64,000 bases of DNA. Source: Loxodes magnus. Its lineage: Eukaryota; Ciliophora; Karyorelictea; Loxodida; Loxodidae. The stretch spans positions 744,001 to 808,000 of the forward strand of contig CAMPDV010000014.1 in the NCBI GenBank assembly GCA_946699065.1, in the 5' to 3' direction. Position numbers and translations under genes: made by a program. Shown in pieces: positions 1 through 64,000 of the stretch (position 1 is the first letter of the stretch; each line of letters opens with the position of its first letter). Under the pieces are notes generated by a model. It worked only from the letters and a program-made list of their open reading frames with translations, had not been told where the DNA came from and searched no databases.

Positions 1-1784
1 AATTATATTGTTCCTCCCATCACATCTATAATTTTTTTACACATTCACAGGCCTAAGCCAGTTCCTCCAAATTGTTTTTAAATCTCTTTATTTGCTTGCT
101 AAAAAGGATTGAAAAGGAATTTTTACTACGATTTACTAATTCCAATTCCTTAGTCTTTTATAGTTATTTAAAGTTCTCCTTTCTATTCATAGACATAATC
201 ATAATAGCACTCCTGCTTTTCTTTTAGATTATTTTCCTTAGACTATGCTTTTTTGCTATATTGACTTCTTCTTAGGTTTTGAATTTCTCCTTTTCTAATT
301 AGAGAAAATATATCTCAAGAAGTTTTTTATCTTAATACTTTTACTTTTTTTTGATTTTCATTTTCCTCAGTAGAATAAAACTAAAGGTATGAGTTTTATA
401 GAGGAATAAGTTTAATTTCTTATTTTTAGTTCTTTTGCTCTTCAGGTACACTTTCTTAATTTGGTATTCAGTCAAAATTTATTTTGACGAATCCTTTTTT
501 AGTAAATTTGATAGAATTGCTCAATAAGTTTATGAGTACTTGGAAAAGTCTTGTTTAATCTACACAAAGCATTTTTGGTACCTTAGGAGAAACAAAAGAT
601 TCAAATATGATTCCTTTCTGGATAGCACTTGTTTTCACTATTTGGACCAACTTTCAAATTGCTTTTCTAAATTCTACATTTTCCAATTTGCATTCGAAAT
701 TGCCATGCTAAATCTTGATAGCATCCAAAATGTTACTCACTATGGAAAGAAGAATTTCAGCACTATCATTAAGATATTTGACTATTTCTTTCTATTTTTT
801 TGTTAAATTCTATTTTTTAAATTGATTTAAAAACTCAATATTGCCTAAAATAGCATTGACTGGCTATCTAAGTTCATGCACTTAGGCAGCGAACATTATT
901 TCCAAGCTTTTCTTTTCTTGGTCTTTCAACTTTATAAGATTAAATGTATGCTTAAACTCTTCGCATACCAAGTTTTTAATTAGTCTTTAGTTCAAGTTAT
1001 TCAAATATTACTAAAATAAGTGCAAGGAGATAACGAATAGAATCGAAATCAATACTAAGATCTAAAAAGCCGCTTTGATATTTAGATTGCTTTACTGGGC
1101 CGAATAATTCTCTTATTATAAATCTCCATGCAAAAGGCCTTTTAAATTTGAAAGGAAGACTAAGTTATTTAAAGTTAATGGATTAAAATCTAGGAAACTT
1201 GTTAAAAATAGAAAGATGAAAAAGTAGGTGGAAATTAGTAAAGCATTTGCTAAAACGATTCTCTTAGCTCTTAACTAGAACTACAAATATAACGGAATTG
1301 TTATTATCTTAAGCATTATATTTGTATATCCGTATAAATCATCAAACTGGAGGAAAGCTATTATTTCTATTATTTAATAAACAAGCTATAGGACCAGCTT
1401 ATTATATAAGCTTCTTACTATCATTATTTGAATCATTAGAGAAGAAAAAGGAAATAATAGATTCATTCAAATTTCTCTTGATTAACTACTCAGAAATAAA
1501 GCAGCTGTGCTTTAAATAATAAAAGTAATTATTAGATAGAACTAAATGGTAAGCTGTTATTTTCTTAAGTCAAAATCATCCAGATCCTTATCTACTAGGT
1601 TATTTAATTCTTGCTCGCTTGGAAGTTCAAATTGAAATTCTCTTTAAAAAATTTTCCTATAATTAGTTTTATCCAAAATTCCTAAAGAGACAAATTAGGA
1701 TTCAAAACTTAATTTTATAGTATTAATTCTTTTTTTAAGTTTATGAGTCAGAGTATAGATATTTAGTCGTAACCAATCAAGCAT
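1..1784 (-). CDS. Sensor histidine kinase, multi-pass membrane, 3'-truncated at window edge
   Basis: Reading the minus strand with TAA/TAG as Gln and TGA as Trp gives about 594 residues running off the left edge. Seen in order: a polar N-terminus, several hydrophobic membrane segments up to a strong one encoded near 1030-1075, a linker, then an H-box reading VHELRQPVNAILGN (encoded near 850-890; the His is the expected phosphoacceptor), an N-box LINLLSNSIKFT near 500, and a G2 box FGGTGLGLWMCKK near 30-75. In the G2 box and elsewhere Trp is TGA. These boxes define the HisKA and HATPase_c domains, which autophosphorylate on His with ATP. Any receiver domain would lie beyond base 1. The start is the first ATG in frame. 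Such hybrid kinases with multi-pass N-termini are common in ciliates. The family call is secure; ligand and partner are unknown. Confidence 0.9.
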
Positions 1785-2499
1785 TTTAATATAATAATAA
1801 ATATATTTTAATGCTTAATAAAGTATTCTAAATGATTACTGAAATTTAAATTAGAAATTACTCATCCTTTAAAATCATACAGAACAAATATGGTTTATTA
1901 TGCTTAGTCCTTTGCTTTGAAAAAGTATATATTTGAAGATAAAGAGTGATCTAGTTATAAAAGGATTTAATAGTAAATTATAAATTAAAGTTTGCTAGCT
2001 AAGATCTCTATATTATTTAATTTTAGTTAGATAATCTTTTAGAATATTTCTTTAATTATATTTTTACAATCCTAAAGAGGCATAATTTTAATAAATCTAA
2101 TTTGAATAATTTTTGCTTGCTAAATTTAAAATAATAATATGGAGCTTTTTATTTAGATTTGCTATATTTTAATTCTAGATAGCTCTAAATTATTTTAAAA
2201 ACTATTTATATGAATTAGGAACTAGTTATTTTAATATTCTTTATACTTAGAATCTTTATCTTCTGTCTTTGACTAAACTTCTTTTAATTTTACATCAAAA
2301 TTTTTTTTAATCACCTTTGATCACCAAAATTTCAAGACCTATAGCCACAACTTCAAAATCTATTTTTTGCTTTAGGTCAAAAAATTAATTGTTACCATTT
2401 AAATTTTATTTATTATAAAAATACATTTAAATAGAGTTATAAGCATAAGATGCTTCTGTAATAAAGCTCAGTATTATTATATATTATTAAATCATCATA
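1785..2499. other. AT-rich upstream region, no gene seen
   Basis: Region upstream of the histidine kinase start. I see no motif, splice-flanked exon or RNA gene. It presumably holds the kinase promoter, but no element can be pointed to. Confidence 0.4.
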
Positions 2500-2527
2500 G
2501 TTGTTCGAAGGTGAACAACAAGGGACT

Positions 2528-2728
2528 GCTTCATCAGAGGTTGGGGAAAATAAGTACCCATAATCGACTTTATGTCTTCCTCTGCTTTGGCTTGGCCTCG
2601 AGACATCTGCTAGTTTGACCTTCGCCATTTGCTTTTATTCTGGAACAAAAGCAAATTATTTTTGCGAGCTTCATCAGAGGTGGGAAATTTAAGTACCCAT
2701 AATTGACACATGTCGTCCTCTGCTTTGG
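2528..2728. repeat. Two copies of a ~62-bp box with hairpin arms
   Basis: Two direct copies, 2528-2590 and 2668-2728, share GCTTCATCAGAGG at one end, a central AAGTACCCATAAT, and TCCTCTGCTTTGG at the other; they differ by a few substitutions and short indels. Within each copy CAGAGG and CCTCTG can pair, giving a stem around a loop of roughly 40 nt. The spacer contains a perfect 10-bp inverted repeat at 2627-2656 (ATTTGCTTTT / AAAAGCAAAT). A further small hairpin, GTTGTTC / GAACAAC, lies at about 2500-2520. Indels shift the frame between the copies, so a conserved protein is unlikely. The island is visibly less AT-rich than its surroundings. Possibilities are a structured RNA or a fragment of a mobile or satellite element; I recognise neither. 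Confidence 0.6.
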
Positions 2729-2805
2729 TGATGCAATGAGATGCAAACCTGCCATGTCCTTGAACCTCCAACAAGTATTAAAGATTACGAGTTTTCTTAA
2801 ATTAT

Positions 2806-2920
2806 ATCAGTATTGAACATTTTTATCAGTACTGAATAATTATACCAGTATTGAACAAGTTCTATCAGTATCTGATAATTTTATCAGTAGCAAACATTCT
2901 TGTCAGTATGAAACATTTAT
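2806..2920. repeat. Degenerate 19-20-bp tandem array, six units
   Basis: Six successive units with consensus close to ATCAGTATTGAACATTTTT run from 2806 to 2920. The core CAGTA is kept in all six. Divergence between units suggests an old array. It directly abuts a GC-rich hairpin and follows the duplicated 62-bp boxes, so the three seem to belong to one element. Confidence 0.7.
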
Positions 2921-2924
2921 TAAA

Positions 2925-2956
2925 GAGCTGCGCACCAACGAGAGTGCTACGCGCTC
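2925..2956. other. GC-rich hairpin
   Basis: GAGC-t-GCG (2925-2932) can pair with CGC-GCTC (2950-2956), leaving one bulged base and a loop of 17 nt. Its GC content stands out sharply in this AT-rich setting. It sits directly after the tandem array. It could be an RNA fold or an element terminus; nothing in the sequence decides. Confidence 0.5.
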
Positions 2957-4275
2957 TATAATCAAATTTATTTATTTATAAGATTATTAGAATAATTAGT
3001 TAAGTATAAAAGTTTATTTAAAAGATGAATAAAATATCTTTGGTATAGATCTATATTTAAAATAAAGCATCTTTTTGTGATTTCTATAAAATTTTAATTA
3101 ATTTAAAATAAATTTAATACTTTTTATTTATTTCATTAATTAAAACAAAATAAGAATCTTTAATAGTTTAATAAAATCATTTTTAAAAATATTAAAATAA
3201 ATAATTTAGACATGTTAGGAATAAATTTCTTATTTTCCATTTATAAAACTCCTAATTTATTTTTTAATTAAAATATAGATAAATTTATTAATTATTTCCT
3301 TTTAATCAAAATTTTATATTCGACTGTTTTTAATAATATATATTTTTAATAATTTAATCACTTTTCTGAAAAATTAATAATTTAATTTAATATAAATTTA
3401 TCTCTTATTTTTAATTTTATTTATTAGACGAAAATCATAAATTTAAATATTTGTTGTAAAATTACTTTTTTTTCTTTATAAATTTAAAATTTTTTTATTA
3501 ATAAAATTTTTTTATTTTTATCTAAAAAATTTTAGAATTTTATTTTTATTTTTTTTACTTTTTTCATGCTTCCATTTTTATAATTAACTACTTTTTTTCT
3601 ATCATAAATTTTATATAGAATATCCATCTTGCTAATTTAAATTATTTTTTTTATTTAGTAGCAAACTTTTGTAATTTATTTATCAACAATTTTTATTAAT
3701 TTTAATTTTAAATTAAAATTAATATTTTATCTTAATTATATTTAACGAAAAATAAAAATCTATTTTTATTTCTTTAAAATTTTAAACTTTTAACTGTTTT
3801 ATTTATAACTTTTATCATATTTTTAATATTTCTTTCAAATTGAATAAAATCTTACTATAAAATAACTTCATTCATCACATTTCTTGCCTAATAATTTAAG
3901 TGCTTCTTTTATAATTTTAATGTTTTAAATCTAAATTATGAAAAAATTAATAGCGAATGAGCTTTGCTAAATTAACTTGTAATACCTTAATATTTTTTAT
4001 ACATTTTTTCTTTATAGTTTTTAAATTTATCCAAACAAATACCTTTATGTTCTGTTTTGTAGAAAACAAAAATAAAACTTAATAATAATTTTTAATTTAC
4101 TTACTTTGTTATATCCCTTTAGAAAAGGATAGGATTTAATTAAAATAATTTTTTACCTTTTTTTGGGTTTTTTTATTCAAAACCTGAAAGAGATTTTGTA
4201 TATCCTATTTAATTTAGTTATTTAAAGCCTATTTAATAGTTTTCTATATAGATCAAAATATTTCATAAGAAGCTA
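2957..4275. other. Very AT-rich, no gene seen
   Basis: Long runs of A and T with no recognisable protein motif, splice site pair or RNA gene on either strand. Confidence 0.4.
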
Positions 4276-4368
4276 ATGACAGGGAGACTTGAGATTCTAG
4301 AAATGGAGAAAGCAAAAAAGGAAGAAGCTAAAGATGAATAGAAAGAAGAACTAATTAAAGAAAAATGA
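4276..4368 (+). CDS. Possible short charged coiled-coil ORF
   Basis: An ATG followed by about 30 Glu/Lys-rich codons ends in tandem TGA TGA. If the TGAs are read as Trp, the charged helical pattern continues to about 4480 before dissolving into AT-rich sequence. It could be a very short gene, the remnant of a larger one, or chance. No homologue is recognised and I put little weight on it. Confidence 0.15.
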
Positions 4369-5058
4369 TGAGATGTAAACAAGATTAAAAAACAATTTAA
4401 AAACATTTACTAACGTCTATAATTGAAAGAAGCAATTCTTGCAATTAAAGATGTCAAAAAACTCTTTTAGTTTAAATTTAATTAAATTAAATTTAATAGT
4501 TTTCTATATCATCTTTAATATATTAATATTAAATATGATAATATTAATTAATTATGATAAATCTTATTCTAAACTTAGCTTTTAAATCATCTTTAATACG
4601 AATGTTAATAACCCTCATAAATAAGAACAATATTAAAAGAAGAATCACTTAAGTATAATCAAAGTAGTTATAATAAATAAAAAATATAATCAATTTAGGG
4701 TAAATTATAATAATGTTCTTTACTTTAATTTAGCATTCTAAATCCTTCATTATTTAATAAAAGAGATTGTAGTATAAAGTTTATCTCCCTTATTAATATT
4801 AGACATTTAATTATTTCCTATATCAAATTTATATTTGAGGATTTAAATTAAACAAAAGATATAAGCTTAAAACAATAAATCAAAGGAGATAAATTATGAA
4901 ATCATTTTGTCATAAATTAAGTTATAAGATTGCTTGAGATTGACTTCTATTTCTACTTTATCTTCGATTTTTAAAGATAGTTAAATTTATTTACATTATT
5001 TAAAGTTTTATCTTATTGTGCAATTAAATTAGCTAATTTAAGAGGAAATAAATATATT

Positions 5059-7316
5059 ATGGAATTAAATAAGGAATAAAACTTAGAAGAGGAAATAAAA
5101 TAGTCAAGAGAAGCTACAAGAAAGAGAGAATGTTTACGATACTAAAAAGTATAAACCTCCTTTTTAGAAGAATAAAGAACATCAGGCTAAATCCTTAAAG
5201 AAGGAATATTTGAAAAATAAAATAAAGAGAATGAAGAAAAGCCAGAACAAATTTATTTAGACAAATAAAATATTTTTTATATTACTCCTGCTTCTTTAGA
5301 AGTCTAAATTGATCCTTTTATGAGAAATAAATTCCAATAAATAGTAAATTTAAACTAAAAAGTCGAAAACTCAATAGATTATGATGCTGAAATTAGTAAA
5401 ATCGAGTATAATGCAAAAATTATGCCAATTGGAGACTTAGGATAATCTCAAAATCATGATGCACAAAGTTCAAAATAATTAGTCTTAATAATAATTTGCT
5501 TTTTAAGTTTGCTAATAAGTTCTTTTGGTGTCTCATACTTCCTAATAAAAAAACTTCATAAGAACAATAATTAATAATTTTTTTATAATAGCTATGCTGC
5601 CAAGAATAAATATATCAATAGTAATAATTAAGCTTTACCAAAATTTTATTAATGTTTCTTATTTAATAGGAATAATTAATCTATTGATACATCCTTGGAT
5701 AGATTAAATTTAGAAGATAATACCTAGCTAAAAATCACATTACTTTCAAATTATAAAATTGTTGCTGTTATATACCTATATAATACATCTTTAAAATATT
5801 AACATTTTAATAACTTTAAAGTTAAATTAGCTTAATATTTGAAATTATATAGAATAAGTTCCTTAAAATTATACAATCAAATTTCCTTTCATTGATATCA
5901 AAACTTAAAATCGACCAAAAATCTAACTTATACATATTTTCATTATACTCTCGATCAAATAGTTATTAGAAAGAACGTCTTTAAGAAATTATTATTTGCA
6001 AGGCTTTCTAAAATAATTTAAATCCTACTTCTCAAAAAAACTTTAATTTAAAAAAGAAAAGCTATGCTTCTAAAAATTGGATTTTAATAATTTTTTCAAT
6101 TAAATTATTAATTAATTTTTTAATCTGGAGTTCTGTCTTATCTAATTTTAATTTAAATAAATTAAAATTAGGAATTTATAATTAATAAAAATAATATAAG
6201 AATAAACATTTATTCTTAGTTATATTTAGAATTTTTTTAATTGTTTAAAATTAGTAAGATGAATATTAAACCTTGAATATAGATAATAAAATTTTATAAG
6301 ATTTGAGATCTTATAATTTGACTATTTGTTTTCTTAATATAGGAAAGGTCATGCAAAAATAAAATTGTTTGCATAAATAGTAAAATTGAAATTAAAGCCT
6401 AGAATTAAAATAATTTCCTTTTTATTTTTATGTTTCAAAGTGCATTTATATATAATATTTAATGGAGTTAGTATCAACATAAAAATAAAGAATAAATTTT
6501 GAAGATAAAGCTCATGAATAATAGAAAGAATCATAATAAAATTAAAATTTAGAAATAGTATAAAAGAAAACTGAATGCTTAAATATATAAAATTGATTGA
6601 GCAAAAATTAAGGTTTAGAGTTACTTAAATAAAAGAGAGATAGTTTTATTGGATGAAGGAAATGGGTTGAATTAATTGCTTTTGGATATATGCTTTTTGC
6701 TCCAGTTTTTTCTATTGTTGCAAAAGCAGGTGGTAGAATATGAGCAGTTGCTTTAGTATGAATTTTAATAGTTATGATAATGATATCATACATTGAATAC
6801 AAATCAAGAGCAGAAATTTGATATATTTTTCTCTGTAGAGGTATAATTGTTGATTTAGAAAAAACTGATTCAATTAAAAGATGGATATGCTAGATTCCAA
6901 TGTGATTCTCTTATACGTTTATGATTATTATGTCAGTAGTAGCTTATTTCGCTTAAAATGAAAAATAATAAGAGTGAAAGAAAACTTTGACTTCTTTTTT
7001 GTTCTTTCTTGGTTTGCTATTCATTATCACAATAGCAAAATCAATAGTTGATATAGAAGGTGCTCCAAAACTTCTTACACTCAATCTCTTCATCCATTAT
7101 TTAGGAGATGATTAAGTTCTAAAATATAAAGGATTTAAAGTAATACATTAAACTTAGATTATCAAACACTTTTAGTCAAGACCTAAAAATAAAGAGTTTT
7201 CCTGAAATCAAATCTTTGAATTACCTAGTGAAAAAGATATGAATGTTAGATCGAGTTTAGTTTGGGGCTTTAAAATATCACAGCTCACAAGAAAATTCAA
7301 AAACTTTGAAAATTGA
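5059..7316 (+). CDS. Multi-pass membrane protein of unknown function
   Basis: From ATG 5059 the frame encodes a charged, Gln-rich N-terminal region, then a hydrophobic segment (about 5480-5545). The coding frame must change once before 6060. A 26-bp GT-AG intron at 5977-6002 would join the two frames exactly, giving about 743 residues. After it come further membrane segments at about 6075-6130 and then at 6670-6730, 6750-6790, 6900-6960 and 6990-7040. The C-terminal part is polar and ends at TGA 7314-7316. Several TGAs inside hydrophobic helices read naturally as Trp. I do not recognise the family; a channel, transporter or scaffold are all possible. Existence of a gene is fairly sure, the start and the intron less so. 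Confidence 0.5.
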
Positions 7317-10300
7317 ACCTATTTAGTTATGTAATTAAAATTTTTCTTTAAAAAAAAATTATTTTTTTATTTATTTAAATAAAAATCTATAATTGACTTA
7401 TACTTGATATAACCTTGCAAGTAAAAGAGAAAATTTTGAATTAAATCAAAAATATAAATTCGACTGATCAATTTTTACAAATTTTTAGCAAGAAATAAAT
7501 GAAAATTAACTTTTTTATCTTAGTTATTAGATAAATAAAATAACTAGTTATTATATGAAAAATATCTCTAATATTAAAAGGATTTCTATAAAAGAAAAAT
7601 TTTATTCTAGAATAGACATATTTATTAGATTTTTTAAATTAAATATATCTTTATTTTTATAATTATTTAATTATTTATTATTTTTATATTTAATTTTGCC
7701 TGCAATTTGATTGTATTATTTTCTTCTCTAAATAAAAAAGAATATCTTTTATTTTTTTCTTGAATTAATATAAAAAATATTAATTTTAAATTATATAATA
7801 AAGATCTAATTATCAAAAAAATTCTGGAAAATAAATATATAAATTGGAATTTATTTAAATAAATATTATTTAAATTTAGCAAAGTTATTTACAAATTTAA
7901 TTAACTTAATTTTAAAATTTTCTCATATGCCTTTTTATTTATTTTTATAACTCTTCTTATTTTTAAAGAAATTTCCCTTAAATTGCCTTAATATAAATAT
8001 GGGAATAATTAATTAATTAATTAAATAAATTTATATTTTTTATTATTTTCATAAAATAAAACAAAATTTCTTTGGGTTAATTAAGGATTTTGATTCTAAG
8101 ATATTTTATTTTCTAATAGAAAGTACAGCATAATTTATTATTCAGGTATTACATATATTTGTTTTATCACATTTTAGTTTATTGCTTCAAAATAATAGTC
8201 ACTTCAAACTTGTTTTAATTTTCACTGTTATGAATCTTGATGATTTTAGATTATTTGTTCTAATTTTTTTACTATAATTCAAATTCAATCTCCCTTTATT
8301 TAATTGATTTTTTAAGAGAGCTTCATTATTGGCTTGAAAAATAATTTTTAAGATTTAAAAATTTCCATATAATTTATTAAATTTTAAGTTCTTTTTAAAA
8401 GATCACCTATAAAATTTGTTAATTTTTAGTTCTCCATCTAAAAAAATTAAGATTGATGATCACTCTTAATAGGTCTTTCTGAAGAAGTCTGAGATACTTC
8501 TTTATTAATACATAATAAAGTGATAATGTTTGAACGTTTACCAAAATAAAAAATTATAAAATTAAAAATATATATGATTAATTAAACATTAAATAAAGCG
8601 AAAGTCTAAAAATATCAATTTAGTTTAAAGATTATTTTTTAAGTTATTAAAAGATAATTACATTAATAGTTAAATATTTCTCTAGTTTATCTTTCTTTCA
8701 AATATTTTTTTAAGATCAAACTATAAAATTGTTCAAATACTTAGATATTAGATTTAATTTCACTATTAATTTTCTTATTTTAAATTATACTTTTATTTGG
8801 TTTCCAGCTATTAATTTGATAGAAATCCATCTTTAGAACATGAAGTTATAAATCTAGCTCTTATTTATGGCAGTTTATTAAGTTAAATATATCGCTTTCT
8901 AATTAAGAAGCTTTAGCATGTTGTTAAAAACATTAGTGTATGTAAATTGCAAAATACTTCCAAAAATAGATAAATAATTTAAATTTTTCCTCTAAGCAAT
9001 CTTTAGTTAACATTTTTGGGGAAACATTCTGATTAAGTTTCTGATGTAAATTAAAATAAAGAACATTAATATTATAACTTTGAAAAGTATTAAATATTAT
9101 TTTATATATATAGAAAATTGAAAGATTGTAAGTTAAACTCAGAAACTTGTTAAATTAATTTGTAGCTTTTATTTTTCTTTTATTTTAAAAACTCGATATG
9201 GTATTTTAATTATTTATAAAATAATAAAATTATTAATAGATTAAGATAATGTTTATAATAATTTAATAAATAGTACATTTTAATTTATTCAATAAAAAAT
9301 TATAATTAAATTAATTTTAATTAATTTAATATTATTTTTAGATTAACTTTTAAATAAAAAAGTTTAACTTTTATTTAATTTAGAAATAATTTCCCTTTTA
9401 AATATTTTTTATTATGAATGCAATTTTAAATAAAAATAATGGCTTTAATACAAAACTGCTCAATTGAATTATTAACTTTTAAGAAGATTTAATAACTTTA
9501 ATTAAATTTATCATTAATCATTGCTTTAATTGCATTATTTATATTTTTTGTTTAATTATAAAATATAAGCATTTTATTTTTATTGATCTGTTTAAATAAT
9601 ATATTAGATAAGTTTATAAAGGTATATTATAATAATCTAATATAAATTATTAATATAATTTAAATTTTACTGATTCTGTCTTAATTTTCAGAATAAACTT
9701 TGAGAATCATTATAAAGCATAAAGTCATAATCATTAATTTAATTTTAAAGAAAATGCTAAAATCATTTATCTCCTATACTAATTATACTTATATATTTTA
9801 ATGAAGCATAGTTGAGTAGTTAAATTATAATAAAATGTTTATTTATTTTTAAGGAAATTGATTTGAATAATATTATAAATTACTATTTTAGAGCTAAAAT
9901 CAAAGACACCAAAAGTTTTTTAATTAAAAAGAAATTTTTGTTGTTAAGATTAAAGAAAAAGCAAGATATTACCATTAAATGAGTTGACTGCTTAGCAGTC
10001 GTTTAAGCTTTAAGATGTATTAAATTATTAAATAAAGACTTATAGTTTAAAAATTTAGTTTTTTAATTAAAATAATTTATTTAACCTACCCTTTCATGAT
10101 TATCATATCATCTCAAAAAATTAAGAGAAAAATCGTAATAGTTTTCTAATTAAGTAATTTAATTATATGATATTAGATGTATCTAATAATCTTTGAAAGG
10201 GAGTTATCAAATTGTAATAAATTATATAATTTCAATGTAAGCAGTGTCAAATAAAAAAGACATTGAGCTTTTATCATTAAAACATAAGCTTGTTTATGAG

Positions 10301-11001
10301 GCATACTTTTAGGATTATGTTTACCTTATATCATATTTAAAGAGTAAATTGAATGAATATTGATTATTAATAATTATTTAAAGGCTAAATAAAAAATGCA
10401 ATGTCTCATCTAAATCTCTATTTATTTTATTTTACAATTTATTGGCTTCATTTAGAAAAAGATGCTTTATTAAATCTATAAATCTCAATATTTTAGGGTT
10501 TATTGTAATAAGATAAAGCTAGAAATCCAAATAAACTTAACTAACTATTTTATTTTGCTAAATGTGGTTAAGAAAAATAACAGAAAGGTAAATGTTTTAA
10601 GTTGAGCCAGGAATAATTAAAATGATGAATAAGCTTATATAAAAAAAAATTAATTAGAATATTCATTGAATAATCGTAAATAAAGAGTTATACATCTTTC
10701 TTGTTAGTCTAAGTTTATTAAACTTAAAATAACTAATAGCTATTCTTTAGTTTTAATAAATTCTAAATAAAAATTACTACAATAAATTAATAAAGGTTAA
10801 TATCCCTATATCTAACTATTATTCATTAAATTATTTCTTAGACTTCTATGCATTTCCTTTGTTTTGTCTATATAATGCTAAATGAAAATATTATAATTAA
10901 GTGTTTGAAGAAAGCCCTTCATATTTAAATTGCTTGTGTAAATGTTTTAGTTTAATTTAATTTCGACTATTAATACTGTAAATACGCTATAAATTATAAA
11001 A
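7317..11001. other. AT-rich interval, no supportable gene
   Basis: About 3.7 kb with no motif, conserved repeat or intron-like pair that I can defend. All frames are open because all codons can be sense, so openness carries no information here. Confidence 0.35.
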
Positions 11002-12093
11002 ATGAAAATAGCTATCGAAAGCGATAGTTCAGAGCTTGATCACTGAGAGCTCGATAAAGAAGAGCTTTAGAATGAATGGACTCTTTCTAATTTTTGCAAT
11101 GAAGAAGTTCTTACAATCCTAATTGAAGAGGATAATTTCTTTGGTGATTGCTAACAAATTTATAAAATTAACTAGATCAAATTAGAAGAGCTGAATTATT
11201 AAAGCGAAGCATAATAAATTCAACTTGCTTTATTGTTCCAAAAATTACAAAATTTAGGCTTTAATTTTTCCCATTTTTAAATCTTTTATAAATTGTAGAA
11301 ACCTTGTTTTGTATTTTGTGGAGTCGCACCCAATTTTTAAAAAAGATATGTTTCTTTCATATCGTAAAATAAAGTTCACTTAAGAGTTCGATAGACTTTT
11401 TATTAATTACAATAAATTAGATAAGAAGAAAACTAAGATTAGGCCTGTCAAGGATAAATAGATGAAGCAGCTTTTGGGAGGAGAATATCTTGAGTTAAGA
11501 ATTTCTTGGAGCAAAGAGGTGTAAAGATGTTTTTAAGTAAAATTTCTAAGGGCTAAAAAAGATAATAAATAAATTCAGAGTAAGACAAATAAAGCCATGC
11601 AAAGAGAAAGAAGATTAAATCTTTGAAAACTGGATAACTAATTTTAATAGTTTCTTAATGAAATGAATTAAAAAATTCAAACTAAGATGAAGATTGTAAC
11701 TAGTTTCGTATGAGCAAGTACTTGTTATAAAAATTAGATTAAAAACTTATAAGTGCTGAAAAGTTTGGCTTTAACTTTATAAATCATGCTTAAGATAATA
11801 TTTCAGTTTTGAATAAGTATTGCAAAACGCATTTAAAAGCCTAAAAATTAAATAATTAGGATAAAAAGGACTTGAATTGGATAGAAAAGCTAACTCTACT
11901 TTCTGTGCGTTAGTGTAAAAATCGAAACTGTTGCTTACCAATTATTATTAAAAGCGAAGACTATCTTAACTAGTATATTTAATTTTTCATTAACAATTAT
12001 ATTAAATATAATCTTATTGGTATTATCTCCATCTTCTCTTTTATACTTATGAAGTTTATATTATTTTATTTGCAAGATCTAGAAATCTATTGA
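11002..12093 (+). CDS. FFGD-family protein, copy 1 (family not recognised)
   Basis: About 363 residues. The family is defined by comparison with the copy at 18423-19595. Shared blocks include EEDNFFGD (residues 42-49), LEELNY, a block with FVFCG followed by AP and RYVSF, FGR, GQL ahead of a hydrophobic stretch and a Trp, MSKYLL, GFNFINH with ISVLNKY, and near the end LSVRQC with CCLP (C310-P313). The Trp after the GQL block is TGA in both copies, which confirms the code. After CCLP comes a hydrophobic segment that could anchor the C-terminus in a membrane. The start is the first ATG in frame and TGA 12091 is the first plausible stop after the conserved part. Paired Cys residues hint at metal binding or disulfides. 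I know no family to name. Confidence 0.75.
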
Positions 12094-14307
12094 TGTTTTC
12101 TTTCGTAATCTTTTATACTAATAAGTTTTATAAGGAAATAATTAGCTTTAATATTTTAAGTCTAAATTTCTTTACGCGGTTTAAATTAAATTGAGAATAA
12201 TACACTAGAAGTAGAACTAATTGTATAAAGAGGTTTACTTCAAATCTATAAGCAAATTTAATTAATAGTCAAACTTAAATATATGCCCTTTAATTATTTT
12301 AAATTAGATTTGTTAAAACATTTAATACTAAGGAATCTATACCTCTTTAGATCTATTGATAGAAAATGCTTAATTATATAAATAATCTACCAATAAGTAA
12401 AAATTTAATAGCATTTTATATAAATTAATAAGCATTAATTTTCATCTTATTAAATCATTCTCAAGTTTATAAAAAAGATAATCTAAAATAAAGATAAATA
12501 GAATAATTGCTCCTTTAAATATATCCTTTGAATTAAAAAAAACTTAAAGTTTTATAATATATTTAATTTTAAGAATATAAATAAGTTAAAACTATGCTAA
12601 ATTAACTTTATAAGAGACTCTGGATTTAGCTATACTTCAATTTTAATTTTCATGTATTATTAATTTTATTTCAAAATCTCTAACTAATGCTTGAGTTAGA
12701 TTTGAATAAATTTTTATTTATAAATAATTAAAAACTTGCAATTATCCTGAATAAATTAAATTATTTTATTGCTAAATGAAATGATTAAGTTCCAAGCTAA
12801 TGACATTAAATTAAAACTTTCTCTATGTTTCAACACTTTATCAAATTAAAAATATATAAGTGTCTTAAACTTTAGTTGACATATTAAATTAAATCCAAAA
12901 TATCTAAATTTAAAAGCTTCAATTTATGCTTAAAATTTTAATTTAATATAAAATTCACATTCTTTTAAAGAGTTACTTGTGATCTTTAATTAGCAGTCTT
13001 TATTTTTAAAATAAAAATTCATTTAAAAACATTTTTGGAAATGGAAAAAAGAATGAAAAGCCATATACAAAAAATAAGGAATAGATAAGTTATTAGTGAT
13101 TTAAGAAACAAAATATAATTATCAATTTTAAATATAAGTAAATTAAGTTATATCCTCTTATATTGATAAAATTCCTAAATTTGTATATAAGATTTTATAA
13201 TGACTATATAGTAGCTTAGATAAATCATATACAAATATTTTAAAACCTTAATAAATGTCTTAAATTTAGATGGATTAATATATAATAGCTAGTCTCATTT
13301 AATTTTTATTATTTTTTTGTGTTACATGCTTTGACTTAATATAAATTATAAAAAGATGATAATTTAAAATATTTCATATAATTTATTCTAAAATAATATT
13401 TTATCTATATTTGATGCTAAAGTCTTTCTATTTAAAAAGAGAAGACAAAATATTACTAGATTCTAAGTTAAAATGCTTTAAATTTTTTAATTGTGTTTAG
13501 CTTAAAAAAACATCTTATATCATAAATTTAAAAAAAACTTCATTTTCTTTAAAAAATATTTTTATTAATTAAAAAAATAAAAGAAATACCCAAAATATTA
13601 ATTTTTAAATGATTTAGATTAAATTTAATAAATTAATTAAAAATAAAAGGAAAATAGTTTTTAATTTATATAAGAATAGTAATAGTTATTTAATTTTAAA
13701 TAATATAATAGTTTAAGTATAATTTCACTATTTTTTCTTATTTCTAGCTTTATTTTTCTTATTATAATTTAATAAATAAATTTAAATTATACCGAATCTT
13801 AATATTTTATAGTTGATAACTAAGAAAGAAAAAGTTATAAAATCTAAGTTTCTTTTATATAAATAGATATTATTTTTTGTACTAGTGAACGTAAAATTTA
13901 TTAATTAAAATAATTTAACTTTTTTCAGTAAAACCTGAAATAAGCTGACTAGATTAAGATATAAATAAAGATATCATATAAATAAATCTAAAATTTATTA
14001 AATTTAATAAAATAATTCAAAAAATGTTCAAATGTATATATTAAGTTTAAATTAAGTTCTAAAATAATAATTAAGTTAAATATGAAGCACTTCTTTATTT
14101 AATATTATAACATTTCTAATAAATGCTTTATACTCATTTATATTTAAATTAAAACTTTTTTAATTTATATATATTAAATTAAATAGTCAATTGCTTTTAA
14201 AATAATAAATATTCATTCAAGCATTTTATTATTTTAAAAACAAATTAAGAACTAATTTATTCTAGTAAATGTAGAAAATTATTTAAGAGAATCTTTACAA
14301 ATACTAA
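12094..14307. other. AT-rich interval, nothing recognised
   Basis: No motif or repeat stands out on either strand between the first FFGD gene and the weak coding island that follows. Confidence 0.35.
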
Positions 14308-14650
14308 ATGTTAGAAAACACTGTTGGAAATAAATGTATCTCTGATGATTATTCTATCTAAAATAAAACTGATTATGGACCATGAATAATCAAGAATATA
14401 CTATTTATTTTTAGTAAATTTGAAAATTGTTTGGAAAGAAAACTTTTTTCTTTAGTTCTCTTAAATCAATTAGTATTAGGAAATAATTCTCCATGCAATT
14501 TTGCTTAAAAATAGGGAAAAAGTTGTAGTTTTTGTCTAAAAATAGATAAGCTTGATAAATAACTAATATTTATTAAGCAAAGCAAAAAAGCGAGACGAAA
14601 AGGGTGGAGTTTGGAGATCCTTAAAGTTTAAACAAAAAATAAATTAATAG
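14308..14650 (+). pseudogene. Coding-like island, possible gene fragment
   Basis: From ATG 14308 the frame shows many codons beginning with G and a mixed amino-acid composition for about 110 residues, including two TGA codons as Trp. It then fades into A/T runs past about 14650. The local base composition rises, with GGTGGAGTTTGGAG near 14610. No start signal, splice sites or homologue support a complete gene, so a decayed gene or single exon is the best reading. Confidence 0.25.
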
Positions 14651-15403
14651 ATTTTTTTATCTATATAAGTGATTTAAAGGTAGAAATTAAAATCTTTAAT
14701 GATAATTTAAATATTATTTTTTATTTTTTTAATGTATAATTGAATATTCTTTAGTTATTGCTATAAGTTAAAAAACTTGGCTATTAATTGAATATTCTAA
14801 AAATAATTTAATTAAAATATAACTAAAAATAAATATCTCTTAATCAATAAAATTTTAAAGTTAATTTTTACTAAATACGTAGTTACAAATCTATCATCCT
14901 TTTGGCAAACATGTCTATATTTTTCATAAGTTATTTCCAGAAAATTTATCAGTAAGAATCTAACTTTATTCCTTTAAAGAAATATTTATATAAATTAATG
15001 AAATGCAAAATTATAGACACGAAAAATAAAAAAAAAACAAAGAGAAATGTTTTTATTCATAAAGACACCAAATTTAAAAAATTTTTCAATTTTACTTATT
15101 TTGATTTAAAAAAATGAATATAGCTTAACAAACACTTAATTTAATTTAATATACAATTGGAAGATTTTCATATTAATAAAGTAAATAAAATCTAAAATTT
15201 ATGAAATAAAATAATTAATAAATTCTAAAGCAAATAAGAATTTACTAAAAGTAGAAACGAAATAATTAGTAATTGTAAAGTTAATTAATTTAAATTAAAT
15301 ATCATTTCTTTTAATTTATTATATAAAAATTTTAATTAATTTTTCTATTTTACATTTTTCTTTTTTATCAATTTTTTTAAAAAGTAAGCGATATAATCAA
15401 AAT

Positions 15404-15720
15404 AATGTGTGAGCAATATTATGATTGTCTGATTATATCTCGAAAATAGAGATTTCTGGCTTTATCATCTAACATTAATACATCTGGATGATAATCAAGA
15501 TTTTATAAGGGCTTGAAGTTAATGATTATGTGTAATCTTTCATTACTAATGGCTGCTCAGTTTTTAGAAACAGATCGGCAGGTTATCCCAGTTATATCCT
15601 TTGAGAAATAAATAGAAAACAGTACGGAGAAAGAATAGATGCTCTCAAGCATTCAAATCCAATCTTTATTTTAAAATTATCTAAGCTAAAAACACGTTTT
15701 CTTGAGCAATTTATTCTATT
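15404..15720 (+). pseudogene. Coding-like island, possible gene fragment
   Basis: About 300 bases are clearly less AT-rich than both flanks. One plus frame reads NGCSVFRNRSAGYPSYIL followed by basic and hydrophobic residues; another frame beginning at ATG 15404 is also plausible, so the frame is not settled. Sequence quality as protein drops abruptly at both ends. A relic of an inserted or duplicated gene fits best. It is not obviously related to the FFGD genes on either side. Confidence 0.25.
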
Positions 15721-18422
15721 ATAAATTATTTAAATATTAATTTATTTTATTTATTTTAACTTTTCATCAAAATTAAAGAAATATTGCAATTAAATAACTA
15801 TTCGGGATATTAATTGAAATAATAAAATAAAATAAATTTATTTTATAATTAAGAAAAGGTTATATAATATGATTTTATACCAAAATACATTTGATATTAA
15901 ACTTTTGAAGCATCATAACTCATTCTAGTGGAGAAAATGTAATTAGGAATTTCAATAAGCATATAAGTTCCCTCTAAATAGTTTTATATAAGCTAGAAAA
16001 GTTCTTTTATAAATATTTTTCGCTTAAATCATTTAAAAGTATAGCTATCTATTTTTGATATAAATTTACTTTGTAATACAAAGATCATTTTAAAAAAATA
16101 AACACACTTGCTAAATTAAAAAAAAGGTATAATATAAATAGGTATTTTCATTAATTAATATTTAATTAAATTTTGACAATTATTCAAATTAAAAAATTAG
16201 TTAAATTTAATTTTACGCAATTATAGCTGAAATTGATATAATTTTATAACTTTTAAAACTTACATTTATATTTTTCAAAATTTATTTATTTAAAATAGAA
16301 TAGCAATAATTTTATAACTAAAATTAAAATTTCAATCATTTAAATAACTCTTCAAACTCTTAAATAATTTATATGGCTTTTAATTTCTTTAAAGTAAAAT
16401 TATTTTATATTTATTATGATATAGTTGACTCGTTTCGAAATACTCACATAAATAATAAATCTTAATCAAATTTTAGATTATCTTTAATTCAAAAAATCTT
16501 ATTATACAGATGAAAGATAAATTTAAATATTCTTAAATATACCTTATATAGACATCTTCATTTGAAAATGAATAATTCTAACTTATAAATATAATAAGTT
16601 TAAAATTTCTTCTCACTAAGATGTAGAATCCAACTAATTTTAGAGCTAAAATTTATCAATTAAGTAAAATAATAATTTTGATTATAAGGTTAAATCTTAT
16701 ATGAGACTTAATTTTCAATTTTTCTCTTTGCATTTAATTTATTTTGTGCTATAGCTTGATAATAGTTTTGATTTTTTAAATAGTTATGTTTATTTTTTCA
16801 ATTTTAATTAAGAATAGATTGAAATGAGTCGAAATTTTTTAATCTACTGTCAAATAAAAAAAGTTTATGAAATTGGTTATCTAAGCAAAAAAAAGTTATT
16901 TCTTTATATTATTTTGTTCTGCCCCATTAGGATGATTATATCTTTTTAACAATCCTAATTTATTTAAAGATAGCCTAAAGTAATTTTAATCTTAGATTGC
17001 TAAAATAATAAAAAATCTAATTTTCACAAAGCATTTATAATGAAAAAAAAATTTAAATATTTGAACATTGGAAGTAAGTCACACATAACTATCTAACTCT
17101 TAAACCAATCTACTTTCAGAAAAATAAATACAGTAATGATTTAATCAAAATACATTTTTCTAGTCATAATTTTATCTAAAATAAACAGCTATGTAAATTT
17201 AAAGCTATTTATAAAACGATATACTAAAACTTATTAAATGATTTTTTAATTTGATTAAAGAAATAAATTCCAAAGTTAAGTTATGCTATAAATATAACCT
17301 CAATTTGCTTTAAAAATATTTAGACATATAGAAGAATAAATAAATATCAACTTTAATTAAAGAGAATGATTGATATATACAATGAAACAATTACTAAATT
17401 TACCTTCTTAATTCTTTAGCTATTAATATTATATATTGTTAAGCTAAGCTTTCCCTTCAATAGAAGTGTAAATTTATTACATAAAGGGATTTGCTAGTAG
17501 ATATTCACGTTTTAAGTAATTAATTAATAATTTATTTTCTTATTAATAAATTATTTTATAAACTTAATGCAAAAATATTTGAAGAAATAATTATTTTTAT
17601 TATCAAATCAAATCAAATAAAATCTTTTAAATATGCTGAACAAATATATCATACCATGCAAAATAAATTTTATTTTTTTAATTTGACTTTTCACTTACGT
17701 TGTAAACATATTGGCAAAATTATTTTTATTCTTTTGCTTAAAATTTTTATTTTATAAGCGTCTGTATTTTATAATTATTTCCTATGAAAATTAGAGAGTT
17801 TTAGTTTAAAAATATCAAATTAAATACTTTAAATATTTCTAAGAAAACTAAAATAATCGTCTTAATTATATTTCCATTATTTATTTTAATTTATTGGTAA
17901 TACACAAGGTTATATAGTAAACATCAATACATTGCTTTTAGTAGAGATGTTTTAAGCGAAATTTTAGATAGTTAATATTTAACTAAAATTAAGAGTTTAA
18001 TATTTATTATTCTGTAAATTTTATAGTTTTCTTATATTTTTTTAAACTTCTAAATTAAATGTAAGCACTATTATAGTTTATAAAATAAATAAGTTTTTAA
18101 ACTATATCCTAGAATATATGTTTTAAAGTTTTTCTTTAATTTAATATATATACATACATAATTAAAATAAAACTTATCTACAAATTAATTTTCATATGAA
18201 TACTTGTATAAAGCGATTGAAAAGAATAAAAGAAGATAAAGTTAAAAATTTCAACCAAAAATGTAAAAAATAAAAGATATAAATTTTAAAATTTATATTG
18301 AAAAAAATAAAATTTAATAGAAGAAGATTAATTGTTAACTTCCATTCACAGTATTCGATTTCATTTTAATTATCTTTAATTTTTTATTATTTATACTTTA
18401 AAGCATTTTGCCATTATAAAAA
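15721..18422. other. AT-rich interval, nothing recognised
   Basis: No gene, RNA or repeat that I can support. A short stretch near 16921 (GCCCCATTAGGATG) is locally GC-richer but has no recognisable context. Confidence 0.35.
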
Positions 18423-19595
18423 ATGAAGAAAATTAAAAAAAATTCCATTTCCGAACCTAACCGATAAGATAATGAGGAGTTAGAACAATAGCTTGATTCT
18501 AGACCTACTAGTTAGGACATTCCAGAAATTCTTAAAGTCATTATTGAAGAGGAAAATTTTTTTGGCGACTAAAAATAAGTTTACAAAGTAAATTAGATAA
18601 CATTAGAAGAATTGAATTACGAAAAAGGAACATAACAAGTTTAACTTACGCTGCTATGCTAAAAATTACAGAGCTTAGGATTTGACATGGCCAATTATTA
18701 AGCATTTTATTAAATAAAGAAGTCTTATTTTGTTTTTTGTGGAATAGCTCCTTAGTTTTTAGAAAGATACGTTTCCTTCTGGAGAGAAAACGAAGTTTAT
18801 TTCAAAATTCGTTAGACATACCAGTAAATAAACAAAATTAAGCAATAATTGGCAGAAAATGAGGCTTATTAAGAATAGACTGATGAATTTACATTTGGGA
18901 GAAAAATTTCAAAAGTTAGAACAATACTTGAATAATAATTTTCCACTGGTTTAATGATTAAATCTGTAAGACGCAATTAAAAATCAGCAGATAGGCAAGA
19001 AAAAGAAAAGAATAAGATTGCGAAGAAAAATAAATTCAAAAAGATTAAAATTGGTCAGCTAATAATATTAATATCAAATTGAAAAAAATCCTAAAACCCA
19101 GAAGAGTTTAGCAACGAATTTGGAATGAGTAAATATTTGCTACAATAATGAGACCAAAAGCTTATGACTTCGGAAAAGCATGGATTTAATTTTATTAATC
19201 ATTCTTAGGAAAGTATCTCAGTTTTAAATAAATATTACAAGACTCATATGAAGGCTCAAAAATTATATTAGGAAAACAAAATAGATATTAAAATGCTTGA
19301 AAAGTTAGCTTTGCTCTCAGTTAGATAATGCAGAAAAGAAAATTGCTGCTTACCAGTTGATTCAAAAAAGTAAAAAATCAACAATAACTATTGTAATTAA
19401 ATTATTACTAATTATAATCTTAAAATATTCTTTTTATCATTAATATCTTTATCTTTCATATATATCATATATAAATCATATATCTAAATAAAAGCTTTTC
19501 CTAAAAAAATTAAAAATATCATAATGCTGCTTATTCATATTCTCATAAACTTAGTTTGCAAAAAATTTAGAAACTTAAAATAAAAATTTAAATGA
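18423..19595 (+). CDS. FFGD-family protein, copy 2 (family not recognised)
   Basis: About 390 residues, colinear with the copy at 11002-12093. Conserved blocks are EEENFFGD, LEELNY, FVFCGIAP with RYVSF, FGRKIS, a basic Lys-rich middle, GQL with a following SNW (Trp = TGA, as in copy 1), GMSKYLLQ, HGFNFINH and LSVRQC with CCLP. The C-terminus carries one and perhaps two hydrophobic segments before TGA 19593. The two copies diverge most in the N-terminal 35 residues, in the basic middle and after CCLP, while the listed blocks stay nearly unchanged. That pattern implies selection on protein sequence and therefore function. Membrane tethering through the tail is an inference. No known domain is recognised. 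Confidence 0.75.
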
Positions 19596-22500
19596 ATCAA
19601 TGTTAATTATTTTAAAGAAATAAAAATGAAAAATTTATTATTTAAGATTTAATAAAATTGTTAAAGATGCTTTTGTTTAAAAATATTAAATTAAACTTTT
19701 TATTTTTTTATTAATTTACTATTTAAATAATTCTTAAAAAATATCAAATTTTAAATTTTATTTGGTTTAAATAATAGATAGATATTTAAAACTTGTTCGC
19801 AGAATTTATAAAAATACCTTTAATTTTCAAAAGGGATTTAATTAGAACTATTTATATAATTTAGATCGATATATTTTTACATAAACATAATATAATTAAA
19901 AAATGATATAGTTGTATTTTAAATGATTTCTAATTTAATTATTTAATACATCAATTTTTTTAAATCTTTTAGTTAATTTAACTTTTTATAAAAATGAATT
20001 AGATAAATTTTAGGGGAAATTATATTTAATTTATATAAATAAATAGTTAAAATTAAAATTAAGATTAAAGAAAATATTTATCAATCTTTCCAAATATTAA
20101 AAATTATTTATAAAATTAAGCAAAGCTCGTTTTCTTTAATAAATAATTCTAAACAATTTTAAGATATTAATAAATTGTTCATTATTATTATTGATATTTT
20201 TAAGAAGTATTAATTTAGATATAATGCATCATACCTGATTATTTTTATTTTTCGGTGTTGATAAAATTTTCCAAAATATTTAATAAATTTTCTTATTTTA
20301 TTAAATGAAAAGGTAAATTAATTTTTAGCATTACTATGATTAAGGCATTTTTAATTTTATAGAAACTTCAAGTAGAGATTAAAAAGTAGCTATATGGGTT
20401 ATAAATGCAAATTTAATAAATTTTGTTAAAATTTTTATGATGTATCTTGCTTATAATTAATTCTACTAAAAGCTAGGAATATCTATTTTTTAATATTTTT
20501 GGAAACCTACACTCCTTGATTGGAATTCTCAAATGAAAAGATTTGTCTTTTTTTAATAATTGAGATTTTATCTCATTTTAATTACATTTTTTTTTCTTGA
20601 ATTTGAAATATTTTGCATTGACTTAATAATTTACATTTAACATTTGCAGAAGCAGGACTAATTATTAATTTTACCTCTTACAAGCTACTATTTTTTTCTT
20701 ACATTTAAAATTTTATGAAGAATTTCTTAGAACATATCTTGATTTATCAACATAATAATGCTATTTAAGCATTTCTTCTTATTTCAAAATTTTTTTAATT
20801 TAAACTTTTGAAAAAATATTTTTAGCTAGCTAGCTTATCAATTTAGATTTGTTTGAGATTTTTCCCATAATTCTTTTCTTGAAATAAGAATTTTCAAACT
20901 TAATATTACTTAAAAATTGATAATTTCGTCAGATTATAAAAAAAACTTTAGCCATCTGTTTCAATTTCCTTTTCTTATTATTTTGTTTTGTAATGTTGAG
21001 CAAATAGTGCTTTAAAATTTTTTCTTCTTGATAAATCGAATTATTACCATATTTTTTAATTACCTAATCCAATGTAAAAATTATAACCTCTTGAATATAA
21101 TTTAAATTATTATGAACTTGCAAAATACTTTTCAATTAAATTGAAGCTAAAGCTTTTATTTTATAATTCTTAAATCATTTATCATTTATCATTTTCTATT
21201 TTTTTATGGAATGAAACATCATAATACTCTTTTACATACTCTTTTTATTTAGCTATAAAACATTATATGCTTTAGTTTAATTGTTATTTATCAAAAACGA
21301 AATATCTTCTGAAAATAATTAAAATAATTAAAATATTTACAATCAAGTTTTCTCAGAACTTAAAATTATGCTTATCTTTCTTCGTATGCTTTTATAAATT
21401 TTTTAATTTAATTTTTATTCAGTAAGAGTATTGAAAATAATATCTAAACTTTAATTAAAATTCTCTTTTATAAATTTTAAAACAAAAGGATGTTATTATA
21501 GTTAAATAAAAATTATTTAAATTCAGAATTCTACTAATTTAAGCAGCTTCTTAATTTAATCTTCTACTAGCTTTTATATAAAATTCTTTAGAAGCTTTAT
21601 TTTATAAGAATAAAGCGAAAAAATTAATTTTGATGAACTAAGATTATCTTCGCAATTTTTATTTTAATAGAATGATTTATTCCAATGTATCAATTTTATT
21701 CTTTAAAGAAATAATAGAATTATCAAGTTAGCATTCATTTGCGATATTCTAAATTTTATAATAATGCTTTAATAACAAAGAGTATATATAAGTTCAGTTA
21801 ATTTTAGATTTATATTTAAATTATTATATGATTTTCATTCATTTTATTTATTACATTTAGTAATAATTTATTTTTAACTCGTTCAAAGTAAAGGGGATTA
21901 TAATTTGAAATAAAGTGATAATAATTATAAATAAAATAAGAGGCTAAATGATTTAAGATATAATTATTAGTCATAATTTAGTAGATTAATTGTAAGTAAA
22001 AAATAATTTTAATACATATTCTTCAGAATTTTTACTCTCATCAGCTAGTCAATAATTTTTCCTAAATTTTCTTTTAATTATCAAGGATTTAAGTTTTAAA
22101 CTATAAAGATAAAATAAAATTTAATAAATCTTATAAAGTTTTTATTTAAGATTTGATTTTTTTATTTTTTAGTATGTTTTTATCATACTATAAGTATTAA
22201 TATTATAAAATGTCTTAAGTTTATTATTCTACTTTAAATAAAGTTATGATTGTCTTTTTAATATCTTAGCTCTATAACTTATCAACTTTATCTGACTATA
22301 TTAAATTTTTTTAAAAGAATGAAACCTTTAGTAAATATTAATTAGATTAAGTAATTCATTGAATTATCTAAGCAAGTTCCAACAATAAAAGCAATAACTA
22401 AGCTTAGCAAATAAATTTAAATATATGAATGCTTTAATACAACTAAATTTACAAAATAACAATAAAATGCATCAAACTTAATATAAGGCTATTAAAACAT

Positions 22501-24239
22501 ATTCATATCTAATAAATAGCTGATCATAACTTTTTGCCAATAATTTTGATCCTTGTCAAATTAAATATATGATATAACTTAAAGATATTATTAATTTTTT
22601 TTAAATCAGATAGAAGAACTGAAAAGCTAGATTTTAAAATATATGATTGCAATAAAAAAGTTTTTAAATCTTTATTACAGTTTATTCTATTTATTTTATA
22701 AAGGTTGATTTTCTTAAATTAATTTTTATTAAATTTCTAAATCTTAAAAAACTAAATTGAGGTAAATAATTGCTAAAAGATTTCTAAATAAATAAGTTAT
22801 AAACTTAGTAAATTAAATTACTAGTTATATTTTATTTTATTATTTATCTTTTATCTAATATTCGATCAAATATTTAAGTTTAGAAATTTTAAAACACTAA
22901 AAATTCCCATATAATTTATGTTAGAATCTTGCTAGAGCTTACGATGAAAAATTCTTAGACTTAAACATTTTATGTTTTTATCTTTATATTAATTTATAGT
23001 TGCTTCTACAATTCTCAACTTAATCAAAAAGTAAGCAAAAAGGGATTTAATTTAAGATATTTAGATTCTCTTTTTACCTTATTGATTTAATGAGATTATT
23101 AATTAAAATTTGAAGATAATTATTTTTAAATATTTTATAGATGCTAATTTCTCTATTAATTATATAATTCCATTTCATTCTAATTTTTCTTTTTTAGAAA
23201 GACTAAATTTCTAATATATTTACTATAATTCTTTAAGACTAATTTTAAATTAATTTTTTCAATTTACAATTAGATGTTTATCTAATTTAAGAACTTTAAT
23301 CACTTTACAACTAAAAGTTATTTTAATTTTATTTATCTGAAAATGAGATATAATAAAATAGTAAGTGCTATTTGTCTTATATTTAAATTAAAATAAGCCT
23401 ATCATTATCTTAAAGGTAACTAGCACCAATCTTTGTTAATTTATTTATAGAATTTAGAAGCTAGCTGGCTTAAGATTTTATATTTTAGATAATTTGAGCT
23501 GCATTTACTTTTCTAATCGTATGATGATGTTTGTTATGATAAAATATAAAAAAATTTTCTCTTTTTTAGAATAAATTACTATTTTTTGAATAATTTTGCT
23601 TTTACTTTTAAATTAATTCTAAGTTGCTCGTGATTTTCCTAAAATTTTAAAGCATTTCATCTTAATAAAGTTTCTGCTTTATTATTAAATAAATTTAATT
23701 AAGTAATTCTTCTTAAATTTTAAAGCTTAATTTAAAAATTCCTATCTCAATCTATACCTAATTTCTTATAAATTATCCTTCCTTTTATCTAGACTAATTA
23801 CAACTTGTATTAAATGGTTTGAATCTGAATATTTTATTAAATTATTTATCTGAAACATTAATTAAAATTGAATGCTTTGAATTCACTTTTTATTAAAGTA
23901 GAAAAGTTAAATATTTTGGCTAGTAAAAAGAATTGAAATTAGTGTAAATATATTTAAATTTTTCTATTTATTTAGATTTATTAATATTTGCCTTCTCTTC
24001 TATAAAGGAGAGTTTTTATTCTATTTATAAATAATTGTTTGGTTCTATTTTCAAGAGCTTGATTTATAATTTCTTGCAATTTCTTACAATTTATCTAAGC
24101 TTTACGAAGTTACTCTATGAAAATTATAATACTTGCAGTTTAAAACAAATTCAAAGTTTAAGGAGTTTTATTTTCTAATGAAGCCATATTTGTTTTGTTT
24201 ATAAGCAATCTTTGCAAATTTCATTATAAAAATAAAGAG
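19596..24239. other. AT-rich interval, nothing recognised
   Basis: About 4.6 kb without a motif or repeat that I can defend. Some frames read as plausible hydrophobic or Asn/Lys/Gln-rich protein, but this is expected of AT-rich sequence under an all-sense code. Confidence 0.3.
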
Positions 24240-24284
24240 GGAGGAAGAGATATTGACTTTGGGAGAAAAATAGAAGGAAATCGC

Positions 24285-24306
24285 TCTAAATGAATATTCA
24301 TTTAGA
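24285..24306. repeat. 22-bp perfect palindrome
   Basis: The sequence around CTAAATGAATATTCATTTAG is a perfect self-complementary palindrome of 22 bp. It lies inside the decayed FFGD copy between the FGRKI-like and ENFFGD fragments, close to where the block order is changed. Confidence 0.6.
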
Positions 24307-24641
24307 TATTCATAAGAGCAGCAATGATAAATACATTCAATATCATTGTTGAAGATGAAAATTTCTTTGGTGATATTGAATTATTTATCTGGTAAGTGTT
24401 GCTAAGCTAGCATGATATCATTAGAAATCTTAATAAGTTCAACTGTTTAAGATTGAAAATTGGAAAGAAGTGACTCTTCCAATTTTAAATATTTTATAAA
24501 GTAAAGAAATCTTACTTTATAAGCACACCGAAGAGCTTTTTTAGAGAGGTAAGTATTTATCTTAATCTTTGAAAAATTTTATATTTTCTTAGCTTTATTA
24601 TGTAAGAAAATATAGGAAAACATTAGTTTTCCGAACTTATA

Positions 24642-24666
24642 AGATTGGTATATATAATACCAATCT
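24642..24666. repeat. Inverted repeat, 10-bp arms
   Basis: AGATTGGTAT and ATACCAATCT flank a 5-base loop. This second palindrome also lies inside the decayed FFGD copy. Confidence 0.55.
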
Positions 24667-25000
24667 CGTTAAAATTCAGTATGGAGCAAACCAATAAGAA
24701 ATCCAATAGTAATTATTTAATTTATTTTAGGATTTAGTTTGGTCAGCTCTAACTTTAAAAAAGCATTTTTTCAAAATTAAAAAGTTAGATTAATAATAAA
24801 GGCGTGGAAATTACTAGCTTAGCAATTTTTAAAAAAGTTCATCCTGCTTAAAATATGGTATTTAAGTACTAAATCAGGTTTTGAATTTATTCAAATCCAA
24901 TTTGTGAATGCGGAGTTATTTAGAACGATAATAAAATTATTGGTTGTACAAATTTTGCTAATATAGTGTAAATATAAGAGTTGAGTTCCTTATTATTAAA

Positions 25001-28000
25001 AGTGAAAAAATGCATATTTTAATTATTTTTTTCCAATTTCATTTTCCTTTTTCAACGAATTATAAATCTTTTAATGCTTATAATTCTTGCTGTTTTGTAG
25101 CAAGAAAGATAATTAGCATTTTTCTAAATTAAATAGCTATAATAGACTCTCTTTATCTTAAATCCTAAAATAAATAAAGGTATTTCGTATTCTGATTCTA
25201 CTTATTAAATTTGATAGTTGAATTCAATAGAAATGTAAATGTAAATGTAAGTCTATTGTAAATAAATTAGAAGCTAATTTAAAAGCAGAAAGATCACTTA
25301 AATAGCTAGATTTACAATATTAAAATAGCTTTCGTTGTTTCAAATAAATATATCTACTCTCTATTTTATATCTATCTCTTTCTATGAATATCTAAGTATA
25401 TAAGAATTAAACAATTTCCAATAAAACTTTAGACACAATACCCTTAATTTACTAAGCAGCACAAAGACAGAATAATAATGAGATTCTTTAATCAACTTGT
25501 TGCTATCAAATAAATAAATAAAATTTTATTGATGATTGACAATAATTTACTTGATTATCTTTAAGTTTGATATTTCAATTAAATTTTTAGTTTAAAATCT
25601 ATTTATTAACTTTTGTTTATAAAATATGATGTTTATGCATACCAAATATGAAGCATTTCATTTTTTTTGCTTCTAAGAAAATTTTTAAATTAAAAAATGA
25701 CTAAAAAATAAATAAAATAAAGTATTTCAGCATCAATATTCAAGTTTTCATCTATCTTGAGTTTTCTCCTGTTTCATCTTCTAGTTTATCTGATAGTTTT
25801 TTCTTTTAGATAGTAAAAATTTTATAATTATCAATTAATCTAAATAGAATTTAAGTATTTCTATACATCATACGCAGATAATTTTCTACATCTAACACAA
25901 AATAATTGGAATAAATTATAAATAATTGATAAAATAGAGATTTACCTAACATTTAATAATATATAAATAAATAAATTTTAAAAGAGATAAACTAAAATAT
26001 TTATTCTAAATCCATATTAAGAGGTTATTGCAAATATAAAAGTATTAATTCAGATTGATAAAATAATTACAATTATATTTTAAATTTTAAATTGCTGCAT
26101 TTATTTAAGAAGATATTTGAATGTATACAATTTAAACTTTACCAATATTCTTCTTTCTTTGTTTATTTATTAGAGTAATCTCGTAATTTATAAGCAAGAA
26201 ACCATAAAATTATTATGAATGAAAGATGATTAAAAGTTTGAATTTTAGCTCTTACAATTCTAATAAAGCAAAAAGTTAAAAGAAGATATTGAAATTATAT
26301 AGCTTTATTATTATTATTAAATAGACTTAGCTATCATCTTGCTCATAAAGGAAATAACTTAAATACCAATTTTAAAAATTCTTATTTTATTAAAGTTGAT
26401 TGTATAGTCAAATCTATTTCAAATAAATTAAAAATAATAGTAGTTTAGTAGAAAGTAGCTAAGAGTATTTGGAAATTAATTAAATTTTAGCCAGCTAATT
26501 TAATTAAAAGAGTCTCCAAATCTTTTATGATAGCATTACTTAATTTAATTTTATATATTTTATAAATAAGAGTATTGCAGGATTAAATTTTAACTTAACT
26601 AAAAAATACCAATCTGAAGATTTAATAGCAATGCTATCATCATAATTTTATATTCTATTTTATATAAAAGCAATCCCTTTAGTTAAATGCTAAACTAAAT
26701 TCCTATGCAAATTATATGAATTAAGTTATAACTCTTTAATTTATTTAGGTAAGAGCATATTGAAAATAAATTAGATAAATCAGACAATAAATTATAAATA
26801 TAAAGCTATTAGTAGCATTTTGGAAGTTTAGAATCAACAATAATTATTTCATTTTTTAATTTTATATTATTAAGTCAAATCTTCATTGTAAATTTAGCAT
26901 TAAATTTACTATTTACTTAAATTAAAAAATATCATAGATAAAAATCTAAAACTAATTATAAATTTAAAAAAGTTATTTAAAAAGATTATTTAAAAGAGAT
27001 AAACATACAAAGTGAAATTATTTCTATGAATTATTTAAAATTAATTACAGTAAGCTTTCTATGAACTAGAATAAACTAGCATCTTAATAGGGTTTCATAT
27101 CTTTAAGAGTTTCTGGGAGAGATGTTTATCTTTTAATAAAGATTAATTAAAAATAAGCATTCTTTATTTTTAAATGTAATATCTTTATTGTCATGTATAA
27201 AATATTAATTCCTTTAGCTTCATATAAATAAAACAATTATAATATAAAATATAAAATTTAGCTATAAGATCACAAAGCGATTATCAATAATTCAATTTAA
27301 TGATAAAATTAGCTATATGGAAAAGTTTTTATTCATTAGTTTAAGAAATAAAATTTAAATTAAGCTTTATAATTAAGTCTTTAATCTCTTTTAATTTTCT
27401 TTAAATTAAATAGCTCAAAAATTTGATTTAGAGAATTTAAGATTATTTTTTTAATTTTTTATAATTCAATGTGGCTAAGATTCTAAACAGCTTTTTCATT
27501 TTAAGTTAGCTATTCGTTAAGAATTATTTTACAATTTTAAGCATCTCTTTCATAAATTATTAAGTAATTTCAAATTAATAGATCAGATAATAGCTTCTTA
27601 TTGCATTTTTGGCCCTTCATATTAACTTTTCTTTTAGAAGTCTAGTAAGTTTAAAATGGGTTAGGTAATTCACACTGATATAATTAAAATAATAGGGAAT
27701 TATTTATTTTAGATTTAATATATTTATAAGAATAAAATTAAAAAATAATTATTTAAGCAAGTATTTTCAATTAATTGGTTTTAACATCTATTTGTTAATA
27801 ACTTTTAAATAAATTAAATTAAAAACATTTAGAAATCTAATATTATTTAGTTAAAATTATTTTAGCAAAAGTGAAGAATCTATTTTTTAGAGAATATACA
27901 TTTCTTTTATTCTAAATATGATACTTGTATCTTTGCTAAATAAAAATATTTTTATTTTATTTTTGTAATCATACTAAAAATTTTAACTTAGAAAAGATAT

Positions 28001-28120
28001 TATGATTTATTTTAGATTTTTCTACTAAGTTAGAGCAGGAACAAATAAAAATTTAGCAAGTATTAGTGTGTTTTGTAAAATTAAAATTTAAGACTTTTAT
28101 GAAATTATAGATCTATAATT
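25001..28120. other. AT-rich, coding status unresolved
   Basis: Several frames on the plus strand read as plausible membrane-like or Gln-rich protein from about 26.2 kb onward, but they compete without a decisive motif or bias. A short GTAAAT microsatellite (three units) lies near 25235. No gene is called. Confidence 0.3.
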
Positions 28121-29692
28121 ATGAAATTTAAAATAATTTTCGTTGTTTAAATTTAATTAATTTTTCTATTTTTAAATTAAATTCTATATTAAGCTTGCTT
28201 ATTCTAATAATTTTAAAATTTTCCTTCATTACTCTTAAAATTTAAATTTAACCAAAAATTAATTTAAGTATTAAAATAAATAATTGTAAGCTTAAGCAAT
28301 CATCTTTTTAGTTATTATTTTAATTTAGATAGCTTAGTAATTAAATTTAAATTTAAACTAAAATAGTTTTTTATAACTTAATAATTTAAACTTGCTTCAT
28401 TTATTCTATTATATATTACAAGCACTAAATTTGTTTTAGTTTCATTCGACAAGAATACTTTTCTATCAATGATAGATCTATTTATTATCTTACCTATTTA
28501 ATAAAAATTTAAATCGAAGATAAAATAATATAGCAAGGATGCTGCAAAAGAGTATTTTAAGATTTAGTTTTATTTATCCTTCATATGGTAATATCTTTAT
28601 AGTTTCTATCTTTTTAATTATTAATCTATCCAAATTTATTTGTTATTTAGTGATAAGAATCTAATTTGAATAAGTGATATTAAACTTTTTATGTTTTTCT
28701 ATTAATTTAAGAATGATAAATTGCTTAAAAATAAGCAATTGATAGAATGCTAATAATTTAAATTAGATAAGTAAAGATGATTTACACTTAAATATCCAAG
28801 CATTGAGATAGCAGATAAAAATGATAAGGATTTTAATTTTAAATAAATGAAATTATTTATTTTTATTATTTCTCCTTTTATTTATTCTAATATAAGCCTA
28901 AATTAAAGAAAACCCTATATATCAATAGTTTAGCTTAAAGCTATTAAATTAGACGAAAGTTTTTAATATTTAGAACAGTTTGCTTATAACCAAACGATAA
29001 ACAATAGAGAATTATTTAATTTGCGAGTTGTAGTATTAGAAAAAATGCCCTTTAGTAATTAAAATAAGTAAATGTATGTCTTTAAGTCCTTTTGGTAATT
29101 TTCTATCTACTCTCATTGAATCAAATAAATAAAGATAAATTGTAAAATTATTTCATTGCTGCTTTATGAAGAAAATTTTATAATTATATCTAAAGAAAAA
29201 GATTCAACATATCGTTAATCTAGATCCATATAATGAAAATAATTATAGGATACAAATGTATTAATATTAAAGTGGCTAAAGTTAGTTGATAAAGCTTTTC
29301 TTAAATAAGTAAAATTAAATTTATATAAGCAGGAAAAAAGTTATTCATATAGAAAATAAAATAATCATTACACAGGAGAATAAGATATAACTCATAAAAA
29401 CAAATAGAATAATCTTTAGCTAAATGAAATTAATTTATTAAATCAATACTTTTAGAAAATAATTAATTTATAAACTTTGCTATAGATTATTACTATATAA
29501 GCAAAGCTTTCTCTTACTAAAGAATTTCTTTATAGTTATAATAAGATTAAAAATACATGCCTAATTAATGCTTAAATTAATCAGGAAGATTTAGATGTCT
29601 AAAAAATTTAAATAATTTTAAACTTTTACCTGACTTAAAATTAAAAAAGATCGAAAGCTAAAAATAAAATATCAAATCTTATTTAATTTTGA
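28121..29692 (+). CDS. Possible gene, unknown product
   Basis: One plus frame is coding-like from about 28380 to the TGA at 29690. Between about 28930 and 29280 roughly 18 percent of codons begin with G, about twice the rate of a neighbouring frame, and the composition is that of a soluble, Lys/Asn/Gln-rich protein. ATG 28121 lies in this frame and would give a hydrophobic, signal-like N-terminus and 523 residues. A competing frame also reads reasonably near 29100-29250, and coding may begin further upstream. No domain is recognised. It would lie about 430 bp ahead of the giant receptor-like gene on the same strand. Confidence 0.25.
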
Positions 29693-30123
29693 CTATCTAT
29701 AAGCACACTTAATAAATAGATATAAGTAATAATAGTAGGAAGGAGATAAAAACATTCTTCAAGCATAAATAGAATTTATAATAAATGTTTTTTTATAGTT
29801 AATTCAACTATTACTATCACTTAATAATCAGACCTTTAAAAACTTGCTTTAAATGCTTGAAAACATTTTTTACAATTATTAAAGTTTAAAGTTTTATAAA
29901 ATGTGTTTCAGAATATAATTTCATAAAATAATATTAAAATTTTGGAGAATTTAAAAGATTTTAAATGAAATATTACAAATGACTAAAATTTAGTTAGATA
30001 AATTAAAAGAATTTTTATACTTAAATTACTTTAAAAAAGTTAAGTTGATAAGGTTATTGATTTAACTTAAATATTTTTCATTCACAAAGAGTATAAATTT
30101 ATTTTTTATTTGTTTTGATATAA

Positions 30124-33100
30124 ATGATGCTATATCATTTACTTTTTCTTCTTATTTTTATTTCTTGTAAGGCACTTTAAGTAAACCCGAATTTCTTGAG
30201 AGAATAATCTTTTAATGAGTCTTAGTTTAGGTATTTAAGTGATTATTAACTTGAGGGGATATCTAAAACTTGTACAACTTTTGACACAAGAAAATTTCCT
30301 TTTCCTTATAAAGGCTACAGTGCAACCATAGAACGCGATCCAAATAACCAAGATATTAGCAAATATCAACCATTCGGACTCTCTTGCTTATTAGGTAGCT
30401 TAGGATAATGCAAATATTGGATGTTGAATAATGGGATTTGTAATTTCGAATGTCAAGTGTCTGAGTGTGGATGAGACTGAGATGACTGTAAAGAATGGTG
30501 TGATAGCGTTTATTGCAATTACAATATGTTCTGAAAGTAATAAATACAAAATTGCTTAGACTAAAGCTGTATAAATCCATGTAACTAAATAGTAAGTTTC
30601 TATTCAGAATAGTGAGGCCTGTATTAAGAGTTTAGAAGGTGATGGGGTTTGCTAGTTTTAATGCTTTAAATATTAAAACAAATTTGATCACTCAGATTGT
30701 TGCTTCACCCTTACAAATTGCAAATAAGATATGATTAGCAATTAAAAATGTGACAAAGAGTGTTTAAATCCAATGTGTATTTCTTTTGAAAAATCAGATT
30801 GTCAAAATGATTGCTTAGAAGCTTCAAATGGAAAATGCTTAATAGATAAAATAGATGACAAAAAATGTAATCAAGAATGTTTATTTCATTAATGCGGCTG
30901 AGATGCCATGGATTGTCTTGAAAACAATAAGAATAATTTAGCTTATAATTCAAAACAAAATTTATCAAAATCTCCTTTCTGTTCCCCCGGATGCCTTATT
31001 AGAGATTATGAAGATAGCATTAAACATGTAGGAGATAATAAATGCAATCTTGCTTGCATGACAGAAAGTTGCCAATGAGATAAAGCAGATTGTTGTGGTA
31101 GTGAAGTTTAAATTATAATAAACAGCAAAGTAAATTCTTAAAGATGATAAATTTTTTAGATTCCTGTTACAACTTGCTTTGCAACATTTGACCAAAAAAA
31201 TAAATTTCATGATCTAATTTTTGATCCTTAATGTTTTATTCCTATGTGTGCAGAAGATCATACTTCAATATAAGCTTGATTTGATTATTTAGATTTATAA
31301 TCTCTCATCTTAGATAATAAAGAGGCAGTTCAAGTTTTAAATTAGTATTGCAATAAAGATTATTTACATGATTGAAATGACTGCTTAAATAGCGATCAAA
31401 AAAATTTGACTTAGTGCAACTCTTAAATTGAAAAGCATAATTGTAACTGAAATATGATAGGTAATAATGTGTGCGAAATTATTTGCTTTGAAAATAAAGA
31501 GTAAAGCTGCAAAAATGATGGGAATGACTGCATTAAATGCTTATTAATAGATGAAAAATGCCTCGATAAATAAGGGGATGGTTTTTGTGATTTAAAATGC
31601 TACAATTAAGCATGTAATTGGGATGGAGGAGATTGCCTCAAGTGCATATAGCATGGATGCATGATATAGTAAATAGGAGATGGAGTTTTATAAGAAAAAT
31701 GTTTTTATTAAGAATGCTTTAATGACAGTGTATTAAGTATGGGTATTTAAGATTCATTACTATGTTTTTAAATTGGATGTTCTATAGAGATGCTAAGAAA
31801 TTAATAATATGACGCAGTGTGCGATGTTTAATAATGTGATTATGATTCAATTGGGTATTAATGCAAAGAAGTACTAAATTTGCACAAACTTTATGATTTG
31901 TGCGTAATTAAAAATCAGAAATGTAGCATATTCCAATGCTAAGAATTTCACGAATGTGACTTTTAGTGTTAATAATTATGCTTAGGAGTAGATCTTCATT
32001 TTTATGATAAGAAGCTAATTGGTAATGGAATTTGTGACCTAAATTTATTAAACTATGAATGCTAATATGATAATTTCGATTGCTGTTCAAGAGAAAGAGT
32101 ACCTACATGTGAGAATTTGAATTTAGCTTTTGATAATTACTGCAATGATGGAGTTATGAGTGATTACGATTGTAATGTTGCTTAATGCAGCTATGATAGT
32201 GCTTAATGCTGCTATTGAAAATCTATTAACTCAGGAATTTTTTAAAATTTTCCTTGTTATCCAGAGTTGATAAATAATGGACATTGTGATCCTCAATGTT
32301 GAATAAACGAATGCTGGTATGATGGATAAGATTGCTAGAATTGTGCCTCTACACTTTGTTAGGATGTTCTTTAAATAGGAGATTATGCTTATTAAAATGT
32401 ATGCTTTAAATCTATTTGCAATTACGACACAAATCCAAAAATTATAGAAATATTGGATCACAATGCAACTTAATACATATACTTCAGTGATTTATGTTTA
32501 AATAAATATAAAGGATAGATTTAATGAGATGCTGTGAAGCATATGATGGATAAATATTATTGCGAGGACTGATGTAACGTAGTAGAATGTAACTACTGTA
32601 ATAAACATTGCAAATGTACAACTCCTTTAGAAATAGATATTTAGAGCTTGCAAAACTTATTTACTGAGAGTGAATTATGAATTCTAGATGATTTATTGAA
32701 AACTTAAATATGTTAGAAACATTTACTAGGAAATAATGAATGTGATGAAGAATGCTATTCTAAGGATTGTTAATGAGATTAGCTAGATTGTGTATGCCAC
32801 TATGAAAATGAAAATTATTGTGTTAACTTCATGTTATCAAATATGATTTGCGATTAAGTATGTAATAATCAAAACTGTAATTTTGATGATTATGACTGCT
32901 GTAATATAGGTTACTAAAACAATTCCCAGCAAAGCTAAAAGGTTGAGCTAGGAGATGGTATTTGTTAACCAAGCTGTATTTTCTATAATTGAGATAGCTA
33001 AGTAAATGCATAATTAAATACTCTACCAGAAAGAAAACCTGATTGCATGCTTTACATTCGACTTCCTCATTTTCCTTTAATCGAGTTTAAACTTACTTTT

Positions 33101-36100
33101 GCAGAGGCTTTTTAAAGAATTTCCAATAACGAGAAAGCTGGATATTATTAGCTATGTCCAGAAGAGTGTTAGTAGAAAACTTTATAGGAAAGTAAAACTA
33201 GAAGATTCTGAAGAACTATAGGAACTTAATATAACTTCAACTAAACTTTATAGCATCTTTAGAACTATCCAGAGTAATTCTCATGCTTTTAATGAGATAT
33301 AAACTATGAAAAGTGTATGAAGAAGGAATGCTTATATGATGGAGCTGACTGTTCTTATTTTGTTAACAAAGGATAATAAGATTAGCTAAGCTTAGTTTTT
33401 GATAATTTTGGAAAGCCTGTTTTACAATGTCATCCTTTCTGTTCTGCCTGCTACTAGACTACAACAGTTTAGGATAACTACCCTAAATATTGAAACTGTT
33501 GGTTTTGTAATGAAAGATTTTATAGAATAAACTCTTTTTGTATAGATTCTTGTCCAGCTGGATTCAAGGAAAATACAGAAAATCAATATGACCCTTAGTG
33601 TAAGAAAGAAGTAGATTTAACAACTCAAGATAATCCTTAATTAATTTATGTTACAAATTAAAATAATCCACTTCCATAATTCACAAAAGCAGGGGAATAT
33701 TACTCTTTTTGCAAGGAAGGAGAATAACCTAATAGTATTAATGATTTCGCGAATGAGAATAATATGGGATGTATAGTTTATAAAGGCCTAGGAACCTTCG
33801 AACGACCTTATTTAACACTCGCAGAAGCTTTAACGGAAGGAATTTAGCAGTAACATGTGAAGATTTTACTATCAAAAGGATCTCATAATTTAGAAGAACT
33901 TAAAGAAGGAGTTAGCACTATAGAACCTGAAGATCCGTTTAATTTTTTTCTACTTCACAAGAAACTAAATGATGTTAAAAGTGAGTATAAACAGTTTAAG
34001 GAAGTATCAATCTAAACTTTATATTGCTAAAATATTGACTTTAAATTACAAAATTCAGCACTAGTAAAATGCGAATAAAATAAAAGTGAAAGAGCAACTA
34101 TATCTATAAAAAAGGTATAACTTCAGATTGTTGTACTTAAAGGACATTTGAAGTTCGAAAACGTCATTTTAGAAATGAGCAAAGCTTTTTATAACAATAG
34201 TGATTCAACGGAAATAAAGTGTTATAAAGAATGAACTTGAGGATGCTCATTTTGTACTTTCGGGTTTTATTTTAAAGAAAATCCATACTTATTGCAAGAT
34301 GAATTTGGATTCTAATGAAATTTCAAATAGGGCATGCTTGCATATCCTTTCGGTAGCTCTTTTAACTGTTAAAGAAATAATTATTCATTCTTTAAAATTA
34401 TTAAAGGAAAACTAAGTCTTAGCAATGTCTGATTTTATAAATTCACTAAAAGGCATTAAAGTTATATCGAATGTTAATCCTGTGATTTAGAATTCAATAA
34501 CACAGATTTTTAATTTCTCGACTCTGCTAATTATGTAATAAACATGCATTGCGATACTGAGCATAACTTATCTGACTGCGGAACTCTAAAGTATAATGGA
34601 GGTACAGTTAGTGAAATAAATAATTTTCATTACTTAATCTTAGAAAATTATGAGCATTAATTCTTATAATTCTCATTTCCTGGCTTTTTAAATGCAAATT
34701 AGGCAAAGCTTATTGAAATCAATGGAGTCAAATTCTATAAAAATTATATTTGATCAAATATAAAAAAACATGAACTCAGTGAGAAGCACTCATTGCTTCA
34801 GCTGCAAAATTGTAAAGAAATTAAATTTCTAAATTTGCTATTTTACAGAAACATAGTTTTTAAATCTAATATGATAAGGTTTACTTATTCCAAAAAGTTT
34901 TAAGCAGAGTATCACTAACTGTAAAATATTATAGTGGATAATTGCACGTTCTAAGAAAATTTTGCAAGTGTAAACGGAAGTGTAGCATTCTAATTACTTT
35001 TTACATACGATATTCCAAATGTTCTAATAAATAACTCAGTCTTCTAATTTAATACTGGAGATTTTTACGATAAGTACGATTATATAAGTAATTAAAATTC
35101 TTGATTTTTATTTACTACACCTGGAGTTATAATAATGTCTTATGAGGATCTTTAATATTACAGTAAAATAACAGAAGAGTAGGCCTAACTTGATAGATTG
35201 AAGTTTTTAAACATATCAAATTGTATATTTAAAAGTAACTTTTTACCTATCATTGTTTGAGTAGTAAAATACAGGAACGTTTACTTTACTAACTGCTCTT
35301 TCGAATAAAATTAAAAATTTTCAGAGGAAAATTTTTTTAAATACTCACCTATTTCAAAAGTAATCATGAATTTTACAGAGCTCTACTAAGTGTTTGACAG
35401 TCTTAATAAATCCTCTACTTTAAATATATCTCCAAAGTCATTTGATTAATAAATCATTGATAAGTAAAAAGGCAAAGAAGGAAACTTTTTCGGAAATATC
35501 GTTTTTGCGGAAATAAAGACTGATTTTATTTCCGTTGATTTTTTTGAAATATAAACAGTTTTTGAGAATGTAGTCATTTAAGACTGTAAATTCCTATTCA
35601 ACTTAATTCAAATCAACAATTGGTTTTTTTATTAGTCAGTGCTTTAGAAATTTTAGTTTAATTATGGAGAAATTTTAATACTCTCAGCTTATAACGTGGA
35701 AATCAAAAATAGCTTGATTTAAGGAAATTTAAATGAAAGAGGAGGTGGAATTATTATTAACTGAGCTAAATAAGTGACTTTTGATGGAATTCATGCGCGA
35801 GAAAATTAATCTCTACTACCCTTAATATGGGTGTAGTTCTGGTATTAGGCTTCAATTAAGAATTCGTTTTTTTACAAAACAACGAATATAAAGAAAGACT
35901 AACTAGTAAGTTCTAGTAATGTTCTATTTGTTTTAAGAACTACATGAGTACAAAATTTTGATACTAACTAGTACCCTACATTGATAATAGAAAATTCCAT
36001 TTTCTCCAATAACTAGGCTAATTTTATGCCAGCTGATTTTACAATCACGAATGAAGACTCAAGTTTATAATAGGAAATAATTTTAATTATCTAAAACACC

Positions 36101-39100
36101 AATTTTCTTAAAAGCAAAGGAAACTCAATATCTTCCTTTTGAATCCAAGATTCAATATAACTTAATGTCTGAAGCATCATTAAAAATGCAGTTTTTGCTG
36201 ACTAAATCTCTCAGTTATATTTTATTGAGCTAGACAGTTGACTTTAACTGAAATTTGAAAACGTTCTATTTTACAACAATATGCTAAATAATACAGACTC
36301 TCCCGTTTCATTAATTTTAGGAAGTAACAATCTAGATTAAAAATCATATCTCTACTTCAAAAATTGCACCTTTAGCTATAACAACTAGATAAATTAAAAT
36401 TTAAACCATCTCTCAAACCTAATAAAAATAATTTCCACTGAAAGCCATTAGGAGATCGTAATAACCACTTAAGACTGTTCTTTTTTTTAAAATTAAGTAT
36501 AAATATTTTACCTCCAATAAGCTATTTGGCAAGATACAAACTCAACTTTTATCTAAAATAGTTATAACTGAGCTGCTTTACTTTATTTTATTGGAAGCGG
36601 TCTAGAAGTGAATGAATATTAAATTATTTTGCGAGAGACAAAGATAGTAGAAAATTATTCTAAGGAAATCCTATTTAAGATTATATAAACTTAAATATTT
36701 TTTGACAGAATTCAGATGAAAAGTAATTTAGTTAGTAAAAAAGGAACGATCGAGCTGAATGATGTCAACATAACCCTATAATAGTGCATATTTGATTCTA
36801 ACTAAGTCGTAGAATATGGAGCTATCTTTGAAATTCTTTCAAGTGTTTACTTAAGTGACAAATAATCTTTGTTTTAGCATAACAAAGCGGAATTACATGC
36901 TGGTGTTATTTTATTAAGTGGGTAGGGGACTAAAGCATTTTTTAATGCAAGTGCTTTTATTGGAAACAGTGCCGGAATAGGAGGAGCTGTTTATTTAACT
37001 CAGAGTTCTTAAGCGTTTTTTAACGAATGTTTAGTTACATAAAATAGAGCGAAAGAGTTTGGAGGATTTGTTTATGTTGAATCAAATTCGTAGATATAGA
37101 TTAATAATTCCATATTGACATAAAACAAATGTAATTACAAAGGCTCTGTTGCTTTTCTGCTTACTTCTAAGAAAAATAATATTATTTCAAACTGTGATGT
37201 AAAGCAAAATGAAGCATAAATCGCTACATTATATTTAATGTTCTCATAAATCAGTCTAAGTAACGTTTTTTTATCAGAAAACAAAGCCTAAATATCTTCT
37301 AGTGGGATAGTTGGAATCCTATCAGTTATATAGATAAATAGTTCAATATTCTAAAAACAAGAGGCGATGTCTGGAGGATTTATAAACATAATGACTGAAA
37401 GTTTCTTAACTATTTATAATTCTACTTTTATAAAAGGATCAGCATTAGATGGAGGAGCAATCAATTCATATCTTAGTGAAATTAAAATCTTCAATAGCTA
37501 TTTTGCAACAAATGCTAAAATTGGTGGAGTCATATACGCTAGCAAAACTATTATAGCTTCAAAAAACTGTTTATTTGAAAGTGAAGATACAAAGAGTTCA
37601 ATTTTCTGCCTTACTTGTAATATTTCCTCTATTTCTGATGTTTTTTAAGCTTTCTATCCTAGAGCCTTTTATATTTCTAATTCATTTTTCTTAGAAATTA
37701 GGAATTCGATATTTTAATATGGAAAACGTAAAACAGAAGATATATAAGGAGGAGCTTTATATTTAGAGGAAATTCAAACAATCCAAATAGCTAACTCTTA
37801 TTTCTATAATATTACAGCTACCCAAGGTGGATGTATATATGTAACGAATTAAGATGCTAGTACTAATACTTAACTACTACATATAATAAACTCTACTTTT
37901 CATAAATGCTAAGCAAAAGCTGAAGGAGGGGCTATATATGCCCTTCGATAAAATTTTGTCTTTTAAAATAATACTTTTATCTAAAATAGAGCTCTAGGTT
38001 CCATTTAATAACTTGCAAAAGGAGGTGCTATTAGAACCATATGCTAGTAGAATCAATGCACTTTTAATTTTACTTACAATATATTTGAAAGTAATATCGC
38101 GGAGGATGGTGAAGGAGGAGCTATTAGTTGGAAGAATAAAATTCCAAGTTTAATACCAAATTTTACAGATTAAGAGCATTTCTGTAGATATTTTTAAAAC
38201 AATCAAGCAAAATATGGCAATGAGATATCATCATAAATCACTTTTATAGCTTATTTATAAGATAATATATCAAATCCCTATAATATGGTTCCTTCTTGCT
38301 AGGCAGAAAATCAGAGAAAATCAGTTGAGAATGATCAATAACGAAAAGTCTAATAATAGGGCGCAATAGAATTTGTATCTGGATAAGTAATAAAGAAAGT
38401 TGAGCACTTCATTTTTATAGATTCATTTGGTTAAACAATTAAAACATCTAATGGCGATGAAATAACTTTCCAAATTGCTGAATAATACTAAAAAACTACT
38501 TTTATTTCCGGTATTACTTAATTCAAATCAGGAGCAGGCTTATTTAATATAACTAATTTTATTATAACAGGAATACCTGGTAGCATCTTCTAGTTAAATC
38601 TTTAAGCAAACGTTCTTGATCAGAATCAGATTTATACAAATGATTTGTATAACTTAAGTTAAAAAACCTCAAGAAATTTTAGCATCTTTCTTAGATATTG
38701 CAAAATAGGAGAAATTTAACTTATATCAGGAGCTTGCTTTAAATGCGATTAAGGAACATATTCAATAGAAATTAATGCAACTGATTGCAAAAAATGTCCT
38801 GATGGAGCAGAATGCCCGGGAGGATCTTTAATTTTTCCAAAGGAAGGATACTGAAGAACAGGAAATGACTCAGATGAAATTCTAAATTGCCCCAGGAAAT
38901 TTAGCTGCTTAGGTATTGAAGTTCCAAAATAAGAACGTTTAGAAGATGAAGAATACTTACAACAAATAAATTGAAAAGGAGAATGTGCATCTGGATATTG
39001 AGGAAATTTATGTAATTCCTGCTAATGAAATTATGAAAAAATTAGTGAACATAAATGTGCTCCTTGTCCAGAAAAAGGAACAAATATTTTCACTATCTTC

Positions 39101-41812
39101 ATGTTATCTTTAGCAACAGTTATAATAGCAATAATTATTATCAAAAGTGCTATAGAGACTGCCAAAAAAGCTGAATAATTTCATTCTGTGTATTTTAAAA
39201 TTCTAATGAATTACTTCTAGGTTGGTGTTCTAACCACCTCTTTCCGATTTAAATGACCAAATTTGGTTTTGAATGCTTTCAAAATATAGAAGTCTGCAGG
39301 AAATGCAAGCTAGTCTTTTATAAGTATTGACTGTGCTTTATAATCAGACTACTATAATTCAGATATAGATCTATTCTATCAAAAATTGATTATAAATGCA
39401 ATGCTACCTATCTTTATATTTTTAATCTCTACAATAAGTTGGAGTTTCATTTGCCTTATCAAGAAGAATTTAAGCTACATCAAAAATGAATATGTTACAA
39501 CGCTCGTTATTTTCATGTTTACAATTCATCCAAACATATTTCAGAGTATGCTTTCTGTATTTTCATGCTCTAATATTGGAAATTAATTATATAATAACTT
39601 TGATACTGAAATCAAATGCTGAACTACTTAACATTAAAATTTTGCCTTGCTAGTAGGACTAACGGGCCTTTTGGTTTGAGGGATCGGAATTCCTGCCGTG
39701 TGCTTGATCTTAATTTACAGAAATAAAGAATCACTTTAGCTAGTTAGAATAAAATCTAAATATGGATTTTTGTATATAGGCTACAAGAAGCAGTTTTGGT
39801 ACTGGGAGTTCATCATTCTTTACCGTAAAATCTTGATTTCTCTGATATCAGTTTTCCTATAAACTTATGATACTCATATCTAGGCTTTAATAGTACTAAC
39901 CGTGCTTTTGATATCATACTATTACTAATAAAAATACAAGCCATTTCAAACTTCATCTCTTAACAAGTGCGAGCTATATAATATTTAAGTAAGTGCAGTT
40001 ACAATCTATAGTGGACTCTTTTTTCTTTCTGATATACTTAATAATGTACTTGGCTTAGTCTTCTTCATTCTAATTTTATTAGTAAATATCTTATTCCTGG
40101 TATTTTGAGCTAAGCAGATGTTAAAAAGTATTGGAGAAGTGATTTTTTTTAAATCCCATAAATTTTACAAGATATACTGCTCATGCTTTAAAATATCTCA
40201 TATTAGACTCTTAGAAATGATAAACTAAATGGATTTAGAAAGCTTTAAGTAACGCAAATAGAAGATTATGAGATATGTCAATCAGAATTACTAAAGGGAA
40301 CCAAGAAGTAGAAATGTACTAGAAGATCTAAATAAAATCTCACTTCTACTAAGGATAGGATCTATGGATAGATAAAACATGTTTTGATTTTAAAATAGAC
40401 TCAAATCTGGTTTAGCCTAATGTAATGTTATAGAAAATGAGAATTTAACTACTTGAGAAAATATAAAAGAGTGATTAGATTCATAATACAAACCTTATAG
40501 TCCTAGAAAAAAAGAAGATCAGATTTAGAAAGAACTTTTTGAATTTATACAGCTGAAGGAAAGACAAAGTAAGCAAGCCATTACTTAATATTTCTAAAAT
40601 AGCGAAGATTCTTAACAATAAAATACAGAAATATCGTGAATGTAAGCTCCAAAAGCTTAAAAGGATTAGCATTAAAGCTCTCAAATTTATGTTTAGAAAT
40701 TAATTTAAGGATAATTTGGTCCTTTAAGTTAAAAAAATAAAAATAGAATTTAAAAATAAGGAAAACATTAAAAATAAAGAAAACTAAAAGTTAACTAGCA
40801 GAAAGAACCAAAAAAGAAAGGTAGTGATTACTTAATTTCTTCAATGTTTAAGGAAAATAGTTTGCAAAATAGTTTATTTGATTAAAAACTAGAGAAGGAA
40901 AGTCAAGAATTACTTCCTTGGCAAAGAGAGTAATACTAATAGTAACTTAATAAGCAAAAGAAAGACCTGAAAATTTAAGAGATTTAATAAGATCCTTTAT
41001 AAAATTAAGAATTAAAACAACCTGAAATATATAAAAAATTTGCTTAACTTTAAATTTCTTTTAAAAAAGAAAATGAGAGCAGAAGGTGTCATAGAAGAGG
41101 ACGTTTTAAACAAAATTAAATAAGGAAAATTCTTTCATGCAGTCCTAAACTATAGAAATATCAATATGAAGTAAAATAGTAATATTAAACAAGTGATGAT
41201 GAGCTTGACCAAAAATAATAAAATTACATTTATAAATGTAACAATTCTCTCGAAAATTCTCCTTCTTTTGAAGAAAGCGAAGCTCAAATTGACAATGCTA
41301 ATTCTTTTTATGAAGAAAATAAGGAAAAAATAGACGAAAATTTCAAGCATCCGAGTATTGAAAATTTCATTACAGAAGGTATGACACTTTAATCTTAGGA
41401 AATAAGTATGAAAAATTAAGATCTAAGTAAATTGAAGTATTTTGAATTAGCTACATGCGAATTTACTGAAGAAAATTAGAATTTAAATACTTAAGAAAAC
41501 TAACTTGATTAGAAAAACTCAAAGCTTGATATTTTCAAAGATTCCTCTAAGCAGAATTTAAGCTTATAGAAGAATATTTTAGAGGAAGAGAAATTCAAGC
41601 AAATGAAGATAAATTCATAAAAGAATGTTGAAATATGTAAAAACCAATATTAGCCTATTTAGGAAACTATGCAAGAGTCAAGCCAAAGCTATCAAAATTA
41701 GAGTTAAGGAGACTTCAAAATAGTAACTGAGAATGAATTAAATTTTTTAAATACAGAAAACTAAGACTCATAATCAGATCAGAATGAACATTCTTAATTT
41801 AGCCTGAAATGA
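30124..41812 (+). CDS. Giant receptor-like surface protein: LNR repeats, beta-helix repeats, 7TM-like region
   Basis: About 3,890 residues in one frame apart from a 16-bp intron (30592-30607). Order: signal peptide MMLYHLLFLLIFISCKA; a Cys-rich part (to about 33.6 kb) with many LIN-12/Notch-type repeats, for example C..NFEC..CGWDWDDC, where Trp of the W-D motif is TGA; a long repeat region (about 33.7-38.7 kb) with GGAIY, GGFVYV and SF..N motifs typical of pectin-lyase-like right-handed beta-helices; a Cys-rich ephrin-receptor-like segment CPDGAECPGG...GYW...CASGYWGNLC (38.73-39.09 kb); about seven hydrophobic helices (39.09-40.13 kb); and a Gln/Lys/Glu-rich cytoplasmic tail. Large ciliate families share this build and are thought to sit at the cell surface. 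Adhesion or ligand sensing is inference. TGA 41810 is taken as the stop; the next in-frame TGA is about 390 bp on. Confidence 0.88.
30592..30607 (+). other. 16-bp intron in the giant receptor-like gene
   Basis: GTAAGTTTCTATTCAG has textbook GT-AG ends. Removing it shifts the frame by exactly one base and joins two Cys-rich LNR segments (..CINPCNQI to NSEACIKSLEGDGVC..). Without removal the LNR pattern is lost. Alternative AG ends at 30612 and 30616 fit less well: the first keeps the wrong frame and the second drops three residues. Confidence 0.75.
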
Positions 41813-42489
41813 AGAGACATTGTAAACTAATTAAATTCAGAATTTATATTCTTAAATTTATATAAAACTCTACTTTAGCTATTAAATTATTAATGTAATA
41901 GGCATTCTTCTAAATTTAATATCCCTTAATTCTAAATTAAGCTTCACTCCTATTAATTAAAATTATTAAGAATAGTGGATCTCCTCATATTAAATAACTC
42001 TTTATTATTAAATATACTTAATCACTTTTATTTTTTTATCTTTATTTAAAATTATTCAATAAAAATAAAGAAAAGCTTAAATTTAAAAACTGATATGAGT
42101 TATTAAAGATAGCTAATTTAATTTGTTCTCTCATTTTAAATTTTAGTAGATCATATTAAGATATTTGCTTTAGTAAAAGGCTTTATATAAGGTATATGGG
42201 TTTGATAACTTAAGAAAATAGGTAAAATAATAAAAAGTATAAGAAGAAATAGCTTCTTAATATATTAAGTATTGCTGATCTAAATCCTAAATTGCTTATA
42301 CTAACTTACTATTTATTTGTTATTTATTTTCCTCTAAAAAATCTTATTTTTCAATTCAATCTCCTCTACATAATTTAGGCTTAAGGTTTTTATTTTATAG
42401 TTGCATTCTTTTTAAAGTGGATTTAAAGGGCAGCCATATTATTTAAAATCAATATAAATAGGTATGCACCATAGACTGTATAAAATAAA

Positions 42490-45400
42490 ATGTCGTGAAC
42501 AAAGAACAACGAAATCTGAGTAAAAACATATTAGCTAAAATCTCAGTAACGATAATGAAAATGTAAAGAACAAAGTTACGCTTAGGAAGAAGATTTTTTT
42601 AATCTTAGGAGTAATTAATTAAAACAGTGATAGATGCTAAGCTTATAGAAGTTGTTAAAGAGAATATAAAGTGATAGAGATTTAAATAAAGGCAGCTAAC
42701 TTAGTATGCTAGTAAAGTAAAGAAATTAGAATAAGCAATGGTTTCCTTGAATGAATTATCCTTAGCAAAGACTTTATTTATATAATATATTCTTTTTGAT
42801 ATCTATTTGTTTTAATAGATCTAACTTATTTTACTCAAATACTAACCTTTTATTTTATATCTAAATCAACTTCCATACTGGTACTTATTCATATACTTAT
42901 ATTGTAAAAATTAAGAGTTGGATAATTTTAAGTTAATAATAGATATTTATGAGATCTAAGAGGTTGATAATAGCAAGCTTAAGAATGTGTGATGAATGAA
43001 AGCCTAATAATTTATTTAGTCTCTTATTTATAATGATCAGTGTTAAGACAAGCTTAACTAGATACCTTCTATTTTTAAATAAAATTAGAGGATATAATAT
43101 ATTAAATATACCCTTTAAGAAATAACTTCACTATATCTAAGCCTATTGTAAACAACTTAAGTCAAAGCTTAAAATTAAAATTATGATTTAATCTAATATT
43201 AAATATTTATTTTCCTTCATAAACTTCTATAATCAACAATTACTTACTAAATCACATATAACTAGTTACTTTTGAAAGACTAACGATGATTTATACTCGT
43301 ATAGCAAATTTCTAAAGCTATAAGAAACTATATGAAGATTTTCTAAACATTAGAAGCATCCCTAGCAGATTGAAGAAAAAAGTAAATTATAAATGACTTA
43401 ATTAAAAGTATTAATATAAATAAAGTAAATGCTTAATTTAAATCTTTTTCCCATAAGGCTTCATTTCAACTATGTTTGTAGCGCCTTTATTCTCTCCATA
43501 TCTAATTCAAATTAACGGCATTCTTGTCTCTTCAATAGTTGAATTAATAAGCTAAATACATGATAATCTCTTTATCATGTGAACTCACATTATTTATATT
43601 ATTCATAGTCGAATTGAAGTCTCTTCTGCGTCAGTATATATAATTCTACGACTAATATCTTAAATACAACCCTATAAAATAAAATCCTGCTGTAATTATC
43701 AAACCATTGTACTTAATAGATATGTAATTTTTTATTTCGTTTATTCTCACCAAAACATAACAACTCACCTACGTATTTATAATTAAAGCCTCTTAATTCT
43801 TTATCTTCTAAGTAATTTATCTTTTGAAGCTTTTTCTATATAAGTGATCTTAAAAGATAAGAATTGGTTAATAGTTTTTTGAGTTAAAGATTAAATTAGT
43901 TTTATATTATTTCTCGCATATTTAGCAATAAAAGTTTTAAGTACTTCTCATTAAATATGATTCTATCTATTTAGATTATTGTCAAATCTGTTTGTTTCAA
44001 TACTCATAACATCCTTACTAATAGAACTTCTATAAAAGAAATGTTATTATGCTAAGGATAAGTCATTCTTTCGACTAATTATATCCTACATTTTTTACTT
44101 CTCTGGTTTAGCTAACCACTATATTTACTACGGTTTAACTTGTTTACTCTAAAAGGATAAGTTAAGATTATTGTTTAGTCCCCATCGATTCTTGCTTTTT
44201 AAAGATGAAGTAAGTGAGATGGAGTAAGTCTTGGTATCTTTAGTATAACACAATTCTTTACATTTTTATTATCGTTACTTAGATCAATTTACCTGATACT
44301 CAGCACTTGCCGAACTCCTTTCATCTCATGACATTTACTAATATAAACTACTGCTTGAATTTAAATATACGAATTTAATTAAAATGGATTCCTTTAAGTA
44401 ATGGCATTCCTTCCTATAAATTAATAGCTAAATTCTCTTACCAATACTCCTACATATTTCTACCAAAAAGAAATATCAGCACACCCTTTTAAGAGTAATA
44501 CGATCTATTGCTCTTTTAATTTTTATGCTGGATTACTACTATTTAATTCAAGGGAAATTCCTCCTAAAAAGCTGCATTGGAAAAAACTTATAATAGAAAA
44601 GTCTCTAAAGATGCAATTTAACCTCACTAAAAGAACTTGATATGCTATAGAAGGAACTTGGTAGAGGTTAATCTTTATAGTAAGTTAGAAGATACTAAAG
44701 GATATTAAAGTTTATAAAAGCCAAGAGATGAAAGAATAATTAATTTTCATATTAAAGAGTCTTTTAATCCTGGTAAGCCTTCTTCAGTATAGTAGCTATA
44801 TTATACTATGTTATAAAACTAATATATAACATAACTAATGAGTCTATACAATTACTATGACCTAATTTTATTATCAAGAAATCCTAAACACTTTTAATTA
44901 GGCTATAGATAGTTAAAAATTAGAATAATACTTAAGGAAGTATTCTAAATAGATCCTAAAGCTACATGTTCTATTTTAATTATTTCTAATGTTTTATTTT
45001 AATTATTTCCTTGTTATTGGCAAAAATCCATATAGTTGTATGCAGCATTCAAAAGAAAAACAAATTCTAAATAAAAAGTATCTTAACCTCTTGCTTCTTT
45101 CATATAGGCTGTTATCAAGCTTCCTCTAAGCCTATATTTGATTATTATGGATTTAAATTGTATTTCCTTGATTAAGCATCAGCATTACAGCAAAGTTTCT
45201 TTTAGATAGCTTTAAAATTTAAAAGATCATATTAATTTCTTTTAATAAGAAATGAAAGCAAGCCTCTTCATTTAAAGTAATGCTTTATATTTTACCTATT
45301 GCTTAAACTTATACCAAAATAAAAGCTTCTTAATCAAAGTAAAGTTTTTAAAATTTTTAATTAGGCAAAATATCATCTACATCCTTATTTGCCTTCTAAG

Positions 45401-46277
45401 CTTTAATATAATTCTTTAAAATTAAAATAATTAAGTGAGTATAATCAAGTCTAAGCTATTAAATAAGAAAAAAGTGTAGTGATTTAAAAAGGGGATGAAA
45501 ACCATTGAAGCATATTGAAACAGATGAAGATAAATAGTCCTTAAAAATACATAATTAGATTATAAAAGTGTAATATCTTGATTACTTAATCACTTCATAA
45601 AGGAAAAAAAGAAGGAGATTATGGTAAAAGTTATCTTTAAAGCATTATAAGGTTAGATTTTATTTTAAATATAATAACAGATAAAAGGTGTAAGGTAAAT
45701 AATTAAAGGTATAATTTTAATAGTTAAGCTCCTTCCTAAATATAAGCTTAAAATCATTAACTATTTTAATGTTTAAAAGGGATAAATCTTTAGCTTGAAG
45801 CTTTTATTCATATTTTACCCTGTCAAGATAAGCTAAGGAAATCTTTATTTCTTTAATTATATAAATATTTATCAAAATTTGGTTAAGAGTAATCAACTGA
45901 TAGCATATATCTTGCCTCCTTAGTTATTAAATAAGACTCTTAACAGGATATCGTAAGAAGTATTAAAAGGTTAAATAGCTATTTTAAAAAAGATTTATAT
46001 TAGGTAGACTAAATATAATAAAATACCACTTAAGCTATATTAATTTAATATAAGATCTAAATGAGAATCATTTAAAAAGCAAAGAAAGTTAAACGAAAAG
46101 CTATTATTAGCAATAAACTTTATATTAATTACCTTCTTATTACTTCTTAGAAACTTAGTTCTATCATTGCTATGTGTTTTTAACTTTTTTGCTAAAGAAA
46201 TTAAAGTCTTATAATGTATTTATTTAACTAATTAATGAAACTTATTTTTAACAAAAGTGGTAGAAGAAGTTCTTTGA
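42490..46277 (+). CDS. Large multi-pass membrane protein, unknown; frame path uncertain
   Basis: The region is coding by codon-position bias, but in three successive plus frames. ATG 42490 opens a polar N-terminus (MSWTKNNEIW..). From about 43440 to 44550 a second frame shows hydrophobic helices and a soluble loop with FKDEVSEMEQVLVSLVQHN. From about 44570 a third frame gives ALEKTYNRKV..., many G-initial codons, and later helices near 46100-46190. Short introns probably join these frames; one fitting candidate is GT 44495 to AG 44552 (58 bp). Antisense reading was considered because the 43.4-44.2 kb stretch also reads well on the minus strand. The stop may be TGA 46275. Family not recognised. 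It converges on the RING/B-box gene with about 125 bp between the ends. Confidence 0.4.
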
Positions 46278-46402
46278 TTGTAATGTAATAAAGAAATGAT
46301 TGACTTTAGTTTAAAAATGAGAAGCCTGAATTTATAATATTAGTTATAGTTATATAGAACTGGAAATTTATCATTTTATGTAAAATATCTTAAAAATATA
46401 AA

Positions 46403-47632
46403 TCACTTTTCTACTTAATCACTCGATTCTTCCTAGATTTGCGTAAAAATCATTAAATTTTTTATTCTTCTTATTTATTAGGCACATACAGCACAAACTC
46501 ATTAAATTTCTTACTCTAAGCTAATATCATTCTATAAGAAGTACTATATATTTTCTCAATTGTTCTCTGAAAATATTTTTCATTATTAAAGAAATATAAT
46601 ATTGATGCATTCTTCGCAAAATTCATGGTCACAATCAATTCTCATTGTTTACTTTGAATTTAAGCAAAAATTACATTTACTTTCAACGTTTAATTTCTTT
46701 AAGTAAAGGCAAACTCCAACGTCTATTTTTTTGTACTTATTCTTGAACAAATAAAAGAAAAGTTCGTAATAAAGATTTCTTTATTATTATTCCTAAATTG
46801 CTACGAATTAACTTAGTTCTTCTATTTAATCCTTTAGTTGTTGAATCTTCTGATTCTATTCTTTATTCTTACTTTCACAAACTTGCAATTGCACTTCTAA
46901 TTCTTAGTTTTTCTTATTTTCAGATATTTTTTTGCTTTTAATTTAGTCAGTTTGAGTTTTAAGCATATTTAAGCGTTCTTTGCGTTAATGATTTATCTTA
47001 TCTTTTCTAATTTCATATTCTTTCTATAACAAATTCATTTATTAATTTTAGAAAGCATTAGGATTAAGTTATCTCTGCATGAATAATGGAATATAACGCT
47101 AATTAAAGAAATTTTAGTTGCATACAAATATACAAATTGTGTTAGCTTCTTAGGGTAAGAATATTATTGTTTCTTATATATTTTCTAGCTTTTTATAAAT
47201 CTAGCTTAGGTACCATAAATCATCTATAGAAGTGAAAGATAAAGGAAAGTTTTAATTTTCTAAGGATTCAGCTGTATTTTGCAAATTCAATAGGTTTTAG
47301 ATGCTTTAGTCTATGGGGCTATCAGAGGATGAATCTTTATTAGATTAAGCCTTTAGATATTGTATAGTTGCTTTATTTCTATAATAAAGGTTTATTAATT
47401 TCTTTATTTGAAGCTTTTAACAAGGTAGTTCTTTTTTTAATAGCTAAACTTGATTCTGCAGTAGCACAAAAACTTGCCCTAAATTTCTTAATTTATGATC
47501 TCTATGCTCATTGCTTTAAAGACACTAAGAGCAAAGTGTATAGGATAAAAGGGATTACTAATTGGTTTTGGTAAAGCATGTGAAGCAAAAATATGTTATT
47601 TCTTAGTTATGCTATTTACATATGGCCTCCAT
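46403..47632 (-). CDS. B-box / coiled-coil / C-terminal RING protein, copy 1
   Basis: 409 residues from ATG 47632 to TGA 46405-46403. An N-terminal B-box-type zinc motif has ligands C5, H8, C16, C19, C34, C37, H43, H46. A long Gln/Glu/Lys-rich coiled coil follows (encoded about 46.75-47.2 kb). The C-terminus has a C3HC4 RING: C-x2-C-x10-C-x-H-x2-C-x2-C-x37-C-x2-C, including CDHEFCEEC. Every ligand spacing equals that of the gene at 55993-57279, and Trp in the RING is TGA here but TGG at the same site there. RINGs of this kind usually recruit E2 enzymes, so a ubiquitin ligase is likely. The order (B-box first, RING last) is the reverse of animal TRIM proteins. Its start lies 10 bp after the stop of the coiled-coil gene 47643-48296. 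Confidence 0.9.
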
Positions 47633-47642
47633 CTTCTGATTT

Positions 47643-48296
47643 TCACTTTAGCTTGCTTAATTTAAAGATTGATTTTTATTTAATTCTATTATATTTAATT
47701 TAATTCAGACTAAAACCAAGTCTTTTCATTTATAGAAATCAATCTCATTGCTACTTAAACTCTCAGATATCAAACCTTTAATAGAAAAAATAGCTAGAAA
47801 TGTATTATTAAGAGTATTCTAATTAATGACATATCTCTAAAAGACTTAAATGCTTTAATTAACTAATAATATCTTTATTTTTTATAATTATCAATTTAGA
47901 TAAGCCACTTTAACCTTAGATAACTACTTTTTCTATAGCCTATAAACTAAAATAATTTGAAAAACACTAGCCATTAGAATCCAAGCAATTTAATTTCTTA
48001 ATTATCTCAACTAAAATTTTATAATTTGCTTAGTTAATTAGACATAATTATAATAATAGAATATAGTTGCATTCCATATATCAATATAATTAGATTTCCT
48101 TATGTTTAATATATTATATCTATTAAATCTAATTATTTAATAAATCTTTCCTTTCTTAATTTTCTATGTCGTTGAGTTTCTATATTTAGTAATTTAATCT
48201 TATAGTAATAAGATCTTTTAGTTCTCTTTTAAGTTACTATCTTTCTTATTTAGAAAACCTTACTTAAATTTGCTTAACCACTTTTTTCTTCGGCAT
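47643..48296 (-). CDS. Small coiled-coil protein, unknown
   Basis: 217 residues from ATG 48296 (MPKKKVVKQIQVRF..) to TGA 47645-47643. The first third is rich in Lys, Glu, Gln and Leu with a coiled-coil spacing; the rest is mixed and includes DSNGQCFSNYF and IEKVVIQGQSGLSK. Several TAA/TAG codons serve as Gln and a few TGA codons as Trp. It ends just 10 bp before the RING/B-box start in a different frame. This could be a tightly packed pair of genes, a shared transcript, or one gene joined by an unrecognised intron. No family recognised. Confidence 0.55.
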
Positions 48297-49033
48297 TTTA
48301 ATATTTATCCTTTAACTATATAAAAATAAATAATATAAAAATAAAATAAAAAATGAAATATGAAGGAGAATTGAATAAGATAAAGCTCTAAAAGTAAAAT
48401 ATTAGTGTTATACTTCTTTAAATTACTAAAGCTTAGGTTTTCTTAATGTTTTCTCAATTGATTAAATAAATAATGTATATTGAAGCTTGAATTATAATAT
48501 ATTCTTCTTAGGATTCTGAACCAATAAGTAATTACTCTTTAATCTAAATGAATCTTTCTCTATATGATATGTTCATAATACTTTAATGTTCTTAGCAAGT
48601 TTGATGAATTAGATTGTATATTTATTATAATGTATTTTATTCTATTTATTAAACTTAGACAAACATGTAATATCAATTTAATTATAAATCTATGGCAGCT
48701 TTTTAAGTTATTTTATCGGAATATGACTCTCTTTTTCAATTAGCTTTCAAAAATACTCTACATTTTCTTGAATTTTAAGTTATTAAATTAGTTTTATATA
48801 GAACTATAATTTTTTCTTTAAATAAGCAGAATAATCAAGAAAAAGAGATTAAATATAGCAGCGTATTTAACTTAGCACTCTTTCCTAAAATAGTTATCAA
48901 AATAGCTAGAAATTTAAATTTAACTTAATAATTGCCTTTGAATTTTGACTATGATTACTTCGCTGCTTTCAATCTACAATAAAGAATAAAAACACTTTTA
49001 ATTTTATAAAATTGTTTAATCTCTATGAATCCT
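48297..49033. other. Intergenic, no gene seen
   Basis: AT-rich sequence between the start of the coiled-coil gene and the end of the TPR gene. It probably holds the promoter of the former. No motif recognised. Confidence 0.35.
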
Positions 49034-49938
49034 TCACTTGGACACCTTAAATTTGCTGTAGAGGAAAAAACCAGTAGCTGCCAGTCCTGTTGCAACTGTG
49101 AAAAATTTAAACCATTTATTTGAAGATTATGAGTCGTCCTTTTTAGAAGAAGACTACTTCTAAGGAGAGGTTTGTTTCTAAATTTCTTGCTTTTTTAATT
49201 TTCCTCCATACATTTCTTTTTCTTTCTCTTGAAGTAATTTCCTTTACTTCTATAAAAATATAAAATACTTACTGTAGCATCTTCATATAGCTTTCTTACT
49301 CTTGCATTAGATGGTTCAATTTAATTAGCAATCTTTAGAATCTGAATAGCTTCCTCAAATCTTCCTAATTCAATAGCTGCTTCTGCTTTTCTCATCATTG
49401 CCTTAACATTTTAAGAATCAGCTTTCAATACTTCGTCGGAAATTTCTATTGCATCGAGCCATTTTTCTAATTTAACGCAGCATTATGCTGCATTATTTTG
49501 GTAAGCTATTTTAAGAGTTTCCAATTCATTTATAATTTTTTCATCTTTGAAATCAACAAATTGACGCTTAAAATCAAAAACATGCTTGATTCCTAGAATA
49601 TATTACTGTAAAGCTTCCTAAAACTGACATTTTTTGTAAAATTCATTACCCAAATCTTTAAGTTCGTTAGCCTTTTCAAGTCATTTCTAAGGTGTCATAG
49701 ATTCTACTTCACTCTATTATTCTTACTTTTGGACTTCTTGACTTTGAACTTATTCCTATGGTTATTGAATATTTTATTCAGTGGATTAAGTTTAAATGCT
49801 TTATTCCATAGATTTAATCTTCTCAGGAGAACTCGAAGGTTCTTAAGGTTTAACTTCAGTAGTCTGCATTCCTTCAACTTTTGATTCATCCAATTTAAAA
49901 TAACCTTCGAATTCTTCCTGCTGATTTTACTCTGCCAT
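49034..49938 (-). CDS. TPR-repeat protein with C-terminal membrane anchor
   Basis: 293 residues in two exons (49273-49938 and 49034-49249) around a 23-bp intron. The N-terminal 75 residues are rich in Gln, Glu and Ser. Then come tetratricopeptide-type helices: KWLEKANELKDLGNEFYKK, a second pair ending NNAAQCCVKLEKW..AIE, and a third with VKAMMRKAEAAIELGRFEEA. After the splice a Lys/Gln/Ser-rich linker leads to a C-terminal hydrophobic helix, WFKFFTVATGLAATGFFLYS, and a short basic end before TGA. The layout resembles FKBP38-like tail-anchored TPR co-chaperone adaptors, which bind Hsp90/Hsp70 tails at the mitochondrial or ER surface, but there is no FKBP domain. The first Trp of the TPR block is TGA. 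TPR and tail anchor are secure; chaperone binding is inference. Confidence 0.88.
49250..49272 (-). other. 23-bp intron in the TPR gene
   Basis: Minus-strand GTAAGTATTTTATATTTTTATAG. Splicing shifts the frame from a Ser/Phe-rich nonsense reading to a Lys/Gln linker, the tail-anchor helix and a terminal TGA, so the intron is well supported. Confidence 0.85.
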
Positions 49939-50079
49939 ATTTTTTTGCTTAAACAGAAGCAAAATTCGTTAAGTAGAAATTAAAGAATCAAACTTCATAA
50001 AGATTTAAAATTTTAGATAGTAATAGAAAAGTACTAGAACATATACTGCTAAGGTCAATTATTACAAATCAATAAATTT

Positions 50080-50307
50080 TCAACCCCTTTTGAGAGCTAA
50101 ATTCATCTGATTTAATTTCTCTGACACATTGATACTTTTTCTTTTATCCTTGTCCTATAAAATAAGCTAATTATATAGAACCCCATTAATTTATATCTCT
50201 CCTTTAAACTTCAAATTAAAAATAGAATATCTCTCATCCACTTCTTCAAAAATGTTTTGATTTATATAGCTTCTAAATAAATAATCTAAGGTGTATAAAT
50301 CAAACAT
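50080..50307 (-). CDS. Small hypothetical protein, 75 aa
   Basis: ATG 50307 to TGA 50082-50080. The N-terminus reads MFDLYTLDYLFRSYINQN, followed by a mixed region (VDERYSIFNLKFKGEIQING) and a Lys/Asn-rich end. Many codons start with G and the composition is that of a compact soluble domain, so I believe the frame. The YTLDYLF stretch faintly recalls the N-terminal region of the Paf1-complex subunit Cdc73, but that is too short to name it. It lies about 140 bp upstream of the TPR gene on the same strand and faces away from the small gene at 50611. Confidence 0.55.
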
Positions 50308-50610
50308 TTATAAAAGGAAAATAAACTACCTATACAATAGATAGCTAGAACAAAATATCTATATTGCTAATATAATCCTACTAATAAATTTATGTTTATA
50401 CTAAATCTGAAAAAAGGTTTATAGCTGAAAATTTTAGTCTTAGTTAGAAAATTTAACCTTAAATGTATTTTATCTTATAACTTAATCTATTCTTCATAAA
50501 TCATATTAAAGACATAAATCAGTTAATTTTTTAATTTATTCATAGTTATTTTAAGCTTTAGACAATTTTTGCTATAATTTAAGTTAAGATATTTTCTTAA
50601 GAGTTTCGAA

Positions 50611-51021
50611 ATGCATTATGCTATAAAATAAATATTAGTTATAGGCTTAATTATTTAGCTGCTACTAAATAAAAGAGATATAGCTTATTTATTATATAAT
50701 GCTTTGTCTAAAATTAACTATTCTTTTCTTATTTAAACTATAAGAAATTAAATTTTATTATCTTTCAACAAATTTTCAGATTTAATTTCAGTGAAGTTAG
50801 TTAAACTAAACAGTACTGAATAAGTGGTAAAATTAATCTGAATTTCATATATTTATTGATTTAGTTTTAATAAGTAACCATTCCTTTTTATCTCTGATTA
50901 TTATGACAAAAAGAAGCAAAAAGTTAAAATCAATGATAAAAATATTGTTCGGAGAAATAATTATAGAGAAATAGATTGGAGTAGGAGAAATAAAAAATTA
51001 GATTAATAATAGCTAAAATGA
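50611..51021 (+). CDS. Small hypothetical protein, 136 aa
   Basis: ATG 50611 to TGA 51019-51021 in one frame. The N-terminal half is hydrophobic/helical (MHYAIKQILVIGLIIQLL, then ALSKINYSFLIQTIRNQ). The C-terminal third is basic and polar (DYYDKKKQKVKINDKNIVRR, then REIDWSRRNKK). Internal TGAs read as Trp. It is transcribed divergently from the 75-aa gene, with about 300 bp between the starts that should hold both promoters. Its size and basic tail might suit an RNA-binding or ribonucleoprotein component, but I recognise no family. Confidence 0.5.
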
Positions 51022-52366
51022 CTATTTTCATATATCATTATAAATTTAATATGTTCTTATAGAATACCTAAAGATCTATATTTTTATAATACATTATTTC
51101 AATTTTAATACTTATTTTATTACAATTAAAAAATAGTTATAAAGGAAAAGTTAAAAACAATTGTTAAATTTATGAAAATTTTAGGATTGTAATTTAAAGA
51201 TTCTTGCTAGATAATTTTAATTAATATTATAATAAAAAATCTCTAAATTTCAAATATAATTCGATTTTTTTGTTCAAAAATACACAAAAATAATATTTGC
51301 TTATATTTTATCTATTTTTAGGTAATTTTTCACTTTTTAGAATTTAGCTAAAGCGAAATAAATTAGCCATTATATATAAAATTTTAAATAAATAATTTAC
51401 ATTTTTAATTTTAATTTATTGAGGCTATTATTTCTTCTATAGCGAACTACTAATTTAATATGATAAATCACTCACTTTTGCTATTATTTAGATTTTTATT
51501 TTTTATCTATCATATATAGTTAAAAATTGTTCTTATCTAAATAAATAAATATTTTTTTTAGTTAGAGGTACTTTATGATTGTGCTTACTTTAATGCATTT
51601 ACATTTTTTTCTTTATAAGCACAATTTAATTGAGAATATAAAATTTGTAGATAATCCTTAAATTATGTAGTCTTTTTGTTTTTCACTTCAAGCAAAATCT
51701 AACGTAAAGCCTTATTTATAATAATAGTTTTCCTTTAATTTAAAAAACTTAAATAAATTAACTTAAAGACCCTTTATTTTATGTTTGTTTATAAATTTAA
51801 TTATTATTTCTTAATTTAATTTAGCCTAAATTTTAATTAGGTGAAATTAAATATCTAACTTATATATCTTTACTAAATCCTTAACTAAATATTTTCATAT
51901 TTATAAATAAAGAAAATAATTAAATTTTTAAGAATAGACGCACATAGTTAAAAATATTTTGCAATTGAGAATGTTGCTATACAGTTTGGTAAATTAATAC
52001 ACAAAGCTAAGAAAAATAAACAAAGAAAAGAGCTGCTTACTATAAATTATTTGTGTGCAAAATTTAAAAGTTTTTGATTATGATATTGTTGTAGATTTAT
52101 AGTTACTATTATTTAATAAATTTAAATTATAAGTATTGCATGCTTTGAATAATTTACAGTATAGCAACAAATTATTTAAAATATAGTCAATTAAAGCAAA
52201 CTTTAATACTTTTACATTTTCTATTATCTACTATTAAAAATTGGTTGTTTGTAATTTTATTTATTTAGGTAAATAGATTTATAGCTCCTTTTTGCTTTCG
52301 TTTTTACAAATTTTTATCTTATTTAAGGAGACTTCTGAACTAAGCTCATAGTAACCTGAAACGAGC
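51022..52366. other. AT-rich, no gene seen
   Basis: No supportable gene. The last 100 bases carry an open, signal-peptide-like reading that leads into the acidic gene downstream. Confidence 0.35.
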
Positions 52367-52435
52367 TAGAAACTTGCAATTATCTTGCTTTTCTTGACTT
52401 TTATAGCTATTGTTCAATCCAAGACTTTCAGTGCT

Positions 52436-53326
52436 ATGCAAAGAAGTAGAGATAGTGAAGATTTTGATGAAGTTAGTTATGCATTAGATGATGAATTAGA
52501 GATTGATGAAGAAATTGAAGACAGTACTGAAGATGCCGAAGATGAATTGGAAGATTTATAAGACGATTCAGAAGATGAATAAGAAAAGGAATCAAATGAT
52601 TTAGAGGATGAAGGAGAAGATTCATAAGATGATATTAATGATGGAAGTAATGATAAATAGGATGAAGCCAAAGATTATTACGAGGAAGATAAGGATGATG
52701 AATAAAAGATTTAGAAGATTAAATTGATGATATAGGAGACGATGGTCCTAGTGATAATTAAGATGATTATGAAGATGAAAAAGAAGAAGCTGCAGATGAA
52801 GAGTAAGACGACTTAGATGATTAAGAAGATGAAGTTGAAGATACTTCAGATGAATAAGAAGATGAAAATGAAGAAAATAAGAACGATGCTGAAGATCTAT
52901 TATAAAGCAAATTAACAGACAAATGGAACTTCAAACTCAACTTCAAATTCAACTTCTGATTCTTATCTTATTTAGAAATCATTCTTAAAGAGAAAAATTC
53001 CCTACAGTTATTCAATCAATTCAACTAATAATACCTCAACATCAGATACTAATAGTTCTGACAGTACATTTTCATAAGATACTAGTATCTCTGAAACTTC
53101 ATAAGATACAAGCAGTACTAATAGTACGTCATATGACACTTCTTCAATTGATACAAACAGCACTTCTTAATCAGATAGCACTTCTTCTAATACAAGCACT
53201 ATTAATTCAGGAGGTTCAGAAAATAGCAAAAATACTGAAATGAGTAAGGGAAAGATATTCAGTCAATTGAGTGAAAAATCAAAACTATCTAGAAAAAGGA
53301 AAATTAAAAAGCTAGATAATCTTTGA
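52436..53326 (+). CDS. Acidic then Ser/Thr-rich, probably secreted low-complexity protein
   Basis: About 296 codons to TGA 53324. The first part is a near-continuous run of Asp/Glu codons (GAT, GAA); the second is Ser/Thr/Asn/Asp-rich with STSD- and SQDTS-like repeats, as in mucin-like or glycan-rich extracellular proteins; the end is basic (KSKLSRKRKIKKLDNL). The frame just upstream of ATG 52436 encodes KLAIILLFLTFIAIVQSKTFSA, a convincing signal peptide, but no ATG precedes it in that frame. Between about 52708 and 52915 the acidic pattern continues only in the frame one base back (codons starting at position 1 modulo 3 instead of 2), then returns. This is either two compensating indels or assembly error. 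Function unknown; a calcium-binding or matrix role would fit the composition. Confidence 0.6.
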
Positions 53327-53454
53327 AAAATAACTAAATTTTAATTTTGCTATTACTAAGCTAATAATCTTCTTTATTAATATTTAATAAAATAATTTTT
53401 TATACGATTTAACTTAAAAAAATAATTCTTAGATTAAAATTAAGTGCAAAACAA
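53327..53454. other. Short AT-rich spacer
   Basis: Spacer between the acidic gene and the inverted-repeat element; nothing else seen. Confidence 0.3.
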
Positions 53455-53698
53455 TAAAATGTTTACATCATAATAACAATAATTATAATGAAAACTTTCA
53501 AAACTTAAGTTCATAGAAATTTGTATAATTTATAGAAAAATTAGAATTCTACAAGATTTATGTAATGCCATACAATTTAATAACTAGCAGAAATAAAATA
53601 AAACTTATCTTAATTTTTAGTTATTTTAATTTAGATATAAGATTTTAAGTTTTGAAAGTTTTCATTATAATTATTGCTATTATAATGTAAATACTTTA
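53455..53698. mobile_element. MITE-like element, 54-bp inverted repeats
   Basis: Arms 53455-53508 and 53645-53698 are inverted copies with only a handful of mismatches across 54 bp; the inner 38 bp (around AATGAAAACTTTCAAAAC) differ at a single base. They flank 136 bp of AT-rich sequence with no coding capacity. Such a structure fits a small non-autonomous DNA transposon or a stable foldback. The ends start with TA-rich sequence, so a TA target duplication is possible but cannot be proven here. It lies 128 bp downstream of the acidic gene. Confidence 0.6.
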
Positions 53699-55596
53699 AA
53701 GAAGTTTAAAATTAATTAGTGAAGTCTTAAAATTGAATAATGCTAAGAAAAATTTTATTAATTATCTTTGAATTCTCACCTTTAAGAATGAAATAAACTA
53801 TTATTAAAATAATTTTAAATTTAGATTTTATGTAATTAAATAAGAAAATTATCTAAGCTCTATTAGCCTTAGTTAAATATAAAAATTTATAATATTTTTA
53901 AATAACTAAAAAATCATTAAAAAAGCTTTGATTATTATAATTACTACTTATAGCAAGATTCACCTCTAAAAATTAAAGTTTCATTTACATAATTTGTTTT
54001 ATTTGTTCCATTTAAGTAAATTATTAAAATAAATATAAAGCAAATATTATAATCTCTTAAATTTGCTAAGACTTAGATTATAAAAAACTCTTAAGCATTT
54101 AGTTTAATCTCTCTTTTCAATTTAGAATTATATAAAATATAATAATTATTTGATAGAGTAAAAGATATAAATAAAAGAAGCTTATTTAGATATAAGACTA
54201 AGGATTTATGATTTATTAAGAATATTTATTATTTAATAGTTTATTTATTTTTCTTTTATCATTTAATAGATATTTACATCCCTTTAGAAACACTTAATTC
54301 ATCATTTCACTCCTAATTGATTTTTTAAAATTTTCATCTTCAAAGAATAACTAAAATATTCTCCTTCTTGAATAAAATTAGGAACATTTAAACTTTTAAT
54401 ATAAAAAAGAATAAATAGAGAAGAATTTATAAGAGTAAAAGTATGAAGCTAAATTAAATATTTTATAACCATACAAATATTTTATTTATTGCTTCTTTAA
54501 ATAAACCTTATAACTATTATACCTATTTCTCACTATTTCAGCATTTCAAAGTTATTATTGCTGAACTCTGTTGTAGATATTATAATATTTTTAGATTATG
54601 ATAAATATTTATTTATTTTCTTGCTCTGGAAGAGAAAGTTATGCAACAAAAATTAAAATTATAAAATTTACTTTTTATATGAATAAAAAAATTTGATAGA
54701 GAAAGCATAAAGATCAAATTATCTACTTATAGTGGATTCTTAGATTATTAGCTTGTAGATAAATTTTCGTGCTTTTTTGGATACAAAGTGAAATTTTTTT
54801 AGTTTTACTCTTTTAATTAGCTTTTAAAATTTTATGTTTACTTTCACTAAATTTTTGTAAGTCTCATCAATAAGCAATCTATAAAGTTAAAAGTAAATAA
54901 AAGGTAAAATTAATTATAATTTAAGCTTTCTATTTTTAGATAGATAGCTTATATAATTAAAGCAATGCTTTTTGAAATATATGAATAGTCTATTATTTTT
55001 CTACTGTAAGAACAACTAAGCAAATGCACTTTTTTATAATAATAGACAATAAAAAGTCTACTAATGCTTAAAATAATAAATAAGTGGAAGTTGTTTTGTT
55101 TAGTAAGTGATTTATTATTAACCTTTATTTTAGCATTTTTAAGTTTTTGCTAACTCTTACTATATTATTATATAGCTAAAGGCTAATTAAAGCTTTATTA
55201 AATGCCTAATCAAATGTTTTAAGATCTAAATCCTTAAATTCTTAATTTTCATAAATATATCTTTTAAATAGAAAATGAAAGAATGTATATGAGAGTAAAA
55301 ATAAAAAATAAAGTTATAAATAAAAATTTAAATATGATTCTATTTTTACCATCATAGCATCAAAGTAAAGCCAAGCTAAATCAATAATAAATTATACAAA
55401 CTTGAGAATTATTAAATCTTCGTTTGCTTTAACTCTAAACTTAAATGAAAGGGTTAAAGTATTTATAAGAATTAAAATTTCTCTTACAAGGATTCCAAAT
55501 TTCAGCAATAATGATCCTTATTATTTATTGTTTGATGCCTTAAGATGACTTATCCTCTTAGTTTATTTTAAAATTAGAATTTAATAAATAGTTAAA
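53699..55596. other. AT-rich, no gene seen
   Basis: About 1.9 kb with no supportable coding or RNA feature. Confidence 0.35.
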
Positions 55597-55818
55597 ATGG
55601 CTTAACTAAATAAAAACATTTACAATTATAAACTAGGAAAAACTAAATAAGTCAAATACTTACCTGATATAAAGAATGAACATGTATACCATCAAACCAG
55701 TTTCATCTTTTTTATTCTACTACCATAATTCACTCTATAAAAGAGTGGTGAAGTTAGAAAAAAAGAATCAAATTATCTGAAGCAAAAATTAATTAAATAC
55801 TCCTTTAAGTACTCTTGA
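55597..55818 (+). CDS. Possible short ORF upstream of RING/B-box copy 2
   Basis: ATG 55597 opens MAQLNKNIYNYKLGKTKQVK followed by a hydrophobic stretch and a Lys-rich end at TGA 55816. It is in the same frame as the RING/B-box gene at 55993, and if the three intervening TGAs were Trp it would extend that protein by 132 residues. A 17-bp GT-AG stretch near 55690 (GTATACCATCAAACCAG) might instead be an intron. The first 35 residues look coding; the rest is unsure. Confidence 0.25.
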
Positions 55819-55992
55819 AAACAAAAAATAAAGAAACTTAAATAATTAAACAGAATTGGTGTAAACTTTGATGAATAATAATCTTCTAATATAATAAATT
55901 GAAATATAAATGGTTTTAAATAAATTATAAAGTGAATAATGATAATTAAATAAGCTTACAAGTATATCATAAATTTATTATTTTATAATTTA

Positions 55993-57279
55993 ATGGAAGG
56001 GGATATAGTTGAACTAGTTTGCCACAAACATTAACAAGAGAATTTTCTTTTTTGCCTCACTTGCTATCTAAAAAATAAAAATTTAGATCACCAAGCTTAT
56101 TTTTTATGTTCTCTCTGTTACTAAAACTAAGAACATGCCGAACATAGGGTTAAAAATTTCTAGCAATGCTATTTATAGTTATTTTCAAATATTAATTCAA
56201 TGAAGTAATACAATGCTTAGTAAAGGCTGAATATCGACAAATTGATAAAGATATATTAAAAGAATTTTATAAATCTAGAGATTTAGTTTAAGTTAAAGGC
56301 TAGCAAAGATATTTTTGATTTCAAATCCAAAATAGATTTAAGTATTCAAAATCTATTAAACTTATAGTAATCAACAGAGGCTTTGGAAAAAGTGGAAATA
56401 TTTCCCACTTTTAATTCTATTGAAAATCTGATTAATATTTTTAAAGAGTATAAGAGATTTGAAGAAGTATAGAGAAAAACATAATTTTTGCCTTAAGAAA
56501 ATAATATTATCTGCTAATTCGTGTCTTAGAACTAAAATTTGAAATAAGAATACGTTCCTTAAATAATGTAGTGAAAATTGAAGCAATAAAGATAAGTTTC
56601 AGATATATTGGAAGAGAAAAAGGTGGAATACTAGAAAAAATTAAAAGTTCTCCAAGATCAGCAAAAATAAAGAGAAGAGCTTTTGATAAATTAAATAAAT
56701 CAAAAAAGAAATTATTTTATATAGCAAGAAAGTGCACACTTGGAAATAGATTTAAGAGTATAGAACTAAAATAAAGTAATCTAAGAAAAGGATTAAAAGA
56801 TTTTAGAATTAAAAAGCAAATTAGAGATTCTTAACTTATAACATAATGAAAATAACAATTAACTAAAATAACAAGAAAAAGAAGAAAATGAAGAGATTTA
56901 AGATTTTAATGAGATGGGTCGGGCTTATATTGACACAATTATTTTAAAAGTAAAATAATACACTATAAAAATAGCAGTAAAATTCCTAATTTAAATAAGT
57001 GAATAGCCGAAAATTTGTGATTTTTGCAACATCTTGAAGGATTGCTAATAACTTACTTGTAACCATTACTTTTGTCGGCACTGTCTGTAAGTTGCTTACG
57101 AATAGCAATGGAACCAGCTAAGTTCCGAAAACAAAGAGTATATTTTATGATTTGTAAAAGAAAAATAAGACTTAGATGAAATCATTAAGTGAATTTGTCC
57201 TAAATGCTAATAAGTTGTACTAAAAAAGATATACTACAAAATAATTGGGATAAATAATAATTATGTGGAAAACAATTGA
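55993..57279 (+). CDS. B-box / coiled-coil / C-terminal RING protein, copy 2
   Basis: 428 residues from ATG 55993 to TGA 57277. The N-terminal B-box-type motif has ligands C10, H13, C21, C24, C39, C42, H48, H51. A long Gln/Lys/Glu-rich coiled coil follows (about 56.1-56.95 kb). The C-terminal C3HC4 RING is C-x2-C-x10-C-x-H-x2-C-x2-C-x37-C-x2-C, including CNHYFCRHC. All ligand spacings equal those in the gene at 46403-47632, and a shared IQNLLNLQ-then-E-A-LE block lies between the domains. The pair therefore arose by duplication and is kept by selection. E3 ubiquitin ligase activity is likely by family. ATG 55993 is chosen because the B-box begins at residue 10; a longer N-terminus is possible. 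Confidence 0.9.
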
Positions 57280-57600
57280 TGCAATTTAATATTTTTATTA
57301 TTCTTATCTAATTATATTTCACTTAAAGAATAAAAAAGATATTATATATCCTTTTATTAAAGCATACAAAATTTGCAAGTTTATTTATCAACAATTTTAA
57401 ATATTTTGGAGTGAAAATTATGAGATATATATTGTTGATTACCATTGAATTATAATTTTGCTCAATTAATTTTTAATTAATATTTTAAAATAAATAATTA
57501 TCTTATCTACAATTCTTTTATCAATATAATTAAATAGTTTTTATGGCTATCTTTATTAACTATTATTTATCTTCTATCTTTTCTTCTTTCTAGCTTATTA

Positions 57601-57880
57601 TATTTTTCATTATATTTATTTTTATCAATTAAGAACTTAAATATAATAGGAGGAAGATATGGACCTTTAAGTTAAATTAACTAAAATAAAAGTTAAATCA
57701 ATGAAATTACTTATAAGATTATCTTTAAAGCTTATGAAGTTTTGGATATAGATTAAATAGAAATTAATTAACTGTATACATTCTCAAATTTTATAAAGAA
57801 AAGCTTTTAAGAAAAATATTAAATATACCTTACATTTATATTATTTAGACTTATTAGTATTAAGTAAATATTAAATTTAT
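57601..57880 (+). pseudogene. Coding-like fragment, unknown
   Basis: One plus frame reads IIGGRYGPLSQINQNKSQ and then EITYKIIFKAYEVLDID for about 90 residues, with many G-initial codons, and then fades into AT-rich sequence. No clear start or stop accompanies it, so a gene remnant or isolated exon is the best guess. The AYEVLDID stretch vaguely suggests an EF-hand-like helix-loop, too short to call. Confidence 0.2.
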
Positions 57881-58271
57881 AAAAGTTCTTCTAGCATTAT
57901 TCTAAAATTTAAAGATTATTAGTATGATTGCTAAGATAGTTTGATATATCCTTGCATAGTACAATTTTTATATAAAATTCCTAATTGTTCTTTATTTTAA
58001 ATAGATAATATTGAAATACTTTAAGGACAAGGTTTGAATTTTACAGTTAAATTAATTATTATATGTTTTCTTATAATTTAAAAATCAACTTATTTAACAT
58101 CTTAGTGAATGGATTATTTATAATAAATGTTCTATTAATCTTTTGATTGAAGATCCTTTTTGAATTAGATAGCTAAAAAATTAATTTAATGATATTCTTG
58201 CATAAAAGTATTAAATCTAATTTTTAAACAAATTGTAATAATGCTAGACGAATACCCTTCGTTTATAGTTA

Positions 58272-58294
58272 TAAGTATTAAAACTTAATACTTA
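58272..58294. repeat. Hairpin, 9-bp arms
   Basis: TAAGTATTA and TAATACTTA pair around a 5-base loop. It follows a second small inverted repeat, ACGAA / TTCGT (about 58249-58263). In AT-rich sequence such small hairpins are partly expected by chance. Confidence 0.35.
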
Positions 58295-60806
58295 AATTAT
58301 AATTAAAGCCTTTCTATAAGGATTAAATCAAAATGATATACAGTTTATATCTTTCTATCGATTTATTTCTATAACTCTATATTTAATTATAATAATACAT
58401 CTATTGTTGTATTTAATTAAGGGAAACGTTATCATTAAATAGAAGAAGCTAAATTAATAAAGTATTTATCAATTTTTTATAAGGATATGAAATATAAATA
58501 TATAATAGAGGGGGTTTAGTATAGTAGCTAAAACTATGAAGCAAAAGAATCTAATATATTTATTTTATTACTAAGATAAGCTTTTAATAAAATTTCATAC
58601 TTACTTTATTATTAATTAAATAAAAGTTAATAGCCACTATTGCTCTAATATATATTAAAAAATCAAAATATAAGTAGAAAAAAATAGATATAAAGTGTAA
58701 ATTTGTATAAATATATATAAATATAATTTATTAGACATTTATTTATTTTTCATAGGGAGATAAATAATCTTACCTAATATATTATATTTAAATGCTATCT
58801 TCAGATATTTTCAAGCTTTCTTGCACATTTATTATTTATTAATCTAGATATGCTATATCTAATCAAAATTTAATGCTTAATATATTTTAGCTTTTTCAAT
58901 TTTTAGCTTAATATATCAATTTGACATAGTTGATATATAATATAAATTGAATATACCTATTTCATTTATTTCAATTAAAAATAAATATAATATCTATAAG
59001 ATTTATTACGCTAAGGTATGCTAATATAAGTCTTTTATAAATTATTTATATATAAACTTAAAATAATTACATACTTAATAATTTTCTATATATAGAGATA
59101 AATTAAGAATTTATAAGTATTTACTAATATTAGTTTTAATTATTATTTGGTTAGACTGAACTATTTTCATATCAAAAAGGTATAAAGTATTTTATTTATA
59201 AAATAAAATAACCTATTCAATGAAGTATTATAGAATTGGTGTAATCTAATATAGGAATTTATTTATGGTTAATTAAAAACTAACTTGCTAATATATAGAC
59301 AGTTAAGATAAATTTTTTAGAGATATAATGTATAGTAGAATAAAAAAAATTAAGGTTATAAAGATGAATTTATGTTTTAAATTATATATAGTGATTTTTA
59401 TTTAATATGCTCTTACTTTTTATTATATGCAATCTATTCTATTTAATATAAACATGATAAAAAATAGAAAAGTTATTTGAGTATAATGACTGTATAGTTT
59501 TAATTATTTAATAAGGGTAATTTATTCTAATCCTTTAATTTAAATACTTATTCTTTTCAGCTTTCATATCATTTTACTATTTTGCAGCCTTTAAATTCAA
59601 AATTTAAAATTTGAAAAGGAGAAGGAAATTCTTTAGTTTAATAAATAAAAATAGATGGCATAAGCAAGATTAAGTTAATAGAAATTATCAAAGTATTTTT
59701 GATTATTTAAAAGTAGATTTATTGAGAATAAATATATGAAGAATAATTTTTATGATATGTTTGATATTTTGCAATAAAAATATACTAAAATTAATTTAAT
59801 TAGATAAGCTTTTATCTTCTCTTTTCTTACAATTTCTGTACATTTCAATATATTAGACATTTAAATTTTTCATAATATTTACAAGATTCTTTTAATTAAA
59901 TTAATATTTCAACGAATCATATACAAAATAGAAATCTATTTAAAGATATGCTAATAATTTCTTAATGAGTGATCAATTTAGCCTTTAAGTATTGAAAAAA
60001 AATAAAAGAATGATTATAAATAGTTAGATTATATGATTTAGTTATTTAAACTGTTTTAAAAATAATTGTAAGTTTATTCAAATACTTTAATTATATAAAA
60101 AAACTTTTACCTAATACACTTTGTCCATCCTAATTTGTTAAAATCTTTTAGGTTAATTGACTTTCCAATAAAAAACTAAAATATATAAATTTAAAATATT
60201 TATATATCACAATTATTGTTTTAATAAATTTCTAATAAATCAATTTAAATTATATAAAATAAATAAACCTTTGTAACTAACTGAAAAATTAACTTTAAGG
60301 TTTATAATTCAAATTTAATAAAATTTGATTAAAAATTTTAATTTTTACTAAAATTTTGATTGCATTTAAAATAATATTTATTAATGATAAAAATTTAAAG
60401 AGTGTTTTAAGAATTTTATTAAAAATGATATTAGCATCATTTAAAATTAAATATTTCCGATTTGCTTAATTGAAATAAAAAAAATTAATTAATGGAATAG
60501 CTTTATCAAAATTTGTAGAATAACAATGTATAATCATTTTAAAATATTACAGTTTTTATAATTTTAAAACTAAATACCTTATTACTAAAAAGTTAAAAAA
60601 TTGATTTCACTTTTGACAAAATTAATTTAAAATTCATTATATATTTAAACCTTTTATACAATTGCTCTCTTTTTTAATGGAGAAAATGAACATTTATTTT
60701 ATTTGATATATTTTATTCTTTTAATGAAAAAATTAAATTATATAAAAATTTAATCTATTTATTTGCTAAAATCATAAATATAATTTAAAAAATTATTAAT
60801 TTTTAT

Positions 60807-60831
60807 AAAATGTATGTATTTCATACATTTT
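60807..60831. repeat. Hairpin, 10-bp arms
   Basis: AAAATGTATG and CATACATTTT flank a 5-base loop. It has no associated feature and may be fortuitous. Confidence 0.35.
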
Positions 60832-63800
60832 ACTATATATAAAAATCTAAATATATTCACTAAATATTTTTTCTTAAAACTTCATCAAAAAATGTACAAT
60901 TTTTATTAAAATTATGATAAATTTTATTGTTATTTTCATTCTTTTTGTTTTAATTCATAAATATACATTTAAGAGATAAATACTGAAATTATATTAAATA
61001 TAACTTAAAAATTTTAGATTTTATAATACTTTTCTGAGTGAAATAGTCCCTATATATTAAATTTTTATTTAACTAAGTAAATTATTCACATTTAACATGT
61101 CTAAAATTTAAAATATTTTAGAAAGAACTAAATTCTAATAAACTCAAATTTTCTATATAATTTCAAAATGAGAAAAAATGTTGATCTATAAATCTAAAAT
61201 ATTACTTAAATAGATTTATTTATTCACTTATATATAGACTTTTCATTACTTCATTAAATTTTATAATTTTAAGTAAAGCATAAATTTATTTAGTTTCTTT
61301 ATTTCTATAAATAAACATCTATTTTTAACTTTTCTAATATACTTAGGGATTTTTTAATTTTAAATAGAAAATTAGAGTATGAATATTATATAGATAAATA
61401 TAAACTATTTGCATCTATCTATTAAACTACTCTTTTCCTTAGTAATTTTAATTTAAAGCAAATAAAGATATATTATATCTTCATGAAATTATAATAAATA
61501 TATAAGGATTAATATATCCAAATGTATAATATGATAGGATTGTTCTTTAAATATTATTTAATTAAAACTATTTAACTTCTCAATTTAAGTAACATTATAA
61601 ATAAAAAGTTTATATTATATATTTTAAATTATTTTAAATATATAAATTAACAAAACTACTATCATTAAAAAATTATATATTTAGATAAACTTAAAAAGAA
61701 GTTTTAAATTCTAGTGTTTCAACTAAATTATATCTAAAGAAGCTAGAAAAATAAATATTTAAATAATTTATTTTAATTTAAGATTATAAAATAAAGCAAA
61801 ATCTTAAGAGACAATAAATAATTCTTTAATATATTTAAAAGAATAATTAATAATTTAATACTTTTATTAAATTATATAATTTAAATATTTTTTAATAAGA
61901 AAATTAAATATAATAACAATTTTATTTAAATAAAGGCATCTTTATATGCAACAAATTTAGAATAAAGAAGATATAAGTCAAATTAATAAATATTACAATA
62001 ATGGTTATAAAAAATAATGCTAGATTGCAAAGTTTGACAAAATTAATTTTTTTAAATATTTAATATTTAATTTGAAAGATAAATTTATTAAATTTTTATA
62101 TAATTTTCAGAAATTTATATTTAAATCGAGTTCTTGGCTATTTTAAAAATATTAATAAAAATATAAAAATAGAATTCATATTTATTAATAAATATTAACT
62201 TAATCTCTTTTATTGAAAAATTAAATTTCATTAAAAAAATATTTATTATAGCTATGCGTTTAAAATCTAAATAGAAATGATTTTTTAATTTAAATTTATT
62301 ATTTATTTTTCTAAAGTAATAAAATAATTTGCTAACAGAGGTTATAAAAACCTATTTATAAATTTTTTAGATTATATAATTTAATAAAATAAGTTAAAAA
62401 TTTAATTTCATTTATAATACTTGTGAATATACTTAATAAAAAAATCCACATAAATAAAAAACAAATATTAGTAATTGCTAGACTGCAAAATATAGATAAT
62501 TTAACCGAAAAAATTATAAAAAAAAATTAAAGCTCTAAAGTAAGTTTATTGTATTTATTATCTTTAGACTAAAAATATTTAAATTATTATTTTTTAATCG
62601 AATATTTAATTTTAGAGGTAGAAAGTCCCTGGAAAATATTTTTTATTTAGTGAACTTTAAAATAGGCATTCATTTTAATTTAAATATAAAATTATACATA
62701 ACTTTATCTAAATTTGAAATTATACTTAATTTTAATTTTAAATATTTAAATTTTCACATTTATTTTAGATAATAAGGGAAATAAATTTAAATTAAAAATA
62801 TAAAAAATAAAATATTAAAATTGAGAATTATCTAATTTAGATAAAATATCAAATGAAATTTTTTAATTAATTTAATTTTTCTTTATATTAATTTAATTTA
62901 CTTAATATAAATGAATAAATTTTAAAATATGGGATTTAAAATACATGTTTGATAATTTTATTTAAATTATTTACACATTATTAAGAAATTTTAATGAAAG
63001 CTTTTTTATAATTAAAGAAACTTCGAAGTATTTATTTAAAAAATTTCAAATGTTTTATTTTGCTCAAATTCGGAATAAAAAATACTAGTAGATTTTAATT
63101 ATAGTAAAGGATGATATAAAACGATAAAGTAAATTAATGATTTTTATCTAAACTGATATTTAAATATATATTAAAAGCTTATATTTCTTTGTCACTTTCT
63201 TCTATCTAAATTTTTGGTGATTAAAGTATTTTGAATAAAATAAATTAATAGTAAAAAGTGTAAAGGTATAGCAATAAATTAGATGCATTAGATATAAAAC
63301 AAGTATGTAAATTAACAGTTAAAATTAATAAATAAAATTAATTATTAACAATGTATGCTTAGATATTAAGCCATTCTATTAAAATTTCTTTATAGTTCTC
63401 AGCTTAGATTCATATAATTTGTTTTTATTAATGAACTTACAAATTTATTTAATATGATATATAATTTTAATTATAATTCAAAGCAAAAAATACTTAATTC
63501 CCTATTTAATTAAGAATAAAATTTTAAGTTATTATTACGTCTATTTGAAAGGAGATTTTAATTTAATTAATTTCCTAGATGATTAATGCCTTATATAACT
63601 AATTTTAGATTTGAAAATCCAAAAATCTTAAACTTTCAGCCTTCAAAATTTCAGAATTAAGTGAATGAAGCAATTACTATATTTTAAAATTGCTAAGACT
63701 AGTCAGCTTTTAATTATTTTTCGAAAGTGTATAGATAAATAAAAATATTTTAAGTTTATAGCTCTGCTATATTAAAACTACCAATGCTTATATTATATCT

Positions 63801-64000
63801 TGCCTTTCTATTTTTATATAAATAAATCTTAGTGCTATTTTAATAAAGCTTTATTTAACTTTAAGATAAATTTTAATTATAAGGGCACTAAGTTATAAAG
63901 ATCTTTAAGATTTAATTAAAAAAATTATCTTTACAATGTTTTCATTATATACTGAGATAGTTACATTTATTTGTTGGAAGTTAGCTTATTTATTTTCAAA

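Follow-up and report, generated by a model that had tools for sequence, protein, structure and literature searches.

A duplicated gene family with a collinear relic in Loxodes magnus

Two genes in the 64,000-nucleotide stretch of Loxodes magnus DNA analysed here (the window) are real homologues, old duplicates under purifying selection, and a third copy is a real degraded relic that is collinear with them, not scrambled. Copy 1 occupies positions 11002..12093 (+ strand; 363 codons, ATG to a TGA at 12091) and copy 2 positions 18423..19595 (+ strand; 390 codons, ATG to a TGA at 19593). A sequence-only reading had described two genes 6.3 kb apart that share near-identical blocks, and all of these blocks (DNFFGD/ENFFGD, FVFCG, RYVSF, GFNFINH and CCLP) were found. 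In the protein alignment, 153 of 311 amino acids are identical and a single frame runs across all 311 codons; 80 of the 153 identical residues use differing codons in the two copies. Differences at the first, second and third codon positions number 119, 78 and 151, respectively, and the dN/dS ratio (omega) between the copies is 0.059, with omega = 1 rejected (2dlnL 112). We detected no similarity between the flanks of the copies, as six of six flank pairs fell inside the control range. Together, these results bear out the earlier proposal that both copies are under selection. When 1-kb tiles were compared, the tiles of copies 1 and 2 scored 338 and 271, while the highest score among all other tile pairs of the window was 76. 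The start context CATTATAAAAAAT in common gave 7 matches against 5.3 expected and thus carries no signal.

The family was also said to be unrecognised, which is supported within the collections searched: Pfam, NCBIfam, PHROGs, PADLOC, PDB sequences and the IMG/VR and GTDB contig scans gave no convincing match. No Rfam family reached the gathering threshold, none of 365 matches in a viral fold library fell under E 0.001, and the motif "ENFFGD" was not found in the literature. Weak family matches, each to one copy only, were set aside: phrog_5797 with copy 1 residues 7-35 (E 0.0033, variable N-terminus only), TIGR00044 with copy 2 (E 0.0026; 17.4 bits, cut-off 106), AAC_6p_Im with copy 2 (E 0.18) and RhoGEF with the copy 1 C-terminal domain (E 0.028; 15 bits, cut-off 27.6). 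An aminoglycoside acetyltransferase chain matched by the two-copy profile (E 0.22) and phrog_23405 matched by the relic reading (E 0.032) were likewise rejected.

Modelled fold and domain arrangement

The best explanation that we can offer, and we offer it tentatively, is that the genes belong to a duplicated, lineage-restricted family whose product is a probable beta-grasp adaptor, possibly membrane-tethered. The protein would be an adaptor or scaffold in which a short variable N-terminus is followed by a beta-grasp domain of the ubiquitin-like kind, running from FFGD to RYVSF. Like DIX and PB1 domains, this domain would interact either with a partner or with its counterpart in a second molecule of the protein. 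A further partner would be bound by the basic linker and the conserved C-terminal domain (GFNFINH ... CCLP), and the hydrophobic tail may anchor the protein in a membrane. The beta-grasp assignment is a low-confidence one drawn from models; at self-assembly and membrane tethering we can only guess from the beta-grasp fold and from composition.

The putative beta-grasp domain lies at 11104..11436 (+ strand) in copy 1, where it contains the FFGD, LEELNY, FVFCG and RYVSF blocks, and at 18525..18857 (+ strand) in copy 2. We obtained two AlphaFold models from the same two sequences, a copy-2-led model of the domain and a copy-1-led full-length model, and model confidence was poor (pLDDT 57.3 and 38.8, respectively). 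Both low-confidence models have a beta-beta-alpha-beta-beta-beta topology, the order of strands and helix is similar between them, and the hydrophobic pattern agrees between the copies. In PDB searches, both also match the DIX domains of SOSEKI and Dishevelled along with other beta-grasp domains; SOSEKI 6rsn comes first among the Foldseek PDB matches of one model and fourth among those of the other. Matches of about the same quality as those to DIX come from staphylococcal superantigen-like proteins, which likewise contain a beta-grasp and take ranks 1-3 for one model. The structure prediction and fold search suggested by the sequence-only reading yielded beta-grasp-like models of low confidence but no Foldseek match at E 0.001 or better for either model, and VIA Z did not exceed 6.7, a range in which, by the tool's own warning, a match may reflect nothing more than a common arrangement. 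Pfam gave no family of any kind for the N-terminal pieces of both copies at E up to 10, nor for the full proteins, and thus no DIX, SOK, PB1, RA or ubiquitin family. On the models, the N-terminal domain is a putative ubiquitin-like beta-grasp.

In copy 1, the domain is followed by a basic, less conserved linker (11437..11709, + strand; pI about 9.6) that carries a KRKKIK cluster and FGRRIS and GQLI..W blocks; the linker pI values of the two copies are 9.6 and 9.9. Its basic character would fit nucleic-acid binding or import into the nucleus and is proof of neither. Next comes the conserved C-terminal domain, MSKYLL ... GFNFINH ... LSVRQC-x4-CCLP, at 11710..11940 (+ strand) in copy 1 and 19125..19355 (+ strand) in copy 2, which is 68% identical between the copies. 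An internal GFNF repeat between the two domains was unsupported (9 columns, E 0.06).

A competing reading, which we regard as a similarly tentative contender, accepts the same gene family but not a beta-grasp for the N-terminal domain, whose fold would be unresolvable from a two-sequence alignment; the protein would be a factor of the nucleus or one associated with nucleic acid, and its basic linker would serve as the nuclear signal. The low model confidence and the linker pI of both copies speak for it; the agreement of strand and helix order between the models and of the hydrophobic pattern between the copies speaks against it, as does the lack of any nucleic-acid family match in Pfam.

The third copy and the array

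The third copy had been described as a scrambled relic with its blocks in permuted order; the relic stands and the permutation does not. Its core (24321..24564, + strand) is collinear with copies 1 and 2 in chained alignments that span 24321-24564 with copy 1 and 24343-24562 with copy 2, each reached by none of 268 controls. Under composition-aware scoring, the chains scored 98 and 105 compared with 57 and 56 for the best controls, and the core was matched by none of 1200 controls. Two blocks, FFGD (24342-24374, + strand) and then FQIFYK (24479-24521, + strand), outscored every one of the 268 controls when compared with either copy and lie in normal order, and the chain continues in order into the RYVSF stretch (+ strand, to about 24562). 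This stretch is supported only within the chained alignment, given that RYVSF was not significant as a separate block and an FCG-RYVSF query landed on the FQIFYK part. We made 18 block-level tests in all. Tested one by one, the LEELNY, MSKY-GFNFINH, VLNKY and CCLP blocks scored no better than chance in copy 3. Two possible collinear remnants are borderline: GQLI at 24739-24748 (+ strand; copy 2 only, reached by 2/268 controls with copy 2 and 127/268 with copy 1) and the CCLP end at 24964-25006 (+ strand; copy 1 only, reached by 4/298 controls in one test and 50/268 in another). The one match out of order is a 14-nt FGRKI match to copy 2 at 24258-24271 (+ strand), reached by 1/268 controls and by 33/1204 in another test; copy 1 matches elsewhere (24239-24259, 12/268 controls), and the out-of-order match is probably chance. 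With both significant blocks in order and this match alone out of order, we rejected a scrambled relic. Scrambled loci are cited for Loxodes in PMC10810533, and PMC11441545 states that no canonical excised segments were found in the L. magnus genome.

We make the case for the relic because of its chained, composition-aware scores. In the coarse 1-kb tile comparison, relic pairs (72.6 and 66.2) fell below unrelated pairs (76.5 and 73.0), and a cheap-gap DNA alignment, which we judged to be the wrong scoring regime and replaced by composition-aware scoring, did not separate the relic (685 and 756) from controls (up to 725 and 771). Plain blastn matches to copy 3 (39.1-41.2 bits) were singly within the top scores of 20 Markov controls (34.7-44.3). 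A two-copy profile HMM run against six frames gave the relic 11.3 bits, compared with 4.7 for the best of 10 Markov controls. The next best place in the window, 39329-39487, reached 6.1 bits, and there is therefore no further convincing copy within it.

According to our preferred explanation, a gene of a karyorelict-type ciliate would have been duplicated long ago to give a head-to-tail array, in which two copies have been kept under purifying selection and the third would have decayed in place without detectable rearrangement. Each of the three copies could instead have been inserted as part of a mobile or viral element, with the gene selected within the element, and the low omega would therefore reflect the element and not host function. 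Three copies with one decayed, similarity confined to the coding sequence, and the many retroelements that PMC11441545 reports in Loxodes would all fit. However, the flanks are not common to the copies, although noncoding similarity would be saturated at such a distance; Pfam and PHROGs gave no transposase, reverse transcriptase or viral match to the proteins, only a PHROG without known function that aligned (E 0.0033) with the variable N-terminal part of copy 1; no IMG/VR relative was confirmed and no viral fold match fell under E 0.001; and all three copies lie on the same strand, which fits tandem duplication. We consider element insertions unlikely.

Cysteines, histidines and hydrophobic tails

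The sequence-only reading had also proposed a membrane-tethered metal- or nucleic-acid-binding protein. Conserved cysteines are limited to C106 and C305-x4-C310-C311, and conserved histidines are H262 and H277. CxxC/CxxH pairs or other zinc-finger spacing were not conserved between the copies, and Pfam returned no zinc finger, leaving little support for metal or nucleic-acid binding. The putative hydrophobic tails, weak candidates for a tail anchor, lie at 11941..12090 (+ strand) in copy 1 (LIGIISIFSFILMKFILFY) and 19356..19592 (+ strand) in copy 2. Their hydropathy, 2.33 in copy 1 and 1.77 in copy 2, is little above noncoding background: among 9108 noncoding translations, 2.7% reach 2.25 and 1.3% reach 2.5, the values bracketing copy 1, and 13.8% reach 1.75 and 7.1% reach 2.0, those bracketing copy 2. 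The tails diverge between the copies. The support that the tails lend to a membrane tether is weak. The conserved cysteines and histidines, the basic segment and the tail favour the combined metal- or nucleic-acid-binding membrane protein, but set against the missing zinc-finger spacing and zinc family and the weakly supported tail, we find it quite improbable.

The genetic code and significance of the family

Both copies contain in-frame TGA codons that we read as tryptophan, at 11044, 11491 and 11659 in copy 1 and at 19080 and 19149 in copy 2. They are not nonsense, because TGA fills the aromatic position in 4 of the 10 LNR motifs of a neighbouring gene, which Pfam LNR matches at E 7.5e-15 when TGA is read as W. 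The TGA:TGG ratio of that gene (41:12) was set aside as code evidence, since an adjacent frame gives 44:13. Inside the conserved alignment, glutamine is encoded by 24 TAA and 8 TAG of 39 codons in the copy 1 core and by 17 TAA and 8 TAG of 35 in the copy 2 core. These observations support a code in which TAA and TAG are Q and TGA is W or stop, as in karyorelict code 27 (NCBI table 27). Code 27 is described for Loxodes in PMC11441545, and together with the code this supports a karyorelict-type ciliate genome. The presumed true stop of copy 1 is the TGA at 12091, because TGA is the sole stop in code 27, and the 36 codons preceding it include no TAA, TAG or TGA; in copy 2, a TAA lies four codons ahead of the TGA at 19593, and its stop is uncertain. 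The code may alternatively be a Condylostoma-like code 28.

The TGA at 19080 aligns with that at 11659. Tryptophan is poorly conserved, with both copies having it in one of the seven alignment columns where either does, and the partners of the remaining in-frame TGAs are not Trp. That copies 1 and 2 are pseudogenes broken by these TGAs (three and two ahead of the presumed ends) under a Tetrahymena-like code would fit the non-Trp partners but is highly improbable against the LNR positions, the TGA aligned in both copies, the one frame over 311 codons and the omega of 0.059.

Among known systems, DIX and DIX-like proteins (Dishevelled, Axin, SOSEKI and the SAR-group "Musketeer" proteins, such as ATHOS) resemble the models of copies 1 and 2 in strand and helix order and in the domain's position near the N-terminus, but Pfam gives neither copy a DIX/SOK profile match. 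Ubiquitin-like domains (UBL, UBX, PB1, FERM, kindlin F0) have the beta-grasp topology in common with the low-confidence models and differ in lacking a sequence match and in low Z. We know of no ubiquitin-like protein architecture with the C-terminal domain of copies 1 and 2. PMC7042713 and PMC12077222 report DIX-like proteins in members of the SAR group, Paramecium and Tetrahymena among them. The ciliate lineage-specific gene families of PMC10810533 are alike in being small, duplicated, conserved and unnamed and in belonging to a karyorelict-type genome; the available text there does not name the FFGD family.

A code without a dedicated stop conceals genes from standard tools, and the FFGD family illustrates that selection between paralogues, rather than open reading frames, can prove that a gene is present; its relic was read as scrambled, yet is collinear. 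A bolder version of our explanation, which we think a long shot, would make this a karyorelict-specific, self-assembling, membrane-tethered family in which a diverged DIX-like domain is fused with a conserved C-terminal domain not known from elsewhere, in a tandem array that expands and decays. If the N-terminal domain is DIX-like, a protist architecture would be added to a family tied to cell polarity, and the fusion, if true, would be an architecture new to the polarity-type DIX proteins of protists.

Genetic code and neighbouring genes

The window is AT-rich, with a GC fraction of 0.135 to 0.295 in 2-kb steps; within it, ARAGORN detected no tRNA, no Rfam family matched at the gathering threshold, and translation table 11 gave no open frame of 150 amino acids. 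The sequence-only reading of the FFGD loci holds for TAA and TAG read as Gln, except that TGA codons are present in frame. Were each of the three stops readable as an amino acid, an open frame would be no proof, and the decision would have to come from homology. A plus-strand gene at 30331-41812, with a single frame of about 3,670 codons (30812 to 41809), encodes LNR (Notch) repeats, which Pfam PF00066 detects in eight stretches at E = 7.5e-15 with TGA read as Trp. One position of the LNR motif C-x-?-D-x-x-D-C is aromatic, in agreement with the other rows of the 10 motifs in this gene; it is occupied by TGA in four, Tyr in three, and TGG (Trp), Phe and Asn in one each. Because TGA fills this position in 4 of 10 motifs, TGA is, on this sequence evidence, Trp in the window. 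We take the source to be of the karyorelict type; a Condylostoma-like code may apply instead. PMC11441545 describes this code in karyorelicts, with TGA both as Trp and as the sole stop.

The LNR gene has 41 in-frame TGA versus 12 TGG codons; a further LNR motif is found upstream of this frame, in a different one. The LNR repeats come first; after them, by eye, the protein has a repeat-rich middle, then a segment rich in Cys, then hydrophobic stretches, and it ends in a Gln/acidic C-terminus. Elsewhere, a plus-strand gene at 52412-53010 encodes a strongly acidic Asp/Glu repeat protein in tandem 33-nt units, and a minus-strand gene at 48838-50079 encodes a TPR protein (Pfam TPR_19, E = 2.1e-09), one in-frame TGA separating its two halves. 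A possible ubiquitin-ligase-like gene (46200-47704, minus strand) weakly matches the UBR-box (E = 0.00046) and the RING domain (E = 0.009), and each match falls short of the Pfam cut-off. Within 2490-2918, GC rises to 42% over a 250-bp tile, against surroundings near 20%. Two imperfect direct repeats of about 60 nt are visible by eye there (2533-2592 and 2669-2727), with a tandem array of 19-nt units after them; the segment has no Rfam match.

Selection on the gene pair

Copy 1 (11002-12093) and copy 2 (18423-19595) share 153 amino acids and 73 codons over 311 aligned codons, 80 identical residues being encoded by different codons. Differences at codon positions 1, 2 and 3 number 119, 78 and 151. 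A 64-codon maximum-likelihood model gave omega = 0.059 at t = 5.3, a rough value because the distance is saturated, and neutrality is still rejected (omega = 1 fits worse, 2dlnL = 112). No constraint is seen in the first 35 codons (omega = 0.68, 2dlnL = 0.27). Omega = 1 is rejected for each of the three blocks that follow (2dlnL = 44, 37 and 49), the middle one having a runaway distance and an unusable omega. The two genes contain five in-frame TGAs, of which those at 11659 (copy 1) and 19080 (copy 2) align with each other; theirs is the single column, of seven having Trp in either copy, with Trp in both. None of six comparisons of the 1.5-kb upstream and downstream flanks showed similarity above controls. 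These codon comparisons show selection on the pair.

The third copy

Alignments of the decayed third copy were scored by composition against 268 window segments per comparison. It scored 98.1 with copy 1 (24321-24564; best control 57) and 104.6 with copy 2 (24343-24562; best control 56). The conserved FFGD and FQIFYK blocks each exceeded 268/268 controls with both copies, in normal order, and the chain continues in order into the RYVSF stretch, which is not significant by itself. Two further in-order matches are borderline. GQLI at 24739 is matched by 2/268 controls with copy 2; with copy 1 (127/268) the match falls at another place. The CCLP end (24964-25006), seen with copy 1 alone, is matched by 4/298 controls in one test and by 50/268 in another. 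The sole out-of-order match is 14 nt of FGRKI at 24258 (copy 2, reached by 1/268 controls); with copy 1 this block matches at 24239 instead (12/268), and 18 block tests were made in all. Other blocks were at chance level against the 268 controls. As counter-evidence, neither plain blastn bits nor comparison of 1-kb tiles raised the relic above background.

Scrambled Loxodes loci are cited in PMC10810533, while PMC11441545 reports that canonical germline-limited segments were not found in L. magnus. The permuted block order previously proposed for the third copy gains no support from the relic. From these alignments, we conclude that it is a real, collinear relic with deletions.

Possible function of the family

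The modelled N-terminal domain tentatively has a beta-grasp (ubiquitin-like) fold; adjoining a second conserved domain, it suggests an adaptor. Were the domain of the DIX kind, head-to-tail self-assembly would be expected. SAR DIX domains, including those of Paramecium, polymerise in vitro (PMC7042713), and a role of SAR DIX proteins in polarity and motility is proposed in PMC12077222.

The hydrophobic C-terminal tails, if translated, would serve as a membrane tether. Their Kyte-Doolittle peaks are 2.33 in copy 1 and 1.77 in copy 2; among 9108 noncoding controls, 1.3-2.7% peak as high as copy 1 and 7-14% as high as copy 2. GC content is 27% in the copy cores and 15-19% in the tails; L. magnus values in PMC11441545 are 33.5% for CDS and 18.6% for 3'-UTR. 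The FFGD proteins may self-assemble and may be tethered to a membrane.

Copies 1 and 2 are a real, conserved, uncatalogued gene pair accompanied by a collinear relic. The FFGD genes are best read as a lineage-restricted duplicated family, possibly linked to beta-grasp scaffolds.
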